This document shows, one piece after another, positions 1 to 64,000 of a stretch of DNA of 64,000 nucleotides (position 1 is the first letter of the stretch; the number at the start of each line of letters is the position of its first letter). The DNA is from Acidovorax sp. SUPP3334 (lineage in GTDB: Bacteria > Pseudomonadota > Gammaproteobacteria > Burkholderiales > Burkholderiaceae_C). A model generated the notes under the pieces. The model was not told the origin of the DNA. It worked only from the letters and a program-made list of their open reading frames with translations, and ran no database searches. A program made the translations under genes and the position numbers. The stretch covers positions 1 through 64,000 of the forward strand of contig NZ_BQXQ01000009.1 in assembly GCF_030159055.1 (NCBI RefSeq). Direction: 5' to 3'.

Positions 1-125
1 ACCCCGCCCGGGCAGGCCGAGCACGCCACGCCCCCGCTGGTGCCGATCAGCACCGTGCGCGAGCCCTGAACGATGGGCCCGCCTTTCTTGGTGAGGTCGC
101 TTTGTCTGGCTGCTGGCTTGCCCAT
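1..125 (-). CDS. PAAR-Rhs protein, N-terminal fragment (continues beyond window)
   Basis: These are the first 41 codons of a second Rhs effector, starting at the ATG at 123-125 and running off the left edge. The peptide begins MGKPAARQSDLTKKGG, a PAAR-type N-terminus. The 125 bases match 6452-6576 at every position, so the window holds the 5' ends of two paralogous rhs genes. PAAR domains cap the VgrG spike of the type VI secretion system, so the encoded protein is probably another T6SS cargo effector. Its toxin tip lies outside the window. Confidence 0.85.
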   Translation of the reverse strand, partial: MGKPAARQSDLTKKGGPIVQGSRTVLIGTSGGVACSACPGG

Positions 126-275
126 GGGGAATGTGGGGTCAACGGAGAAAGGTTGGCAAGAGGAAATCGGGAGGTTTTGATGGGTTTTTTGTCACAGCCA
201 TGATCTGAGGCAACAACGGATTGAAAGGGGCGCCTATTCACCGCCTGCGGCCAGCCTGGATTCGGCGGAACAGCG

Positions 276-629
276 CTACTCCGTCGCTGGCAGTCGAAGA
301 ACGCGAACGACCTCTTCGGGATTGATATTGCTGCAGCGGACCATGTGCTCGCAGTATTCGCCGACACTCCTAATGACCAGACGCCCTTGCGCCATTTCCT
401 TGAGAAGGCGCTTGTCCGCAACATCCTTGATGTTGTTGTGAACGATGTCGAACTGGTTTTCCTTAAAGTCAGAGACTGGGTTTGCCCTCAACTCTTGACC
501 GAAGCGGGCATCAAGGGAGAGCGATTCTTCAGGCACACCAAACACCTCTGCCAGATGCTGCAGCGCGCGCAGGCGCACAAGCTCTTCCGAAGGGACCGCC
601 ATCGCAGGCTTTTTCACTTTGAACCACAT
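276..629 (-). CDS. Acyl-carrier-like small protein, candidate immunity protein of the orphan Rhs tail
   Basis: This encodes 117 residues starting MWFKVKKP. The start is fixed by an AGGAGG eight bases before the ATG at 627-629; an upstream in-frame ATG at 660-662 has no such site. The body (FGVPEESLSLDARFGQEL, then a helical C-terminus) resembles the acyl-carrier-like fold seen in some immunity-type small proteins, but I see no serine attachment motif. It overlaps the 3' end of the orphan Rhs tail by 16 bases, the arrangement expected for translationally coupled toxin and immunity genes. The immunity role is inferred from position, not from a recognised family. Confidence 0.7.
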   Translation of the reverse strand: MWFKVKKPAMAVPSEELVRLRALQHLAEVFGVPEESLSLDARFGQELRANPVSDFKENQFDIVHNNIKDVADKRLLKEMAQGRLVIRSVGEYCEHMVRCSNINPEEVVRVLRLPATE

Positions 630-1066
630 CCGCAGTTTCCTCCTGACGACGTTGCATCCCATGCAGCCTTGCCAATAACTCCCCAGTTGTAGAAGCCATC
701 GAATATGAGTGCGCCCGTGGCAGTCGCTCCAAGCGCCACGCCTCCGGCTGTGCGCCCTATTACCCGCAGCTCACGCATTCCAAGACGACTCGACCAACGG
801 CTCATCTGGCTTGTATAGGGGTTCAGCTCGCTCTTTGGTACACCAAGCCCCCGAAGCTCGCTAGGAGTTTTCGGCATGGTCCCAACCGCCCCGGTAGCCG
901 TAAGAGCTGCCAAGTCTGCTGCGGTACTCGAACGGTTCTCCTCGATTTGGTTGGTGAATTGGTTGAAGTCGAAACATGGTCCCGAGCCCAAGCCGCCATC
1001 ACCGCCAGACGCTTGCAGCCCGTGCGGGTCTATGAACATCAGCGGGTTCCCAGCGACGTATGCATA
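614..1066 (-). pseudogene. Orphan Rhs C-terminal module (tail without core)
   Basis: The reading frame opens directly after a TGA at 1067-1069 with YAYVAGNPLMFIDPHGLQ, the conserved end of an Rhs core, and continues for about 130 residues of tail. The remaining ~1400 residues of an Rhs protein are missing. An internal ATG at 1037-1039 could start a 141-residue peptide, but no good ribosome-binding site was seen. The tail contains TMPKTPSELRGLGVP and a hydrophobic RTAGGVALGATATGALIF stretch, resembling tails of Comamonadaceae Rhs proteins as I recall them. Its NPLMFIDPHGLQ junction differs from the NPVRFTDPEGLQ of the neighbouring full-length Rhs, so it came from another Rhs lineage. Such displaced tips can serve as donors for tip exchange. 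Confidence 0.8.
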
Positions 1067-1142
1067 TCAAAAACAACATTACGACGCCCCCGTCTGAATG
1101 CAATGCATGTCCTGAATTCTTCACATTTTAGATTTATATTTA

Positions 1143-1511
1143 TTATTGGGCGTATATTATTTTTATATTCTTCCATTCATCTTTGCTAATGAAAATATCG
1201 TTTCTGAGTTTCGGGGAGTTTATGATTAATAAATCATTTTGCCATTGAAATGAAGGTTCAACTTCAGCGGTTGTGACGAAAATTCTTTCTCCGTATTTAT
1301 CTTCTTCATTGGTTTTGGTGTTAATTTTTTTCAAATAAATTATTTTTGCAATTGAGGTTGTGCTGCCGCAGCTTCGAAGCGCTGCCGTAGCTGTAAATTG
1401 ACCGTCAGGCGAGTTTTTCGATAATATGATTTCATCTTGACAGTTGCTCTCATCATGGATTGGATAGCATCCAGCGAGCGCCAAACAAACAACGAAAATT
1501 AAAATCCTCAT
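1143..1511 (-). CDS. Small lipoprotein, unknown function
   Basis: This is a 122-residue protein with a lipoprotein signal, MRILIFVVCLALAGC, whose LAGC lipobox puts the acylated cysteine at about residue 15. The remainder is soluble and hydrophilic. The start at 1509-1511 was chosen because it begins the signal peptide; a start 25 codons upstream is possible. It is markedly AT-rich and lies between the immunity candidate of the large Rhs and the orphan Rhs tail. A periplasmic lipoprotein here could be an immunity protein whose toxin is lost, or a second immunity factor. I do not recognise the family. Confidence 0.7.
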   Translation of the reverse strand: MRILIFVVCLALAGCYPIHDESNCQDEIILSKNSPDGQFTATAALRSCGSTTSIAKIIYLKKINTKTNEEDKYGERIFVTTAEVEPSFQWQNDLLIINSPKLRNDIFISKDEWKNIKIIYAQ

Positions 1512-1540
1512 TTTAAAATCCCATGCATTTACAAAACTGG

Positions 1541-1852
1541 CTATGAACTTCCACTCGTTATCATAAAAATTGAATAAAAAAACCATAATAAAAATATTAA
1601 TGTAACCAACCTAATTGCGTAAATTTGACGAATAATTTTTCTTTCCAATAGATTCGATGGTTTCTTTAGTAGCCATTTCCAAAAAAGAAAAGTACTGGCA
1701 GGGGTATTATTTTTGATAACATGAGGTCTTCCCATGATTTCGTATTCTGCAGGATATTTGTCTTTTATTTGATTTATTAATAATTGACAGGCAACCATAT
1801 GAACTATTGCAAATATAGTTGCTGCCCATATTGAGATTGGTATTTCTTTCAT
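1541..1852 (-). CDS. Inner-membrane protein, candidate immunity for the Rhs toxin
   Basis: This 103-residue protein has one hydrophobic segment near the N-terminus (IWAATIFAIVHMVACQLL) and another near the C-terminus (LVTLIFLLWFFYSIFMI). Its ATG (1850-1852) overlaps the TGA of the large rhs gene (1849-1851) in an ATGA, so the two are translationally coupled. In Rhs loci the gene directly behind the toxin tip usually encodes its immunity protein. A two-span membrane protein would suit a toxin acting on the inner membrane. It is AT-rich like the toxin tip and unlike the Rhs core, so tip and immunity gene probably arrived together. Confidence 0.75.
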   Translation of the reverse strand: MKEIPISIWAATIFAIVHMVACQLLINQIKDKYPAEYEIMGRPHVIKNNTPASTFLFWKWLLKKPSNLLERKIIRQIYAIRLVTLIFLLWFFYSIFMITSGSS

Positions 1853-4800
1853 TTGCGATACCCTATGGTTGCTCCAGCAGAGACGCCTATTGTGCCTATG
1901 CCGGGGGAAACCGTTGTCGTAGTACCGGCAGTCCCCATTGCACTGTTTCCACTAACGCCTATAAATCCATTGCCAAATGCACCGGAAGTTTGGACCACTA
2001 TTCCTTTTGCGCCCTCACCTGTGACCAGCATTTCTCCTGCCCCTGTAATAGAGGCACTCAATCCAGCTTGGGGGCCTACACCAAGATACGTAAGACCCTT
2101 CTCAGTGTTATATGACGCCGTTACACCAATACCTATTCCTACTCGAACGGTACAGGTGAGGCCCTCAGTAGAGTTGATCTTCCCCATGGGTTTGGTATCT
2201 CCAATTCCTGCTGCGCATTCCGCTGTTGCGCAATTTCCTGGCGGGGTTTTAGGCGACCACCCCTCATTCCACCAACTAGGACGATTTGGTCGATTGGCTT
2301 GCAAACCCTCGGGATCGGTAAATCTCACCGGATTATTTTCACCATACTGGTAATTATTCACCCCACCCGCCAACCCAATAGGGTCTTGCGAGACATACCG
2401 CCCCAGGCCGGGGTCGTAATACCTGTGCCGGTTATAAAACAGCGTTGCCCCCTCCCCCTCGTCATGCTGGCCCTGCATGCGAATGGGCTGGTGCAATTGG
2501 AGCGGGTTGTGCTCGGCAATGGTGTTCCCCCAGGGGTCCAGTTGGATGTGCCAGTCGATATTCCCTTGCAGGTTGATGAGCGCCAGTGGCGTGCCCAGGT
2601 GGTCGCAGTGGTACAGGTGCAGATGCGTGATCTGTGCGCTCTCGCCGCGCAGGCGGGCCTGCAGGCGTTCGGCATCCAGCCCCATCGATTGCAGATGGCG
2701 GCGGGTGGCGGCGCTCGCCCCGTGGCGCAGTTCGTCCTGCAGGGCTTGCAGCGCTTCTGGCTGTTCGCGCTCGTGGGCTTGGGCGGCGCCCAATAGCTGG
2801 GCGAGGGTGGGCGGCTCGGCGTGGGCGCGGGTCTGGATGCGCAGCAGGGGCAGGAAGGAGCCTGGGGCGTAGAGCGTATGGATGCGGCGAGTGTCCTGGG
2901 GGCGTGCTGGCTCGCCCTGCTGGCCCAGTTCTCCCAGATCACGCAACTCCGTCAAAGTCAGGGCATCGCCCTGCCATCCATGGCAGCGCATCTCGGTGGT
3001 GGTTGTCTGCCCCTCTGCTGCAGTTCGCTCGATGCGGGTTGCCATACGCCGCCCGAACACGTCGTAGTGGTGCACGCGGCGGATGCGCAGGCCAGAGGCT
3101 GCGTCGTGCTGCTCGTGGACGACCAGGCGCTGTGCGTGGTCCCAGTGCAGGCGGTGGGACTGCCGGCCATCGGCATGGGTCTTCTCCAGCAGGTTGCCGC
3201 AGGGGCCGTAGCGGTAGCGCCAGGGCCCGTGGGCGAGGACGCGGTTGTCGGGCCAGCGGTCGCGGGGGTGGCCGGGCGGGAGCGGGGCGTCCTGGCGCAG
3301 CAGGTCGAAGGCGGGGTCGTGGAACTGGCGGCGCACCTCGCTGGCCCAGTCGTCCTGGGGATGGCCTTTGGAGGCACTGGCCGGGGGCGCCCAGGGATTG
3401 CCGGCGGGGTCGTAGCGGTAGTGCCGGGCCTGGGTGCCTGGCCACTGGGCGGCGGCCAGCCGGCCGGCTGCATCGTAGGCATGCTGCAAGGCGCCATGCG
3501 GCGTGTCGATGCGCGCCAGGCGGCCGGCCGCGTCGTAGTGGTGCTGGCGCGCCAGCGAGGACAGCGAGGGCATGGAGGGCATGGCCGGCATGCCGGCGTG
3601 GTCCGGGACCGGGGCCGTAGAACCCTCGGTGCCCTCCAAGCGCCCGACGGCCATGGCCTGCAGGCGCGACAGCGCATCGTGCTGCCAGCGGGAGCGGCTG
3701 GCGCCGAAGTCCAGGGCCACGGGGCGGTGCAGGCCGTCGCGCTCTATGTGCAGCAGGGGTTCTGCGCCCAGGAGCAGGCCATGCACATGGCCCGCGCCGT
3801 AGGTCAGCCACTGCAGCGGCGGCAACCCCGGCAGGTCGGCCTGATCGGGGGCGCCGCCCGCATCGAGCGAATGCGCGCTCTCGTGGCTCCACAGCAGGGT
3901 GCCGTCCAGGGAATGCATCGCCTGGCGCTCGCCCAGGATGCGGCCCAGGCGGTCGCGGCGCAGGTGCACGCTCACGCGGTGGCGCAGCACGGCCGTGTGG
4001 TGGTGGGCGGCCACGAGCAGGCCGGCGCCGTCGTGCTCGAACCACTCGACGATCGGGGCGGCCTCGCTGGCGGCGCCGGGCTCGGGCAGGGCTGCGGACC
4101 GGTCCGGCGGCGTGCCGTCGGGCGCCTTTCCAGGTGTGCCAGGTGCGCCGACCGGCGTGATGACCCGGGCCAGCAGCATGCCCGCCTCGCTCCACTGGTA
4201 GGCGATGGCGTGGCGGGCATCCTCGGTGCGGATGCGCTGGCCGGCCCGGTCGTAGGCATGGCGGGTGGCGTGGCCGTCAAAGCCCGTCTCCTGGAGGAGC
4301 CGGTCGCGCACGTCGTAGGCGAAGCGGTGCACGCCGGCATTCTCGTTGTGCAGCTCCACCAGGCGGCCCGCGGGGTCGTAGCGGTAGTGCTGGGTGAGCA
4401 GGGGGCGCTGGGAGGGGTTTTTAGGTGTTTCAGTGCCCGCGCCGTGGGTTTGATTGCCCTCGTTGCTACCGTATTGATAGCAGACGATGCGACCCCAGGC
4501 ATCGTGCGTGAAGCGCTCGTGCAGCCCGCCGGGGTGCTCGACGGCCAGCAGATCGCCGCTGTCCGGGGCGTAGCGGTAGCGGGTGGTGCGCCCCAGCGCG
4601 TCCGTCGTCTCGACGGGTCGGCCGGATGGGTCGTAGGCCGTGCGCTGCTGCCAGCCTTGCTCGCCCTGCACGCGGGTGGTGCGGCCCCAGGCGTCGTAGT
4701 GCCAGCGGGTGGTGCGGCCGCTGCAGTCGGTGCGGCTGGCCAGCATGCCCAGGGCATTCCATTGCAGCGCCGTGGTGCCGCCGCGCGCGTCGGTGATGGC

Positions 4801-6576
4801 GATCGGGAGGTCGGGCAGGCCGGGCAGGCCGGGCAGGCCAGTGAGGTCTGGCATGGCCGGGGTCTCGCCCTGCGGTTTGTCCTGCGAGTTGCCCTGCGGT
4901 TCGGCGCCGGGCATCTGCGGGTAGCGGTAGAGCGTGGTCTGGCCCAGCGCATCGGTGTGCTCCAAGAGCCGGCCCCAGGCATCGTGGCGCCAGGTGGAGG
5001 CCAGCGGCTCGCCGGCGGCGCCCTCGGGGGCGCTGGCGATGTGGCGCAGGGGCAGGCCCCATGCATCGTGCTCGATGCGCTGGCTGCGCCCGGCCGCATC
5101 GGTGGTGCCCACGAGCAGGCCGGTGGCCGCATCGATGTCGTGGCGCACGGTGCGGCCCAGGGGATCGGTGCGCTCCAGCAGGCGGGCGGCGCTGTCGTGG
5201 CGCCAGGCAGAGCGCGCGCCGTCGGCCTCGATGCGCTCGGCCACGCGGGCCAGGCCCGCCTCGCCGGAGAACACGTAGCGCCGCTGCCGGCCCAGGCTGT
5301 CGGTGACGAGGGTGCTGGCGCGCTCGGGCAGGGGCGGGGTGGCGCTGGCGTCGGCGGGCAGCGGCGTGTAGTCCAGGTGCAGGTCCAGCCCGTGGGGCGT
5401 GGTCTGGGAGACGACGCGGCCGAGCGCGTCGTAGGTGTAGCGCGTCATGGGCCGGCCGGCGTGGGCATGGCCGGTCATTCGGCCGGGGTGGCCGGGGTGT
5501 GCGGCATCGGCGTAGTCGAAGGTGCGCACGGTGCGGCCCGTGCGGTCGATCACGCGGGCGAGTTCGCCGCGCGGGGTGTAGGCATAGCGCACCAGGGCCA
5601 GGGGCAGTGCCTGGCGCGGTTGGTCCTGGCGCGGTTGATCCTGGTGCGGTTGGTGGGGGTCTGATTCCAGCCAGACGGCCGTGAGGCGCACGCCGGCATC
5701 GTGCCCCCAGCCGTGGGCGGGCGGTCCGGGCGGTGCGATGCGCTGCAGCGCGAAGCGGTAGCAGCGGCCTGCGCCATCGGTGACCGTGTGCAGGTGGCCC
5801 GCGAAGGGGCCGTCGGCATGGTGCTCGTGGCGCTGCACGCGGGCGAAGCGGTCGCACAGGCCGTGCAGCACGTCGCGGTGCCCGGCCCCTGCGGCCCCCA
5901 TCTCCCCTGCGGCCGCAGCCGCCCCTGCCGCCCCCATCTCCCCTGCGGGCGCAGCGCCCGCGCTGGAGGGCGCAAAAACCCACCATGGCCCCAGCGGCGA
6001 GGCGGTGGCCACCGTGGCCCGAGCGTCGGCCCGCACGGACGCGGGCAGGGCGCTCCACAGGCGCGCCAGGCGTGCTGCGTGGCCGCCCTGGGCGGCCCCC
6101 GGCAGGTGCCCGGTGCCGCAGCGCACCAGCCACAGCCCTTCGCTGGCGCTGTGGGCGATCTCGCCGGGCGCCAGCGGCTCGAAGGCGATGCTTCGCCCGC
6201 GCCCGTCGTGCAGGCGCAGCGCGCCGGGCGCGTGGTCGTCGCCGGGCGAGCGGTCGTCGCCGTGCACCAAGCTGGCCTCCCCCGGCAGCCACCAGCCGGG
6301 ACCGAGCAGCCCCACGGGGGCCGGCTGCGGGCTCTGGTGGCTGGAGTACGAGCGCGTCAGCGTGAACGGCAGGGGGCCGGGCAGGGCGAAGTCCTGCTCG
6401 CCGGGCAGCACCTTGGCGCCCAGCAGCGGATTGACCGGGTGGCCTTCGGTGACCCCGCCCGGGCAGGCCGAGCACGCCACGCCCCCGCTGGTGCCGATCA
6501 GCACCGTGCGCGAGCCCTGAACGATGGGCCCGCCTTTCTTGGTGAGGTCGCTTTGTCTGGCTGCTGGCTTGCCCAT
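1849..6576 (-). CDS. PAAR-domain Rhs repeat effector with variable C-terminal toxin
   Basis: This is a 1575-residue T6SS polymorphic toxin. It has an N-terminal PAAR-like domain (about residues 1-90), a long core of YD/Rhs repeats (YRYDPAGR-type), the conserved core end DPIGLAGG...NPVRFTDPEGLQ near residue 1424, and a 151-residue tip from about 1425. The tip is Gly/Ala/Thr-rich (VRVGIGIGV, SAGATIGYRK) and matches no nuclease or deaminase motif I know. GC drops at about 2304, exactly at the core/tip junction. vgrG lies 91 bp upstream. No hydrophobic N-terminal segment is visible, which fits the absence of an Eag chaperone gene here. A palindromic repeat sits in frame at 4464-4482, and GEMGAAGA and DQPRQ repeats occur in the N-terminal third. 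Confidence 0.93.
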   Translation of the reverse strand: MGKPAARQSDLTKKGGPIVQGSRTVLIGTSGGVACSACPGGVTEGHPVNPLLGAKVLPGEQDFALPGPLPFTLTRSYSSHQSPQPAPVGLLGPGWWLPGEASLVHGDDRSPGDDHAPGALRLHDGRGRSIAFEPLAPGEIAHSASEGLWLVRCGTGHLPGAAQGGHAARLARLWSALPASVRADARATVATASPLGPWWVFAPSSAGAAPAGEMGAAGAAAAAGEMGAAGAGHRDVLHGLCDRFARVQRHEHHADGPFAGHLHTVTDGAGRCYRFALQRIAPPGPPAHGWGHDAGVRLTAVWLESDPHQPHQDQPRQDQPRQALPLALVRYAYTPRGELARVIDRTGRTVRTFDYADAAHPGHPGRMTGHAHAGRPMTRYTYDALGRVVSQTTPHGLDLHLDYTPLPADASATPPLPERASTLVTDSLGRQRRYVFSGEAGLARVAERIEADGARSAWRHDSAARLLERTDPLGRTVRHDIDAATGLLVGTTDAAGRSQRIEHDAWGLPLRHIASAPEGAAGEPLASTWRHDAWGRLLEHTDALGQTTLYRYPQMPGAEPQGNSQDKPQGETPAMPDLTGLPGLPGLPDLPIAITDARGGTTALQWNALGMLASRTDCSGRTTRWHYDAWGRTTRVQGEQGWQQRTAYDPSGRPVETTDALGRTTRYRYAPDSGDLLAVEHPGGLHERFTHDAWGRIVCYQYGSNEGNQTHGAGTETPKNPSQRPLLTQHYRYDPAGRLVELHNENAGVHRFAYDVRDRLLQETGFDGHATRHAYDRAGQRIRTEDARHAIAYQWSEAGMLLARVITPVGAPGTPGKAPDGTPPDRSAALPEPGAASEAAPIVEWFEHDGAGLLVAAHHHTAVLRHRVSVHLRRDRLGRILGERQAMHSLDGTLLWSHESAHSLDAGGAPDQADLPGLPPLQWLTYGAGHVHGLLLGAEPLLHIERDGLHRPVALDFGASRSRWQHDALSRLQAMAVGRLEGTEGSTAPVPDHAGMPAMPSMPSLSSLARQHHYDAAGRLARIDTPHGALQHAYDAAGRLAAAQWPGTQARHYRYDPAGNPWAPPASASKGHPQDDWASEVRRQFHDPAFDLLRQDAPLPPGHPRDRWPDNRVLAHGPWRYRYGPCGNLLEKTHADGRQSHRLHWDHAQRLVVHEQHDAASGLRIRRVHHYDVFGRRMATRIERTAAEGQTTTTEMRCHGWQGDALTLTELRDLGELGQQGEPARPQDTRRIHTLYAPGSFLPLLRIQTRAHAEPPTLAQLLGAAQAHEREQPEALQALQDELRHGASAATRRHLQSMGLDAERLQARLRGESAQITHLHLYHCDHLGTPLALINLQGNIDWHIQLDPWGNTIAEHNPLQLHQPIRMQGQHDEGEGATLFYNRHRYYDPGLGRYVSQDPIGLAGGVNNYQYGENNPVRFTDPEGLQANRPNRPSWWNEGWSPKTPPGNCATAECAAGIGDTKPMGKINSTEGLTCTVRVGIGIGVTASYNTEKGLTYLGVGPQAGLSASITGAGEMLVTGEGAKGIVVQTSGAFGNGFIGVSGNSAMGTAGTTTTVSPGIGTIGVSAGATIGYRK
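4464..4482. repeat. Dispersed palindrome copy, in frame inside rhs
   Basis: TGCTA and TAGCA arms flank a nine-base spacer. On the coding strand it reads into residues CYQYGSNEGN, at a point where an extra ~20-residue non-repeat stretch interrupts the Rhs repeats. It belongs to the family at 15276, 27512, 39480, 53479, 54424 and 61669. Confidence 0.6.
6452..6576 (-). repeat. 125-bp direct repeat of positions 1-125 (rhs 5' end)
   Basis: All 125 bases are identical to window positions 1-125, and both copies encode the N-terminus of a PAAR-Rhs protein. The identity stops at the start codon: the upstream sequences (gggaatgtgg at 126 and ggagtctcgc at 6577) differ. It can serve as a recombination target between the two rhs genes and may extend further to the left outside the window. 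Confidence 0.95.
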
Positions 6577-6667
6577 GGAGTCTCGCTTTTAGGGGGGGTG
6601 ATGGTGGGGGCGCAGGGGTTGGCCCGTGGCGTGCCGGCGGTCACGCCGCGTTGAATGACCCGAGCGG

Positions 6668-9109
6668 TCAGAACGCCGATTTGGTCAGCACCGACGCGGG
6701 TGGGGCGCCTGACGTGGCCGCCATGGCGGATGCTGCGGCCTGCCCGGCGAAGCCGGGTGTCTTGCCGGGCGATCCGGCATCGGCGGCGGTGCCTGCATTG
6801 CCTGCGCCATCGCCGCCCGCAGGGGCTGCGGGCGGCGTCTGGCTGGCGCCGCAATTCCACTGGATGGTGCCGGCGTCGCCATGAATGCCGCTGTCGCCCT
6901 GCAGTTCGATGTGCGCGCCCTTGAGGTAGATGCCGCCGTCGGCCTTCAGCACGATCCTGGCCTGACCGCACACCAGTTCGAGGTGATCGCCGCTCGAATG
7001 GATCGATACCTGTCCAACGGTTTCCGTCTTGCGCTCGCCCACTTTCAGTTCGAACGATTCGCCGATGCTGGCGGCGTAGCTTTGTCCGACGAAGAGCTTT
7101 TTTTGCAGGCCGACTTCGCTGGCCTGAAGCATGCCGACCAGGGAGTTCATCGCCATGCCCACGTTGCGGCTGTAGGCCATGCCGATGTTCATCAGTTTCG
7201 CGAGGCCGGTGGTTTCGCGGTAGGTCTTGCCCACGGTTTCCTTTTTGTGAGAGCCCACCTGGACCGTCCAGTCCCGGCCGATGTCGTCGCTCTCGTTCTG
7301 GCCGACCTTCTTCGTGCGGTTCTTGCCGATGCTCACCGTCTCGTCGATGCCCACGTCCTCGCGCCGGTTGTCGCCGATGCTGATTTTTTCGTCGTGGTCC
7401 ACCCGCTCGGTGCGGTTGTTGTGGACCGTGATGTCTTCATTCCGATCAACCGTCTCTGTCCGATCCCGGTGGATGACGTTGGTCTCGTCCCGGTCGATGG
7501 TTTTTTGCCGATCCCGACCGACCCAATGCGTCTCATCGTTCTCGACCTCCACCAACTGATCCTTCTGCGCATGCAGCCACAGCTGCTCGGCCCCGGCCTT
7601 GTCCTCGAAGCGGATGGCGTTGGCATCGCCTGCCCCATCTTTCATGCCAGCGCCGAACGCCCCGCCCTTGCTCGACTTGGTCTTGATGCCCGACTGCGTG
7701 GCGTTGCCCGGCAAGGCCCACGGTGGCATGTTGTCGGCGTTGTAAACGCAGCCGGTGATGATCGGGTAGTCCGGATCACCGTTCAAAAAATCCACGATGA
7801 CCTCGTGGCCGATGCGCGGGATGAACATGGCCCCGAAGCCCGAGCCGGCCCAGCTGCTGGATACCCGCACCCAGCAGCTGGAGTTCTCGTTCATCGCCCC
7901 GATGCGGTCCCAGTGGAACTGCACCTTCACCCGGCCGTACTGGTCGGGCCAGATTTCCTCGCCGGGCGGGCCGACGACCACCGCGGTCTGCGGGCCGGTG
8001 GTCTTGGGCTTGGGCGTGGTGCGCGCGGGCGTGTAGGGCACGCTGGTGGGCTGGGCCTGCAGGGTGAACTTCTGGAACGAGCCTTCTTCCTGCGGCGTGC
8101 CCTTGGCGCCGGGCGCGGCGGCGCTGACCTGGGGGTTTTCCTTGAAGTGGTATTCGAGGCCGGTGATCAGGTATTGCTGGTTCTGGTCTTCCCGCGGGTA
8201 GTTCTCCAGCGTGAAGGTGTAGCCGGGGGCCAGCGCCCGGTGGCGCGACTGGCCCTTGACGGTGCTGTGGCCGGTGAGGCTTTCCTGCAGCCGCACCCGC
8301 GCGTAGGCTTCGCCGTCGCCGAACTGGGTGTAGCCGCCCGGCCATTCGTAGATCTCGTGGGCGTCGTGCGCGTGCCCCGGTGGGGTCTGGCGCATGTTGG
8401 ACAGGTCGGCGCGCGGTTTCTGGAAGTCGTAGTCGTCGTTGTAGCGCCGCCCGGAGTGGATGCTCTGGTGCAGTTCCCAGGCATGGATGTTCTCTTTGTC
8501 GGCGACGGCGGCTTTCTCGGGCGGGTAGAACGGGATGACCGCCGCGCCCGGCAGCGGGCTGTGCGAGGCTACGATGTCGTCGGCCAGGATCAAGGTGTGC
8601 TGGCCGGCCGCGTGCTCGAAGTAGTAGTACGCCCCTTCGTGTTCCAGCAGGCGCGAGACGAAGTCGCAATCGCTCTCGCCGTACTGCACGCAGTAGTCCC
8701 AGATGCGGTAGCTGCGGGTGAGCTTCTTTTGCAGGGCGTAGCCGTATTTGCCCAGGACCTCCTCGACGATCTCCGGAACGGTCTTGTTCTGGAATATCTT
8801 GAAATCGGTTTTGCGGGTCGCCAGCCACAGCCAGGGCTGCAGGCGCAGGCGGTAGGAGTAGGAGCGGTGGTCCTCGCCCTGCATGCCGAAGCGGGTGACG
8901 ATGCCGTCCAGGTAGCGCCGCCCGCCCCCCTGCGTTTCCACCACCACGGTGGCGTGCTTGCCCAGCAGCGCCTTCGGGTCGATGCTTTTGCTGTCGCAGA
9001 GCAGGTCCAGGTCGAGGCAGAAGAGTTGGCTGATGGCTTCCTTGCCCTGCAACTGCCGGAACTGCAGCTGCTCTCCCAGGGGCGTTTGGATCGTGACGCG
9101 GCGGGTCAT
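6668..9109 (-). CDS. vgrG: Type VI secretion spike protein VgrG
   Basis: This 813-residue spike protein begins MTRRVTIQTPLGEQLQFRQL. The N-terminal half is the gp27-like hub (YGESDCDFVSRLLEHEGAYY near residue 140). The central part is the gp5-like OB domain (DQYGRVKVQFHWDR, then FIPRIGHEVIVDFLNGDPD). The C-terminal third is a beta-helix needle with degenerate short repeats (DETVSIGKNR type) and a DUF2345-like region. It forms the puncturing tip of the T6SS, onto which the PAAR of the downstream Rhs protein would dock. The 177 bp upstream of its start contains no gene and is AT-rich (aaaattctaaaaatttcccc region), so it is the likely promoter of the vgrG-rhs-immunity operon. Confidence 0.95.
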   Translation of the reverse strand: MTRRVTIQTPLGEQLQFRQLQGKEAISQLFCLDLDLLCDSKSIDPKALLGKHATVVVETQGGGRRYLDGIVTRFGMQGEDHRSYSYRLRLQPWLWLATRKTDFKIFQNKTVPEIVEEVLGKYGYALQKKLTRSYRIWDYCVQYGESDCDFVSRLLEHEGAYYYFEHAAGQHTLILADDIVASHSPLPGAAVIPFYPPEKAAVADKENIHAWELHQSIHSGRRYNDDYDFQKPRADLSNMRQTPPGHAHDAHEIYEWPGGYTQFGDGEAYARVRLQESLTGHSTVKGQSRHRALAPGYTFTLENYPREDQNQQYLITGLEYHFKENPQVSAAAPGAKGTPQEEGSFQKFTLQAQPTSVPYTPARTTPKPKTTGPQTAVVVGPPGEEIWPDQYGRVKVQFHWDRIGAMNENSSCWVRVSSSWAGSGFGAMFIPRIGHEVIVDFLNGDPDYPIITGCVYNADNMPPWALPGNATQSGIKTKSSKGGAFGAGMKDGAGDANAIRFEDKAGAEQLWLHAQKDQLVEVENDETHWVGRDRQKTIDRDETNVIHRDRTETVDRNEDITVHNNRTERVDHDEKISIGDNRREDVGIDETVSIGKNRTKKVGQNESDDIGRDWTVQVGSHKKETVGKTYRETTGLAKLMNIGMAYSRNVGMAMNSLVGMLQASEVGLQKKLFVGQSYAASIGESFELKVGERKTETVGQVSIHSSGDHLELVCGQARIVLKADGGIYLKGAHIELQGDSGIHGDAGTIQWNCGASQTPPAAPAGGDGAGNAGTAADAGSPGKTPGFAGQAAASAMAATSGAPPASVLTKSAF

Positions 9110-9286
9110 GTTTTGCAGGCCCGCGTACCGGGCCGTTACGTTGAAATGGCCGCGATCATATCTCGCTGTGCGGAAATTCTAAAAATTTCCCCTCGATCCA
9201 TCGGGAAAGTTGTTTGCCAGTGAGTGACTTTTGTGCAAACGATGGTGCTGCCTTTCGTGCATGTCGAATGGGTTCTGCCGCAGCCC

Positions 9287-10660
9287 TCAGCCCTCAGCCA
9301 GCGTCTCCAGAAACGTCTTGCGCCACCAGTGGATGTCGTGCTCCTTGATGCGCGCCATGAGGGCCTGGTAGCGCCGCTGGCGTTCTTTCAAAGGCATCTG
9401 CAGCGCGGCCTGGATGGTGTCGGCCATGCCCTGGGTGTCGTAGGGGTTGACCAGCAGCGCTTCCTTCATCTGCTCGGCCGCGCCGGCGAAGCGCGACAGC
9501 ACCAGCACGCCGGGGTCGTCCGGGTCTTGGGCGGCGATGTATTCCTTGGCGACGAGGTTCATGCCGTCGCGCAGCGGCGTCACCAGGCCCACGGCGGCGG
9601 CGCGGCACAGGCCCGGCACGCGCTTGCGTGCGACGGTGCGGTGGATGTAGCGCAGGGGCATCCAGTCGAGTTCGCCGTAGTCGCCGTTGATGGCGCCGCA
9701 CAGGCCTTCCAGTTCCTGGCGCAGGTCGGCATAGGCGTCCACGCTGTCGCGGGTGGGCGAGGCGATCATCACCAGCGTGGCGCTGTGGTGGTTCTCGGGG
9801 TAGCGCGCCAGCAGTTCGCGAAAGGCGCGCACGCGCTGCGGGATGCCCTTGGAATAGTCCAGCCGGTCGATGCCCAGCAACAGGCGCCGGCGCGAGTATT
9901 CGTCGCGCATGGCGGTGTAGGTCTGCACGGCCTCGGGCGCGGCGGCCAGCCGGGTGAATTCGTCCACGTCGATCCCGATGGGAAAGGCGCCGACCTGCAC
10001 CGTGGCGCCGAATGCGCGCAGATGCTGCGGCCCGACCGTTTCGGCGTTGGCCTCGTTGCTGAGATACCGCGTGAAATGCGACACGTCGGCCTCGCTCTGC
10101 AGGCCCACGAGGTCGTAGGCGAACAGGGAGCGCATCAGCCATTCATGCTGCGGGATGGCTGCCATGATGAGCGGGGGCGGCACGGGAATGTGCAGAAAGA
10201 ACCCGATGCGCTGGCGGCAGCCCAGCGCCCGCAGCTCGGCGGCGAGCGGGATCAGGTGGTAGTCGTGTACCCAGATGGTGTCGTCGTCCTTGAGCAGCGG
10301 CAGCAGCTTGCGGGCGAACATCTGGTTCACGCGGCGGTAGCCGGAGATGTAGCTGGCATCGAAGTCCGCCAGATCCAGCCGGTAATGGAACACCGGCCAG
10401 AGCACGCTGTTGCTGTAGCCGCTGTAGTAGCTGTCGTGGTCTTCCTGGCACAGGTCCACGGTGGCCAGCGTGACGGTGCCGGCCTGGCGCGTCTGCAGCT
10501 TGGCTTCGCCGGGCAGGCCGTCTTCCGCGATGTTGCCGCTCCAGCCGAACCACAGGCCCCCGGTTCGGCTCAGCGTCTCGCCCAGCGCGACGGCCAGGCC
10601 TCCGGCGGCGGGCTTGCGGGGATCGGCGATGCGGTTGGAGATGACGACGAGGCGGCTCAT
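9287..10660 (-). CDS. otsA: Alpha,alpha-trehalose-phosphate synthase
   Basis: This 457-residue GT20 glycosyltransferase makes trehalose 6-phosphate from UDP-glucose and glucose 6-phosphate. The N-terminus [14 protein letters not shown] is canonical. HDYHL (residues 132-136), [11 protein letters not shown] and [13 protein letters not shown] are the donor- and acceptor-site motifs. The start at 10658-10660 was chosen on the N-terminal motif; the frame stays open upstream without similarity. It is the last gene of the otsB-GH15-otsA run, 68 bp after the GH15 gene. The product feeds OtsB for trehalose, an osmoprotectant. Confidence 0.95.
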
Positions 10661-10728
10661 GGGAAGTTTCCTTGCGGTGCGTGCGTGCGGGCGTTGGGCG
10701 TGGCGGATGGCGGCGCCTTTCAGGTCGG

Positions 10729-12540
10729 TCAGATCACGCTGTCCCAGGGGGCGGACAGCCGCATGGCGGCATTGATGATGCCGACCATGGAATAGGTCTG
10801 CGGGAAGTTGCCCCACATCTCGCCGGTCTGCGCATGCGTGTCTTCGGACAGCAGGCCGAGCGGGTTGCGCGCAGCCAGCAGGGCCTCGAAGATTTCGCGG
10901 GCCTGTGCCTTGCGGCCGATGCGGGCCAGCGCATCGATGCGCCAGAACGCGCAGATGTTGAAGGCGGTGTCGGGCTTGCCGAAGTCGTCGGCCGCCTCGT
11001 AACGGCGCATGTAGGGCCCGTCGCAGAGCGAAGCCTCCATGGCGTCCACCGTCGAGACGAAGCGCGGGTCTTTCGGATCGATCAGGCCCACTTCGGCCAT
11101 GAGCAGCACGCTGGCGTCCAGTTCGTTGCCGCCGAAGCTTTCGGCGAACGCCTGGCGCTCTTCGCTCCAGGACTTGGCAAGAATCTCCTCGCGCATGGCG
11201 TGGGCGTGATCGCTCCAGTAGCTGGCGCGGTCGGGCAGGTTCAGTGCATGGGCGATCTTGGCCAGGCGATCGCAGGCGGCCCAGCTCATCAGCGCCGACG
11301 AGGTGTGCACGCGGGCACGGGTGCGCAGCTCCCACATGCCGGCGTCCGGCTGGCCGTACACGCGCACGGCCAGTTCGCCGATCTGTTCCATGCGCGTGAA
11401 TTCGGTCGCGCCCGCGGGGTGCAGCAACCGCTGGTCGTGAAAGGCCTGCGCCGCGCCCAGGATGATGTTGCCGTACACGTCGTGCTGAAAATGCTCGGCG
11501 GCCTGATTGCCCACGCGCACCGGGCCCATTCCCCGGTAGCCGGCCAGGTGCGGAACTAACGCTTCGGGCAGGTCGTGCTCCAGGCCGATGCCGTACAGCG
11601 GCTGAATGTGGCCGTCGCTGGCCTCGGCCACCACGTTGCTGAGCCAGCGCAGGTAGTCCTCCATCGTCGCCGTCTCGGACAGGCTGTTGAGCGCCCGCAC
11701 GACGAAGAAAGCATCGCGCAGCCAGCAATAGCGGTAGTCCCAGTTTCGGCCGCTGTCGGCCGATTCGGGAATGCTCGTCGTCATGGCCGCCACGATGGCG
11801 CCGGTGTCCTCGAATAGCGAGAGCTTGAGCGTGATGGCCGCGCGGATCACCGCGCTCTGCCATTCGAGCGGCACGGCCAGGCGCTGCGTCCAATGGCGCC
11901 AGTACCAGACGGTTTCCTGCTCGTAGTGGCGGGCCGTGTCCGCGATGCCGGTGGGCAGCGATTCATCGGCGCCCAGCAGAAAATTGTGCTCGCGCGCCAT
12001 CACGAAAGGCTGGCCCGACAGCACGTGGGAAATGGGCACGTCGGTATTGAGCCGCAGCGTCAGCTCCTCTCCGACGTAGCGGATGTGGTTGCTGCCCTGC
12101 GTGATCTCGGGCGCATCCCTGCCCCAGCCGAAGCGCACGTCCACGGTCACGCGGATGCGGGGCGCGCCCGAGAGGCGCTGCACGCGGCGCACCAGCATCA
12201 TGGGCCGGAAGTAGCGGGCGCGGGCATAGAAACGCGGCGCGAAGTCGGTAATCTCGATGCTGTTGCCCGAGCGGTCGGTGAGCCGGGTGCGCAGCACCGC
12301 GGTATTGGGCTCGTACCACTGCTCGGTCGTGGCGAGGTCTTCCAGTTCGATGGCGAAGCGGCTTCCCTCTTCGCCCGGCTGGACCAACGCGTTGAACACC
12401 GGGTCGCCATCGAAGCGCGGCAGGCAGCACCACACGATGTGGCCTTGTTCGTCCACCAGCGCACTGATGGCGCAGTTGCCGACCATGCCGAGCGAGAGGG
12501 ACGGCTCGGCGCGTGGCCCGAAGAGCGAGCCGGTCTTCAT
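10729..12540 (-). CDS. Glycoside hydrolase family 15 protein (glucoamylase/trehalase-like)
   Basis: This 603-residue cytoplasmic protein starts at MKTGSLFGPRAEPSLSLG. It has the GH15 beta-domain opening (GNCAISALVDEQGHIVWCCLPRFD) and the (alpha/alpha)6 barrel motif WDYRYCWLRDAFFVVRALN, with PQTYSMVGIINAAMRL at the end. No signal peptide is seen. The ATG overlaps the otsB stop in an ATGA. GH15 enzymes cluster with otsA/otsB in many bacteria and may hydrolyse trehalose or alpha-glucans; which one cannot be decided here. Confidence 0.9.
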   Translation of the reverse strand: MKTGSLFGPRAEPSLSLGMVGNCAISALVDEQGHIVWCCLPRFDGDPVFNALVQPGEEGSRFAIELEDLATTEQWYEPNTAVLRTRLTDRSGNSIEITDFAPRFYARARYFRPMMLVRRVQRLSGAPRIRVTVDVRFGWGRDAPEITQGSNHIRYVGEELTLRLNTDVPISHVLSGQPFVMAREHNFLLGADESLPTGIADTARHYEQETVWYWRHWTQRLAVPLEWQSAVIRAAITLKLSLFEDTGAIVAAMTTSIPESADSGRNWDYRYCWLRDAFFVVRALNSLSETATMEDYLRWLSNVVAEASDGHIQPLYGIGLEHDLPEALVPHLAGYRGMGPVRVGNQAAEHFQHDVYGNIILGAAQAFHDQRLLHPAGATEFTRMEQIGELAVRVYGQPDAGMWELRTRARVHTSSALMSWAACDRLAKIAHALNLPDRASYWSDHAHAMREEILAKSWSEERQAFAESFGGNELDASVLLMAEVGLIDPKDPRFVSTVDAMEASLCDGPYMRRYEAADDFGKPDTAFNICAFWRIDALARIGRKAQAREIFEALLAARNPLGLLSEDTHAQTGEMWGNFPQTYSMVGIINAAMRLSAPWDSVI

Positions 12541-13274
12541 TCCATGGGCCTTTCGGGCGCGGCCATCTGGTAAAGCCACTCGCGCAGGGCCGTGGTGTCT
12601 TCGCAGCGGACCACCGCCGCGGTCTCACCGGTACCCACCTTGATGCCGATGCCGCCCAGGGCCTGCGTGGCGACGAAGCCGTTTTCGTCGGTCACATCGT
12701 CGCCCGCAAAAATGGGGATGCGGCCCTTAAACGGCGGGTGCTGCATGAAGTCGGTGATGGCGCGCCCCTTGCTGGGGCCGGACGGCTTGATCTCCAGCAC
12801 GCATTTGCCCTGCATCAGTTCCAGGCCGGGCGCGTGCTTGAGCGCATGTTCCAAGGTCGAGCGGCACAGCGCTTCCAGCTCCAGCGCCTGGCGGTAGTGC
12901 AGCGCGACGCCTGCACTCTTGCGCTCCAGCACCAGGGCGGGGTAGCGGTCACGCAAGGCCTCGATGGTTCGGATCACCCCCGTCAGATCGGTGGCCGGCA
13001 CGGCCCCGACGAGGCCGTTGCCCAGGCGGTACTGGGCGCCGTGCTCGCAGGCGAGGGGCAATTGCAGTGGGGAAAGGAATCGATCAATGTCGGCTTGCGT
13101 GCGCCCGGTGGCGATCGCCAGAGCGCCGCCCAGGCGTTCGTGCAGCGCCTGGAGGGCGGGCACGATGCCCGGCGGTACCTGCACCGCATCGGGATGTGGC
13201 GCAATATCGGCGAGCGTGCCGTCAAAATCGAGGAAAAGTGCGTATCTCGCAGTCAGCAGCGGTAGCTTTTGCAT
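12537..13274 (-). CDS. otsB: Trehalose-6-phosphate phosphatase
   Basis: This 245-residue HAD phosphatase dephosphorylates trehalose 6-phosphate. The catalytic DFDGTL motif has its aspartates at residues 16 and 18, LAIATGRT is motif II, and IFAGDDVTDENGF is motif IV. The start was taken at MQKLPLLTARYALFLDFDG because family members begin close to the first motif; the open frame continues upstream without similarity. It is the first gene of the operon and is divergent from trxC, with the 125-bp intergenic region carrying both promoters. Confidence 0.95.
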   Translation of the reverse strand: MQKLPLLTARYALFLDFDGTLADIAPHPDAVQVPPGIVPALQALHERLGGALAIATGRTQADIDRFLSPLQLPLACEHGAQYRLGNGLVGAVPATDLTGVIRTIEALRDRYPALVLERKSAGVALHYRQALELEALCRSTLEHALKHAPGLELMQGKCVLEIKPSGPSKGRAITDFMQHPPFKGRIPIFAGDDVTDENGFVATQALGGIGIKVGTGETAAVVRCEDTTALREWLYQMAAPERPME

Positions 13275-13296
13275 TGCCAGCCACCTTACCAGAAGC

Positions 13297-13348
13297 CTTT
13301 CAACCGGCTGTAGGCGCCAAGGCAGGGCGGCTGTAGGCGCCTTGAAAG
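13297..13348. repeat. Nested repeats in the otsB/trxC divergent region
   Basis: Two direct copies of GGCTGTAGGCGCC (13306-13318 and 13329-13341) lie inside outer inverted arms CTTTCAA and TTGAAAG. The block sits between the divergent otsB and trxC starts. It could be a regulator site, but no family was identified. Confidence 0.45.
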
Positions 13349-13399
13349 ACCGGCGCGCGCGTCCATCTGCCCATTGCACCTTGACCTCTTGCCCATGCC

Positions 13400-13846
13400 A
13401 TGAACGACACCTCGCCCCAGCACATCGTCTGCCCGCATTGCCATACGACCAATCGCGTGCGCCCGGAGCAACTCGCCAGCGCACCCGACTGCGGGAAATG
13501 CCACCAGCCTCTCTTCACCGGCACGCCGCTGGCTCTGGATGCCGAGAGTTTCGAGCGCCATGCACAGCGCAGCCACATTCCGCTGGTGGTGGATTTCTGG
13601 GCGCCCTGGTGCGGGCCATGCCGAACGATGGCGCCCGCCTTCGCACAGGCCGCGCGTGAACTGGAACCGCTGGTGCGCCTGGCCAAGCTCGACACCGAGG
13701 CACACCAGGCCCTGGCGGCGCGCTATCAGATCCGCAGCATTCCAACGATGATCGTGTTCAAAAATGGCCAGGAGACTGCGCGCATTTCGGGGGCACTGGG
13801 TGCGGCCGACATCGCACGGTGGGTGCGCACCGCTACCACCCAGTGA
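13400..13846 (+). CDS. trxC: Thioredoxin 2 (zinc-ribbon thioredoxin)
   Basis: This 148-residue cytoplasmic disulfide reductase has the N-terminal zinc ribbon typical of TrxC (Cys11, Cys14, Cys31, Cys34) and the active site WCGPC at residues 70-74. The cis-proline region reads IRSIPTMIVFKNG. Length and domain order match Escherichia coli TrxC. It is monocistronic, divergent from otsB, and convergent with cca, whose stop lies 57 bp downstream. Confidence 0.95.
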   Translation: MNDTSPQHIVCPHCHTTNRVRPEQLASAPDCGKCHQPLFTGTPLALDAESFERHAQRSHIPLVVDFWAPWCGPCRTMAPAFAQAARELEPLVRLAKLDTEAHQALAARYQIRSIPTMIVFKNGQETARISGALGAADIARWVRTATTQ

Positions 13847-13903
13847 GAACCATCAGGCCAGAGCGGGGCCGGGCCGGCACGGGCGGCCGATCGACGGCCC
13901 GCT

Positions 13904-15175
13904 TCAGCCCTGCGCAGCCAGCCAATCGGCCACCGCACGCACTCGCGCTTCGCGAATCCATTGCCCGACCTGCGGCCCGGCGGCGCCAGCGGCTGCAGCG
14001 CGTGCGGCGATCTCCGCCGTCACCACCGACTGCGCGGCAGCCAGGGCGGCGGTCAGCCGGGGGCGCTGAGGGTAGGCGTTGTTTTCGAAGCCCAGCCGGC
14101 CGCGCGCGTCGCATTCGCAGGCAAGCAGCACCTGTGCAAAGCGCGCTGGCTTGCGCAGGGCGTCGCACCGTTCCAGCAAGCGCACGAGGGCGGCGGCGCC
14201 CAGGTCTGCGCTGCGGTGGATGTTGCCGTGCTCCCGGGCGACCACGTCGGCGGTTTCGCGGCAATCCACCGGCACGCGCAGCCTCTCGCACACATCGCGC
14301 AGCAACTCGGCGCTGCGGGTTTCGTGGCCGATGTGGCGCGGCAGCACGTCGGCCGCCGTGGTGCCCTTGCCCAGGTCGTGCGCCAGGCAGGCAAAGCGCA
14401 CCGTGAGCGGCGCCTGCAGGCGCGCGGCCATGTCCAGCACCATCATCACGTGCACGCCGGTATCGACTTCGGGGTGGTATTCGGCGCGCTGGGGCACGCC
14501 CCAGAGGCGGACGAGTTCGGGCAGCAGCACGGCCAGCGCGCCGCAGTCGCGCAGCACTTCGAACATGCGCGAGGGCGCGGCTTCCATGAGGCCGCGGGCC
14601 AGTTCCTGCCAGACGCGTTCGGCCACGAGGTGGTCCACCTCGCCGGCTTCGACCATCTCCCGCATCAGCGACCGCGTTTCGGGGGCGACGGTGAAGTCGG
14701 TGAAGCGCGCAGCGAAGCGCGCCACGCGCAGGATGCGCACCGGGTCTTCGCGAAAGGCGTCCGTCACATGGCGCAGCACGCGCGCCCGAAGGTCTTGCAC
14801 GCCGCCGTAGGGGTCGCACAGATCGGGCGTGGCTGAAAGCGCCGAGGTGCCGGCACCGGGGAGCGCATCGACGTGCTGCGCGATGGCGTTGATCGTGAGG
14901 TCGCGGCGCGAGAGGTCTTCCTCCAGCGTGACCTCGGGCGAGGCCTGCACGGCAAAACCGCGGTAGCCGTTTCCGCTCTTGCGCTCGGTGCGTGCCAGCG
15001 CGTATTCCTCGTGCGTCTGCGGGTGCAGGAACACGGGGAAGTCGCGCCCCACGGGCAGGTAGCCTTGCGCAGCCATTTCGTCGGGCGTGGCTCCTACGAC
15101 GACCCAGTCCCGGTCGTTGACCGGACGGCCCAGCAGCCTGTCGCGCACCGCGCCGCCCACCATGTAGATTTTCAT
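13904..15175 (-). CDS. cca: Multifunctional CCA tRNA nucleotidyltransferase
   Basis: This 423-residue enzyme adds and repairs the 3' CCA of tRNA. It is a class II nucleotidyltransferase: GGAVRD (7-12), NDRDW with metal-binding aspartates 21 and 23, and the [11 protein letters not shown] motif. An HD domain ([10 protein letters not shown]) follows, giving the phosphatase/phosphodiesterase activities of the long proteobacterial form. The start [12 protein letters not shown] is canonical. Confidence 0.95.
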
Positions 15176-15275
15176 GGGCGGCAGTTTACGGTGCGCACGG
15201 CCCCGTGCGAGCAGCGGAGCGCTTCACCTCGTTCAAGGGAAAAAGGCATCCAACGCAGTATCGACGAGTTTTGCA

Positions 15276-15292
15276 GCTATTGAATTCATAGC
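15276..15292. repeat. Dispersed palindrome copy, intergenic
   Basis: GCTAT and ATAGC arms surround a GAATTC-containing centre and are followed by AAAAGCTG, as in the copies at 54424 and 61669. It lies in the 173-bp gap between cca (start 15175) and the small gene ending at 15349. I see nothing else in that gap. Confidence 0.65.
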
Positions 15293-15348
15293 AAAAGCTG
15301 TTGCTCACGGCCCTGGCCGGACTCCGCTCGGGCGGGCTGCCGCAGCGC

Positions 15349-15714
15349 TCAGTGCTTGTCGGCAGTCAACCGTGCGAGCGCTCCGCGAATCACCTCGATG
15401 CGCTGGGCCTCGTAGGAATGGCTGTACCGCAGGGTCTTGATGCCGTTCGGCCCCAGCGTGGCCTGGGCCTCGAAGTCGGCCTGCAGCCGGTCGAGGTAGG
15501 CCAGCAGTTCGGGGTGGTGCCGCCCGGCCACGCCCCGGTCGAAGGAAAGCGTGCCGCCTTCGGCGGCCGGCTCCCCGAAGCCGCTGTCCGGCATCGTGCC
15601 GAGGCCCGGTGTGAAAGGCGGTGGCACAAGGGCGAACCGCGTGGGCTTGCGGGCCGGCGTTTCGACGCCCATCAGGGATGGATGGGGAGGGGTGCTGAAG
15701 AAGGTGGAGGGCAT
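15349..15714 (-). CDS. Hypothetical protein, 121 aa
   Basis: This protein begins MPSTFFSTPPHPSLMGVETP. It has a proline-rich N-terminal half and a helical C-terminal half (PELLAYLDRLQADFEAQATLG, then YSHSYEAQRIEVIRGALARL). A weak AGGA lies about 11 bases before the ATG. I do not recognise the family. The charged, regular C-terminus and normal codon use suggest a real gene. It stands alone between cca and a GST gene. Confidence 0.6.
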   Translation of the reverse strand: MPSTFFSTPPHPSLMGVETPARKPTRFALVPPPFTPGLGTMPDSGFGEPAAEGGTLSFDRGVAGRHHPELLAYLDRLQADFEAQATLGPNGIKTLRYSHSYEAQRIEVIRGALARLTADKH

Positions 15715-15851
15715 GGAACTCGTTCCTGGAGTGGCTGCCCCCACAGCGTGCCGCCTGCTCCGCCCCCGGTTCGTTGCCCGCAGGAAGCGATGTCCCGCTT
15801 TGCGAAGGGCCCGGCGGGCGCCTTCTCGCCCCGTTCCCGTCCGCTTCCTGT

Positions 15852-16544
15852 TCAGCGCGCGGTGCGGCCGAGCCGGTATGGCTCTTCGAAGTCGAGGAAA
15901 TCCGCCTCGGCTTCGGCGGCACGCACCCAGTCCTGCACGCCGGGCAGCGCCAGAACGCGTTCGACATAGCCTGCGATGTGCGGCGGCACCGGCAGCGCGT
16001 AGGTAAAGAGGCGCGAGCACACCGGGGCGAAGAAGGCATCGGCGACGGTGAACTCGCCGAACAGCAGCGGGCCGCCGTGCTCTTGCAGCAACGCCGCCCA
16101 CATGTCCACCAGCCGTGCCACGTCGGCACGCAGGGCGGGGCGGTCGCGCCAAAGCAGCGCGCCGGTGTCGGGCAGGCGGGCCTCGATGTTCATCGGGCAG
16201 GCACCGCGCAGCGCGGTGAAGCCGCTGTGCATTTCGGCGCAGACGCTGCGGGCGCGGGCGCGTGCCGCGGCGTTCACGGGCCACAGGGCCTTGTCCGGGT
16301 GCGTTTCCGCCACGTATTCAGCGATGGCAAGCGTGTCCCAGATCGCCAGCGTGCCATCGACGAGCACGGGCACCTTGCCGGTGGGGGTCACGGCATGGAT
16401 CCGCTGCTTGAACTGCGAGCCTTCGTCGAAGCTGTCGAAGCGCACCCGCACTTCTTCGAAGGGAACGCCGGCCTGGCGCAGCAGCACCCAGGGGCGCATG
16501 GACCAGGAGGAGTAGTTCTTGTTGCCGATGTAGAGCTGGAACAT
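15852..16544 (-). CDS. Glutathione S-transferase family protein
   Basis: This 230-residue protein starts MFQLYIGNKNYSSWSMRPWV, the thioredoxin-like N-terminal domain with its catalytic/GSH-site serine region. GKVPVLVDG carries the cis-proline and LAIAEYVAETHP leads into the helical C-terminal domain. The start was chosen at the beginning of the domain rather than ten codons upstream. The substrate cannot be told from sequence; the NYSSWS type is widespread in proteobacteria as a detoxification enzyme. Confidence 0.9.
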   Translation of the reverse strand: MFQLYIGNKNYSSWSMRPWVLLRQAGVPFEEVRVRFDSFDEGSQFKQRIHAVTPTGKVPVLVDGTLAIWDTLAIAEYVAETHPDKALWPVNAAARARARSVCAEMHSGFTALRGACPMNIEARLPDTGALLWRDRPALRADVARLVDMWAALLQEHGGPLLFGEFTVADAFFAPVCSRLFTYALPVPPHIAGYVERVLALPGVQDWVRAAEAEADFLDFEEPYRLGRTAR

Positions 16545-16660
16545 GGAGGTCGCCTCGAAAAAAGGGAGTTGCATCCTACGATGCCCACCCCCGGTCTTTC
16601 GATGCCTTTTCTCGCCGCCACTGATGCGCCGCGCGCATCAACGCTCGACGGCCGCCCCGG

Positions 16661-17233
16661 TCAGAACGGCCAGACGACGCCGTTGTCGTTCAGGATGGCA
16701 TCGAGCGGCCGGTCGTGCGGCTCGGCCTCGAAATCGTCGATGTAGCCCTGCGTGAAGCCCAGGCCCACCGTGACCGGCGCCGGCTGCAGCGTGGCCAGCG
16801 TGCGGTCGTAGAAGCCGCCGCCGTAGCCCAGTCGGTAGCCGCCGGGGCCGTAGCCCACGCAGGGCACGAACAGCAGGGTGGGCACGATCACCTCGGTGTC
16901 CTTGGGCTTGGGGATGCCGTAGGCGTCCTCCTCCATGGGGCAGCCGGGGTACCAGGCGTGGAAGGTGAGCGTCTTGTGGAGCTTGTTGACCACCGGCAGC
17001 CCGATGCGGCGGCGCTGGGGCTCGTCCAGCAGCTCGCCGTCTTCCTTCCAGCGGTGCAGCGCCGGAAGCGGGTCGAACTCGCCTTTGATGGGCCAATACG
17101 CGCCGATGACGGTATCTGGCCGGTCCACGAGCCAGATTCGCATGACGCGCTGAAGCAGGTCCGCCCGCTGTAGGCGGTCGGGGAGGTTCAGGCGTTCTTC
17201 TACCAGTGCGCGGCGCAGGGCTGCTTTGTCCAT
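16661..17233 (-). CDS. 5-formyltetrahydrofolate cyclo-ligase
   Basis: This 190-residue enzyme of folate metabolism converts 5-formyl-THF to 5,10-methenyl-THF with ATP. Visible motifs are the N-terminal basic ALRRALVEERLNLPD, the substrate loop YWPIKGEFDPLP, and the signature YGPGGYRLGYGGGFYDRTL. A GGGGGA precedes the ATG at 17231-17233. Its start lies only 15 bp from the start of the divergent lytic transglycosylase gene, so promoter elements must reach into the neighbouring coding regions. Confidence 0.93.
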   Translation of the reverse strand: MDKAALRRALVEERLNLPDRLQRADLLQRVMRIWLVDRPDTVIGAYWPIKGEFDPLPALHRWKEDGELLDEPQRRRIGLPVVNKLHKTLTFHAWYPGCPMEEDAYGIPKPKDTEVIVPTLLFVPCVGYGPGGYRLGYGGGFYDRTLATLQPAPVTVGLGFTQGYIDDFEAEPHDRPLDAILNDNGVVWPF

Positions 17234-17248
17234 CACATAATTCCCCCA

Positions 17249-19231
17249 ATGCAATTGCTCAAGATTCTGACACCGCTCGTCGCGGGCGCCTTGCTCGCCG
17301 GTGGAGCGACCCTTGCGGTCGCTCAAAACCGGGGTGACGATACCCTGCTGCAGATGCAGCAGGCCTTTCGCAAGGGCGACCGCCAGCGGCTCGCCCAACT
17401 GCTGCCCGGCGCACGCGGCCATGTGCTGGAACCCTGGGCCGCTTACTGGGAGCTGCGGGCCCGGCTGGGCGAGGCCATGCCGCAGGAAGTGAGCGCTTTC
17501 CTGCAGCGCTACGCCGGCACCTACCAGGAAGACCGCCTGCGCAACGACTGGCTGCTGCTGGTGGGCCAGCGCCGCGACTGGGTGCAGTTCGCCGAACTGC
17601 ACCCCCAGTTCCGCATGGGCGACGACCGCGAGGTGCGCTGCTATGCCTTGCTGATCGAGCAGATCAAGGGCTCCGCGCCGGCCGGCGCCATCGACGAGGT
17701 GCTGCGCAACTGGTACGGCCAGCGCGAGGCCGATGACGGCTGCACGCACGCGGTGGCCGAGTTCTATGCCGACAAGAAGGTCACGGCCATGGATGTGTGG
17801 CGCAAGGCGCGCCTGTCGGCCGAAGCCAACCGCGCCCGCGCCACGCACAACGCGGTCGAGATCGTGGCGCCCGAGGCGCTGCCGCAGCTGCGCGAGGTGT
17901 TCGACTCCCCGGTCAAGTTCCTGGCCAGCCGGGCCACCGCAGGCGGGCGGGTGCGCCAGGAACTGGTGGTGCTTGCCCTCATCAAGATGGCCATGGCCGA
18001 TCACGGTGCTGCCGCGCGGCTGTTGGACAGCAAATGGGGCGTGCAGCTCTCGGCCGAGGAGCGCAACTGGGTCTGGGGCGTGATCGGCAAACAGTCGGCC
18101 CTGGCGCTGTCGCCCGACGCCATGGGCTACTTCGGCAATGTCTCGAAAGACGCCGATCTGTCCGATGACACCCTGGGCTGGAAGGTGCGCGCCGCCCTGC
18201 GCGCAGGCCAGTGGAAGCAGGTGGTGCGCGCCATCGACGCCATGTCGCCCGCCGGCCGCCTGGACAGCACCTGGACTTATTGGCGCGCCCGCGCATGGCT
18301 GTCCAACCGCCCTGGCGACGAGGACAAGGCCCGTGCGCACGAGTTGCTCGAACGCATCGCCGGCACCAACGGTTTCTACGAAATGCTGGCCCTGGAAGAG
18401 CTGGGCCAGCGCGTGGCGCTGCCGGCCCCGCCGCTGCCCCCGACGCCCGAGGAAAAGGCCGCTGCACGGGCCAATCCTTCGCTCAACCGCGGGCTGTACG
18501 CCATCTTGCTGGGGCTGCGCGGCGAAGGCGTGCGCGAGTGGAACTACGCCACCAACCTGCACAGCCCCGGCGGCATGGCCGACCGCGAACTGCTGGCCGC
18601 CGCCGATTTCGCATGCCAGCGCGAGGTGTGGGACCGCTGCATCAACACCAGCGAACGCACGAAGGCGGCCTTCGATGCCACGCAGCGCTTTCCCATGCCG
18701 TTTCGCACCACGGTGGTGGCGCGCTCGCAGGCCATCGGGCTCGACCCGGCCTATGTGTACGGGCTCATCCGCCAGGAAAGCCGCTTCGTGATGGACGCCC
18801 GCTCGGGCGTGGGCGCCTCGGGCCTGATGCAGGTCATGCCCGCCACGGCGCGCTGGACGGCCCGCAAGATCGGCATGGCGAACTTCACGCCCGACCAGAT
18901 CACCGACCGCGACACCAACATCACCATCGGCACCGCGTACCTCAAGCTCGCGCTGGACGATTTCGACGGTTCCATGCCGCTGGCAGCGGCCGCCTACAAC
19001 GCGGGCCCTGGCCGGCCGCGCAACTGGCGCAACGGCCCATTGCTGGAGGCGGCCATCTGGGCCGAAAATGTGCCTTTCACCGAAACCCGCGACTACGTGA
19101 AGAAGGTGCTGGCCAACACCACGATCTATGCCGCCATCCTGAGTGGACAGCCGCAGTCGCTCAAGGGCCGGCTGGGCAGCGTGGGGCCGCGTGACGCTGC
19201 CATACCGGAGCCGAACAAAGACCTGCCTTGA
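17249..19231 (+). CDS. Soluble lytic murein transglycosylase
   Basis: This 660-residue periplasmic peptidoglycan enzyme cleaves glycan strands to 1,6-anhydro muropeptides. The signal peptide is MQLLKILTPLVAGALLAGG...VAQ. A long alpha-superhelical (Slt70 U-type) region follows, then a C-terminal GEWL-like domain with catalytic Glu510 in GLIRQESRF and the GASGLMQVMPATA and AAYNAGPGR motifs. No clear Shine-Dalgarno is visible before the ATG. It is divergent from the folate cyclo-ligase. Confidence 0.94.
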   Translation: MQLLKILTPLVAGALLAGGATLAVAQNRGDDTLLQMQQAFRKGDRQRLAQLLPGARGHVLEPWAAYWELRARLGEAMPQEVSAFLQRYAGTYQEDRLRNDWLLLVGQRRDWVQFAELHPQFRMGDDREVRCYALLIEQIKGSAPAGAIDEVLRNWYGQREADDGCTHAVAEFYADKKVTAMDVWRKARLSAEANRARATHNAVEIVAPEALPQLREVFDSPVKFLASRATAGGRVRQELVVLALIKMAMADHGAAARLLDSKWGVQLSAEERNWVWGVIGKQSALALSPDAMGYFGNVSKDADLSDDTLGWKVRAALRAGQWKQVVRAIDAMSPAGRLDSTWTYWRARAWLSNRPGDEDKARAHELLERIAGTNGFYEMLALEELGQRVALPAPPLPPTPEEKAAARANPSLNRGLYAILLGLRGEGVREWNYATNLHSPGGMADRELLAAADFACQREVWDRCINTSERTKAAFDATQRFPMPFRTTVVARSQAIGLDPAYVYGLIRQESRFVMDARSGVGASGLMQVMPATARWTARKIGMANFTPDQITDRDTNITIGTAYLKLALDDFDGSMPLAAAAYNAGPGRPRNWRNGPLLEAAIWAENVPFTETRDYVKKVLANTTIYAAILSGQPQSLKGRLGSVGPRDAAIPEPNKDLP

Positions 19232-19242
19232 TGTTTCTGGAG

Positions 19243-19272
19243 CGATGCCGGTGCTGAGGGGCGCCGGCATCG
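19243..19272 (+). terminator. Hairpin after the lytic transglycosylase gene
   Basis: CGATGCCGG and CCGGCATCG form a perfect nine-base stem 12 bases after the stop codon, followed by a short TGTTGT. The U-tract is weak, so this is a probable rather than clear intrinsic terminator. Confidence 0.5.
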
Positions 19273-19317
19273 TGTTGTCATCGGCCGCGGAGGGCGGCTG
19301 TTTCTTGCCATAAAAAC

Positions 19318-19879
19318 ATGTTGAAGAAAAATATCAGGGCCGCTGCGGCCCTTGCAGTGGTGGCATGCGCCTTTTGCGGAGTCAGTCGCTTCGGCGCAGC
19401 CGGTCTATAAATGGGTGGACGCCCAGGGCCGCATGCAGTATGGGCAGCAGCCACCGGACCTGTCCACCGCCGAGCAGCCCCAGCTGCACAACACGGTGCC
19501 GTTCAACAGCGGCGGTGGTGGCGGCAGTTCAGGCGCCGCCCCGCGCAGGCTCCCGCGGGAGGTGCAGGAGCAAGTGAACGGCATGGCCAAAGGCCTGACC
19601 CAGACGCAGCCCGGCACCGTGCAGCTGGACTGCGGCAAGGCGGTGAACAACGCGCGCTGGGGCCTGGACACCATGCTGGAAACCGGCGAGAAGAACACCC
19701 GCGACGGCTACATGTCGCGCGAACAGTACGAGTCCACTGCCGGCAAGATCCGCAGCACGCGCAGCAACATCACCGTGGGCGACTGCCAGTCGGCCTCGGG
19801 CGTGAAGCGCGATTTCTACCAGTGCATTTCCAACGACCGCAACCACGTGATGGGCTGCGCGGAAAAGCATCGCTTCTGA
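19318..19879 (+). pseudogene. DUF4124-like periplasmic protein with a frameshift in the signal peptide
   Basis: The ATG at 19318 opens a signal-peptide frame (MLKKNIRAAAALAVVACAF) that runs to a stop after about 30 codons. The mature part is in the next frame (SAQPVYKWVDAQGRMQYGQ, a DUF4124-type opening) and continues to 19879. Removing one T from the TTTT run at 19372-19375 would join them as ...VACAFAESVASAQPVYKWVD. So this is either a one-base frameshift or a sequencing error. Alternative starts in the second frame (TTG at 19352) would lack a signal peptide. The C-terminal part has conserved cysteines (LDCGKAVNN, VGDCQSA, FYQCIS, MGCAEKH). The function is unknown. Confidence 0.75.
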
Positions 19880-19920
19880 CGGGCAGCGGCAGCGTGTGCG
19901 CCCGGCCGGCGCACTCACTC

Positions 19921-20121
19921 TGCATTGCTTCAAGCGCCTGGGAGAGCGGGTAATGGCACGCACGTTCGAGCGTCAGGTCACAGAAGTTGCACGTGCGGGT
20001 GGCGCTGCTCAACCGCTTCACGCAACTGGGGTGCCCGACCACGGTGGCTGTGCCTGCCATGGCGTAGCTGCGTCTGGGGTAGGGGTCATCTCGCCTCGCT
20101 CCCGACTTGTGCAACAAAGCC
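19921..20121 (+). mobile_element. 201-bp remnant of the IS5-family right end
   Basis: The segment matches the last 201 bp of the complete IS (22115-22315) with only a few substitutions and the same orientation and length. It ends in the same terminal repeat (TTGTGCAACAAAGCC). The other ~850 bp of this copy are gone. It starts 41 bp after the neighbouring gene's stop. With the full IS it brackets the AT-rich pair at 20187-21073. Confidence 0.95.
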
Positions 20122-20186
20122 GCAGCCATCCACTCTTGTTCATTCAAAGCCAGGGTGTTGCGCTTCGCTTTTGAATCCGCCCTTCT

Positions 20187-20474
20187 TCAAAGACCAATCA
20201 ACTTTACTACCGTCACAGAAAATATGCAGACCGCTATTAAACCAATAAAAAACATTAGCAAAAAATAGCGAAAAAAATTTCTCAGCGTTGATTTGAAATA
20301 TTTAATAAAAATCCATCCCGCATACGTGAGCGCCAGTAGAATCAATACAGTAAATTTAACCCATAAATAACCGGATTCCCGATTTTGCTCGCCAACAACA
20401 ATTGCAAGGCTAATTACTATTGAAAAGACAAACAAAAAGATTGTGTTGAGCCAAAAACTTAAGACTTTTGGCAT
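20187..20474 (-). CDS. Small membrane protein, candidate immunity protein
   Basis: This 95-residue protein has three predicted membrane spans (FWLNTIFLFVFSIVISLAIV; WVKFTVLILLALTYAGWIFI; FFRYFLLMFFIGLIAVCIFS). It starts five bases after the stop of the 197-residue gene, so the two are co-transcribed. Base composition is strongly AT-rich against the surrounding ~68% GC, a sign of transfer. By arrangement it could protect against the upstream protein. No family was recognised. Confidence 0.75.
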   Translation of the reverse strand: MPKVLSFWLNTIFLFVFSIVISLAIVVGEQNRESGYLWVKFTVLILLALTYAGWIFIKYFKSTLRNFFRYFLLMFFIGLIAVCIFSVTVVKLIGL

Positions 20475-20479
20475 TCTAC

Positions 20480-21073
20480 TTATCCGGTAAAGTGTCCTGA
20501 AGGTATGGGCATGTCCAGGCCTGGCACTTGGTACCCCCTAAGAGCTGTTCGAATCACAATATCGTACCCAATACCATCTCCCGCAACACTGTTTAGCAAT
20601 CCAATCAAATAGGATGAACTATTATATTGACCAGAAATCATTCTGTCGCCACCTATATTTTGAGGAATGGAATATGGAGTGATCACGCCAGAAAAATTTC
20701 TGGCATTTCTAATAAGTTTATCTTTAAATTCCCTTGGCGTTATGAATTTTGGTGGAATTATAGAAATTTCAATGTCTTTTGGATTGGAGTATTTCAATCT
20801 TTCTGCAACAGTCATTTGATTATTATAGGTCAACAAATGATTTGGGATAGTATTTTTGTAGAAATTAGATTTTATCCTTTCAAAACCACCAATTCTAAAA
20901 GCGCCATCCGGTTGCCCATCAATGGCCGTAACTCCTTCATACAAGTCCTTTATTAGCAAGGTCAAGTGAAGGCTTGGACTGAATGGACTCACAATCCGAC
21001 CGACAACTATCGCAGCAATACGGGCTATCACAGTAAATTCTGGTTCTTTTTTATTATCAATTGCGGCTGACAT
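20480..21073 (-). CDS. Unknown 197-aa protein, candidate toxin in an IS-bounded island
   Basis: GGGAG about nine bases upstream supports the ATG at 21071-21073. An early HLTLLI strand and a later QYNSSSYLIGLLNSVAG segment resemble the His-first, Asn-x-x-Cys arrangement of permuted papain-like (NlpC/P60-type) hydrolases, but Ser stands where Cys is expected, so this is only a weak structural hint. A hydrophobic IARIAAIVVGRIVSPF lies near the N-terminus. The AT-rich pair sits between an IS remnant and a full IS, with a three-span membrane protein behind it, which suggests a toxin/immunity or effector/immunity cassette. The function is unproven. Confidence 0.75.
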   Translation of the reverse strand: MSAAIDNKKEPEFTVIARIAAIVVGRIVSPFSPSLHLTLLIKDLYEGVTAIDGQPDGAFRIGGFERIKSNFYKNTIPNHLLTYNNQMTVAERLKYSNPKDIEISIIPPKFITPREFKDKLIRNARNFSGVITPYSIPQNIGGDRMISGQYNSSSYLIGLLNSVAGDGIGYDIVIRTALRGYQVPGLDMPIPSGHFTG

Positions 21074-21265
21074 ACTACTACTCCCTTAATAATAATTCAT
21101 TGACGTTTTTTGTTGTGCAAGACCTAAATGAATCGAGATAATTCAAAACTAGACGCAGGCGTGTTATCACAGGCAGCGTTTTTCAATGCCCAACTATGAA
21201 AATCGGTTGAGCGATGCTACCAGCACAAACATTTAAATCACGGCTGACTACGCATGGTTTCAACT

Positions 21266-22315
21266 GGCTTTGTCGCACAAACACGGCCAGTCGAACGGTT
21301 AGCCTAGGCCGATGAGTGAACCCAAGGGGCGCCAAGCAGCGCTAAAAGACAACGAACTGGGCGGCGTACGACGCCGCGCTCAAAGCGAGAGGATCGCTGA
21401 CGATCTGGCTGGACAAGGACATGCAGTGGTACGCGCCGGCCAGTGGCAAACGCGGTCGCCAGCCCATCTTCGGCGATGCGGCGATTGAGTTTTGCCTGAG
21501 CATCGAGTGCCTGTTCGGTCTGGCCCTGCGCCAGAGCCTGGGGTTGGTGCAGGGCTTGCTGCGCCTGGCAGGCATGGACTGGCGGGTACCCGACTTCAGC
21601 ACCCTCAGCCGTCGCCAGAAGACGCTGCAGGTGCGGCTGCCTTACCGGCGCAGCAGCACGGCCCTGGACCTGCTGGTGGACAGCACCGGGATCAAGTTCC
21701 TGGGCGAAGGTGAATGCAAACGCAAGAAACACGGCGCCGAGTACCGCAGGCAGTGGCGCAAGGTACACCTGGGCATCGATGCCAAGACACTGGAGATACG
21801 GGCCATCGAGGTCACCGACAGCAGCGTGGGCGATGCGCCGATGCTGCACGGGTTGCTCTCGCAGATACCGCCCGATGAGCCGGTGGCCAGCGTCGGCGGG
21901 GATGGCGCCTACGACACCAAGGGCTGCCATGCGGCAATAGCGCAAAGGGGCGCACAGGCGGTGATACCGCCGCGCAAGAACGGCAAGCCGTGGAAAGAGA
22001 CTCCGATGGGAGCGGCGGTGCGCAACGAAGCCCTGCGGGCCTGCCAGAGGCTGGGGGGGAGCCTTTGCAAGAAGTGCAGCGGCTACCACCGAAGAAGCCT
22101 GGCGGAGACCAAGATGCATTGCTTCAAGCGCCTGGGAGAGCGGGTAATGGCACGCACGTTCGAGCGTCAGGTCACAGAAGTTGCACGTGCGGGTGGCGCT
22201 GCTCAACCGCTTCACGCAGCTGGGGCGTCCGACCACGGTGGCTGTGCCTGCCATGGCGTAGCTGCGTCTGGGGTAGGGGTCATCTCGCCTCGCTCCCGAC
22301 TTGTGCAACAAAGCC
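21266..22315 (+). mobile_element. IS5-family insertion sequence, 1050 bp
   Basis: The ends are imperfect terminal inverted repeats: GGCTTTGTCGCACAA at the left and, reversed, GGCTTTGTTGCACAA at the right (14 of 15 match). The single gene inside encodes a DDE transposase. I could not find a convincing target-site duplication: the left flank is aact and the right flank ctgt. Its right end lies 50 bp from the 3' end of the metallo-beta-lactamase-fold gene. A truncated second copy lies at 19921-20121. Confidence 0.93.
21312..22261 (+). pseudogene. IS5-family transposase with two frame breaks
   Basis: The main open frame (from MQWYAPASGKRGRQPIFGD at 21421) carries the DDE residues: Asp in LLVDSTGIKF, Asp in GGDGAYDTKG, Glu in RRSLAETKMHCFK. 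The expected N-terminus (TTNWAAYDAALKARG) is in frame with the main ORF but separated from the ATG at 21312 by an apparent extra G near 21348. The expected C-terminus (LHVRVALLNRFTQLG, ending at TAG 22259-22261) is in yet another frame after an extra G at about 22180. The second break is also present in the remnant copy, so it is not an assembly error. The element is either inactive or uses frameshifting. Confidence 0.8.
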
Positions 22316-22364
22316 CTGTTAAGACATGCGTCTGCGGTCTATCGGTCAAAACAGAAATTTTTAT

Positions 22365-23303
22365 CTATAGGTTACAAATCTGTGAGACCTGCACGGCGGC
22401 CGCGCCTGAGCGCACCAGATCATGCAAAGTGCCGTCCAGCCAAGCCTGTATGGGCTCGTCGCTGAAGTACCGCTCGTGCAGCAGCGCGAAGTACGGCGTG
22501 GCGGCGGCCCAGTCCCACAACTGCTGTGCTTCGATGCGCTGCCATTCCAGCAGCTTGTATTTGACGAGCACCTTGGCGGCGTAGCGCGCGTGCTTTTCGG
22601 GCGAGTGCACGAAGCCGTCCAGCCGACGCCGCGCCGTGTCCAGCGCGCGGGGCAGGTCGGTGAAAACGCGGCCATGCCCAGGGATCAGCGTGCGGGGCGC
22701 CAGCGATTCGATCAGGTCCAGCGTGGCAGCCACCTCGGCGAAGGCGCTGTCGCCTTCCAGTTCCGGAAAGACCACGCCGAAGCCGTTTTCCCACAGCGCG
22801 TCGGCGGAGATCATGAGGGCGTCGATGGGCTCGAACAGCACGATCGAATGCGGGTCGTGTCCCGGTGCGGCATGCACCTGCCAGGGCCGGTCGCCCAGCA
22901 TCACCTCGGTGCCGGGCTGGAGCACGCCGTCCATGCGGAAGGGCGGGCAGTCCTGGCCGGTGGGCGTGTAGCTCAGGGCGTTGGCGTCCCAGTGGCGCAC
23001 GTGTTCCGCCTGGCCCGGGGGAATGAAAGTGCGCAGTGCCGGCCAAGCCTGCTGCAGCGCGGCGTTGCCGCCGCAGTGGTCGCTGTGCAGGTGGGTGTTG
23101 AACACGCTGTCCAGCGCGCGGCCCTGCAGGGCGCCTTCCAGCAGCGCGACGGTCTGCGCGGCATGGGTGCAATAGCCGGTGTCCACCAGCGCGGTGCGTT
23201 CCGCCCCCAGGAAAAGAATGTTGTTGGCCGACAGCCACCCGCGCTCCAGCACGGTGATCTCTGGGGGCAGGCGGGGTGCGCCGGAATTCGGGGAGCAGGG
23301 CAT
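22365..23303 (-). CDS. Metallo-beta-lactamase-fold hydrolase
   Basis: This 312-residue MBL-superfamily protein has the metal motif HLHSDH at residues 71-76, followed by GHDPHSIVLF, SADALWENGFGVVFPE and LIPGHGRVF, the remaining metal ligands. The substrate is unknown. It starts 34 bp after rbsD and is the last gene of the ribose operon, which raises the question of a link to ribose or nucleoside metabolism. The C-terminus ends 50 bp before the IS; it looks complete. Confidence 0.9.
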   Translation of the reverse strand: MPCSPNSGAPRLPPEITVLERGWLSANNILFLGAERTALVDTGYCTHAAQTVALLEGALQGRALDSVFNTHLHSDHCGGNAALQQAWPALRTFIPPGQAEHVRHWDANALSYTPTGQDCPPFRMDGVLQPGTEVMLGDRPWQVHAAPGHDPHSIVLFEPIDALMISADALWENGFGVVFPELEGDSAFAEVAATLDLIESLAPRTLIPGHGRVFTDLPRALDTARRRLDGFVHSPEKHARYAAKVLVKYKLLEWQRIEAQQLWDWAAATPYFALLHERYFSDEPIQAWLDGTLHDLVRSGAAAVQVSQICNL

Positions 23304-23337
23304 GGCGGGGCTTTCTTGGCGCGCCGCCCTCGGCCGT

Positions 23338-23727
23338 CTAGAACGTCACGCCGGCGATGAGTATGACATTCGCATAGGGCGTGCATTCGCCCGTGCGCAC
23401 CATGACGCGCGCCTGCTGGCACAGCCGCTTGAAGTCCTCGTGCGGCACGGCCTCGGGCGCCACGGGCAGCAGGCACCAGTCGGGCACCTGGCCCGCGGCG
23501 CGCTCGATGGCTTCGGTGGCGACGATGGCTCGCTCCACCTGCAGCTCGGACAGGACGGCGCACAGCACCTCGTCCACGGCAGGAATGCCCGCCGTGACGG
23601 CCAGGTCGATGCGGCGCGGGCCGGGCGGAATGGGCAGCCCGGCATCGCCGATGACGAGCATGTCGCCATGGCCCATGCAGGCGATGGCGTGCGAGAGTTC
23701 GGCATGCAGCAAGGGGCGACGCTTCAT
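23338..23727 (-). CDS. rbsD: D-ribose pyranase
   Basis: This 129-residue mutarotase interconverts beta-pyranose and beta-furanose ribose. The start [22 protein letters not shown] and the DAGLPIP motif with its catalytic His are typical. The C-terminus [12 protein letters not shown] matches the family. The ATG overlaps the rbsK stop by an ATGA, so rbsK and rbsD are translationally coupled. Confidence 0.94.
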
Positions 23728-24674
23728 AGCAATCTCCAGTCGGGGGGGCAGGGGCTGGCGGCGACGGCATCCTGCGTGGGAATGGAAGGCTGTGCGCCCG
23801 GCTGCGTGACGCAGAGCGCCGCAGCGCGAATGCCGCCCTGCACGGCCAGGTCGAGCGGCTCGCCCCGGCCCAGTGCGACGGCGAGCGCTCCGAGAAAGGT
23901 GTCTCCGGCGGCGGTGGTGTCCACCGCCGTGACGGCCATTCCCGGGTGGTGCCGGCAGCCGTAGGCATCCGCCGCCACGGCACCGGCCGCACCCAGCGTG
24001 ACGACCACGCGCGCCGGGCCGCGCGCGCGCAGCAGCCGGGCCGCGTGCGCCGCGTCGGTGGGCGTTGCCACGGCGCAGCCGGCCAGGGCGGCGGCTTCGA
24101 CCTCGTTCACGACCAGCGTGTCCAGCAAGGGCCACAGCGCATCGGGCAAGGGCTGCATGGGCGAGGGATTCAGCAGCACGCGGCAGCGGGCGGCATGCGC
24201 CTGGCTGGCCGCGGCCAGCACTTCGGGCAGCGGCACTTCGAACTGCGCGACCAGACAGGCCGCGCCCTGCAGCGCAGGCGCCAGCGCCACGGCATCCAGG
24301 ACGAAATTCAGGTTGGCCCCCGCCGCCACGACGATGCGGTTTTGCGCCGCATCGTCCACCACGATCGCCGCCACGCCGGTGGGCGCCGCCTCGTCGGTCT
24401 GCACGCCCGAATGGTCGATGCCGTCGGCCGCCAGCGCGGCGCGCAGCGCCTGGCCGTTGCCGTCGGCGCCCACGCGCCCGAACAGTTGAACGTCCGCGCC
24501 CAGGCGCGCGCAGGCCACGGCCTGGTTGCCGCCCTTGCCGCCAGGCACATGGCTCAGCGAATGCGCCATGACCGTCTCGCCGGCGCAGGGGGCTTGCGGC
24601 ACGCGCAGCACCAGGTCCATGTTGAGGCTGCCGACGACGGCGATGCGGGGGTGGGAGAAAGCGGCGGCGTTCAT
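23724..24674 (-). CDS. rbsK: Ribokinase
   Basis: This 316-residue PfkB-family kinase phosphorylates D-ribose at O5. Motifs are [14 protein letters not shown], the substrate loop [13 protein letters not shown], and the catalytic [13 protein letters not shown] near residue 250, whose Asp is the base. It lies between rbsR and rbsD in the operon. Confidence 0.95.
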
Positions 24675-24791
24675 GCGCGGAAAGGACCCGAGGAAAGGAC
24701 GGAAACGAGGAGCGGGCAGGGGCCGGCGAGCGGGCCCTGGAAACGGCGGGCGAACAGGGGCGCGGATGGCAGCGAAAGCATGGAAAAAGCG

Positions 24792-25802
24792 TCAGGAAAA
24801 AAGGTATCGGGCGGTCGATGCCCGCACGCGCAGCTCGGGCTGCAGCAGCACCTGGCGCGGCTCCTGCCGCTTGCCGTCGATGCGTTCGAGCAGCATGTCC
24901 ACCGCCAGCGCGCCGATGCGCTGCTTGGGCTGGGCCACGGTGGTGAGCGGCGGGCTGGTGAAGGCGGCCAGTTCGATGTCGTCGAAGCCGACGACCGACA
25001 GGGCGTCGGGAATGCGCAGCTGCCGTTCGTTCGCGGCGCACAGCGCACCGATCGCCATGAGGTCGTTGCACACGAACACGGCGCTGGGCGTGGCCGGCGC
25101 GCGAAAGAGCGCCTGCATGGCCTCGTAGCCGCCCTGGCTGGTGAAGTTGCCGTGCGACAGCAGGCCCTCGGCCGGGGCGCCGGCCTCGGCCATCGCCGAG
25201 CGCCAGCCGGCGATGCGCTGCTCGCTGGGCGCCAGCCCCTGCGAGCCGCCGATGCAGGCGATGCGGCGGTGCCCCAGGCCGATCAGGTGGCGGGTGGCCA
25301 GCAGCGCCCCTTGGGCATGGGCCGTTTCCACCAGGTCGCACGGCTGCCGGGGCACGCCGATTTCGCGGTCCACCAGCACGGTCGGAATCGACAGGCCTTC
25401 CAGCTGCCGCGCCAGCGTGGCGTCGTAGCCGGTGGACACCACGATCAGCCCGTCGATGCGGCGCTCGGCCAGCACCTGCAGGTACGAGCCCTGGCGGTGC
25501 GCCTCGTCGTTGGTGTTGCAAAGGATGAGGTTGTAGCCCGCACCGAAGCAGCGGTCTTCCACGCTGTGCACGACCTCGGCGAAGTACGGGTTGGAGCTGT
25601 TGGGGATCAGCATGCCCAGCGTGCGCGTGCTGTTGCGCTTGAGGCTGCGGGCGATGGCGCTGGGCACATAGCCCAGCGTGCGGATCGCTTCTTCCACGCG
25701 CGCGCGGCCCTCGGGGCTCACGTGGCGCGTGCCATTGACCACGTGCGACACGGTGGTCACCGAAACCTGCGCGTGGCGTGCGACGTCCTTGATGGTGGCC
25801 AT
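24792..25802 (-). CDS. rbsR: LacI-family ribose operon repressor
   Basis: This 336-residue regulator has the N-terminal LacI helix-turn-helix ([20 protein letters not shown]) and hinge ([17 protein letters not shown]), then a periplasmic-binding-protein-like effector domain. It sits inside the operon, between rbsC and rbsK, so it probably autoregulates. LacI regulators bind palindromes with a central CG, as in the five-copy GCAAACGTTTGC array upstream of rbsB, which is its likely operator. The ligand is presumably ribose. Confidence 0.93.
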
Positions 25803-25865
25803 TGGGTCAGCGCGACCGGCGCGGGTGGGCCACCGGCCGGGGTTGCGAAGCCGTGGGTGCGGTGG

Positions 25866-26888
25866 TCATGCGGCCGCCCGGCGCTGGCGCACGGTATCGA
25901 TGATCACGGCAGCCACGATCACGCAGCCGGTGATGATGCGTTTGCTCGGCTCGCTCGCGCCGATCTGCGCCAGGCCCGCCTCCAGCACCGCGATGATGAG
26001 CACGCCGAACGCGGTGGTGATCACCGAGCCGCGTCCGCCCATCAGGCTGGTGCCGCCGATCACCACGGCGGCGATCACCTGCAGCTCCATGCCGGTGCCG
26101 GCGTTCGGGTCGGCCGCCTCCAGGCGCGCGGACTGCATCAGCCCGGCCAGTCCGGCCAGCAGGCCGGTGAGCGCGAACACGGCGATGCGCAGGGGGCGTG
26201 GGTCCACGCCGGCCAGGCGCATGGCTTCTTCATTGGTGCCGATGCCCACCAGGCAGCGGCCGAACACCGTGCGCGACAGCACCAGTTGCGCCACCACGAC
26301 CAGCACGAGGGCCAGCACGAACGCCACCGAGACGCCGCCCGCCACGGGCGCGGACAGCCAGGAGATCGCATCGCCCACGTACTGCGTGCGCGAATCGGTG
26401 ACCACGTAGGCGCCACCGCGCACCGCCTCCAGCATGCCCAGCGAGACGATGAACGACGGCAGGCGCCAGGCGACCGACACGGCGCCCGTCACGGTGCCGC
26501 AGATCAGGCCGGTGGCCAGCGCCAGAGCCGCAGCGGCGGGCACGCTCCATTTCCATTGCAGGATCGCGGCGGCCGAAGCCGCGGCCGACAGCGCCATCAC
26601 CGAGCCCACCGACAGGTCGATGCCCGCGATGATCAGCACGAACGTCATGCCCACGGCCATCACGGCCAGCGCCGGGATCTCGTTGGCGATGGTGACGAAG
26701 GTCTCGCGGCTCCAGAAGTACTCGGACATCCACGAAAACAGCACCACCATGCCCACCAGCACGGCAGCCAGGCCCAGGTAGGTGCCCAGTTGCGTGCGCC
26801 AGACCGAGGCGGACGACGCAGGGGGCGTGGCGGATGAAGAGGAGGAAGGGGCGGCGGCCTGCGCTGCCGGTGCGGCGGGGGTGTTCAT
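25866..26888 (-). CDS. rbsC: Ribose ABC transporter permease
   Basis: This 340-residue inner-membrane permease of the BPD_transp_2 type has about eight to ten hydrophobic segments after a ~30-residue Ala/Ser/Pro-rich N-terminal extension. The family motif GIDLSVGSVMAL and the cytoplasmic GIGTNEEAMRLAGVDP loop that contacts the ATPase are clear. The start at 26886-26888 overlaps the rbsA stop in an ATGA. Confidence 0.94.
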   Translation of the reverse strand: MNTPAAPAAQAAAPSSSSSATPPASSASVWRTQLGTYLGLAAVLVGMVVLFSWMSEYFWSRETFVTIANEIPALAVMAVGMTFVLIIAGIDLSVGSVMALSAAASAAAILQWKWSVPAAAALALATGLICGTVTGAVSVAWRLPSFIVSLGMLEAVRGGAYVVTDSRTQYVGDAISWLSAPVAGGVSVAFVLALVLVVVAQLVLSRTVFGRCLVGIGTNEEAMRLAGVDPRPLRIAVFALTGLLAGLAGLMQSARLEAADPNAGTGMELQVIAAVVIGGTSLMGGRGSVITTAFGVLIIAVLEAGLAQIGASEPSKRIITGCVIVAAVIIDTVRQRRAAA

Positions 26889-28552
26889 GCGGGAGAGGGT
26901 TCTTTGGCGGCCGTGCGGCCACCGGGTTCGGAAAAAGCGGCTGCGAGCAGGGATTGCTCGGTCCACTGGCCGCGCTCGAACACGGCGACCAGGCGCCCGG
27001 CGCTCATCACGCCGATGCGGTCGGCCATGGCCATCAGTTCGCGCAGGTCGGACGACACCATCAGCAGCGCGCGCCCGTCGTCCGCCATGCGGTCGAGTTC
27101 GGCATACAGGTCGGCGCGCGCGCCCACGTCCACGCCGCGCGTGGGCTCGTCCAGCAGCAGCACCCGGCCATCGCGGTGCAGCCAGCGGGCGAAGACCACC
27201 TTTTGCTGGTTGCCGCCCGACAACTGGCCCACGGGCTGCTCGGGCCCGCGGCAGCGCACGCCCAGCGTGCGGATGAAGCCCTGCACCACGGCGCTTTCGT
27301 GCGCGCGGCGCAGCCAGCCGAAGCGCGACACGGCCGACAGGTCGGACAGCGTGGCATTCACGCGGATCGGCTGCGTGAGCAGCAGGCCCTGCGACTTGCG
27401 GTCTTCGGCCACGAGCCCGATGCCGGCGGCGATCGCCTGCATCGGCGAGGCGAAGCCGCGCGGAATCCGCTGGCCGGCCAGCGGTGCATCCGGCGGAGTC
27501 CTTGAATCGTTTGCTATTGAATTTGTAGCAGTTCCCCCTAGTGCTGATTGCGCTGGAGGCCGATTTGGTTCATGGTCTTCGGACAGCACCACCGTGCCAC
27601 GGTCCGCCCGGTCGGCGCCGTACAACAGGCGCAGCAGTTCGGTGCGGCCCGATCCGACCAGCCCGGCGATGCCGAACACCTCGCCGGCGCGCAGCTCCAG
27701 GCTCACGTCCTGCACCGCCGTGCCCCGGCCCAGGCCTTCGGTGCGCAGCACCACCGGGCCGGCGCGGCGGCGCGGGCGGTGTTCCAGGTCGCTCACCGCG
27801 TGGCCCACCATGCGCTGCACCAGATCGGCCTCGCTCAGGCCGGCCATCGGGCGGGCGTCCACCAGCGCGCCGTCGCGCAGCACCGCCACGCGGTCGGCGA
27901 TGCGGCGCAACTCCTCCAGCCGGTGCGACACATAGACGATCGCCACGCCGCGCGCCGTGAGCCGCGCGATCTGCTCGAACAGGTAGTTGGTCTCGCGCGG
28001 CGTGAGCATGGCGGTGGGCTCGTCCAGCACCAGCACGCGCGTGTCGTCGTGCAGGTTGCGGGCGATCTCCACCATTTGCTGCTGGCCCAGCCCCAGGCGC
28101 GACACCGGCGTGGCCGGGTCGATGTCGGTCAGGCCGATCTTCGCCAGTTGCGCGCTGGCCGCCGCGTGCAGCGCGCCCCGGCGCAGCCAGCCCGCCCGGT
28201 GCGGCAGGCGGCCCATCAGCAGGTTCTCGGCGACGGTGAGCGTGGGCACCAGGCCCAGCTCCTGCATGACCATGCGCACGCCCTGGCCCTCGGCATCGCG
28301 GCGCGAGGCGGGCGCGTAGGGATGGCCGCCCAGCCGCATGCTGCCGCGCGTGGCGGGCTCCAGCCCGCACAGGATCTTGGACAGCGTGCTCTTGCCCGCG
28401 CCGTTCTCGCCGGTCAGGGCCAGCACCTCGCCCGCGTGCAGCGACAGCGTGACCGTGTGGAGCACGGTGGTGGCGTGGTAGTCCTTGCCCACGCCGATCA
28501 TCTCCAGCAAGGGGGCGGACGCGGGCGCGGCGGCGGGCGGCAGAGGGGGCAC
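26885..28552 (-). CDS. rbsA: Ribose ABC transporter ATP-binding protein
   Basis: This 555-residue protein has two fused ATPase domains. Domain 1 carries Walker A GENGAGKST (48-56), signature LGLGQQQM and LVLDEPTAML. Domain 2 has the degenerate GLVGSGRTELL of this subfamily, signature LSGGNQQKV and LLLDEPTRGVD. It powers ribose import with RbsB and RbsC. Around residues 330-360 a stretch containing GGTATNSIAND interrupts the second domain; it is encoded partly by a palindromic repeat (27512-27530). Confidence 0.94.
   Translation of the reverse strand: MPPLPPAAAPASAPLLEMIGVGKDYHATTVLHTVTLSLHAGEVLALTGENGAGKSTLSKILCGLEPATRGSMRLGGHPYAPASRRDAEGQGVRMVMQELGLVPTLTVAENLLMGRLPHRAGWLRRGALHAAASAQLAKIGLTDIDPATPVSRLGLGQQQMVEIARNLHDDTRVLVLDEPTAMLTPRETNYLFEQIARLTARGVAIVYVSHRLEELRRIADRVAVLRDGALVDARPMAGLSEADLVQRMVGHAVSDLEHRPRRRAGPVVLRTEGLGRGTAVQDVSLELRAGEVFGIAGLVGSGRTELLRLLYGADRADRGTVVLSEDHEPNRPPAQSALGGTATNSIANDSRTPPDAPLAGQRIPRGFASPMQAIAAGIGLVAEDRKSQGLLLTQPIRVNATLSDLSAVSRFGWLRRAHESAVVQGFIRTLGVRCRGPEQPVGQLSGGNQQKVVFARWLHRDGRVLLLDEPTRGVDVGARADLYAELDRMADDGRALLMVSSDLRELMAMADRIGVMSAGRLVAVFERGQWTEQSLLAAAFSEPGGRTAAKEPSPA
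27512..27530. repeat. Dispersed palindrome copy, in frame inside rbsA
   Basis: TGCTATTGAATTTGTAGCA has TGCTA/TAGCA arms. The surrounding ~70 bp is visibly less GC-rich than the gene and codes for a loop (residues ~330-360) in the second ATPase domain. Confidence 0.65.
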
Positions 28553-28647
28553 GGGGTCGTTCCTCAGGTCAAAGGCGGCAGGAGCGGGCGGTCAAGCCAA
28601 GCGTCTCAACAGGCGGTCGGGCAGGCAGGCAGGCGCGGCGAGCCGGC

Positions 28648-29604
28648 TTACTTGCTGTCCTTGGTCACCAGCACCACGTCGGTCTTCACCTCGGCGGGCA
28701 ACTGGGCCTGGGGCGTCTTGGCGGCCAGCGCCTTCTGCACCAGTTCGATGCCGAACACCGCCTGCTTGGCGGCGTACTGGTCGGCGGTGGCGAGCACGCG
28801 GCCATCGGCCAGCATCGGCTTGATCGCGTTGATGTTGTCGTAGCCCACCACCTGCACCTTGCCGGCCTTGCCGGCGGCCTTCACCGCAGCGACCGCACCC
28901 AGCGCCATGCTGTCGTTGCCGGCCAGCAGCGCCACCAGGTCGGGGTGCTCGCGCAGCATGCCGGCGGCGATCGTGTTGCCCTTTTCGATCTCCCACTGGC
29001 CCGATTGCACACCCACCACCTTGATGTTGGCGGCCTTCATCGCGTCCTGAAAGCCCAGCGTGCGCTGCTGCGCGTTGAACGTGGTCGAGACGCCTTCGAT
29101 GATGCCGACCTTGTCGCCCGCCTTGATCGACTTGGCCAGGTAGTCGCCCACCAGCTTGGCGCCCGCGCGGTTGTCCGGGCCGACGAAAGGCACGGTCAGG
29201 TTCTTTTCCTTGAGCGCATCGGTGTCCAGGCGGTTGTCGATGTTCACCACCAGAATGCCCTTGTCCACCGCCGCCTTCACGGCCGGCACCAGCGCCTTGG
29301 AGTCGGCCGGTGCCAGCACGATGGCGTTGACCTTCTGCGCCACCGCCTGCTCGATCATCTTGATCTGCGCGGCCGTGTCGGTCTCGTTCTTGATGCCGTT
29401 GGCCACCAGCGTGTATTCGCTGGCATGCGCCTTCTGGTGCGCCTTGGCACCGTCTTCCATCGTGCGGAAGAACTCGTTGGCCAGCGACTTCATCACCAGC
29501 GCGATCTTGGGCTTGTCCTGTGCGAAAGCGGGCGAGGCCAGCAGACCCCCCAGCACTGCAAGGGCGGCGGCGGTCTGAACGGAACGGCGGGTGAAGAAGG
29601 GCAT
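28648..29604 (-). CDS. rbsB: D-ribose periplasmic binding protein
   Basis: This 318-residue substrate-binding protein has signal peptide MPFFTRRSVQTAAALAVLGG...AFA and a mature domain of the LacI/RbsB fold (KIALVMKSLANEFFRTMEDG; LVGDYLAKSIKAGDKVGIIEG; VALLAGNDSMALGAV). An AGGA about ten bases upstream of the ATG at 29602-29604 supports this start; the frame is open further up, but that part reads through the operator array as artificial Arg/Lys/Leu repeats. It is the first gene of the operon. Confidence 0.94.
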   Translation of the reverse strand: MPFFTRRSVQTAAALAVLGGLLASPAFAQDKPKIALVMKSLANEFFRTMEDGAKAHQKAHASEYTLVANGIKNETDTAAQIKMIEQAVAQKVNAIVLAPADSKALVPAVKAAVDKGILVVNIDNRLDTDALKEKNLTVPFVGPDNRAGAKLVGDYLAKSIKAGDKVGIIEGVSTTFNAQQRTLGFQDAMKAANIKVVGVQSGQWEIEKGNTIAAGMLREHPDLVALLAGNDSMALGAVAAVKAAGKAGKVQVVGYDNINAIKPMLADGRVLATADQYAAKQAVFGIELVQKALAAKTPQAQLPAEVKTDVVLVTKDSK

Positions 29605-29723
29605 GGTGTTTCCTGAGAAAGGGGGTTGTCGGGCTGGATGCGCCGGTCGGCGGAACCGATGGGGCTGCGAAGGTGCCCCGATCGCCATCCGTGAAACCGT
29701 CGCGGATCGCCATGGTAGCGAAA

Positions 29724-29783
29724 GCAAACGTTTGCGCAAACGTTTGCGCAAACGTTTGCGCAAACGTTTGCGCAAACGTTTGC
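29724..29783. promoter_or_regulatory. Five tandem 12-bp LacI-type operators before rbsB
   Basis: The palindrome GCAAACGTTTGC occurs five times without spacer and without mismatch (29724, 29736, 29748, 29760, 29772), ending 120 bp upstream of the rbsB start. The AAACGTTT core with central CG is typical of LacI/PurR/RbsR operators. At 12-bp spacing adjacent sites lie a little over one helical turn apart. The cognate regulator is most likely the rbsR gene in the operon. Confidence 0.8.
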
Positions 29784-30110
29784 GCGTCGGGATTATCCCT
29801 GAGCCCAGGGTCGGTGTTGCCGTCCGTTCACGGGGAAATGGCGCGGTAATGGGGTGATGGGGTCACCCTTGTCCAGGGCGCAATCGGGTGGGAGGCGTGG
29901 GGGACTGCGCCGAAATGCGGCGTGCCCGAAGCGGCCGATGGGCCGGAAGGGGCGCGGCGGGGCGCGCCAGGGCAGGTGGGAGGCAGAAATCAGTGGATGC
30001 AGCTGTTACATCCACCTGCACGCAGCGCGTGCGGCAACCCCGCGCCGGAACTAAGCCTGAGCCCGCCGGGTCGGTCGGCCTCCGCGGCGAGGGCGTGGCC
30101 TGGGGTCAGA
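29784..30110. other. Intergenic region upstream of the rbs operon, no gene seen
   Basis: These 327 bp lie between the operator array and the 3' end of fadD. I see no coding region, RNA gene or clear terminator. Short frames here have no recognisable features. Part of the rbs promoter may lie at the array end. Confidence 0.6.
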
Positions 30111-31796
30111 TCAACCGCGCAGTTCCCGCCGCAAGATCTTGCCCACGTTGGTCTTGGGTAGCGCATCCCGAAACTCGATGTGCCGGGGCCGCTTGTAGCC
30201 CGTGAGGTGCTCGTGGCAATACCGCTCCACGTCTTCCTCCGACAGGGCCGGGTCGCTCTTCACCACGAACACCTTGATGGCTTCGCCCTGTTTTTCGTCC
30301 GGCACGCCGATCGCCGCGCATTCCAGCACGCCGGGGCACAGTGAGACCACCTGCTCCAGCTCGTTGGGGAACACGTTGAAGCCGCTCACCAAAATCATGT
30401 CCTTCTTGCGGTCGATGATGCGGGTGTAGCCGGCCTCGTCCATGATGCCGATGTCGCCCGTGCGCATGAAGCCGTCTGCCGTGAAGGCCTTGGCGTTCTC
30501 TTCGGGCTGCTGGTAGTAGCCCGTCATCACGTTGGGGCCGCGAATGCAGATTTCGCCCGATTGGCCGACGGGCAGGCTCTCGCCGGTGTCGTCCTTGATG
30601 GCGATGTCGATGCCCGGCAGCGGCAGGCCGATGGTGCCGGTGAACTGGGGGTTGTTCACCGGGTTGTTGGTGCCGATGGCGCAGGTCTCGCTCATGCCCC
30701 AGCCCTCGATCATGGTGCTGCCGGTCACCTTCTGCCACTGGCGCGCGGTGCTCTCCGACGCGGCCATGCCGCCCGCCTGCGACACGCACAGGTGCGAAAA
30801 ATCGAGCGCGGTGAACTGCGGGTTGTGCAGCAGCGCATTGAACAGCGTGTTCACGGCCGGCAGCATGTGGAAGGGGCGCTTTTTCAGCACGGCGACGAAC
30901 TTCGGAATGTCGCGCGGGTTCGGGATCAGCGTGAGGTGCGAGCCCTGGCGGATCGCCAGCAGGCACAGCGTGAGCGCGAAGATGTGATACAGCGGCAGCG
31001 CGGCGATGCTGTTGGCCTTTCGCACGTCCCCCACCTTGGACAGCGCCGGGGTGAACCAGGCTTCGGCCTGCAGCGTGGCGGCCACGATGTTGCGGTGCGT
31101 GAGCACGGCGCCCTTCGACAGCCCCGTGGTGCCGCCCGTGTATTGCAGGAAAGCGGTGGAATCCAGCGTGGCGTTGCTGGGGGCGAGCGTGCGCTGCGCC
31201 CCCGAAGCCAGGGCCTTGTTGAACGGCACCACCTGGCGGCCATGGGTCAGCGGGATCTCGTAGGCCGGCACCATCTTGGCCAGGTGGCGCACGGCGAAGG
31301 TGATCCAGCGCCCGAACGCCGCGCCCAGCAGATCGCCCATGCTGGCGACGCACACGTGCCGCACCTCGGTGCGGTCGATCACCTCGGACAGCGTGTGCGC
31401 GAAGTTCTCCAGGATCACGATGGCCGTGGCGCCCGAATCCTTGAGCTGGTGCTCCAGTTCGCGCGCGGTGTAGAGCGGGTTCACGTTCACGCAGGTGTAG
31501 CCGGCGCGCAGCACGCCCGCCATGGTCACGCCGAACTGCGGCACGTTCGGCAGCATGATGGCCACGCGCGCGCCGGGCTCCAGGCCCTGGCCCTTGCCCT
31601 GCAGCCATGCGCCCATCTGGGCGGAGAGGCGATCGAGCTCGCCGTAGGTCATCCAGCGGTCCATGCACACCGAGAACGGGTGGTCGGCATGCTTGCGAAA
31701 CGACTCCTCCAGCAGGTGCGGCAGCGAGCGGTATTGCTCGGGCTCCACGCTGTGCGGCACCCCGGGGGGGTAGTTTTTCAGCCAGATCCGTTCCAT
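30111..31796 (-). CDS. fadD: Long-chain fatty acid-CoA ligase
   Basis: This 561-residue ANL-family enzyme activates fatty acids via acyl-AMP. Motifs are YTGGTTGLSKGA (P-loop), GWGMSETCAIG, the TGDIGIMDEAGY hinge region and GKILRRELRG, whose lysine is catalytic. The start MERIWLKNYPPGVP matches proteobacterial FadD. It is divergent from an alpha/beta hydrolase gene with 127 bp between them. It feeds beta-oxidation. Confidence 0.95.
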   Translation of the reverse strand: MERIWLKNYPPGVPHSVEPEQYRSLPHLLEESFRKHADHPFSVCMDRWMTYGELDRLSAQMGAWLQGKGQGLEPGARVAIMLPNVPQFGVTMAGVLRAGYTCVNVNPLYTARELEHQLKDSGATAIVILENFAHTLSEVIDRTEVRHVCVASMGDLLGAAFGRWITFAVRHLAKMVPAYEIPLTHGRQVVPFNKALASGAQRTLAPSNATLDSTAFLQYTGGTTGLSKGAVLTHRNIVAATLQAEAWFTPALSKVGDVRKANSIAALPLYHIFALTLCLLAIRQGSHLTLIPNPRDIPKFVAVLKKRPFHMLPAVNTLFNALLHNPQFTALDFSHLCVSQAGGMAASESTARQWQKVTGSTMIEGWGMSETCAIGTNNPVNNPQFTGTIGLPLPGIDIAIKDDTGESLPVGQSGEICIRGPNVMTGYYQQPEENAKAFTADGFMRTGDIGIMDEAGYTRIIDRKKDMILVSGFNVFPNELEQVVSLCPGVLECAAIGVPDEKQGEAIKVFVVKSDPALSEEDVERYCHEHLTGYKRPRHIEFRDALPKTNVGKILRRELRG

Positions 31797-31923
31797 GCGC
31801 TCTTCCTTTCGGTGCGGGGGGCAATGTGGGCACGATTGTGGAAGCGCCCGGCGCCCTGTCCAGGGGGCTTGTCCTAGGCCCGTCCCGCAAGTGACATGAT
31901 GCGCACTGCTTGTTTTCAGGGAG

Positions 31924-32865
31924 GTGCCTGTCTTGACCAATGCGCGATGGCAACGCTGGATGGTGCTGTGCAATCTGCTGCTGACCGCTGGCTGGCTGGT
32001 GTGGCAATGGCCCGCCTCGCCCGTGCGGGCGCTTTTGGGGCTGGCGGCGGCGATGCTGCTGCTGCGCCTGTTCATGGGGCTGCAGTTCGTTGCCATGGCA
32101 CGGGTGAACGGGTGCGCTCACCGTGCCGACCTGGGTGGCGGGCTGCCTGCGCCATCGCTGGGGCAGCTGCTGCGCGCCTGGTCGGCCGAGGCCCGCTGGG
32201 CCGGCGTGGTGTTCGGCTGGTGGCAGCCCTTTCGCCACAACGCCCTTCCCGATTGGCTGCCCGCGGCGTCGGCGGACGGGCCGGCCCCGGCACGCGGCGT
32301 GGTGCTGGTGCACGGCTTTCTCTGCAATCGCGGGTTCTGGACGCCGTGGATGAAGGTGCTGCGCAGCCGGGGGCACCCGTTCGTCGCGGTCACGCTGGAG
32401 CCGGCGTTCGGCAGCATCGACGACTATGTGGACACGCTGGACGAAGCCGTGCGCCGCGTCACCGCCGCCACGGGCCGGCCCCCGGTCGTGGTCGGCCACA
32501 GCATGGGTGGACTGGCCGTGCGGGCGTGGATGCGGGCGCGGCCGGCCGATGCGCGCGTGCACCGCGTGATCACGCTGGGCTCTCCGCACCACGGCGCCTG
32601 GGCTGCGCGGTACAGCCGGTCGGCCAATGGCCGGCAGATGGTGCGCGGGGGCGAGTGGCTGCGGCAGCTCGCACACGATGAGCCGGCCGGGCGGCGGGCC
32701 TTGTTCACCTGCTTTTATTCCAACTGCGACAACGCGGTGTACCCCACCGCCACCGCCATGCTGGACGGGGCGGACAACCGCTTCGTGCCAGGGCTGGCGC
32801 ACGTGCACATGGCTTTTCACCCGCCGGTGGTGCGGGCCTGCCTGGACATCATCGCGGCGCCTTAG
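31924..32865 (+). CDS. Membrane-anchored alpha/beta hydrolase (esterase/lipase-like)
   Basis: This 313-residue protein has two N-terminal hydrophobic segments (WMVLCNLLLTAGWLVW; LLGLAAAMLLLRLFMGLQFV) followed by an alpha/beta hydrolase domain. VLVHGFLCNRGFW forms the oxyanion region, GHSMGG holds the nucleophile serine, and LGSPHHG follows. The start is GTG at 31924 or TTG at 31933. It may act on lipids, given its fadD neighbour, but the substrate is unknown. The Cys in FTCFYSNCDN suggests a disulfide and extracytoplasmic placement. Confidence 0.85.
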   Translation: MPVLTNARWQRWMVLCNLLLTAGWLVWQWPASPVRALLGLAAAMLLLRLFMGLQFVAMARVNGCAHRADLGGGLPAPSLGQLLRAWSAEARWAGVVFGWWQPFRHNALPDWLPAASADGPAPARGVVLVHGFLCNRGFWTPWMKVLRSRGHPFVAVTLEPAFGSIDDYVDTLDEAVRRVTAATGRPPVVVGHSMGGLAVRAWMRARPADARVHRVITLGSPHHGAWAARYSRSANGRQMVRGGEWLRQLAHDEPAGRRALFTCFYSNCDNAVYPTATAMLDGADNRFVPGLAHVHMAFHPPVVRACLDIIAAP

Positions 32866-32969
32866 CATTGCCGTGCTGCCGCCCCGGGGCAGCCGCAGTT
32901 GCCATGGCTGCCGATGGGGTGGGATGGAGATGGCGTGGCGACCGGCCCTGCGATGCGGCAGGGGCCGCT

Positions 32970-34067
32970 TCAGCGCTGGCGGCGAAGCGGTGGGGGCATC
33001 GCTGCGGCTTTTGCTTCGGCGGGGTCGGCGGCCTCGGCGTTCGCCGCCGCGTCGGCTGGTGCATCGGACGCGGTTTCGGGCGGCAGGGTCTGCGGCGCGA
33101 AACGTCCCAGCGTGTGGTTCAGGAATGTCTGCATCGATTGGCCGGCTGCCACCAGCGACTGGCCGGCGCTGGCCAGCTCTTCGCGCAGTTCCGGCGACAA
33201 CCGTGCTTTGGTCTCCACGATCTTTCCCAGGGCGCCAGCCAGCGCATGCAGGGCGGGTGCGACCTGGGTGGCCAGGCGCTGCACCTTGGCGAGCACCGCC
33301 TGTGCCTGCACGGCCGTGGTGATCTGCACGGTGTTGGCGCTCTCCAGGCCGATGGCCACCGCGGCCTGGGCCACGTTCTGGAAGACCGCCGAAGCCGCCT
33401 GCAGCTTGGCCGGCAGGACCGAATACCGCGTTTCCATGGGCGCCTGGGACGAGGCCGCGCTGCCGCTCGTGCTGCCACTGCTCTGCTTGAAGGACGGCCT
33501 TTGCGGCAGCACCGAAGGGCGGGGCCCCTGCGGGCGCTGGCTCGGCAGGCCGGGGCGCTGCTGCTGCGGTGGCAGCACCGACACGCGCGGCGGCCGTTGC
33601 GCGGCGTCTTCCGGCCGTGAGGGGTCTTGCGACGCCGGGGCCGGGGGCAGCACAGAGCCGCCGAAGGCCCCTTGCAGCACCGGGGCGTAGGGCGACTGGA
33701 ACGCGTTCATCGCCGAATGGCGCTGGTAGGCCTGCGGCGGAAAAAAGCTCTGCTGCTGCGGCGACTGGAATTGCAGCGGCAGCTTCGAATGGCGTTGGTA
33801 GGTGGTGGGCGGCGCGGTGCCGGGCCGCTGGGGCGACTGGAACTGCGGCGCCAGCAGCGAATGCCGCACCACGCTGAGCGAGGTGCGCGGCGCCATCGAC
33901 GGAGCGGCGGACAGGCGCCGCGCCAGTTCGGGCAGCGTCTGCTCGGTGGACGGGGGCTGGCGCCGGCGCCGCACGGGCGTGACGGGCGTCATCAACCCCG
34001 GCGTGGCGTCGACGACGATGCCCGCTGCGGGGCGCAGCTGTGCCTGAATGCCTGAAATGCGCGACAT
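32970..34067 (-). CDS. Pro/Gln-rich repetitive protein, candidate type III effector
   Basis: This 365-residue protein starts MSRISGIQAQLRPAAG, with GAGG about 11 bases upstream. The first 230 residues are disordered-looking: three imperfect copies of an RHS...QFQSP unit (residues ~65-125) and four SVLP-containing units (SVLPPAP, SVLPPQQ, SVLPQRP, SVLPAKL). Residues ~240-330 are a helical Ala-rich domain (LQAASAVFQNVAQAAVAIGL and on), and the end is Ala/Pro-rich. No signal peptide or membrane span is seen. A PIP-box-like element lies 118 bp upstream. In plant-associated Acidovorax such boxes mark HrpX-regulated type III secretion genes. The effector status is inference. Confidence 0.75.
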   Translation of the reverse strand: MSRISGIQAQLRPAAGIVVDATPGLMTPVTPVRRRRQPPSTEQTLPELARRLSAAPSMAPRTSLSVVRHSLLAPQFQSPQRPGTAPPTTYQRHSKLPLQFQSPQQQSFFPPQAYQRHSAMNAFQSPYAPVLQGAFGGSVLPPAPASQDPSRPEDAAQRPPRVSVLPPQQQRPGLPSQRPQGPRPSVLPQRPSFKQSSGSTSGSAASSQAPMETRYSVLPAKLQAASAVFQNVAQAAVAIGLESANTVQITTAVQAQAVLAKVQRLATQVAPALHALAGALGKIVETKARLSPELREELASAGQSLVAAGQSMQTFLNHTLGRFAPQTLPPETASDAPADAAANAEAADPAEAKAAAMPPPLRRQR

Positions 34068-34184
34068 GAATGGATTCCTCAAAGAAATCCGCCGCCAATG
34101 TGCCTCGCTCCGGGCGCCAGCTTGACCTTGCGGCGGATGACGGAGTCGATCATCCGCACGCGCCCGGGCCGCCACGCGCCGGGC

Positions 34185-34209
34185 GCGAAGCCATGCCGCC
34201 GCGTGCGAA
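34185..34209 (-). promoter_or_regulatory. PIP-box-like element (TTCGC-N15-TTCGC)
   Basis: On the minus strand TTCGC (34209-34205) and TTCGC (34189-34185) are separated by exactly 15 bases, the plant-inducible-promoter spacing recognised by HrpX-type regulators. It lies 118 bp upstream of the Pro/Gln-rich gene. No convincing -10 box was seen at the expected distance. A third GCGAA 27 bases further off shows the motif is locally repeated, so chance is possible. Confidence 0.5.
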
Positions 34210-34296
34210 GCGGTGGCCTTTCGTGCCTCGCCGCATGCGAAGCGGCGGCCGGCCGTGACCGGTCTGTCTATCTCGGTCGGTCTATCTGTCTGTCTG

Positions 34297-35136
34297 TCAG
34301 GCCGGAACGGCCTCGCGCTCGTCGGCCGCGAACTCAGGCTGGCCCTTCAGGCGCTCGTAGATCGGGGCGAAGTCGGCCGCCGTCATGTCGAACAACTGCT
34401 GGAAGCTGTCGATGACGAAGTAGGTCCGCTGGTACGTGTCGATCTTGTAGCGGGTGCGCATGGTGCGCTCCAGTTGCAGCGGGATGCGCTGCGGCTCGGG
34501 GCTGCGCACCGAATGCGCCAGCTCGCCCGAAGAGCTGAGGATGCCGGCGCCGTAGGCACGCAGTCCGTCGTCCTGGCGGATGAGTCCGAACTCGATCGTG
34601 TACCAGTACAGGCGCGACAGCAGTTCGCAGGCGCCCAGGTCGTGGGCCTTCAGGCCGCCCTGGCCGTAGCGCTGCACATAGTCGGCGAACACCGGGTTGA
34701 ACAGCAGCGGCACATGCCCGAACAGGTCGTGAAAGATGTCGGGCTCGACGATGTAGTCGAACTCCTGCGGCGTGCGGATCCAGTCGGTCACCGGAAACTT
34801 GCGATTGGCCAGCAGCGTGAAGAAGGGCACCTCGGGGATGAGCCCCGGCACGCCCACCAGCTCCCAGCGCGTCGCCTTGTACAGGCGCTCGTTCACTTCC
34901 TCGAAGCGCGGGATTCGATCGCTGGCGCCCAGCGAGGGCAGGGCCTTGATGAACGCATCGCTCGCCAGTCCGGGCAGCAGGGCCGACTGGCGTTCGTACA
35001 GGCGCCGGTACGTGTCGTGGTCGGCCGCGGTGTAGGCCGCGTAATCCTGCGCACAGGTGTAGTCGGCGTTGGCGCGGGCGTAATCGCCACGGGGGGGACG
35101 GTCGGATTGACCGTAGACGACGGGGGGCTGTCCCAT
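34297..35136 (-). CDS. phhA: Phenylalanine 4-monooxygenase
   Basis: This 279-residue pterin-dependent iron hydroxylase converts phenylalanine to tyrosine. The iron ligands are the two His of IFHDLFGHVPLL and the Glu of YTIEFGL. The start at 35134-35136 (MGQPPVVYG) was chosen because AAGGAG lies eight bases upstream; open sequence further up has no such site. Its product enters the homogentisate route through hppD, two genes upstream. A Bug-type transporter component gene lies between them. Confidence 0.94.
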   Translation of the reverse strand: MGQPPVVYGQSDRPPRGDYARANADYTCAQDYAAYTAADHDTYRRLYERQSALLPGLASDAFIKALPSLGASDRIPRFEEVNERLYKATRWELVGVPGLIPEVPFFTLLANRKFPVTDWIRTPQEFDYIVEPDIFHDLFGHVPLLFNPVFADYVQRYGQGGLKAHDLGACELLSRLYWYTIEFGLIRQDDGLRAYGAGILSSSGELAHSVRSPEPQRIPLQLERTMRTRYKIDTYQRTYFVIDSFQQLFDMTAADFAPIYERLKGQPEFAADEREAVPA

Positions 35137-35197
35137 TTGCTTGGCTCCTTGGGTTTTATCCATTGCCGCAGCCCGGGCCGTCATGCCCCGGCCGCGG

Positions 35198-36175
35198 CTA
35201 ATCCATCTTGATCTTTGCGGCCTTGATCAGAAAACCGTACTTGCTGTGCTCCGAACGCACGAACTGGCCGAAGCTCTCGAGCGTCACGTCCTCGGGCTCC
35301 AGGCCCATCTTCTTGAAGCGCTCCAGGCTGGCGGGCGACTTCATGCCCGCAGTGAACGCCATGGCGTAGCGGCGGGCATCGGCGTCGGGCAGGGCGTCGG
35401 GTGCGAACAGGCCGAACCACGTCACCACGTTGAATCCCTGCACTTCGTCGTTGATGCTGCGCACATCGGGCAGGTCGTCGTCCCGGCCCAGCGAGGTCAC
35501 GCCCAGCGCCTTCAGCTTGCCGGCCTTGATGAGCGGCAGCGACGAGGCCAGGTTGTCGAACACCAGGCTCACTTCCTGCGCCTGCAAGGCCTTCAGCGCC
35601 GGGGCCGAGCCCTGGAACGGCATGTGCGCCATCCGCGTGTTGGTCAGCGACTTGAACATCTCGCCCGCGATGTGGCCGATGCTGCCGTTGCCGCCCGAGC
35701 CGTACTTGAGCTGGTCCGGGTGCTTCTTGAGGTACTGGACCAGTTCCGTCGTGCTGTTGATGCCCAAGGCCTTGGCCTGCTCGGCGCTCATGACGAGCAC
35801 GTTGGGCGTGCGCGCCACGAGGGCGATCGGCTTGAAGTCCTTGATCGGGTCGTATGGAAAGCTCTTGTACAGCCAGGGGTTCACCGCGTGCGTGGCCACC
35901 GCGCCCATCACCAGCAGGTTGCCGCCGGCCGGCGCCTTGGCCACCAGGTCGGCGCCGACGTTGCCGCCCGCGCCCGGCTTGTTCTCGACCGTCACGTTGC
36001 CCAGCGCCGCCTTGGCGCCATCGGCAACGATGTGGGCCGACGCATCGGCGGGCCCGCCCGCAGGGGAGGGAACGACGATTTTCAACGGCGCCGAAGGGGT
36101 TTGCGCCTGCGCGGCCACTGCGGCCACGCACAGCAATGCTCCCGCCAGGCAGGTTTTCGCACGCAGTAACTTCAC
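35198..36175 (-). CDS. Bug/TctC-family periplasmic solute-binding protein
   Basis: This 325-residue protein has signal peptide MKLLRAKTCLAGALLCVAAVAAQA and the Bug fold: KIVVPSPAGGPADASAHIVA, VENKPGAGGNVGADLVAKAP, GHIAGEMFKSL. Bug proteins serve tripartite tricarboxylate transporters, but no membrane subunits are nearby, as is common in Burkholderiales. The ligand is unknown; the position between phhA and hppD suggests an aromatic or keto acid. Confidence 0.92.
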   Translation of the reverse strand: MKLLRAKTCLAGALLCVAAVAAQAQTPSAPLKIVVPSPAGGPADASAHIVADGAKAALGNVTVENKPGAGGNVGADLVAKAPAGGNLLVMGAVATHAVNPWLYKSFPYDPIKDFKPIALVARTPNVLVMSAEQAKALGINSTTELVQYLKKHPDQLKYGSGGNGSIGHIAGEMFKSLTNTRMAHMPFQGSAPALKALQAQEVSLVFDNLASSLPLIKAGKLKALGVTSLGRDDDLPDVRSINDEVQGFNVVTWFGLFAPDALPDADARRYAMAFTAGMKSPASLERFKKMGLEPEDVTLESFGQFVRSEHSKYGFLIKAAKIKMD

Positions 36176-36251
36176 GGTATCTCCTGCGGCTCTAAGACGT
36201 GCCGCAGTGTAGAGATACGTCGCCGTGCAGGAGCATTCGGTTGCAAACCTT

Positions 36252-37388
36252 TCACTCGGATTTCAAAACGCCGCGGCGCATCTGGTCGAGTTCGATGCTT
36301 TCGAACAGCGCCTTGAAGTTGCCGTTGCCGAAACCATCGTCGCCCTTGCGCTGGATGAACTCGAAAAAGATCGGGCCCAGCTGGTTCTCGCTGAAGATCT
36401 GCAGCAGCAATGCGTCCTTCTTGCCGTCCACGAGGATCTTGCGCTTGTGCAGCTCGGCCAGCGGCTCGCCGTGGCCGGGAATGCGCTTGTCCACCAGTTC
36501 GTAATACGTGTCGATGGTGTCCAGCAGGCGCACGCCGGCGCCGCGCAGCGCATCCACCGTGGCGTACAGGTCGTCCGATCCCATGGCGATGTGCTGAATG
36601 CCTTCGCCGTTGTACATGTCCAGGTACTCCTGGATCTGGCCGGCCTTTTCCTTGCCCTCTTCGTTGATCGGGATGCGGATATTTCCGCACGGGCTGGTCA
36701 TGGCCTTGCTCTTGACGCCGGTGACCTGGCCTTCGATGTCGAAGTACCTGATCTCGCGAAAGCCGAACAGGCGCTCGTAGAACTCGGCCCATTCGTTCAT
36801 GCGGCCCCGGTGCACGTTGTGCGTCAGGTGGTCGATGTAGGTCAGGCCATGGCCGTAGGGGTTCAGCGCCTCTTCGGCCGACACGCCGGGCAGCGGTTCG
36901 AAGTCCACATCGAAGAAGCCGATGTTGCCGATGTCGCCGGGCTGCGCGCCGCCCTTGCCGCGCCAGCGGTCCACCAGATAGATCAGGCTGTCGCCGATGC
37001 CCTTGATGGCGGGAATGTTCAGCTCGCCCGGGCCGGCGGTGCCGGCGTAGCCCCAGGCGCCCAGGCCGAGTGCGCGCTCGTAGGCGGCCTTGGCGTCTTG
37101 CACGCGGAACGCGATGGCGCAGACGCTGGGGCCGTGCATGCGCGCAAAGCGCTGCGCGAAGCTGTCCGGCTCGGCGTTGATGATGAAATTGATCTCGCCC
37201 TGGCGGTACAGGGTGACGTTCTTGTGGCGGTGGCGCGCCACGGGCTTGAAGCCCATGCCTTCGAACACCTGGCCCATGGCCTGCGGGTCGGGTGCGGCGT
37301 ATTCGATGAATTCGAAACCGTCGGTGCCCATGGGGTTCTCCCAGGCGGCGGTGTCTTGCGTGGCTTGCTGCGGCAAGGCTGCGTTCAT
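36252..37388 (-). CDS. hppD: 4-hydroxyphenylpyruvate dioxygenase
   Basis: This 378-residue Fe(II) enzyme makes homogentisate. Two VOC domains are present. The iron ligands are His in YIDHLTHNV, His in [11 protein letters not shown] and Glu in [10 protein letters not shown]. The start MNAALPQQ at 37386-37388 has GGAGA nine bases upstream. It acts with phhA in phenylalanine/tyrosine breakdown; the Lrp/AsnC-type gene at 38965 may control this set. Confidence 0.95.
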
Positions 37389-37530
37389 GGCGTCTCCATT
37401 CGTGGATGAATATCTGCCATCCACTTTAGGCCGTAGAGACTCAGCATTCAGGCGAAATCATGACCTCGATCAGTGCGTTTTGCAGGAAAACTGCGTCAAG
37501 TGCGCCAATGCCGCAGTTCGAGAGGCTCGA

Positions 37531-37915
37531 TCACGGTGCAGCGGCGCCTGACTGCGCCCGAAGCGCCAGCGCCGCATTCAGGCGCAACTGCTCCTGCGGG
37601 GTGAAGAGTTCGTCCCGCAACTGCGCCAGCCGGCCTTGCGCCGCCGCCGAGCCGATCGCCGCCTGGTACTGGCCGAGGCGAAGCTGCCACTGCTGCTCCT
37701 GCCCGTCGAGTTGGGCCAGCCGCTCGGCCGCCTGCGCGCCGGCCTGCGCGCCCCTGCGCTGGCTGCGGTGCCGGGCGCGCTCAGGATCGAAAAGGCCTCT
37801 GCCTCTGCCTCTGCCTCTGCCTCTGCCTCCGGCGTCGGGCCGCTGCCGGTCCACCAGAGCAGCGCAGCGGTGGTGGCGAGTGCGCCCACCGCCAGCACCG
37901 CACGCCTGGCGTGTT

Positions 37916-37919
<4 letters not shown>
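37531..37919 (-). pseudogene. Lipase-specific foldase, truncated and frameshifted
   Basis: A GTG start at 37917-37919 overlaps the lipase stop (GTGA). The N-terminus is the expected membrane anchor (AVLAVGALATTAALLWWTG). It then enters an (AE)n hexanucleotide repeat and leaves the frame. The C-terminal foldase helix region (AERLAQLDGQEQQWQLRLGQ, ending ALALRAQSG) is in another frame and ends at 37531. Foldases are usually over 300 residues, so about 200 central residues are lost. It cannot serve as an Lif chaperone. Confidence 0.8.
37795..37830. repeat. Hexanucleotide microsatellite GCCTCT x5 plus a variant
   Basis: Five perfect GCCTCT units and one GCCTCC encode the Ala-Glu repeat of the foldase remnant. 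Unit-number change would keep the frame, so it does not by itself cause the frameshift. Confidence 0.9.
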
Positions 37920-39447
<1,528 letters not shown>

Positions 39448-39479
39448 CGCTCCGGCACAGCGCGGTGTCGCAAGAGGTT

Positions 39480-39496
39480 GCTATGAAAATAATAGC
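39480..39496. repeat. Dispersed palindrome copy, intergenic
   Basis: GCTATGAAAATAATAGC has GCTAT/ATAGC arms and lies 33 bp after the Lrp-type stop. The rest of this 168-bp gap holds no gene. Confidence 0.65.
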
Positions 39497-39615
39497 TAAC
39501 TGCCATAGTGGAATATGTGCTGGAGCCTTCTGGGGCTCATATCTCCCTGCCAGCCTTGCTGCATTGCAACAAATTGTTGGCCAAATCTAAGGGAAAACCC
39601 TAAAATCGGCCCACC

Positions 39616-40341
39616 ATGAACCCCACCCAAGACTGGCTCCGAGCGCCCACCCCTGCAGGCAGCACGCTGCCGAACAGCGCAGTGCCCCGTCCTCCGCGCC
39701 GGCCCGGGGGTTCGCCGGTCATGGTGCCCATCCGCTCGCTCGGGCCCGGCCACCGCGAGCGCATCGCCGCCCACCTGCTGCGGCTGGAGCCGGCGGACCG
39801 CTACCTGCGCTTCGGCTACGCCGCCAGCGACGAACAGGTGCAGCGCTACGTGGACCAACTGGATTTCGTGCGCGATGAAATCTTCGGCATCTACAACCGC
39901 CGCCTGGAACTGATCGCCGTGGCGCACCTGGCCTACGCCGACTCGCCCGAACACAAAAGCTGCGCCGAATTCGGCGTGTCCGTGCTGGGCCAGGCGCGGG
40001 GCCGCGGCTTCGGCGCGCGGCTGTTCGAGCGGGCCGTGATGCATGCGCGCAACCAGGGGGTGAGCATGGTGTTCATCCATGCGCTGAGCGAGAACACCGC
40101 CATGCTCAAGATCGCCCGCAACGCCGGCGCCACGGTGCGCCGCGACGGCTCCGAATCCGAGGCCTACCTGCAGCTGCCGCGCGCGGGCCTGGACACCCGC
40201 ATGGCGCAGATGGTGGTGCATCAGTTCGCCGAGATGGATTACCGCTTCAAGAAGCAGGCCCGGCAGTTCTGGCGGCTCCTGTCCGGGCTGCAGGAGGTGC
40301 GGCGCGGCGTGCGCGAAGGGCGCCACCAGTCGGCCGAATGA
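39616..40341 (+). CDS. GNAT-family N-acetyltransferase
   Basis: This 241-residue protein has an acetyl-CoA binding motif A: FGVSVLGQARGRGFGARLFERA. VSMVFIHALSENTAMLKIARNAGA is motif B. An N-terminal ~35-residue Pro-rich extension precedes the fold. The C-terminal tail (MDYRFKKQARQFWRLLSG) is basic and helical. The acceptor is unknown. Confidence 0.85.
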   Translation: MNPTQDWLRAPTPAGSTLPNSAVPRPPRRPGGSPVMVPIRSLGPGHRERIAAHLLRLEPADRYLRFGYAASDEQVQRYVDQLDFVRDEIFGIYNRRLELIAVAHLAYADSPEHKSCAEFGVSVLGQARGRGFGARLFERAVMHARNQGVSMVFIHALSENTAMLKIARNAGATVRRDGSESEAYLQLPRAGLDTRMAQMVVHQFAEMDYRFKKQARQFWRLLSGLQEVRRGVREGRHQSAE

Positions 40342-40343
40342 AC

Positions 40344-40373
40344 GCCCCGGGGGCGCTGCAGCGCCCCCGGGGC
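40344..40373 (+). terminator. 30-bp perfect GC palindrome after the GNAT gene
   Basis: GCCCCGGGGGCGCTG is followed at once by its reverse complement, beginning three bases after the GNAT stop codon. It lacks a U-tract, so it may terminate, or merely stabilise the 3' end. Confidence 0.55.
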
Positions 40374-40431
40374 ATGGCTTCCGCTATCCTTGGGGCCTGA
40401 TCAACCACCGCACGTCCTGCATTCCAAGACC

Positions 40432-41316
40432 GTGTCCGACCCCCATTCCGCGCGCTCGTCCGACCGAGAGGACAAGCGCACGTTCCTGCAGCGGCTCGTC
40501 GAATTCATCCACCCCGGACCGGATTCGACCGACGAGCTGATCGCCACCCTGGCGGAAGCCGAAGACAACCAGATCATCAATGCCGACGCCCGCGTCATGC
40601 TCGAGCGTGTGCTGCGCATGGCCGAGATGACGGCCAGCGACGTGATGGTGGCCGCCCCGCGCATGGACCTGATCGACATCGAGGCGCCGTTCGACGCCCT
40701 GCTGCACCAGGTGATCGACACCGCGCATTCGCGGTTTCCGGTCTACCACGGCGAGCGCGAGAACATCATCGGCATCCTGATGGCCAAGGACCTGCTCAAG
40801 CTGCAGCGCGCGCCCGAGCTGAACATCCGCGCGCTGCTGCGCCCGGCCGCCTTCGTGCCCGAGAGCAAGGGCCTGAACGACCTGCTGCGCGAGTTCCGCG
40901 TGAACCGCATCCACATGGCGGTGGTGATCGACGAGTTCGGCCGCGTGGCCGGGCTGGTCACCATCGAGGACGTGCTGGAGCAGATCGTGGGCGAGATCGA
41001 GGACGAGTTCGACATTCCCGAGGACGAAGGCGACATCTTCGGCCTGGCCGACCGCACCTACCGAGTGAGCGGCGACACCCCCGTCGAGCGGGTGGCCGAG
41101 GCGTTCAACGCGGTGCTGGAAGGCTCGGATCGGCAGGAAGCCTTCGACACCATCGGCGGGCTCATCACGCACGAGATGGGCCGTGCGCCCAAGCGCGGCG
41201 AGACGCTCGACCTGGGCGGCCTGCGGTTCGTGGTGCTGCACACCAAGGGCGGCGCGGTGCGCTGGTTCAAGGTGTCGCCGGTGCCCGCCGAAGACGCAGC
41301 ACGGACTTCGGAGTGA
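40432..41316 (+). CDS. corC: CorC/HlyC-family magnesium/cobalt transport-associated CBS protein
   Basis: This 294-residue cytoplasmic protein starts at GTG 40432 (SDPHSARSSDREDKRTF). Two CBS domains (TASDVMVAAPRMDLIDIEAP; AAFVPESKGLNDLLREFRVN) are followed by a CorC_HlyC domain (LADRTYRVSGDTPVERVAEA). The upstream TTG start is possible but lacks support. It overlaps lnt by GTGA; corC-lnt is a conserved pair in proteobacteria. Confidence 0.9.
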   Translation: MSDPHSARSSDREDKRTFLQRLVEFIHPGPDSTDELIATLAEAEDNQIINADARVMLERVLRMAEMTASDVMVAAPRMDLIDIEAPFDALLHQVIDTAHSRFPVYHGERENIIGILMAKDLLKLQRAPELNIRALLRPAAFVPESKGLNDLLREFRVNRIHMAVVIDEFGRVAGLVTIEDVLEQIVGEIEDEFDIPEDEGDIFGLADRTYRVSGDTPVERVAEAFNAVLEGSDRQEAFDTIGGLITHEMGRAPKRGETLDLGGLRFVVLHTKGGAVRWFKVSPVPAEDAARTSE

Positions 41317-43010
41317 CGCGCGCCGCCGGTGCGCGCCGGGGCCCGGCCGGGCCTGCGGTGCTGGCAGGGGGCGCCGCGCTGCTGGCGGGGCTGGCCCAGG
41401 CGGCCTCCATCGCCTGGCCCTGGAGCGGCGAACCGGTCTGGTGGCTGCAGCTCCTGTCGCTGGGCGTCTTCGCCCGGCTGCTGCTGGCCAGCCGCAGCGC
41501 CCGGCAGGGAGCGCTGCTGGGCTGGGTGTTCGCCACGGCGTGGCTCACGGGCACTTTCTGGTGGCTTTTCATTTCCATGCACACCTATGGCGGTCTGGCC
41601 GCGCCGCTGGCCGCGCTGGCGGTGCTGGGGCTGGCGGCCTTCCTGGGCAGCTACTACGCGGTGGCTTCAGGGTGTTTGAGGGCTCTGGCGCAATCAAGCC
41701 GCTGGCAGGTTGCTATCATTTTCGGAGCGTTCTGGCTCCTGGCCGAATTGGCGCGCGGCCAGTGGTGGACCGGTTTCCCGTGGGGCGCCGGCGGCTACGC
41801 GCATGTCGAAGGCCCGCTGGCCGTGCTGGCCCGGTCGATCGGGGTGTACGGCATCGGCTTCATCGCCGCCGCGCTGGCCATGCTGGTGGCGCAGGCACGG
41901 CGCAGCGACCTTCGCAGCCTGCGGGCCTGGGGCCTGCTGGGGCTGGCCGTGGCCGCGTGGGCCGGGCTGGCCTTGCAGCGCCACTGCGCCGTCGAGCTGT
42001 GCCACACCCCCATGCGCCGCCCGGCGCCGCTGTCGATCGCGCTGCTGCAGGGCAACATTCCCCAGGACGAGAAATTCCAGGCCGGCAGCGGCGTGCCGAC
42101 CGCGCTTCGCTGGTATGCCGAGCAGCTGCGCAGCGCCCAGGCGTTGCTGGTGGTGGCGCCCGAGACGGCCATTCCCTTGCTGCCGCAGCAGCTGATCCCC
42201 GGCTACCTCGACTCGATCACCGCGCGCTACACGCGGGCACCGCAGGCGACGAATGCGGCCGAGGTCGGCACGGGCGCGACAGGCGGCACGGGCGCCACGG
42301 ACGTGACGGGCGAGACGGGCGGTATCGGCGCCAGCGATCAACGGCCGCAGGCGGTCCTGCTGGGCATTCCGCTGGGCGACATGGCGCTGGGCTACACCAA
42401 TTCGGTGATGGGATTCGCACCCGGACAGGCCGCACCGTACCAGTACGACAAGCACCACCTGGTGCCTTTCGGCGAGTTCATTCCGCCGTTTTTCCGCTGG
42501 TTCACGGCCATGATGAACATCCCGCTGGGGGACTTCAACCGCGGTGCGGTGGGGCAGGCGCCGTTCGTGTGGGCGGGCGAGCGCATCGCGCCCAACATCT
42601 GCTATGAGGATCTGTTCGGCGAAGAACTCGGGGCCCGCTTTGCCGACCCGGCCCAGGCGCCCACGATCTTCGTGAACCTGAGCAACATCGGCTGGTTCGG
42701 CGATTCGGTGGCCATCGACCAGCATCTGGCCATCAGCCGCATGCGCGCGCTGGAGTTCGAGCGCCCGATGGTGCGGGCCACCAACACCGGGGCCACGGCC
42801 ATCATCGACCACCGGGGCGTGGTCACCCAGCGCCTGCCGTCGCACGTGCGCGGCGTGCTGGCGGGCGATGTGCTGGGGCGCAGCGGCGACGTCACGCCCT
42901 ACGCCTGGTGGGTGTCGCGCTGGGGCCTGTGGCCGCTGTGGGCGCTCGGCGCCCTGGTGGCGGGCCTGGCGTGGCTGCGGCCTGGCCGCGCGGCCAGGCC
43001 GCGGGGCTGA
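41313..43010 (+). CDS. lnt: Apolipoprotein N-acyltransferase
   Basis: This 565-residue inner-membrane enzyme adds the third acyl chain to lipoproteins. Several N-terminal membrane spans precede the nitrilase domain, with the catalytic Glu in VVAPETAIPLLP, Lys in YDKHHLVPFGEF and Cys in NICYEDLFGEELG. A Gly/Thr-rich insertion (TGATGGTGATDVTGETGG, near residue 325) sits between the Glu and Lys motifs. The GTG start overlaps corC. A degenerate copy of the dispersed palindrome covers TTGCTATCATTTTC near 41710. Confidence 0.93.
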   Translation: MTRAAGARRGPAGPAVLAGGAALLAGLAQAASIAWPWSGEPVWWLQLLSLGVFARLLLASRSARQGALLGWVFATAWLTGTFWWLFISMHTYGGLAAPLAALAVLGLAAFLGSYYAVASGCLRALAQSSRWQVAIIFGAFWLLAELARGQWWTGFPWGAGGYAHVEGPLAVLARSIGVYGIGFIAAALAMLVAQARRSDLRSLRAWGLLGLAVAAWAGLALQRHCAVELCHTPMRRPAPLSIALLQGNIPQDEKFQAGSGVPTALRWYAEQLRSAQALLVVAPETAIPLLPQQLIPGYLDSITARYTRAPQATNAAEVGTGATGGTGATDVTGETGGIGASDQRPQAVLLGIPLGDMALGYTNSVMGFAPGQAAPYQYDKHHLVPFGEFIPPFFRWFTAMMNIPLGDFNRGAVGQAPFVWAGERIAPNICYEDLFGEELGARFADPAQAPTIFVNLSNIGWFGDSVAIDQHLAISRMRALEFERPMVRATNTGATAIIDHRGVVTQRLPSHVRGVLAGDVLGRSGDVTPYAWWVSRWGLWPLWALGALVAGLAWLRPGRAARPRG

Positions 43011-43084
43011 CGGTTCGCCCGGGGCGCGGCCGCTGCCATTGCTGCAGTCGATGCAGTGGCCGACCGCAGCGGCCTGCGCCGCAT

Positions 43085-45247
<2,163 letters not shown>

Positions 45248-45253
45248 TCCCTC

Positions 45254-45273
45254 GGCCGCACCCCCGTGCGGCC
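45254..45273 (+). terminator. GC-rich hairpin after the asparaginase gene
   Basis: GGCCGCAC and GTGCGGCC form a perfect eight-base stem with a four-C loop, six bases after the stop. No T-tract follows, so termination strength is uncertain. Confidence 0.5.
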
Positions 45274-45449
45274 TGGGCTGACGCCCGCTGGCGCGCCCCG
45301 CTTTCACGGAATTAGGGAATCACCCTTGGCCTTGTGTCACAGTCGGCCCGCCGTGTGCCTTGATAATGGATGCCCCGCCACCGGAAACCCCCCGATGGCG
45401 CGCAATCAAAATCCGGCGGGCGCACCGCCGATCTGGAGCACGACTGACA

Positions 45450-45989
45450 ATGGCTGATTCCTTTTCCTATGGACAACTGATCGCCTCCGGTGAAGGCAAG
45501 CTGTTCACCCCTGACAGCGGACGACTGCCGCTGCCGCCCATGCTGATGTTTGACCGCATCACGCACATCGACAGCGATGGTGGGGCACACGGGCTGGGGA
45601 AAATCCGGGCCGAACTCGACGTGCGCCCCGACCTCTGGTTTTTCGACTGCCATTTCCAGGGCGATCCGGTCATGCCGGGCTGCCTGGGCCTGGACGCCAT
45701 GTGGCAGCTCATCGGCTTCTACCTCACCTGGCTGCAACTGCCGGGCCGGGGCCGCGCGCTGGGCGCGGGCGAAGTCAAGTTCACCGGCGAAGTCGGCCCG
45801 AACGTGAAGCTGGTCACCTACGAAATCGACATCAAGCGCGTGATCAAGCGCAAGCTGGTCATGGCCATCGGCGATGCCCGCCTGCTGGCCGACGGCCAGG
45901 AAATCTACGCGGCGAACGATCTGCGCGTGGGCCTTTTCAAGCGTGAAGACGGGAAGGACGGATCGCCCGCAGCGGGAGCCACGGAATGA
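45450..45989 (+). CDS. fabA: 3-hydroxydecanoyl-ACP dehydratase/isomerase
   Basis: This 179-residue hot-dog enzyme starts unsaturated fatty acid synthesis by making cis-3-decenoyl-ACP. The catalytic His is in [17 protein letters not shown] and the Asp in [11 protein letters not shown]. The start [14 protein letters not shown] is canonical; the frame extends upstream without similarity. It overlaps fabB by ATGA. No gene was seen in the 180 bp upstream. Confidence 0.95.
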
Positions 45990-47212
45990 CCATGAAGAAG
46001 CGCGTCGTCATCACGGGTGCGGGCATCGTCTCGTGCATCGGCAATGACCAGCAGGCAGTGACCACGTCGCTGCGCGAGAGCAGATCCGGCATCCGCGCGA
46101 TGCCCGAGTTTGCCGAAATGGGGCTGCGCAGCCAGGTGGCGGGCGCCCCCCAGATCGACCTGGACGCCCTCATCGACCGCAAGCAGCGCCGGTTCATGGG
46201 CGATGCGGCGGCCTATGCCTACGTGTCGCTCAAGGACGCCATCGCCCAGTCGGGCCTGACGCCCGCCCAGGTGTCGCACCCACGCACCGGCCTCATCATG
46301 GGGTCGGGCGGCGGCTCGCCGGCCAACCAGATCGAAGCGGCGGACACCCTGCGCTCCAAGGGCATCCGCCGCGTGGGGCCGTACCAGGTCACGCGCTGCA
46401 TGGGCTCCACCGTGTCGGCCAACCTGTCCACGGCGTTCGCCATCAAGGGCATCAATTTCTCGATCACCTCGGCCTGCAGCACCTCCGCGCACTGCGTGGG
46501 CATGGCGGCCCAGCAGATCGCCTTCGGCCTGCAGGACGTGATGTTCGCGGGCGGCGGCGAAGAACTGTCCTGGGGCCTTGCCACGCTGTTCGACGGCATG
46601 GGCGCCATGTCGGCCAAGTTCAACGCCACGCCCGAGTCGGCCTCGCGCCCCTACGACGCGGACCGCGACGGCTTCGTGATCGCTGGCGGCGGCGGCGCGC
46701 TGGTGCTGGAAAGCCTGGAACACGCCCAGGCCCGCGGCGCCGCCATCCTCGCCGAGATCGTCGGCTTCGGCCTGTCGTCCGACGGCGAGGACATGGTCGC
46801 GCCCTCGGGCGACGGCGCCATCGCCTGCATGCAGCAAGCCATCGCCGAAGCCGGCGGCGGCACCATCGACTACGTGAACACGCACGGCACCTCCACCCCG
46901 GTGGGCGACCTGCCCGAACTGCGCGCCCTGCGCGAGGTGTTCGGCGACGCCGTACCGCCGTTCTCCTCCACCAAGTCGCTCACCGGCCACTCGCAGGGTG
47001 CGACGGGCGTGCAGGAAGCCATCTACTGCCTGTACATGCTGCAGGGCGGGTTCATCGCGGGCTCGGCCCACATCGAGAACCTGGACCCGGCCGCCGAGGG
47101 CATGCCCATCGTGCGCACCTCGCGCGATGCCGCGCTGACCACGGTGCTGTCCAACAGCTTCGGCTTCGGCGGCACCAACGCCAGCCTGGTGCTGCGCCGC
47201 TGGGATCACTGA
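45986..47212 (+). CDS. fabB: 3-oxoacyl-ACP synthase I
   Basis: This 408-residue ketosynthase elongates unsaturated intermediates after FabA. The active-site Cys is in [12 protein letters not shown], and the His residues are in [11 protein letters not shown] and [10 protein letters not shown]. The C-terminal [16 protein letters not shown] is typical. fabA-fabB form a two-gene operon ended by the hairpin at 47274. Confidence 0.95.
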
Positions 47213-47273
47213 CCACCGGTTGCTGAGCGGCGCTTTCGGCGCTGCTCATGCACATTGGCGCAAATCGAACCGC

Positions 47274-47299
47274 AAAACAGCACCCCTGGGCGCTGTTTT
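47274..47299. terminator. Bidirectional terminator between fabB and the dihaem cytochrome gene
   Basis: AAAACAGC and GCTGTTTT form a perfect stem with a ten-base loop between convergent genes. The A and T runs in the arms allow termination in both directions. Confidence 0.75.
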
Positions 47300-47317
47300 C
47301 CTTGGGGTCGCTGCGGC

Positions 47318-48364
47318 TCAATAGTTTTCGTTGACGTCTTTGAAGGGGCCTAACTTCGCCCGGAGGTACGCCTCGGGCTGCCCCGGAAAGTGTTCCGGAA
47401 TCGCGAAGCCCTGCGGGCGCAGCGCCGGGTCGGGATACAGGCGCCCTCGGTTCGGGTTCTGCAGGCGCGGCATGGCGTCGTCATTGAGGAACGCAGCGAT
47501 GTCCAGCGCTTGCGCCGGCGTGAGCTGGGGACGGTCGTAGGTAGCTCCCAGTGGCATGGAGGCCCTGATGTAGCGCGCCAGGAGCGGTACGGCGAACATG
47601 TGGCCGGCATTGTCATAGGTGTCGGAGCCGGCGATGGGCGGAAACAGGTATCCGCCGCCGGTTTTGAAATCGGAGCGTTGCTGGCCGGTCGCGTCCTTTC
47701 CGTGGCAGGCACTGCATTGCGCCGCGTAGAGCGTTGCGCCGCGCAGCGGATCGGCTGCCCGCGCGATGGAGGGCATGGGCAGCAGACCCGTGCGTTCCAT
47801 GGCGGAGTGCGCCGGCGTGTCGCGTGCCAGCCAGCGCAGATAGGCGACGATGGATTTCAATTCGGCCGTGTCCAGCGTGATCGGCACACTGCCTGGGCCG
47901 AACATGCCGATGATGCGCTGCTCCAGCGAAATGATCTTGCCCGACTTGGCATCGAACTTCGGATAGTCGTTGACGGCGTTCACCAGCGGCAACGCGAAGG
48001 GCTTGGTGCCTGGCAGGCCAGAGGCGCCTGTCTGGTGGCATTGCACGCAGTTGAGACTGTTCCAGCTCAGCCGTTTCGTGGCATCGGGGGTGAGTTTCCC
48101 GACCCGCGACGACGTGTTGCGCAGCAGGTCGATACCGTCCCGTATCGCGTCGCCCTCTGGCCCTGCCGGGATGCGCCTCTCGTCTGGCTCCGCCCAGGGC
48201 TGCGGCGGGCGGGCCGCGTAGCGCTCCAGCAGGGCCCGCGCCTGCGTGGTGCTCAAGGTGTCGCCGATTCGGTGAGGCGCGACGTCGAAGGCCCGCGCGC
48301 AGAAAGAGAAGACCGAGAGGCCGAGGAAAAGTGCGAGCGATCCCGCTCGTTTCATGCATGTCAT
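47318..48364 (-). CDS. Dihaem cytochrome c, TsdA-like (thiosulfate dehydrogenase family)
   Basis: This 348-residue periplasmic protein has a signal peptide (MKRAGSLALFLGLSVFSFCARA) and two haem sites, CVQCH and CSACH. The spacing and the segments LRNTSSRVGKLTP, SLEQRIIGMFGPGSVPI, TAELKSIVAYLRWL, PPIAGSDTYDNAGHM and RASMPLGATY match the TsdA thiosulfate dehydrogenase/tetrathionate reductase family as I know it. The start is at 48362-48364 or three codons on at 48355; no good ribosome-binding site was found. The substrate is inferred from family only. Confidence 0.8.
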   Translation of the reverse strand: MTCMKRAGSLALFLGLSVFSFCARAFDVAPHRIGDTLSTTQARALLERYAARPPQPWAEPDERRIPAGPEGDAIRDGIDLLRNTSSRVGKLTPDATKRLSWNSLNCVQCHQTGASGLPGTKPFALPLVNAVNDYPKFDAKSGKIISLEQRIIGMFGPGSVPITLDTAELKSIVAYLRWLARDTPAHSAMERTGLLPMPSIARAADPLRGATLYAAQCSACHGKDATGQQRSDFKTGGGYLFPPIAGSDTYDNAGHMFAVPLLARYIRASMPLGATYDRPQLTPAQALDIAAFLNDDAMPRLQNPNRGRLYPDPALRPQGFAIPEHFPGQPEAYLRAKLGPFKDVNENY

Positions 48365-48482
48365 GGTGCTGGTTTTTTCGAGGAAGGCCGTGCCTAGCAG
48401 GCACCCGTGGCCGGATCGTGGATTCTGCACTGTAGAACGCGAGGGTTTCCATGCCGGAGACCGTGAACACATCCGGCGGTTT

Positions 48483-49316
48483 CTATTCGCTGCGGGATTG
48501 CTCCGCGAGACCGGCCAGTTCCCTCCGCAGGCGGGTCCAGCGCGAGCGTATCGTGCGGTTGCCGCTTCTGCGCCAGCGAAGCACGAGACGGGCCGGCGCC
48601 GAGGGTGGATGGCGGACGGCGTCTTTGATCGCGCTTCGGAGGGCAGGTTCGCTCCAGCCTTCCATCTCGGGTATCGCCAAGGCTCCAAGGTTGGCTCCTA
48701 GCACCGGAAAGACTTCCTGCCAAAGTATCGTTTCGATGCGGGATACCGGGAACTCGGCGTCTAGAAGTCGGCGCGCGATGTGGTCGAAGTCGTAGTCCTG
48801 CAGTTCCTTGCCGACGAACAGGTCTGCGAGAGCCATCCAGACCGGCACATGGGTATCTAGCGCTGTCTCTGAAGAGGGGTGAATGGCATTGGGTCGTCCC
48901 GACGCGGCAACCATCTCGGTATAGACCTTGGCCTGCTTCACTTCGTCCAGGCCAGTGAATGCAGTCTTGTAGAGCGACTGGGCGTACTTTTCGGAAAGCT
49001 CGGCGAAAATTTTGCCGTAGCGCTTGAGCTTCGTCGCGTAGGCCCTGCCTATGGGGCGACCGCGCAGGCGTGCCAGTTCCATGATGTGGTTCCTCATGGC
49101 GGTGGCGGTCTCCGCCCCCTGCAGCGCCGTCATTCTTCCCGACTCCACGGCTTGCGCGATTTCGTTGGCCGCCGCTGCTGAGTCTTGCACGTATTGCACT
49201 CGCACACGCGCATCCTTGATGCAGTTATGAGCGAAATTGGCAGCAGTGGCCTGCAATTAGGCAAGAGCCGAATGGAGCTGTTTGGCATCCTGACTGGATT
49301 TTAAGTCTGTGCTCAT
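48483..49316 (-). pseudogene. DUF7079-like protein interrupted by an early TAA
   Basis: A strong GAGGAGG lies before the ATG at 49314-49316, whose frame reads [19 protein letters not shown], then TAA (49257-49259), then continues in the same frame for 256 residues (LQATAANFAHNCIKDARVRV and on). One nonsense codon therefore splits the gene; a TTG restart at 49254-49256 has no ribosome site. The first half is helical (GRPIGRAYATKLKRYGKIF). The second half (VPVWMALADLFVGKELQDYD; ILWQEVFPVLGANLG) resembles DUF7079 proteins, which I associate with immunity functions. It is divergent from glyQ. Confidence 0.75.
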
Positions 49317-49559
49317 TCTGTAAGACCTCCTCTGCTTTTGGTAGCGGGCGGATTGTGTTTGCCGGTGCTTGCAGTTGGTGTGTTGTTTTGCAATGCCGGG
49401 CTGCCGGGCTGCCGTGATCTGTGTGGTTTTGCGTGGCTCCCCAGGGTGGTTGCAGAACGTCCACTTTTCGGCCCCGTAGAATCCGCAGTTCCGCGCTCCG
49501 CGCGGCTTCGCTCTCCAGACCACGCGCCCGGAAGACGGCTGTCGCCGCCCCTGGCCGCC

Positions 49560-50519
49560 ATGACACACACACGCATGTTGACCTTCCAGCAAATCATCCT
49601 GAAGCTGCAGTCGTACTGGGCTGAACAGGGCTGCGCACTGCTCCAGCCCTACGACATGGAAGTGGGCGCCGGCACCTCGCACACCGCCACCTTCCTGCGC
49701 GCGCTCGGACCCGAGCCCTGGAAGGCCGCCTACGTGCAGCCCAGCCGCCGCCCCAAGGATGGCCGCTATGGCGAGAACCCCAACCGCCTGCAGCACTACT
49801 ACCAGTTCCAGGTCGTCCTGAAGCCCGCGCCGGCCAACATCCTGGAGCTGTACCTGGGCTCGCTCGAAGCGCTGGGGTTCGATCTGAAGAAGAACGACAT
49901 CCGCTTCGTCGAGGACGACTGGGAGAACCCCACGCTCGGCGCCTGGGGTCTGGGCTGGGAGGTCTGGCTGAATGGCATGGAGGTGACGCAGTTCACCTAC
50001 TTCCAGCAGGTCGGCGGCATCGACTGCAAGCCCGCCACCGGCGAGATCACCTACGGCCTGGAGCGCCTGGCGATGTACCTGCAGGGCGTGGACAACGTCT
50101 ACAACCTGACCTGGACCGATGGCCTGAGCTATGGCGACGTGTACAAGCAAAACGAGGTGGAGCAGTCCACCTACAACTTCGAGCATTCCGACGCCGACTT
50201 CCTGTTCATCGCATTCAACGCGCATGAAAAACAGGCCCAGCACCTGATGGAACAGCAGCTCGCCCTGCCGGCCTACGAACAGGTGCTGAAGGCGGCGCAC
50301 AGCTTCAACCTGCTGGATGCGCGCGGCGCCATCAGCGTGACCGAGCGCGCGGCCTACATCGGCCGCATCCGCAACCTGGCGCGCGCCGTGGCCAAGAGCT
50401 ACCTGGACAGCCGTGCGCGGCTGGGCTTTCCGATGGCGCCCAAGGAGTGGGCCGCAGAGGTGCTGGCCGACCTCGCCAAGGCGGAGCAGCAACAACAACA
50501 GCAGAAGAAGGCGGCCTGA
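49560..50519 (+). CDS. glyQ: Glycyl-tRNA synthetase alpha subunit
   Basis: This 319-residue catalytic subunit of the alpha2beta2 GlyRS begins [20 protein letters not shown]. Class II signatures include [19 protein letters not shown] and [20 protein letters not shown]. The C-terminus ends in a glutamine run before KKAA. It is followed 32 bp later by glyS, its partner. Confidence 0.96.
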
Positions 50520-50551
50520 GGCACGCACGCGCAGCAGGAGCACAGACCACC

Positions 50552-52831
50552 ATGACCCATCCGAATCTTCTCGTTGAACTGTTCGTCGAAGAACTGCCCC
50601 CGAAGGCCCTGCAGAAGCTGGGCGACGCCTTTGCCGGCGTGCTGTTCGAGCAGTTGCAGGCTCAAGGGCTGGCCGCGCCGGGCGCCCGCCTGACGGCCTT
50701 CGCCTCGCCGCGCCGCCTGGCCGCGCACATCACCGAAGTGGCGCCCCAGGCCGCCGACAAGGCCGTCTCGCAAAAGCTCATGCCCGTCGCCGTGGGGCTG
50801 GATGCCGCCGGCAACGCCACGCCCGCGCTGCTCAAGAAGCTGACCGCGCTGGGGGCCGACGCCTCCGCCGTGGCCACCTTGCGCCGCGTGCCCGACGGCA
50901 AGGCCGAGGTGCTGTTCCATGACAGCACCGTGCGCGGCGCCACGCTGTCCGAAGGCCTGCAAAAGGCCCTGCAGGAGGCCATCGCCAAGCTGCCCATTCC
51001 GAAGGTCATGCGCTACCAGCTCACCTCCGGCTGCGAGCAGCCCGGCTGGACCAGCGTGAGCTTCGTGCGCCCCGCGCACGGCCTGGTGGCGCTGCACGGC
51101 ACCGAGGTGCTGCTGTCGGTGAAGGCGCTGGGCCTGACCGCCGGCAACACCACGCACGGCCACCGCTTCGAGGCCGCCGTGGACCCGGTGGTCGTCACCA
51201 GTGCCGACAGCTACGCCCAGCAACTGGCCGAGCAGGGTGCGGTGATCGCCAGCTTCGCCGAGCGCCGCGCCGAGATCGTGCGCCAGTTGCAGGCCGCGGC
51301 AGAGCGCATGGGCGGCGGCGTGCGCCCCATCGAGGACGATGCCCTGCTCGACGAAGTGACCGCCCTGGTCGAGCGCCCCAACGTGCTGGTCTGCGAGTTC
51401 GAGAAGGAGTTTCTCGATGTGCCGCAGGAATGCCTGATCCTCACGATGAAGGCCAACCAGAAGTACTTCCCGCTGCTGCAGGCCGATGGCCGGCTGTCGC
51501 ACCAATTTCTGGTGGTGAGCAACATCACGCCGGCCGATGCCAGCGCCGTGGTGCAGGGCAACGAGCGCGTGGTGCGCCCGCGCCTGGCCGACGCCAAGTT
51601 CTTCTTCGACCAGGACCGCAAGAAGACGCTGCTGTCGCGCGTCGAGGGCCTGGGTAAGGTGGTCTATCACAACAAGCTGGGCACGCAGGGCGAGCGCGTG
51701 GAGCGCGTGCGCGCCATCGCCAAGGCCATCGCGGAGCAGTTGTTCGCCGGCATCGGTGCGCACAACTCCGAGCTGGATTCGGCCGAGGGCGAGATCGCGC
51801 GCGACTACCTGCTGTCGTGCGTGGACACCGCCGCGTTGCTGGCCAAGACCGACCTGGTCACCGACATGGTGGGCGAATTCCCCGAGCTGCAGGGCATCAT
51901 GGGCGGCTATTACGCCGCCAACGACGGCCTGGCGCACGAAGTGGCCCACGCCATCGAGGACCACTACAAGCCGCGCTTCGCGGGCGACGAGCTGCCGCGC
52001 GACAACGTCGGCCTGATCGTGGCCATGGCGGACAAGCTGGAAACGCTGGTGGGCATGTTTGTAATCGATAACGGACCTAGCGGAGATCGAGATCCATTCG
52101 CTTTACGTCGACATGCGCTAGGAGTAATTCGCATGTTGATTGAAAAGCGTCTGCCATTGAGTCTGTATTCGCTGCTTACCGATGCATTGAATGTTTTTAG
52201 AAAATGGTTTAAGCAGAAAGTTGGCTCCATGGCTTCTCTGTCACAACCAGAGCGAGCGGTTGTGGAAGTGTTTTATCCAAGCTATGTAACTCAAATTTCG
52301 TCTGTAATTTCTTACAGCGCTATCCGGAGTTTCATGAACGATAGGTTGGCTGGGTATTTGCGAGAGTTGGGATTTGGCGCGAAGGAAATTGATTCAGTTT
52401 TGCAAGGTGAAGTGGAGAGGCTAGATGAAATGCCAAGGCGGCTCGCCGCCGTGCGCGCCTTCGCCGCACTGCCCGAAAGCCCGGCCCTGGCCGCGGCCAA
52501 CAAGCGCGTGGGCAACATCCTCAAGAAGGCCGAAGTGGCCGGCCCCGTGGACCCGCACGTCAATCCCGGCCTGCTGCAGGAAGAGGCCGAGAAGAACCTC
52601 TACGCCGCGCTGCAGCGCTTCGTGCCCGAGGCCGATGCCCAGTTCGACGCGGGCGACTACACCGCCAGCCTGCAGACGCTGGCCGTGCTGCGCGCGCCGG
52701 TGGATGCGTTCTTCGACGACGTGATGGTCAACGCCGAAGCGCTGGACCTGCGCCTCAATCGCCAGGGCCTGCTCAAGCGCCTGCACGTCGCCATGAACCG
52801 CGTGGCCGACCTGTCGCGGCTGGCCGCCTGA
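50552..52831 (+). CDS. glyS: Glycyl-tRNA synthetase beta subunit (mosaic gene)
   Basis: This 759-residue tRNA-binding subunit begins MTHPNLLVELFVEELPPKAL, with LIVAMADKLETLVGMF in the centre and LAAANKRVGNILKKAE toward the end. The gene is intact, but residues ~503-630 (52060-52440) are coded by 45% GC DNA with different codon use, between flanks of 63-68% GC. The replaced segment keeps the conserved SGDRDPFALRRHALGVIRML but then carries KWFKQKVGSMASLSQPERAV and FYPSYVTQISSVISYSAIRS, longer than the usual stretch in relatives as I recall. The frame is maintained, so the protein is probably functional. Confidence 0.95.
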   Translation: MTHPNLLVELFVEELPPKALQKLGDAFAGVLFEQLQAQGLAAPGARLTAFASPRRLAAHITEVAPQAADKAVSQKLMPVAVGLDAAGNATPALLKKLTALGADASAVATLRRVPDGKAEVLFHDSTVRGATLSEGLQKALQEAIAKLPIPKVMRYQLTSGCEQPGWTSVSFVRPAHGLVALHGTEVLLSVKALGLTAGNTTHGHRFEAAVDPVVVTSADSYAQQLAEQGAVIASFAERRAEIVRQLQAAAERMGGGVRPIEDDALLDEVTALVERPNVLVCEFEKEFLDVPQECLILTMKANQKYFPLLQADGRLSHQFLVVSNITPADASAVVQGNERVVRPRLADAKFFFDQDRKKTLLSRVEGLGKVVYHNKLGTQGERVERVRAIAKAIAEQLFAGIGAHNSELDSAEGEIARDYLLSCVDTAALLAKTDLVTDMVGEFPELQGIMGGYYAANDGLAHEVAHAIEDHYKPRFAGDELPRDNVGLIVAMADKLETLVGMFVIDNGPSGDRDPFALRRHALGVIRMLIEKRLPLSLYSLLTDALNVFRKWFKQKVGSMASLSQPERAVVEVFYPSYVTQISSVISYSAIRSFMNDRLAGYLRELGFGAKEIDSVLQGEVERLDEMPRRLAAVRAFAALPESPALAAANKRVGNILKKAEVAGPVDPHVNPGLLQEEAEKNLYAALQRFVPEADAQFDAGDYTASLQTLAVLRAPVDAFFDDVMVNAEALDLRLNRQGLLKRLHVAMNRVADLSRLAA
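52060..52440. other. Low-GC mosaic segment within glyS
   Basis: Hand count over 380 bases gives 172 G+C (45%), against 63% in 51841-51900 and 68% in 52501-52560. Both borders are abrupt (after gggcatgttt and before gctcgccgcc). Codons such as tta, aga, ata and agg cluster here while nearly absent elsewhere in glyS. This is best explained by in-frame homologous replacement from a lower-GC donor. Confidence 0.85.
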
Positions 52832-52886
52832 AGCGGCCGGTGGCTCTGGTAGGCTGGCGCAGTCTTTCAACCGGCGCTCCATCACC

Positions 52887-53477
52887 ATGAAAATCGCCAT
52901 CCTCGACCGCGACGGCACGCTCAACCCGCTGGGCGAGAGCTTCATCGCCTCGCCCGAAGAGTGGACCCCGCTGCCCGGCGCGCTGGAGGCGGTGGCGCGG
53001 CTCAACCATGCCGGCTGGCATGTGGTCGTCGCCACCAACCAGCCGGGGCTGGGGCGCGGTCTGTTCGACGTGCTGGCGCTCAATGCCATCCATGCCAAGC
53101 TGCACCGCCAACTGGCTGCGGTGGGCGGGCGCATCGATGCGGTGTTCTATTGCCCGCACGCGCCCGATGACCAATGCGCCTGCCGCAAGCCGGCGCCGGG
53201 GTTGATGGAGCAGATCCGCGACCGCTACGGCCTGGAGGGCGACGAGATACTGGTGGCCGGCAACTGCATGGAGCACCTGCAGGCCGGCGCCGCCATCGGT
53301 GCGCGCCTGCATCTGGTGAACACCGGCCAGCCCGTGCCGGTGGCGCCCGGCGAGGCACTGCCCGCGCCGTGGCCCGAGGGCACGCAGGTGCATGCCAGTC
53401 TGGCCGACTTCGCCGACCATGTCGCCGCGCAGTCATCGGCCGCAGCTGCGGCACCGGGCTTGAATCTTGCCGTTTGA
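52887..53477 (+). CDS. gmhB: D-glycero-beta-D-manno-heptose-1,7-bisphosphate 7-phosphatase
   Basis: This 196-residue HAD phosphatase of LPS heptose synthesis has catalytic DRDGTLN (Asp7, Asp9) and VVVATNQPGLGRG. The zinc loop YCPHAPDDQCACRKPAPG is diagnostic. The Ala-rich C-terminal tail (SSAAAAAPG) looks like an extension. It lies between glyS and plsC in the same direction. Confidence 0.94.
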   Translation: MKIAILDRDGTLNPLGESFIASPEEWTPLPGALEAVARLNHAGWHVVVATNQPGLGRGLFDVLALNAIHAKLHRQLAAVGGRIDAVFYCPHAPDDQCACRKPAPGLMEQIRDRYGLEGDEILVAGNCMEHLQAGAAIGARLHLVNTGQPVPVAPGEALPAPWPEGTQVHASLADFADHVAAQSSAAAAAPGLNLAV

Positions 53478-53478
53478 T

Positions 53479-53495
53479 GCTATCGATTGAATAGC
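53479..53495. repeat. Dispersed palindrome copy, intergenic
   Basis: GCTATCGATTGAATAGC starts one base after the gmhB stop and is followed by TGCCAGCGCA. The arms are GCTAT/ATAGC. Confidence 0.65.
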
Positions 53496-53552
53496 TGCCA
53501 GCGCACGTCCATGTAGCGCTGGAGCCCGAAAACACTCTTTTCCCTGATTGCC

Positions 53553-54299
53553 ATGGCCCTGATCCGTTCCATTCTTCACCTGCTCTGGATGGGCGTCACC
53601 GTCATCCCCTACACGCTGCTCATCCTGCTGGTGCGCCTGTTCGGGGCCAGCAGCCGCACGCGTTACCGCATCGCACGCGCCTGGCTCAAGCTCAGCACCG
53701 ACGCGGCGCGCGTCATCATGGGCATCCGCACGCGCATCACGGGCATGGAGCACCTGCCCACCGACCAGGGGCAGGGCGTGGTGCTGCTGGTCAAGCACCA
53801 GTCCACCTACGAGACCTTCCTGATGCCGGCGATCATGCCGCGCCCGCTGGCCTACGTGTTCAAGAAGGAACTGCTGTACGTGCCGTTCTTCGGCTGGTCC
53901 ATCGGCAGCCTGGACATGATCCACATCGACCGCGGCCAGCGCGCCCGTGCCTTCGTGAAGGTGCTGCAGCAGGGCCGCGCGCTGCTGGCCAAGGGCACCT
54001 GGGTCATCATGTTCCCCGAGGGCACGCGCGTGGAGCGCGGGCGCAAGGGCCAGTACAAGAGCGGCGGCACGCGGCTGGCGATCGAGGCCGGCGTGCCGGT
54101 CGTGCCCGTTGCCGTCACCTCGGCCAAGGTGTGGCCGCGCAAGGCGTTCATCAAGCGGCCGGGCACCGTGGACGTCTCCATCGGCCGCCCCATCCCGACC
54201 GAGGGCCGCAAGCCCGACGAGCTGATGCGCGAGGTCGAGGCCTGGATCGAAAACGAAATGCAGCGCCTCGACCCCGAGGCGTATCCGACGAGGCGGTGA
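53553..54299 (+). CDS. plsC: 1-acylglycerol-3-phosphate acyltransferase family protein
   Basis: This 248-residue membrane-bound enzyme of phospholipid synthesis has an N-terminal hydrophobic segment (WMGVTVIPYTLLILLVRLF), then motif I KHQSTYETF (H-x4-E instead of H-x4-D, a variant I associate with this lineage), motif III FPEGTRVERG and GVPVVPVAVTS. The stop overlaps the start of the next gene in TGATG, indicating coupling. Confidence 0.92.
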   Translation: MALIRSILHLLWMGVTVIPYTLLILLVRLFGASSRTRYRIARAWLKLSTDAARVIMGIRTRITGMEHLPTDQGQGVVLLVKHQSTYETFLMPAIMPRPLAYVFKKELLYVPFFGWSIGSLDMIHIDRGQRARAFVKVLQQGRALLAKGTWVIMFPEGTRVERGRKGQYKSGGTRLAIEAGVPVVPVAVTSAKVWPRKAFIKRPGTVDVSIGRPIPTEGRKPDELMREVEAWIENEMQRLDPEAYPTRR

Positions 54300-55327
54300 T
54301 GCAGCGGCTGGTGCAGCTGGCGCTCGATCTGTTCGGCGGCCCGCCGCCGGGCGAGGCGCAGCCGCCCCGACAGGGCGGTTCTCCATCGAATCCGGTGAGC
54401 GCCGGCGATTTGATTGCCGGTGATGCTATTGAAAAAGTAGCAAAAGGCGATCGAAAGCAGGGGCCGGTCGGCATTGCGCCGCCTGCCCGCGCCAAGCCCG
54501 CGCCTTCGCCTTCCCCCACCACATCATCGCCATCTGCGCCGGCCGCCCCGCTGGGCACGCTGCTGTCGCCCGCGATCTTGCGCCACCCCCGCGCCAGCCG
54601 CGAAGTGCTGCTGGGCGATGCCCTGGTGGCCTATGCGCTGCAGCGCGCGCGGCGGCGCACCATCGGGTTCACCGTGGGTGCGGACGGCCTTTCGGTGCGC
54701 GCGCCGGGCTGGGTGACGCTGGCCGCGGTGGACGCCGCGCTGCAGGAAAAATCCGCGTGGATCTTGCGCAAGCTCGGCGAGGCCCAGGCCCGCCAGCAGC
54801 GCGTCGAAGGAACCCGCATCGCCTGGGGCGACGGCGCCGTGCTGCCTTACCTGGGCGAGCCGCTCACGGTGGTGCTGGACCCGACGCACGGCTTTCGCGG
54901 CGCGGGCGGCGCGCTGGTCGAAGGGCCTGAGGGGCAGCGCCAATTGCACGTCGGCCTGCCGCACACCGCCTCGCCCGCCCAGGTGCGCGACGCGGTGCAG
55001 GCCTGGCTCATGCGCGATGCCCGCCAGCGCTTCATCGCGCGGCTCGATCATTTCGCGCCGCTGCTGGGCGTGCGCTGGAGCAGCCTGCGCCTGTCCAGCG
55101 CCCAGACGCGCTGGGGCAGCGCCCGCAGCGACGGCTCCATCCGCCTGAACTGGCGGCTGCTGCACTACCGCCCGGCCATCATCGACTACGTGGTGGCGCA
55201 CGAGTTGTCGCACCTGCGCGTGATGGACCACAGCCCCCGCTTTTGGGACACGGTGCGCACCGTCGTGCCCGACTACGCCGACCTGCGCGGGCGCCTGCGC
55301 GACGAGCCCGCGCCGCCCTGGGATTGA
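54299..55327 (+). CDS. YgjP-like M48-type metallopeptidase
   Basis: This 342-residue protein has a ~100-residue disordered N-terminal extension (PAPSPSPTTSSPSAPAAP) and a YgjP/DUF45 domain: IGFTVGADGLSVRAPGWV, SSAQTRWGSARSDGSIRLNW, and the zinc motif HELSHLRVMDHSPRFW. YgjP proteins are putative SprT-like metalloproteases of unknown substrate. A dispersed palindrome sits in frame in the extension (GDAIEKVAKGD). Confidence 0.88.
   Translation: MQRLVQLALDLFGGPPPGEAQPPRQGGSPSNPVSAGDLIAGDAIEKVAKGDRKQGPVGIAPPARAKPAPSPSPTTSSPSAPAAPLGTLLSPAILRHPRASREVLLGDALVAYALQRARRRTIGFTVGADGLSVRAPGWVTLAAVDAALQEKSAWILRKLGEAQARQQRVEGTRIAWGDGAVLPYLGEPLTVVLDPTHGFRGAGGALVEGPEGQRQLHVGLPHTASPAQVRDAVQAWLMRDARQRFIARLDHFAPLLGVRWSSLRLSSAQTRWGSARSDGSIRLNWRLLHYRPAIIDYVVAHELSHLRVMDHSPRFWDTVRTVVPDYADLRGRLRDEPAPPWD
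54424..54442. repeat. Dispersed palindrome copy, in frame inside the YgjP-like gene
   Basis: TGCTATTGAAAAAGTAGCA, followed by AAAGGCG, lies at codons 42-48. It encodes AIEKVA in a region that is an extension relative to the family domain. Confidence 0.65.
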
Positions 55328-55393
55328 GGCAGGCGCCCAAGCCCCTGACGGCAGTGCTTGAAACCCTGCGGCCCGGCCGCCGGTGCTGACAAA

Positions 55394-55858
55394 ATGCCGC
55401 GCATGCTTTTCAACGCTTCTTCCTCTTCTTCGGCTTTCTCGCCTTTGCCGGACCATCCGCAGCCGGCCGAGGGCTATGCGGGTGACGTGTCGCCGGAACT
55501 GGCATGGCAATGGGTGCAATCGGGCCAGGCCGTGCTGGTGGACGTGCGCACCGACGCCGAGCGCGACTGGGTCGGCTTCGTGCCCGGCGCGGTCGCCGTG
55601 CCGTGGAAGCACTGGCCCGGCATGGCGCCCAACCCCCAGTACGACGCCGCCATATTGGCCGCGGTGCCACCGGGCCGCCAGGCCGTGCTGCTGTGCCGCA
55701 GCGGCGTGCGCTCGATGGCGGCCGCGCGGCGCGCCACAGAACTGGGGCTCCGGGCGTACAACATCCTGGAAGGCTTCGAGGGCGACGCCGATGAGAACGG
55801 CCACCGCAACCGCAAGGGCGGCTGGCGCCTGCGCGGCCTGCCGTGGCGGCAGGGCTGA
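55394..55858 (+). CDS. Rhodanese-like domain protein
   Basis: This 154-residue single rhodanese domain has VLVDVRTDAERDWVGFVPGA and the active-site loop LLCRSGVRSMAAA, with Cys as the sulfur carrier. The start is at 55394 or three codons on at 55403. The substrate or acceptor is unknown. It lies 67 bp after the YgjP-like gene. Confidence 0.88.
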   Translation: MPRMLFNASSSSSAFSPLPDHPQPAEGYAGDVSPELAWQWVQSGQAVLVDVRTDAERDWVGFVPGAVAVPWKHWPGMAPNPQYDAAILAAVPPGRQAVLLCRSGVRSMAAARRATELGLRAYNILEGFEGDADENGHRNRKGGWRLRGLPWRQG

Positions 55859-55927
55859 GCGCCGGAGCCGGGCACCGCGCCCGACGCTGAGCCCGGCACG
55901 AAAATCCGCCAGCGTTCAGCCATGAAA

Positions 55928-55949
55928 AACGGGCCCGAAAAGGCCCGTT
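55928..55949 (-). terminator. Intrinsic terminator of the LysM gene
   Basis: AACGGGCC and GGCCCGTT form a perfect eight-base stem with a six-base loop. On the minus strand it is followed by TTTC, 28 bases after the stop of the LysM gene. It can also stop readthrough from the convergent rhodanese gene. Confidence 0.75.
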
Positions 55950-55976
55950 CAGGGACGGCGCACACGGCGCCGAAGG

Positions 55977-56459
55977 TCAGAGCGCGGGAATGCGCAGCTT
56001 CTGGCCGGGGTAGATCTTGTCGGGGTGCGTCAGCATGGGCTGGTTGGCCTCGAAGATCTTGGGGTACTTGTTGGCGTCGCCGTAGAACTTCTTGGCAATG
56101 GCCGAGAGGGTGTCGCCGCGCACCACGTCGTGGTACTGGGCTTCCGGCTCGGGGTTCGTGACCGTCATCTGGTTGTCGACGCTGGTCACGCTGGCCACGT
56201 TGCCGCAGCACAGGGTGACCTTCTCCTTGGCGGCCTGCGTGGGCGCTTCGCCCTTCACCGTGACCTTGCCCTCGGGGCCGGTGAACGCCACCTGGACGTT
56301 GCCCACGCCGAGGTTCTGCGACGCGATGTAGGTCTCGATGGCCTTGCCCGCCTTGGCGTTCAGTTCGTCCTGCGTCGGTGCTGCGGTGGTTGCGGCCTGG
56401 GCTTCCTTGCCGCCGAACAGTTTTTCACCGGCTTCCTTGATGAAGCTGAAAAGTCCCAT
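55977..56459 (-). CDS. kbp: BON-LysM protein, Kbp (YgaU)-like potassium-binding protein
   Basis: This 160-residue cytoplasmic protein starts MGLFSFIKEAGEKLFGGKE, typical of Kbp. The BON domain covers about 35-95 (GNVQVAFTGPEGKVTVKGEA) and the C-terminal LysM is HDVVRGDTLSAIAKKFYGDANKYP. In Escherichia coli Kbp is a K+ sensor. It is divergent from coaX. Confidence 0.9.
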   Translation of the reverse strand: MGLFSFIKEAGEKLFGGKEAQAATTAAPTQDELNAKAGKAIETYIASQNLGVGNVQVAFTGPEGKVTVKGEAPTQAAKEKVTLCCGNVASVTSVDNQMTVTNPEPEAQYHDVVRGDTLSAIAKKFYGDANKYPKIFEANQPMLTHPDKIYPGQKLRIPAL

Positions 56460-56640
56460 GTGCTGGCTCCTTGATGGTCTGTGGATCGGGCCGGTCACTG
56501 TAGTCCCCTGAACGGCAGAGCGCCTGTCGGACAGCCGCCCGAAGGGCTTTGCTGCGCGGGGGGAGGCGCCGGCCTGGCGGAGCGTCTTGCAGGTGTCTCC
56601 TGCAAGAAAGTGCGGTTTGTAAAACTCGTGATAATCCCGC

Positions 56641-57432
56641 ATGACTTTTCTGGCCATCGACGTCGGCAACACGCGCTTGAAATGGGCGATGTACGACGCA
56701 CCCCAGCCGGGCGCTGCGGTGCTCGCCCACGGCGCTGAATTTCTGGACAACATCGAACGGCTGGCGGAAAGCTCGTGGGCCGGGCTGCCTGTGCCCGAGC
56801 GCATGCTCGGATGCGTGGTGGCCGGCGATGCCGTCCGCCGCCGCGTCATGGAACAGATGGAGCTGTGGGACGTGCTGCCGCTGTGGGTGGTGTCGTCCGG
56901 ACAGGAAGCGGGGCTGATCAACGGCTACGACCATCCCACCCGGCTGGGCTCGGACCGCTGGGTGGCCATGATCGGCGCGCGCCACCGGCTTTTGGAGCAA
57001 GGCCCGGCGCGTCCGCTGATCGTGGTGATGGTCGGCACCGCTGTGACGGTCGAGGCCATCGATGCCGAAGGGCGCTTTCTGGGCGGGCTGATCCTGCCCG
57101 GCCACGGCATCATGCTGCGCGCCCTCGAAACCGGTACCGCGGGCCTGCACGTGCCCACGGGCGAAGTGCGCCTCTTTCCCACCAACACGAGCGATGCGCT
57201 CACGAGCGGGGGCACGTATGCCATCGCCGGCGCGGTGGAGCGCATGGTCCAGCACGTCACGCAGCATTGCGGCGAACCGCCGGCCTGCATGATGACCGGC
57301 GGCGCCGGCTGGAAGATGGCGCCCAGCATGACCCGGCCGTTCGACCTGGTCGAGAACCTGATTTTCGACGGCCTGCTGGCCATCGCCGCGCAGCGGTTCA
57401 CCGAGAGCATTCCCGACCGCGAACGCCGCTAG
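56641..57432 (+). CDS. coaX: Type III pantothenate kinase
   Basis: This 263-residue enzyme performs the first step of CoA synthesis. The N-terminal phosphate loop is [15 protein letters not shown], and [20 protein letters not shown] and [11 protein letters not shown] are further signatures, with TTGG-like MMTGGAGW near the end. It belongs to the acetate and sugar kinase/Hsp70 superfamily. It lies 12 bp before the end of the convergent TPR gene. Confidence 0.94.
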
Positions 57433-57444
57433 CTCGCCGGCGGC

Positions 57445-58221
57445 TCAGCCCTCGGCGAGTTCGATCTGGGCCAGTTCCACGCCCAGTTGCTCGAGCGCAT
57501 CGGCCGGCTGGGCGGCGGCGGCCTCTTCGTAAAGGCGCGTGGCGTCGTCCATGCGCTGGTCGCCCTCCAGGATGAGCAGCGCGTTCGCGTACTCGATCTT
57601 TCCGATCACAGACTCCGGATTGATGGCGAAGGCCTCTTCGAACAGCCGCAGGCTGCTGGCCTTGCGGGCGCCGTAGGTCATGCTGCCCACCATTTCACCG
57701 ACCTTGTCGATGATCTCGGCATGGAACACGGCCAGCGCGAGGCGCGCATCGGCATGGCGGGGCGACAGCACGATGGCCTGCTCCAGCGTCTTGCGCACGC
57801 GGCTGCCCAGGCCCTGCGCCATGGCCTTGGCCACGCTGATGCCCTGGCTGTAGCGGCCGATCGCGTAGGCGTGCCAGAACCAGGCGTTGGGATTGGCAGG
57901 CTCCACGCGCATCTGCTCGGCGGCCCGCTCGGCCGCCTCGGTCAGCAACTCAAGGCGGCGGTCTTCGTGCGGCTCCAGATAGTTGGCATACACGATGGCG
58001 GCCTTGTTGGCCACGGTGATGCCGGCACCGCCGGCGGCCAGCCCGGCGCGCGTGGCTTCTTCGAAGGCGCCCCGGTGGAACAGCACCCAGGCGTCCATCA
58101 CGGGGCCGTCGTCCGGGCAGGGCTCGGCATCGCCGGCATGCAGGCGGCTCCATTGGCTGCGCACCGAGGCGGCGGTGAAGGGAAAGGCGTCGGAGTTCGG
58201 GAAGGGCGTCCAGGGCTTCAC
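57445..58221 (-). CDS. TPR-repeat-like protein
   Basis: This 258-residue all-helical protein has TPR-type units (AWVLFHRGAFEEATRAGLAA; AWFWHAYAIGRYSQGISVAK; RHADARLALAVFHAEIIDKV). There is no signal peptide. The DNA is in the same direction as the TetR gene upstream (36 bp gap). It is likely a scaffold protein of unknown partner. Confidence 0.82.
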   Translation of the reverse strand: MKPWTPFPNSDAFPFTAASVRSQWSRLHAGDAEPCPDDGPVMDAWVLFHRGAFEEATRAGLAAGGAGITVANKAAIVYANYLEPHEDRRLELLTEAAERAAEQMRVEPANPNAWFWHAYAIGRYSQGISVAKAMAQGLGSRVRKTLEQAIVLSPRHADARLALAVFHAEIIDKVGEMVGSMTYGARKASSLRLFEEAFAINPESVIGKIEYANALLILEGDQRMDDATRLYEEAAAAQPADALEQLGVELAQIELAEG

Positions 58222-58257
58222 GGCAGGGCTCCTCGGGGCAATCGAAATGGCATCGGT

Positions 58258-58926
58258 TCAGGCGGCCACGGCCTGGGTGGTGTAGGCGCCGCTCAGCGCC
58301 TGCAGATGCTCGCGCTGGCTTGCCTCCAGGTAAGGCATGAGCAGATCCAGCACATGGTGCGCGCCGCGCAGCAGGGCGCTCTGGGCGCTTTCCGGTTCGA
58401 GGGCGTGCCGCGGATTGCTCACGTATTCGAAGCTGAGCCAGTACGTCAGCACCACGACCATGCTGGTGGCCATGGAGCCGGCATCGCGGGCACCCAGGCG
58501 CAGGGCGCCCGAACGCTCCATGCCGCTCAGCACGGCGCGCAGGGCGTGGGTCTTGCGGGTGAGCAGGGTCTGGAAGTGGGTTTCGAGCCGGCGGTTTCGG
58601 GACAGCAGGTCGTTCAGGTCGCGGTACAGGAAGCGGTACTGCCAGATCAGCTCGAACAGCGTGTGCAGGAAGAACCATGCATCTTCCACGTCGCGCACGC
58701 CATCGGCCGCGTCCAGCAGCTCGTTGAGAGCCGCCTCGTAGCGCGAGAACAGCACGTTGACCAGCTCGTCCTTGGCCGGGTAGTGGTAGTACAGGTTGCC
58801 GGGACTGATCCCCAGTTCAGCGGAAATCGCCGTGGTCGACACGTTGGGCTCGCCGAAGCGGTTGAACAGCTCCAGCGTGGACTCCAGAATGCGCTCGGCA
58901 GTGCGGCGCGGCGCTTTTTTCACCAT
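58258..58926 (-). CDS. TetR-family transcriptional regulator
   Basis: This 222-residue regulator has an N-terminal TetR HTH (RILESTLELFNRFGEPNVST, then ISAELGISPGNLYYHYPAKD) and a helical ligand domain. The LYYHYPAKDEL sequence is typical of fatty-acid-responsive members. It is upstream of the TPR gene and downstream of the phasin gene, all on the minus strand. It could bind near PHA or lipid genes; the target is unknown. Confidence 0.9.
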   Translation of the reverse strand: MVKKAPRRTAERILESTLELFNRFGEPNVSTTAISAELGISPGNLYYHYPAKDELVNVLFSRYEAALNELLDAADGVRDVEDAWFFLHTLFELIWQYRFLYRDLNDLLSRNRRLETHFQTLLTRKTHALRAVLSGMERSGALRLGARDAGSMATSMVVVLTYWLSFEYVSNPRHALEPESAQSALLRGAHHVLDLLMPYLEASQREHLQALSGAYTTQAVAA

Positions 58927-59078
58927 ATCGGCGGCCTCCCAGGCGGTGGGTGGTTGTCTCTTTCACCCACTCTAACCGAGGCAGCCCATCCGCACGGTGT
59001 TGCAGTGCATCATGCAAGGGATAGGCAGCCCTTTGGGATTCCCCGCTGAATGGTCCGCGCCGCCGGGCGAACGCCGCT

Positions 59079-59624
59079 TTATTCGGCCGGTGGTTTTGCG
59101 GTGCGGGGCCGCGCCGCGGCGGTCTTGCGGGCTGCGGTGGCGCGGCCGGTGGCCGGCTTGGCGGCACCGCGCTTCGCGGCGGGGCGGGGCGCCGCCTGCG
59201 CACTGGTGGCGGCCTCCAGCGCCTGGGTGAGGGCGTCGATGCGCTCGTGCAGGGCCTGCACTTCCCGGGCCGTGGGGACGCCGAGCCGCGCCAGCGCCTT
59301 GGCCACGCGGTCTTCGAAAATCGTCTCCAGCTTGTCCCACTGGCCGGCCGCACGCGTGCCGAACTGGCTGGCGGCACTGGTCATGCGCTCGGCGGCTTCG
59401 GACAGGCGCTCCTGCGCGGTGGACTGGGTCTTGCGCTGCATGGCGGCCCCTTCCTTGACCAGCGCTTCGAACACCTTGCCGCCTTCCTGCTGCGCCTTCG
59501 CGAAGGCGCCCAGGCCCGCGAGCCAGATCTGCTGCGCGGAGTCGCGCGCCTTGTTGCGGTACGAGTCGCCGGCGGTGGAATCGGTGTCGTCCGGGGCGTC
59601 GGGGTTCTTGGAAGATCGGGGCAT
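59079..59624 (-). CDS. Phasin-family PHA granule protein with histone-like tail
   Basis: In this 181-residue protein the N-terminal half is a phasin-type helix region (QQIWLAGLGAFAKAQQEGGK; VLVKEGAAMQRK-type). The C-terminal 40 residues are an Ala/Lys/Pro-rich tail (AKRGAAKPATGRATAARKTA), as in PhaF, whose tail binds DNA. It would coat PHA granules and possibly tie them to the nucleoid. Confidence 0.88.
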   Translation of the reverse strand: MPRSSKNPDAPDDTDSTAGDSYRNKARDSAQQIWLAGLGAFAKAQQEGGKVFEALVKEGAAMQRKTQSTAQERLSEAAERMTSAASQFGTRAAGQWDKLETIFEDRVAKALARLGVPTAREVQALHERIDALTQALEAATSAQAAPRPAAKRGAAKPATGRATAARKTAAARPRTAKPPAE

Positions 59625-59870
59625 GGGCTTTTCCTTCGGGGCGTCAACGGCGCCGCCCGGGTTCTGGCGGCATCGGCCCTGACTTTACGGGCGCCCGCCC
59701 GTGCTTGTGTAGTGAGCCGCCACTAAACATGCACGGCACACGCAACACGCGCGGCACACGCGCGGCATCGCCCGGCGATGTGGCGCTGCAGCTGGTAACA
59801 GCGCCGCGGCGTGCGATGGGATAATCCCCCGCTTTGCCACAGCGGCGCCTTGAGCGACCCCCCCTTTCCC

Positions 59871-60956
59871 ATGATTCTCGTCACCGGCGGCGCGGGCTTT
59901 ATCGGCGCCAACTTCGTTCTGGACTGGCTGGCCTCGGGCGACGAGCCCGTGGTCAACCTGGACAAGCTCACGTACGCAGGCAACCTGCAAAACCTGGCGA
60001 GCGCGCAGGGCGACAGCCGGCATGTCTTCGTGCAAGGCGATATCGGCGACACGGCGCTCTTGCAAAAGCTGTTCGCCGAGCACCGGCCCCGGGCCGTCGT
60101 CAACTTCGCCGCCGAGTCGCATGTGGACCGGTCCATCCACGGGCCGGAAGATTTCATCCAGACCAATGTGGTCGGCACGTTTCGCCTGCTGGAGGCCACC
60201 CGCCAGCACTGGCATGCGCTGCCCGAGGGCGAGAAAGCCGCTTTCCGCTTTCTGCACGTGTCCACCGACGAGGTCTACGGCACGCTGTCGGCCGGCGACC
60301 CGGCGTTCGCCGAAACGCACGCTTACGAGCCCAACAGCCCGTACTCGGCCAGCAAGGCTGCCAGCGACCACCTGGTGCGCGCCTGGCACCACACCTACGG
60401 CCTGCCGGTGCTCACCACCAACTGCAGCAACAACTACGGGCCGTATCACTTCCCTGAAAAACTCATCCCCTTGATGATCGTGAACGCCCTCGCGGGCAAG
60501 CCGCTGCCCGTGTATGGCGATGGCATGCAGATCCGCGACTGGCTGTACGTGAAGGACCACTGCAGTGCGATCCGGCGCGTGCTGCAAGGGGGCGCTCTGG
60601 GCGAGACCTACAACGTGGGCGGCTGGAACGAAAAGCCCAACATCGAGATCGTGCGCGCGGTCTGCGCGCTGCTCGACGAGCTTCGCCCCCGCGCCGACGG
60701 CCAGAGCTACGCCGCGCAGATCCATTACGTGCAGGACCGCCCCGGCCATGACCGCCGCTACGCCATCGACGCCCGCAAGATCGAGCGCGAACTGGGCTGG
60801 AAGCCGGCCGAAACCTTCGAGACCGGCATTCGCAAGACGGTGCAGTGGTACCTTGACAACCCCGACTGGGTGGCCGCGGTGACGAGCGGCGCTTACCGCG
60901 ACTGGGTGCGCACGCAGTACCAGGCGGCCCCCGACGCCCTGGCAGCCCGCGCATGA
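59871..60956 (+). CDS. rfbB: dTDP-glucose 4,6-dehydratase
   Basis: This 361-residue SDR enzyme has NAD motif [11 protein letters not shown], the YSASKAASD catalytic Tyr-Lys, and [18 protein letters not shown]. The start at 59871 (MILVTGG) was chosen on the Rossmann motif. It carries out the second step to dTDP-L-rhamnose and overlaps rfbD by ATGA. Confidence 0.96.
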
Positions 60957-61843
60957 ACGTTCTTCTTTTCGGCAAAGGCGGCCAGGTCGGCTGGGAACTG
61001 CAGCGCAGCCTGTCGGTGCTCGGCACCGTCACCGCGCTGGACCACGACAGCACCGACCACTGCGGCAACTTCGCCGACCCCTCGGGCATCGTGGAGACCG
61101 TGCGGGCGCTGCGCCCGGACGTGATCGTGAACGCCGCCGCGCACACGGCCGTGGACAAGGCCGAGAGCGAGCCCGAATTGGCCCGCACGCTCAATGCCAC
61201 CACCCCGGGCGTGCTGGCCCAGGAGGCCGCGCGCATCGGCGCCTGGCTGGTGCACTACAGCACCGACTACGTGTTCGACGGCAGCGGCGATCGCCCGTGG
61301 GTGGAGGGCGACATGCCCGCGCCGCTGTCCGTGTACGGGCACACCAAGCTGGAGGGTGAAACGCTCATCCGGGAAAGCGGCGCCCGCCACCTCATCCTGC
61401 GCACGAGCTGGGTCTATGCGGCCCGCGGCGGCAACTTCGCCAAGACGATGCTGCGGCTGGCCCAGGAGCGCGATCGGCTGACGGTCATCGACGACCAGTG
61501 GGGCGCCCCGACCGGCGCCGACCTGATCGCCGACGTCACGGCGCACGCCATCCGCCACCTGCAGCAGCGCCCGGAAGATGCGGGCCTGTACCACTTGGTG
61601 GCCAGTGGCGAAACCAACTGGCATGCCTATGCAAAATACGTGCTGGCGCAAGCAGCACTAGGGGGTGATGCTATGAAAATAGTAGCAAAAGAAGTCGCGG
61701 CCGTGCCGACGAGTTCGTTTCCCACACCGGCCGTGCGTCCGCACAACTCGCGGCTCGATACCCGCCGGCTGCAGTCCACCTTCGGCCTCGTGCTGCCGCA
61801 CTGGCAGACGGGCGTGTCGCGCATGCTTGCCGAAATCCTTTAG
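60953..61843 (+). CDS. rfbD: dTDP-4-dehydrorhamnose reductase
   Basis: This 296-residue SDR reductase performs the last step to dTDP-L-rhamnose. The nucleotide motif is [20 protein letters not shown], and the catalytic region is [10 protein letters not shown] with the Tyr-Lys pair. A dispersed palindrome is inserted in frame near residues 239-245 ([12 protein letters not shown]), in the otherwise conserved C-terminal substrate region before [15 protein letters not shown]. Confidence 0.95.
61669..61687. repeat. Dispersed palindrome copy, in frame inside rfbD
   Basis: TGCTATGAAAATAGTAGCA, followed by AAAGAAG, shows TGCTA/TAGCA arms. It is translated as AMKIVAKE within the reductase C-terminal domain. 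Confidence 0.7.
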
Positions 61844-61867
61844 CACCAAGCCAGAGAGAAAGCACCC

Positions 61868-62752
61868 ATGACCACACGCAAGGGCATCGTCCTCGCCGGC
61901 GGTTCGGGCACCCGCCTGCACCCGGCCACGCTCGCCATCAGCAAGCAGTTGCTGCCGGTGTACGACAAACCCATGATCTATTACCCGCTCAGCACGCTCA
62001 TGCTGGCGGGCATCCGCGAAATCCTCGTTATCAGCACGCCGCAGGACACGCCGCGCTTCGAGCAGCTGCTGGGCGACGGGAGCCAGTGGGGCATTCAACT
62101 GAGCTATGCCGTGCAGCCCAGTCCCGACGGGCTGGCCCAGGCGTTTCTGATCGGCGAGGCGTTCCTGGCCGGCAGCCCCAGCGCGCTGGTGCTGGGCGAC
62201 AACATCTTCCATGGCCATGACTTCGAGGATCTGCTGCGCAGTGCCCTGCGGCGCGAGGAGGGCGCCAGCGTGTTCGCCTACCACGTGCAGGACCCCGAAC
62301 GCTACGGCGTGGCCGAGTTCGATGCCCAGGGCAAGGTGCTCTCCATCGAAGAAAAGCCCAAGGCCCCGAAGTCCAGCTATGCGGTCACGGGGCTGTATTT
62401 CTACGATGCGCAGGTGGTGGAACTCGCCAAGCGCCTGAAGCCGTCCGCACGGGGCGAACTCGAGATCACCGACCTGAACCGCCTGTACCTGGAGCAGGAC
62501 GGGCTGCATGTCGAGATCATGGGGCGCGGCTATGCCTGGCTCGATACCGGCACGCATGAAAGCCTGCTGGAAGCCGGGCAGTTCATCGCCACGCTGGAGC
62601 ACCGGCAGGGCCTGAAGATCGCCTGCCCCGAAGAAATCGCGTGGCGCAACGGATTCATCGACGATGCGCAACTGGCGCGGCTGGCGCAGCCACTGTCCAA
62701 GAACGGCTACGGCCAGTACCTGCAGCGGTTGCTCAAGGAGCCCCGCGACTAG
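61868..62752 (+). CDS. rfbA: Glucose-1-phosphate thymidylyltransferase
   Basis: This 294-residue enzyme makes dTDP-glucose. The signature [20 protein letters not shown] and [19 protein letters not shown] are at the N-terminus; [15 protein letters not shown] and [20 protein letters not shown] follow. It lies 24 bp after rfbD and is the third gene in rfbBDAC. Confidence 0.96.
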
Positions 62753-62840
62753 CGGCTCCTGCGGGCGCTGCGCTGTTCCGGCGCCGCGCCGTGCGGTTTT
62801 CTTCCGATCTGTTTCCCCTTCTTTCGCTGTTGGCCCATCC

Positions 62841-63386
62841 ATGAACGTCACCCCTACCCGCATTCCCGACGTCGTCCTCATCGAGCCCAAGGTGTTCGGC
62901 GATGCGCGCGGCTTCTTCTTCGAAAGTTTCAACCAGCGCGCGTTCGACGAAGCCACCGGAACGCGCCATGCGTTCGTGCAGGACAACCACAGCCGCAGCG
63001 CCCGTGGCGTGCTGCGCGGCCTGCATTACCAGCTCTTGCAGCCGCAGGGCAAGCTGGTGCGCGTGGTGCGCGGCACCGTGTTCGATGTGGCGGTGGATCT
63101 GCGCAAGAGCTCGCCCACGTTCGGCCAGTGGGTCGGCGAGGAATTGAGCGAGGACAACCAGCGCCAGCTGTGGGTGCCGCCCGGCTTCGGCCACGGCTTC
63201 GTGGTGCTCAGCGAGAGCGCGGACTTCCTCTACAAGACCACCGACTACTACGCGCCCGAGCATGAGCGCTGCATCGCCTGGAACGACCCGGCGCTGGCCA
63301 TCGACTGGCGTTTCGAGGGCGAGCCCAGCCTGTCCGCCAAGGACATGAAGGGCTTGCCGCTGGCGCAGGCCGACGTCTTCGCCTGA
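62841..63386 (+). CDS. rfbC: dTDP-4-dehydrorhamnose 3,5-epimerase
   Basis: This 181-residue cupin epimerase has a catalytic His in VLRGLHYQLLQPQGKLVRV and the Tyr/Asp region SADFLYKTTDYYAPEHERCI. The start MNVTPTRIPDVVLIEPKVFG is canonical. It is the last gene of rfbBDAC, which together supplies dTDP-L-rhamnose for O-antigen or exopolysaccharide. Confidence 0.96.
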   Translation: MNVTPTRIPDVVLIEPKVFGDARGFFFESFNQRAFDEATGTRHAFVQDNHSRSARGVLRGLHYQLLQPQGKLVRVVRGTVFDVAVDLRKSSPTFGQWVGEELSEDNQRQLWVPPGFGHGFVVLSESADFLYKTTDYYAPEHERCIAWNDPALAIDWRFEGEPSLSAKDMKGLPLAQADVFA

Positions 63387-63420
63387 GAAGGTGCGCCACC
63401 GTGCCGCCGGTGCCGCCGTG

Positions 63421-64000
63421 CTATGGCTTGGGCGCCTCCAGCGTCCGCTGCACGGCGCGGTAGAGGTGGTCCGAGCCGAACTTCGCGTTGTCGGGGTCGA
63501 ACGAAAAAATGTTGTGCCCCCGCGGCACCAGCGCACCGTTCCAGCGCGGCTCGGCGAAGAACGATAGAAAGTCGGCCCCGTGCCGGGCATGCGCATCGAA
63601 AACGCGCCGCAGCGATGGGCCATCCATGGCCTTCAAAGGATGGAACTCGGTGATGCCGTAGCGGCGGTGGCCGTTGCGGCCCAGCCAATCGAAATAGGAA
63701 TGCCCGTAGGTCGGCTCGCCATAAAGGCTCACGCCCAGGCGCATGCCGTCCAGCGGCTGCAGCGATGCCTGGATCGCAAACTTGTTTTCATCCCATCCCG
63801 GGTTCGTGAATGGGACGATCTGGTGCGTGTAGCGCGGCACGCCGGCCAGGCACGAGCGCGCTACTTCGCCGTCGAAATACCGGAGATAGTCCACCACCTG
63901 CTGCGCGCGGAACTCATGCCACAGCGGCACCAGCGGGTTGTAGTAGTACGACGATGCATCCCTGGGCGTGTCGATGTGGGCCTGTACGGCAGGACTGGCG
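63421..64000 (-). CDS. Unidentified protein, C-terminal 193 residues (continues beyond window)
   Basis: The frame is open at the right edge (about 193 codons; ASPAVQAHIDTPRDASS...), so the start is outside the window. It contains YYYNPLVPLWHEFRAQQVVD, YFDGEVARSCLAGVPRYTHQ, VSLYGEPTYGHSYFDWLG and FHPLKAMDGPSLRRVFDAHA. The aromatic- and Trp-rich segments around FNP/YGEP suggest a glycoside-hydrolase-like catalytic domain, but I cannot assign a family. It is convergent with the rfb operon and may act in polysaccharide metabolism. Confidence 0.75.
   Translation of the reverse strand, partial: ASPAVQAHIDTPRDASSYYYNPLVPLWHEFRAQQVVDYLRYFDGEVARSCLAGVPRYTHQIVPFTNPGWDENKFAIQASLQPLDGMRLGVSLYGEPTYGHSYFDWLGRNGHRRYGITEFHPLKAMDGPSLRRVFDAHARHGADFLSFFAEPRWNGALVPRGHNIFSFDPDNAKFGSDHLYRAVQRTLEAPKP

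Follow-up and report, generated by a model that had tools for sequence, protein, structure and literature searches.

The window, i.e. the whole 64-kb stretch of DNA analysed here, has a mean GC content of 0.669 and contains the genes for the α and β subunits of the aminoacyl-tRNA synthetase GlyRS, glyQ and the adjoining glyS. The latter is a single gene of 759 codons without interruption, and its product carries both PF02092 and the C-terminal anticodon-binding domain, the combination by which a GlyRS β subunit (GlyS) is recognized. Within glyS lies a foreign block. The features are:

49575..50519, forward strand: glyQ, GlyRS α subunit, not replaced (identity to G003, G006 and G016)
50552..52831, forward strand: glyS, GlyRS β subunit (PF02092 at residues 6-617, E 1.1e-178; DALR_1 at residues 648-746, E 8.9e-07)
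52058..52440, forward strand: foreign block inside glyS, residues 503-629
52061..52093, forward strand: counterpart of E. coli Loop H18-19 (alignment to 7yse)
52154..52330, forward strand: hypervariable cassette, residues 535-593, helical hairpin tip (core comparison; model helices)
52331..52440, forward strand: right part of the import, containing the conserved arginine of DRL, R598, which corresponds to E. coli Arg531 (invariant in alignment A1)

Composition and parts of the divergent block

The block differs from its gene in base composition, with a GC content of 0.444 and a GC3 of 0.402 (52058-52438) against 0.653 and 0.838 for the entire glyS; the upstream part of the gene has a GC3 of 0.92. 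Once two AT-rich islands are set aside (their lowest parts lie at 1059-1866 and 20128-20971), the block contains the 380 bp of lowest GC in the window. Compared with glyS of three congeners, dense mismatch starts at 52060 and stops at 52440. The DNA is 93.3-94.7% identical to theirs over gene bases 1-1500 and 94.0-95.3% over bases 1893-2277, whereas only 44-51% of the aligned sites are identical inside the block. The closest relatives differ accordingly: the flanks are nearest to G003, G006 and G016, while the block, searched alone, is nearest over its full length to a sequence from another genus (G095, 53% amino acid identity), which is also the best donor-side match across the full segment in a family-wide search. 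Hence glyS has the make-up of a mosaic gene, an in-frame divergent block with sharp borders between conserved flanks. A preliminary description of this DNA had reported a low-GC, divergent segment with clean borders and a preserved frame at residues ~503-630 of glyS, and it proved right on each of these points, including the location; a relative carrying the same segment at normal GC, which would have spoken against it, was looked for among the relatives read, and there is none.

At the left end of the block, the counterpart of Loop H18-19 reads VIDNGPSGDRD in place of GIGNLPTGDRD. It thus starts with VIDN where most other sequences have GIGN or GIGQ, and an Asp at its third position occurs in the window only (n = 216 sequences). 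In E. coli, the acceptor stem and the discriminator base are held by this loop (Gly473, Asp474, Asp476) together with Arg481, Arg482 and Arg531, as described in PMC9908026. The corresponding residues are all kept in the window (G511, D512, D514, R519, R520, R598) and are invariant across the 54 sequences of alignment A1. An AlphaFold2 model of the window GlyS has a mean pLDDT of 89.6, with helices at residues 538-561 and 586-605; the tip between them (561-590) is less sure, with pLDDT block means of 74, 60 and 66. Foldseek places the model onto 7yse_C with a TM score of 0.87 by target length. Since the gene is intact, the contact residues are kept and the model is a confident one that superposes on 7yse_C, the chimeric GlyS is probably a working enzyme that would retain aminoacylation. 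A Pfam match of the segment to Fusion_gly (E 0.024), below the cut-off of that family, is taken as chance.

In fold, domain order and acceptor-stem contacts, the window protein resembles the β subunit of the heterotetrameric E. coli GlyRS (PDB 7yse, 7eiv), from which it differs in its foreign HD half and longer hairpin tip. Within E. coli, the 3' part of glyS is matched along 80% or more of the query length in 5375 of 5426 genomes, a threshold beneath which a small swap could hide, and with 100% cover in the 15 matches listed.

The partners of GlyS show no such change. glyQ is 93.8-95.0% identical to its counterparts in G003, G006 and G016 at the DNA level and 98.7-99.7% at the protein level (300 residues), which speaks against co-adaptation with GlyQ. 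Co-adaptation with the tRNA was rejected likewise, as the 76-nt tRNA-Gly(GCC), the isoacceptor compared, is identical at 12 of 12 places in six genomes of the genus. Consequently, the variety of cassettes is not matched by variety in these two molecules with which the enzyme works.

Variation at the same site in related genomes

G003, G006 and G016, the closest relatives of the window species, form with it a clade with a support of 100 on a tree of the GlyS flanks. These four share 93-95% of their glyS DNA outside the segment, but have four different forms of it, that of G003 being the canonical one. In G016 and G006, the flanking protein is 98% and 99% identical and the cassette 22%; at the DNA level, identity between the two is 95.8% on one side of the core and 96.4% on the other, and falls to 38.7% within it. 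Syntenic stretches extend over ~55 kb with G006, ~62 kb with G016 and ~34 kb with G003, and the gap in glyS is the only one below 1 kb that fails to align in all three comparisons. As a control, we considered 8 other short gaps: 4 overlap no picked ORF and the other 4 a single one, in some cases a doubtful ORF, and therefore we do not claim glyS as the only gene affected.

The swap is not confined to this clade. From the DPFALRR to the ANKR anchor, most relatives have 103-108 residues and the window 134; forms above 108 residues are referred to as long in the following. Our overview comprised 60 genomes, 36 of them from the same family. Sequences were read for 33 of these 36 (30 overview loci, plus G033, G019 and G021 from other searches; G017, G023 and G024 were left out), and nine have a long, non-canonical form (G000, G006, G009, G016, G018, G021, G022, G035 and one of two G028 contigs). 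In the genus, 4 of 17 genomes do. A family-wide search of 399 genomes, 369 of which matched at 1e-8, yielded many further long forms; as it ranks genomes by likeness to the window segment, and thus gives a site-enriched set, we take no frequency from it. For the same reason, the single long form among the 74 anchor-bearing loci of 80 extra ones (6 lack the anchors) is no frequency estimate, since these loci rank just beneath the long variants. Among 30 deliberately chosen low-ranked family genomes, L267, L279, L284, L285 and L289 are long. Three of these 30 genomes (G103, G149, G169) gave no GlyS-β match at 1e-30 and may have the other GlyRS type or be incomplete.

In the metagenome-assembled genome G028, one glyS ends on contig C59 and a different version starts on C15. 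Their right ends agree at 92 of 93 nt and their left ends at 92 of 105, with two different cassettes in the middle; the pair may represent two alleles of one population, bearing in mind that such a bin can mix strains. The split glyS of G033, by contrast, is no rearrangement, as runs of N terminate the two pieces and mark a scaffold gap. The site in glyS is thus a recurrent swap hotspot, and the block in the window is not a one-off.

By eye, from pairwise scores, we grouped the cassette cores into six recurring types, the weaker of which rest on 28-44% core identity:

Type A: L004, L034, L120, L121
Type B: L044, L118
Type C: L007, L127
Type D: L012, L013, L112, L138
Type E: L003, L119
Type F: L069, L123

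The flank tree (FastTree) has 196 rows, 190 of them different and 34 long. It omits rows without anchors or with fewer than 420 flank residues, four duplicates (L131, L134, L137, L143), and L112-L115, L142, L163 and L164. On this tree, 30 changes between long and canonical are needed for the 34 long rows, and each type requires one change per row (4 for A, 3 for D and 2 for each other type), so that alleles of a type, as grouped by eye, are common to several species and genera against the flank tree. Within types, dN of the cassette exceeds that of the upstream flank in 15 of 16 pairs, the exception being type C; dS is saturated in 11 of the 16, and dN is below dS in the remaining 5. The cassettes have the appearance of long-standing sequences under constraint, not of junk. 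A model of a type A cassette shows a helix at 552-572, with pLDDT block means of 89 and 84 (551-570) and 68 (571-580).

In high-GC hosts, the low GC3 is likewise a property of most long forms. Among the 231 rows (40 long), those with a flank GC3 above 0.75 comprise 30 long and 155 canonical ones, and the mean difference between cassette and flank GC3 is -0.276 in the former and -0.015 in the latter (p 9e-14). The cassette falls below every upstream window of the same length in 21 of the 30 long rows versus 7 of the 155 canonical ones, and the largest drop of all is that of the window. In GC3, L048, L140 and L117 are long cassettes on a par with their host and L129 lies above it, while L285 and L062 also match or exceed it; not every long form, therefore, need be a recent import. 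Along the gene, drops in GC3 greater than 0.25 form 31 regions in 186 genes, 23 centred on residues 500-640 and 8 elsewhere (binomial 2e-11, treating regions as independent in a site-enriched set). In the subset from a search with the whole GlyS (29 genes, 27 with high GC3), 6 such regions fall within that range, one gene contributing two, and 1 falls outside it.

Origin of the block and possible causes of its exchange

We consider it highly probable that the block in the window is a recent import by homologous recombination, a piece of a divergent glyS of betaproteobacterial type, and that imports recur at this site; in the best reading, the window is the least adapted example of this recurrent import. 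The anchors of the import would be two strongly conserved stretches, ADKLETLVGMF to the left and RLAAVRAF to the right, and it would have replaced the hypervariable hairpin-tip cassette along with the half of the HD domain that binds the acceptor stem. Because both borders lie in protein stretches that are almost invariant, homologous recombination appears to be the simplest route. The older imports in G016 and G006 may have been trimmed later by recombination with canonical neighbours, which fits the observation that the tract in which they differ is shorter than that of the window. Given that the same place was replaced repeatedly in relatives, glyS in this group can be likened to a gene one of whose surface modules comes in exchangeable alleles. 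The preliminary description had suggested an exchange with a low-GC relative. Homologous exchange is upheld by the frame, the conserved borders, the codon usage, the GlyS-homologous content and the recurrence; a donor was found in none of the collections searched, and the idea of a single mosaic gives way to one case of a recurrently swapped site.

The donor would be unsampled, with a GC3 near 0.4. By DNA, plasmids gave nothing near, their single match being 72% identical across 105 bases, and phages gave no match to the segment. By protein, the plasmid search returned 37 records, two at 60-80% and the rest lower and thus nothing near; the 30 of these 37 that were listed either represent glyS from other groups or lack annotation at that place. 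Viral contigs, queried with the segment (for which short exact peptides are needed) and with alignment A1, contain nothing near, and neither do phage records, 15 of which have a glyS, below 60% identical and from other hosts; PHROGs gave no match. In a class-wide sample, 2 of 369 matched at 1e-13, and one of the two is the genome of the window itself; among the best 80 of 117 matches in a contig scan of relatives, which again needs short exact peptides, the top whole-length identities were 37-47%. The genome collections searched for a donor hold one genome per species.

As to why imports persist at this site, there is a serious chance, if less than an even one, that almost any in-frame sequence works at the surface tip, where imports would drift while being purged elsewhere in the gene. 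This would agree with the less sure tip of the window model, with three unrelated cassettes in nearly identical enzymes and with the lack of any partner found, which leans towards tolerance. It is opposed by type-specific residues that are kept over large distances (of 24 invariant ones, not all can lie in the tip, but Q62, R63, Q69, Q70, G81, G82, F90, S91, R93, F95 and D96 of A2 do) and by the fact that the import in the window altered the tRNA-contacting loop as well.

Somewhat more tentatively, an antagonist could drive the exchange, a cause added to the import explanation rather than an alternative to it: a phage or competitor protein, or a small molecule, would bind the tip of GlyRS β, so that rare cassettes are favoured and many alleles circulate. 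The preliminary description had likewise raised selection, such as escape from an inhibitor, phage or toxin, which may or may not contribute here. The concentration of GC3 dips at one site, the scatter on the flank tree of cassette types common to several genera, the elevated cassette dN with dN below dS in the five estimable pairs, the ordered type A cassette and the unchanged GlyQ and tRNA-Gly(GCC) are all compatible with such an agent. Conversely, canonical forms prevail, no antagonist or partner was found in the open-licence literature searched, and the glyS changes tabulated in phage-selection papers are single SNPs or upstream changes and prove nothing here (PMC8521149, PMC8711792). The focus on one site, the type-specific conservation and the fairly ordered type A cassette lean towards a function. 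It is even conceivable, though rather unlikely, that the GlyRS β tip is an arms-race surface, at which phages or competitors attack translation and Betaproteobacteria trade ready-made tip cassettes by recombination; the alleles of an essential housekeeping enzyme would then form a pool of the kind seen at loci for immunity or self-recognition.

The remaining explanations compete with import itself. In Rickettsia, palindromic elements insert in frame into genes, and the variable length and low GC of the cassettes, as well as a dispersed short repeat found in frame in another gene of the same genome, would suit a mobile in-frame element; we nevertheless regard this as very unlikely, as the glyS segment matches its own genome only once, namely itself, its ends are homologous to GlyS and PHROGs contain no match. 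A change in place, through relaxed or altered codon choice, has the composition in its favour and nothing further, and is more improbable still, considering that the protein is as different as the DNA, that the borders are sharp on both sides and that canonical genes have no comparable dip. A chimeric assembly or contamination, for which one may cite the draft state of the genome (138 contigs), is the least likely of all: the foreign block consists of GlyS sequence that keeps the frame and sits at its proper place in the gene, while the genome is 100% complete and 0.01% contaminated and G006 and G016, on contigs of more than 5 Mb, show a like replacement with other cassettes.

Mosaic housekeeping or target genes, such as mosaic penA, arise by homologous recombination with other species. 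glyS shares with them the sharp in-frame block between conserved ends; it differs in being an aminoacyl-tRNA synthetase gene and in that its site is reused by unrelated cassettes in different genera. Among bacterial aminoacyl-tRNA synthetases, GluRS2 has been proposed to be chimeric as well (PMC3927822), but that proposal appears to deal with how a second enzyme arose, whereas here the main enzyme is swapped repeatedly. While mosaic genes are thus a known kind, the listings of open-licence literature show no earlier description of cassette swapping in glyS. The gene is counted among the essential genes of E. coli (PMC6242692), and antibiotics directed at the HD domain of the bacterial enzyme have been suggested (PMC9908026, PMC8464048). 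Repeated swaps across genera imply either a natural agent that targets bacterial GlyRS or an acceptor-stem-binding half that is more tolerant than expected, and they make one ask why an enzyme that cannot be dispensed with should vary. In this group, glyS calls for caution as a plain marker gene.

Further observations on glyS and the window

Within GlyS, a minor second cluster of GC3 dips lies at residues ~238-262 (L126, L153, L166 and, at a laxer limit, L030).

In a GC3 scan of the 39 picked ORFs of the window, glyS comes third; the stronger dips are at the end of an RHS protein and in an ABC ATPase. The ABC ATPase ORF (26885-28552, reverse strand) has an in-frame insert of ~35 residues at 27465-27605 with a dispersed short repeat, for which the own genome holds 40 further partial matches, mostly of ~30-70 bases. 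The RHS-repeat protein (1849-6576, reverse strand) lies within 1-6576 and is followed past its C-terminal end by small, partly AT-rich genes, among them a DUF5412 match at 1143-1586 (reverse strand); by analogy, the locus looks like a polymorphic toxin locus. An IS transposase (DDE_Tnp_1, 21421-22584) sits beside an AT-rich ORF without a Pfam match (20480-21073), in a region (19880-22584) that is mostly unaligned to G006 and G016. Just before glyQ, an island at 47204-49554 with a gene of cytochrome c type has no match in the stretches of G003 and G016, and its part 47315-48335 is present in G006.
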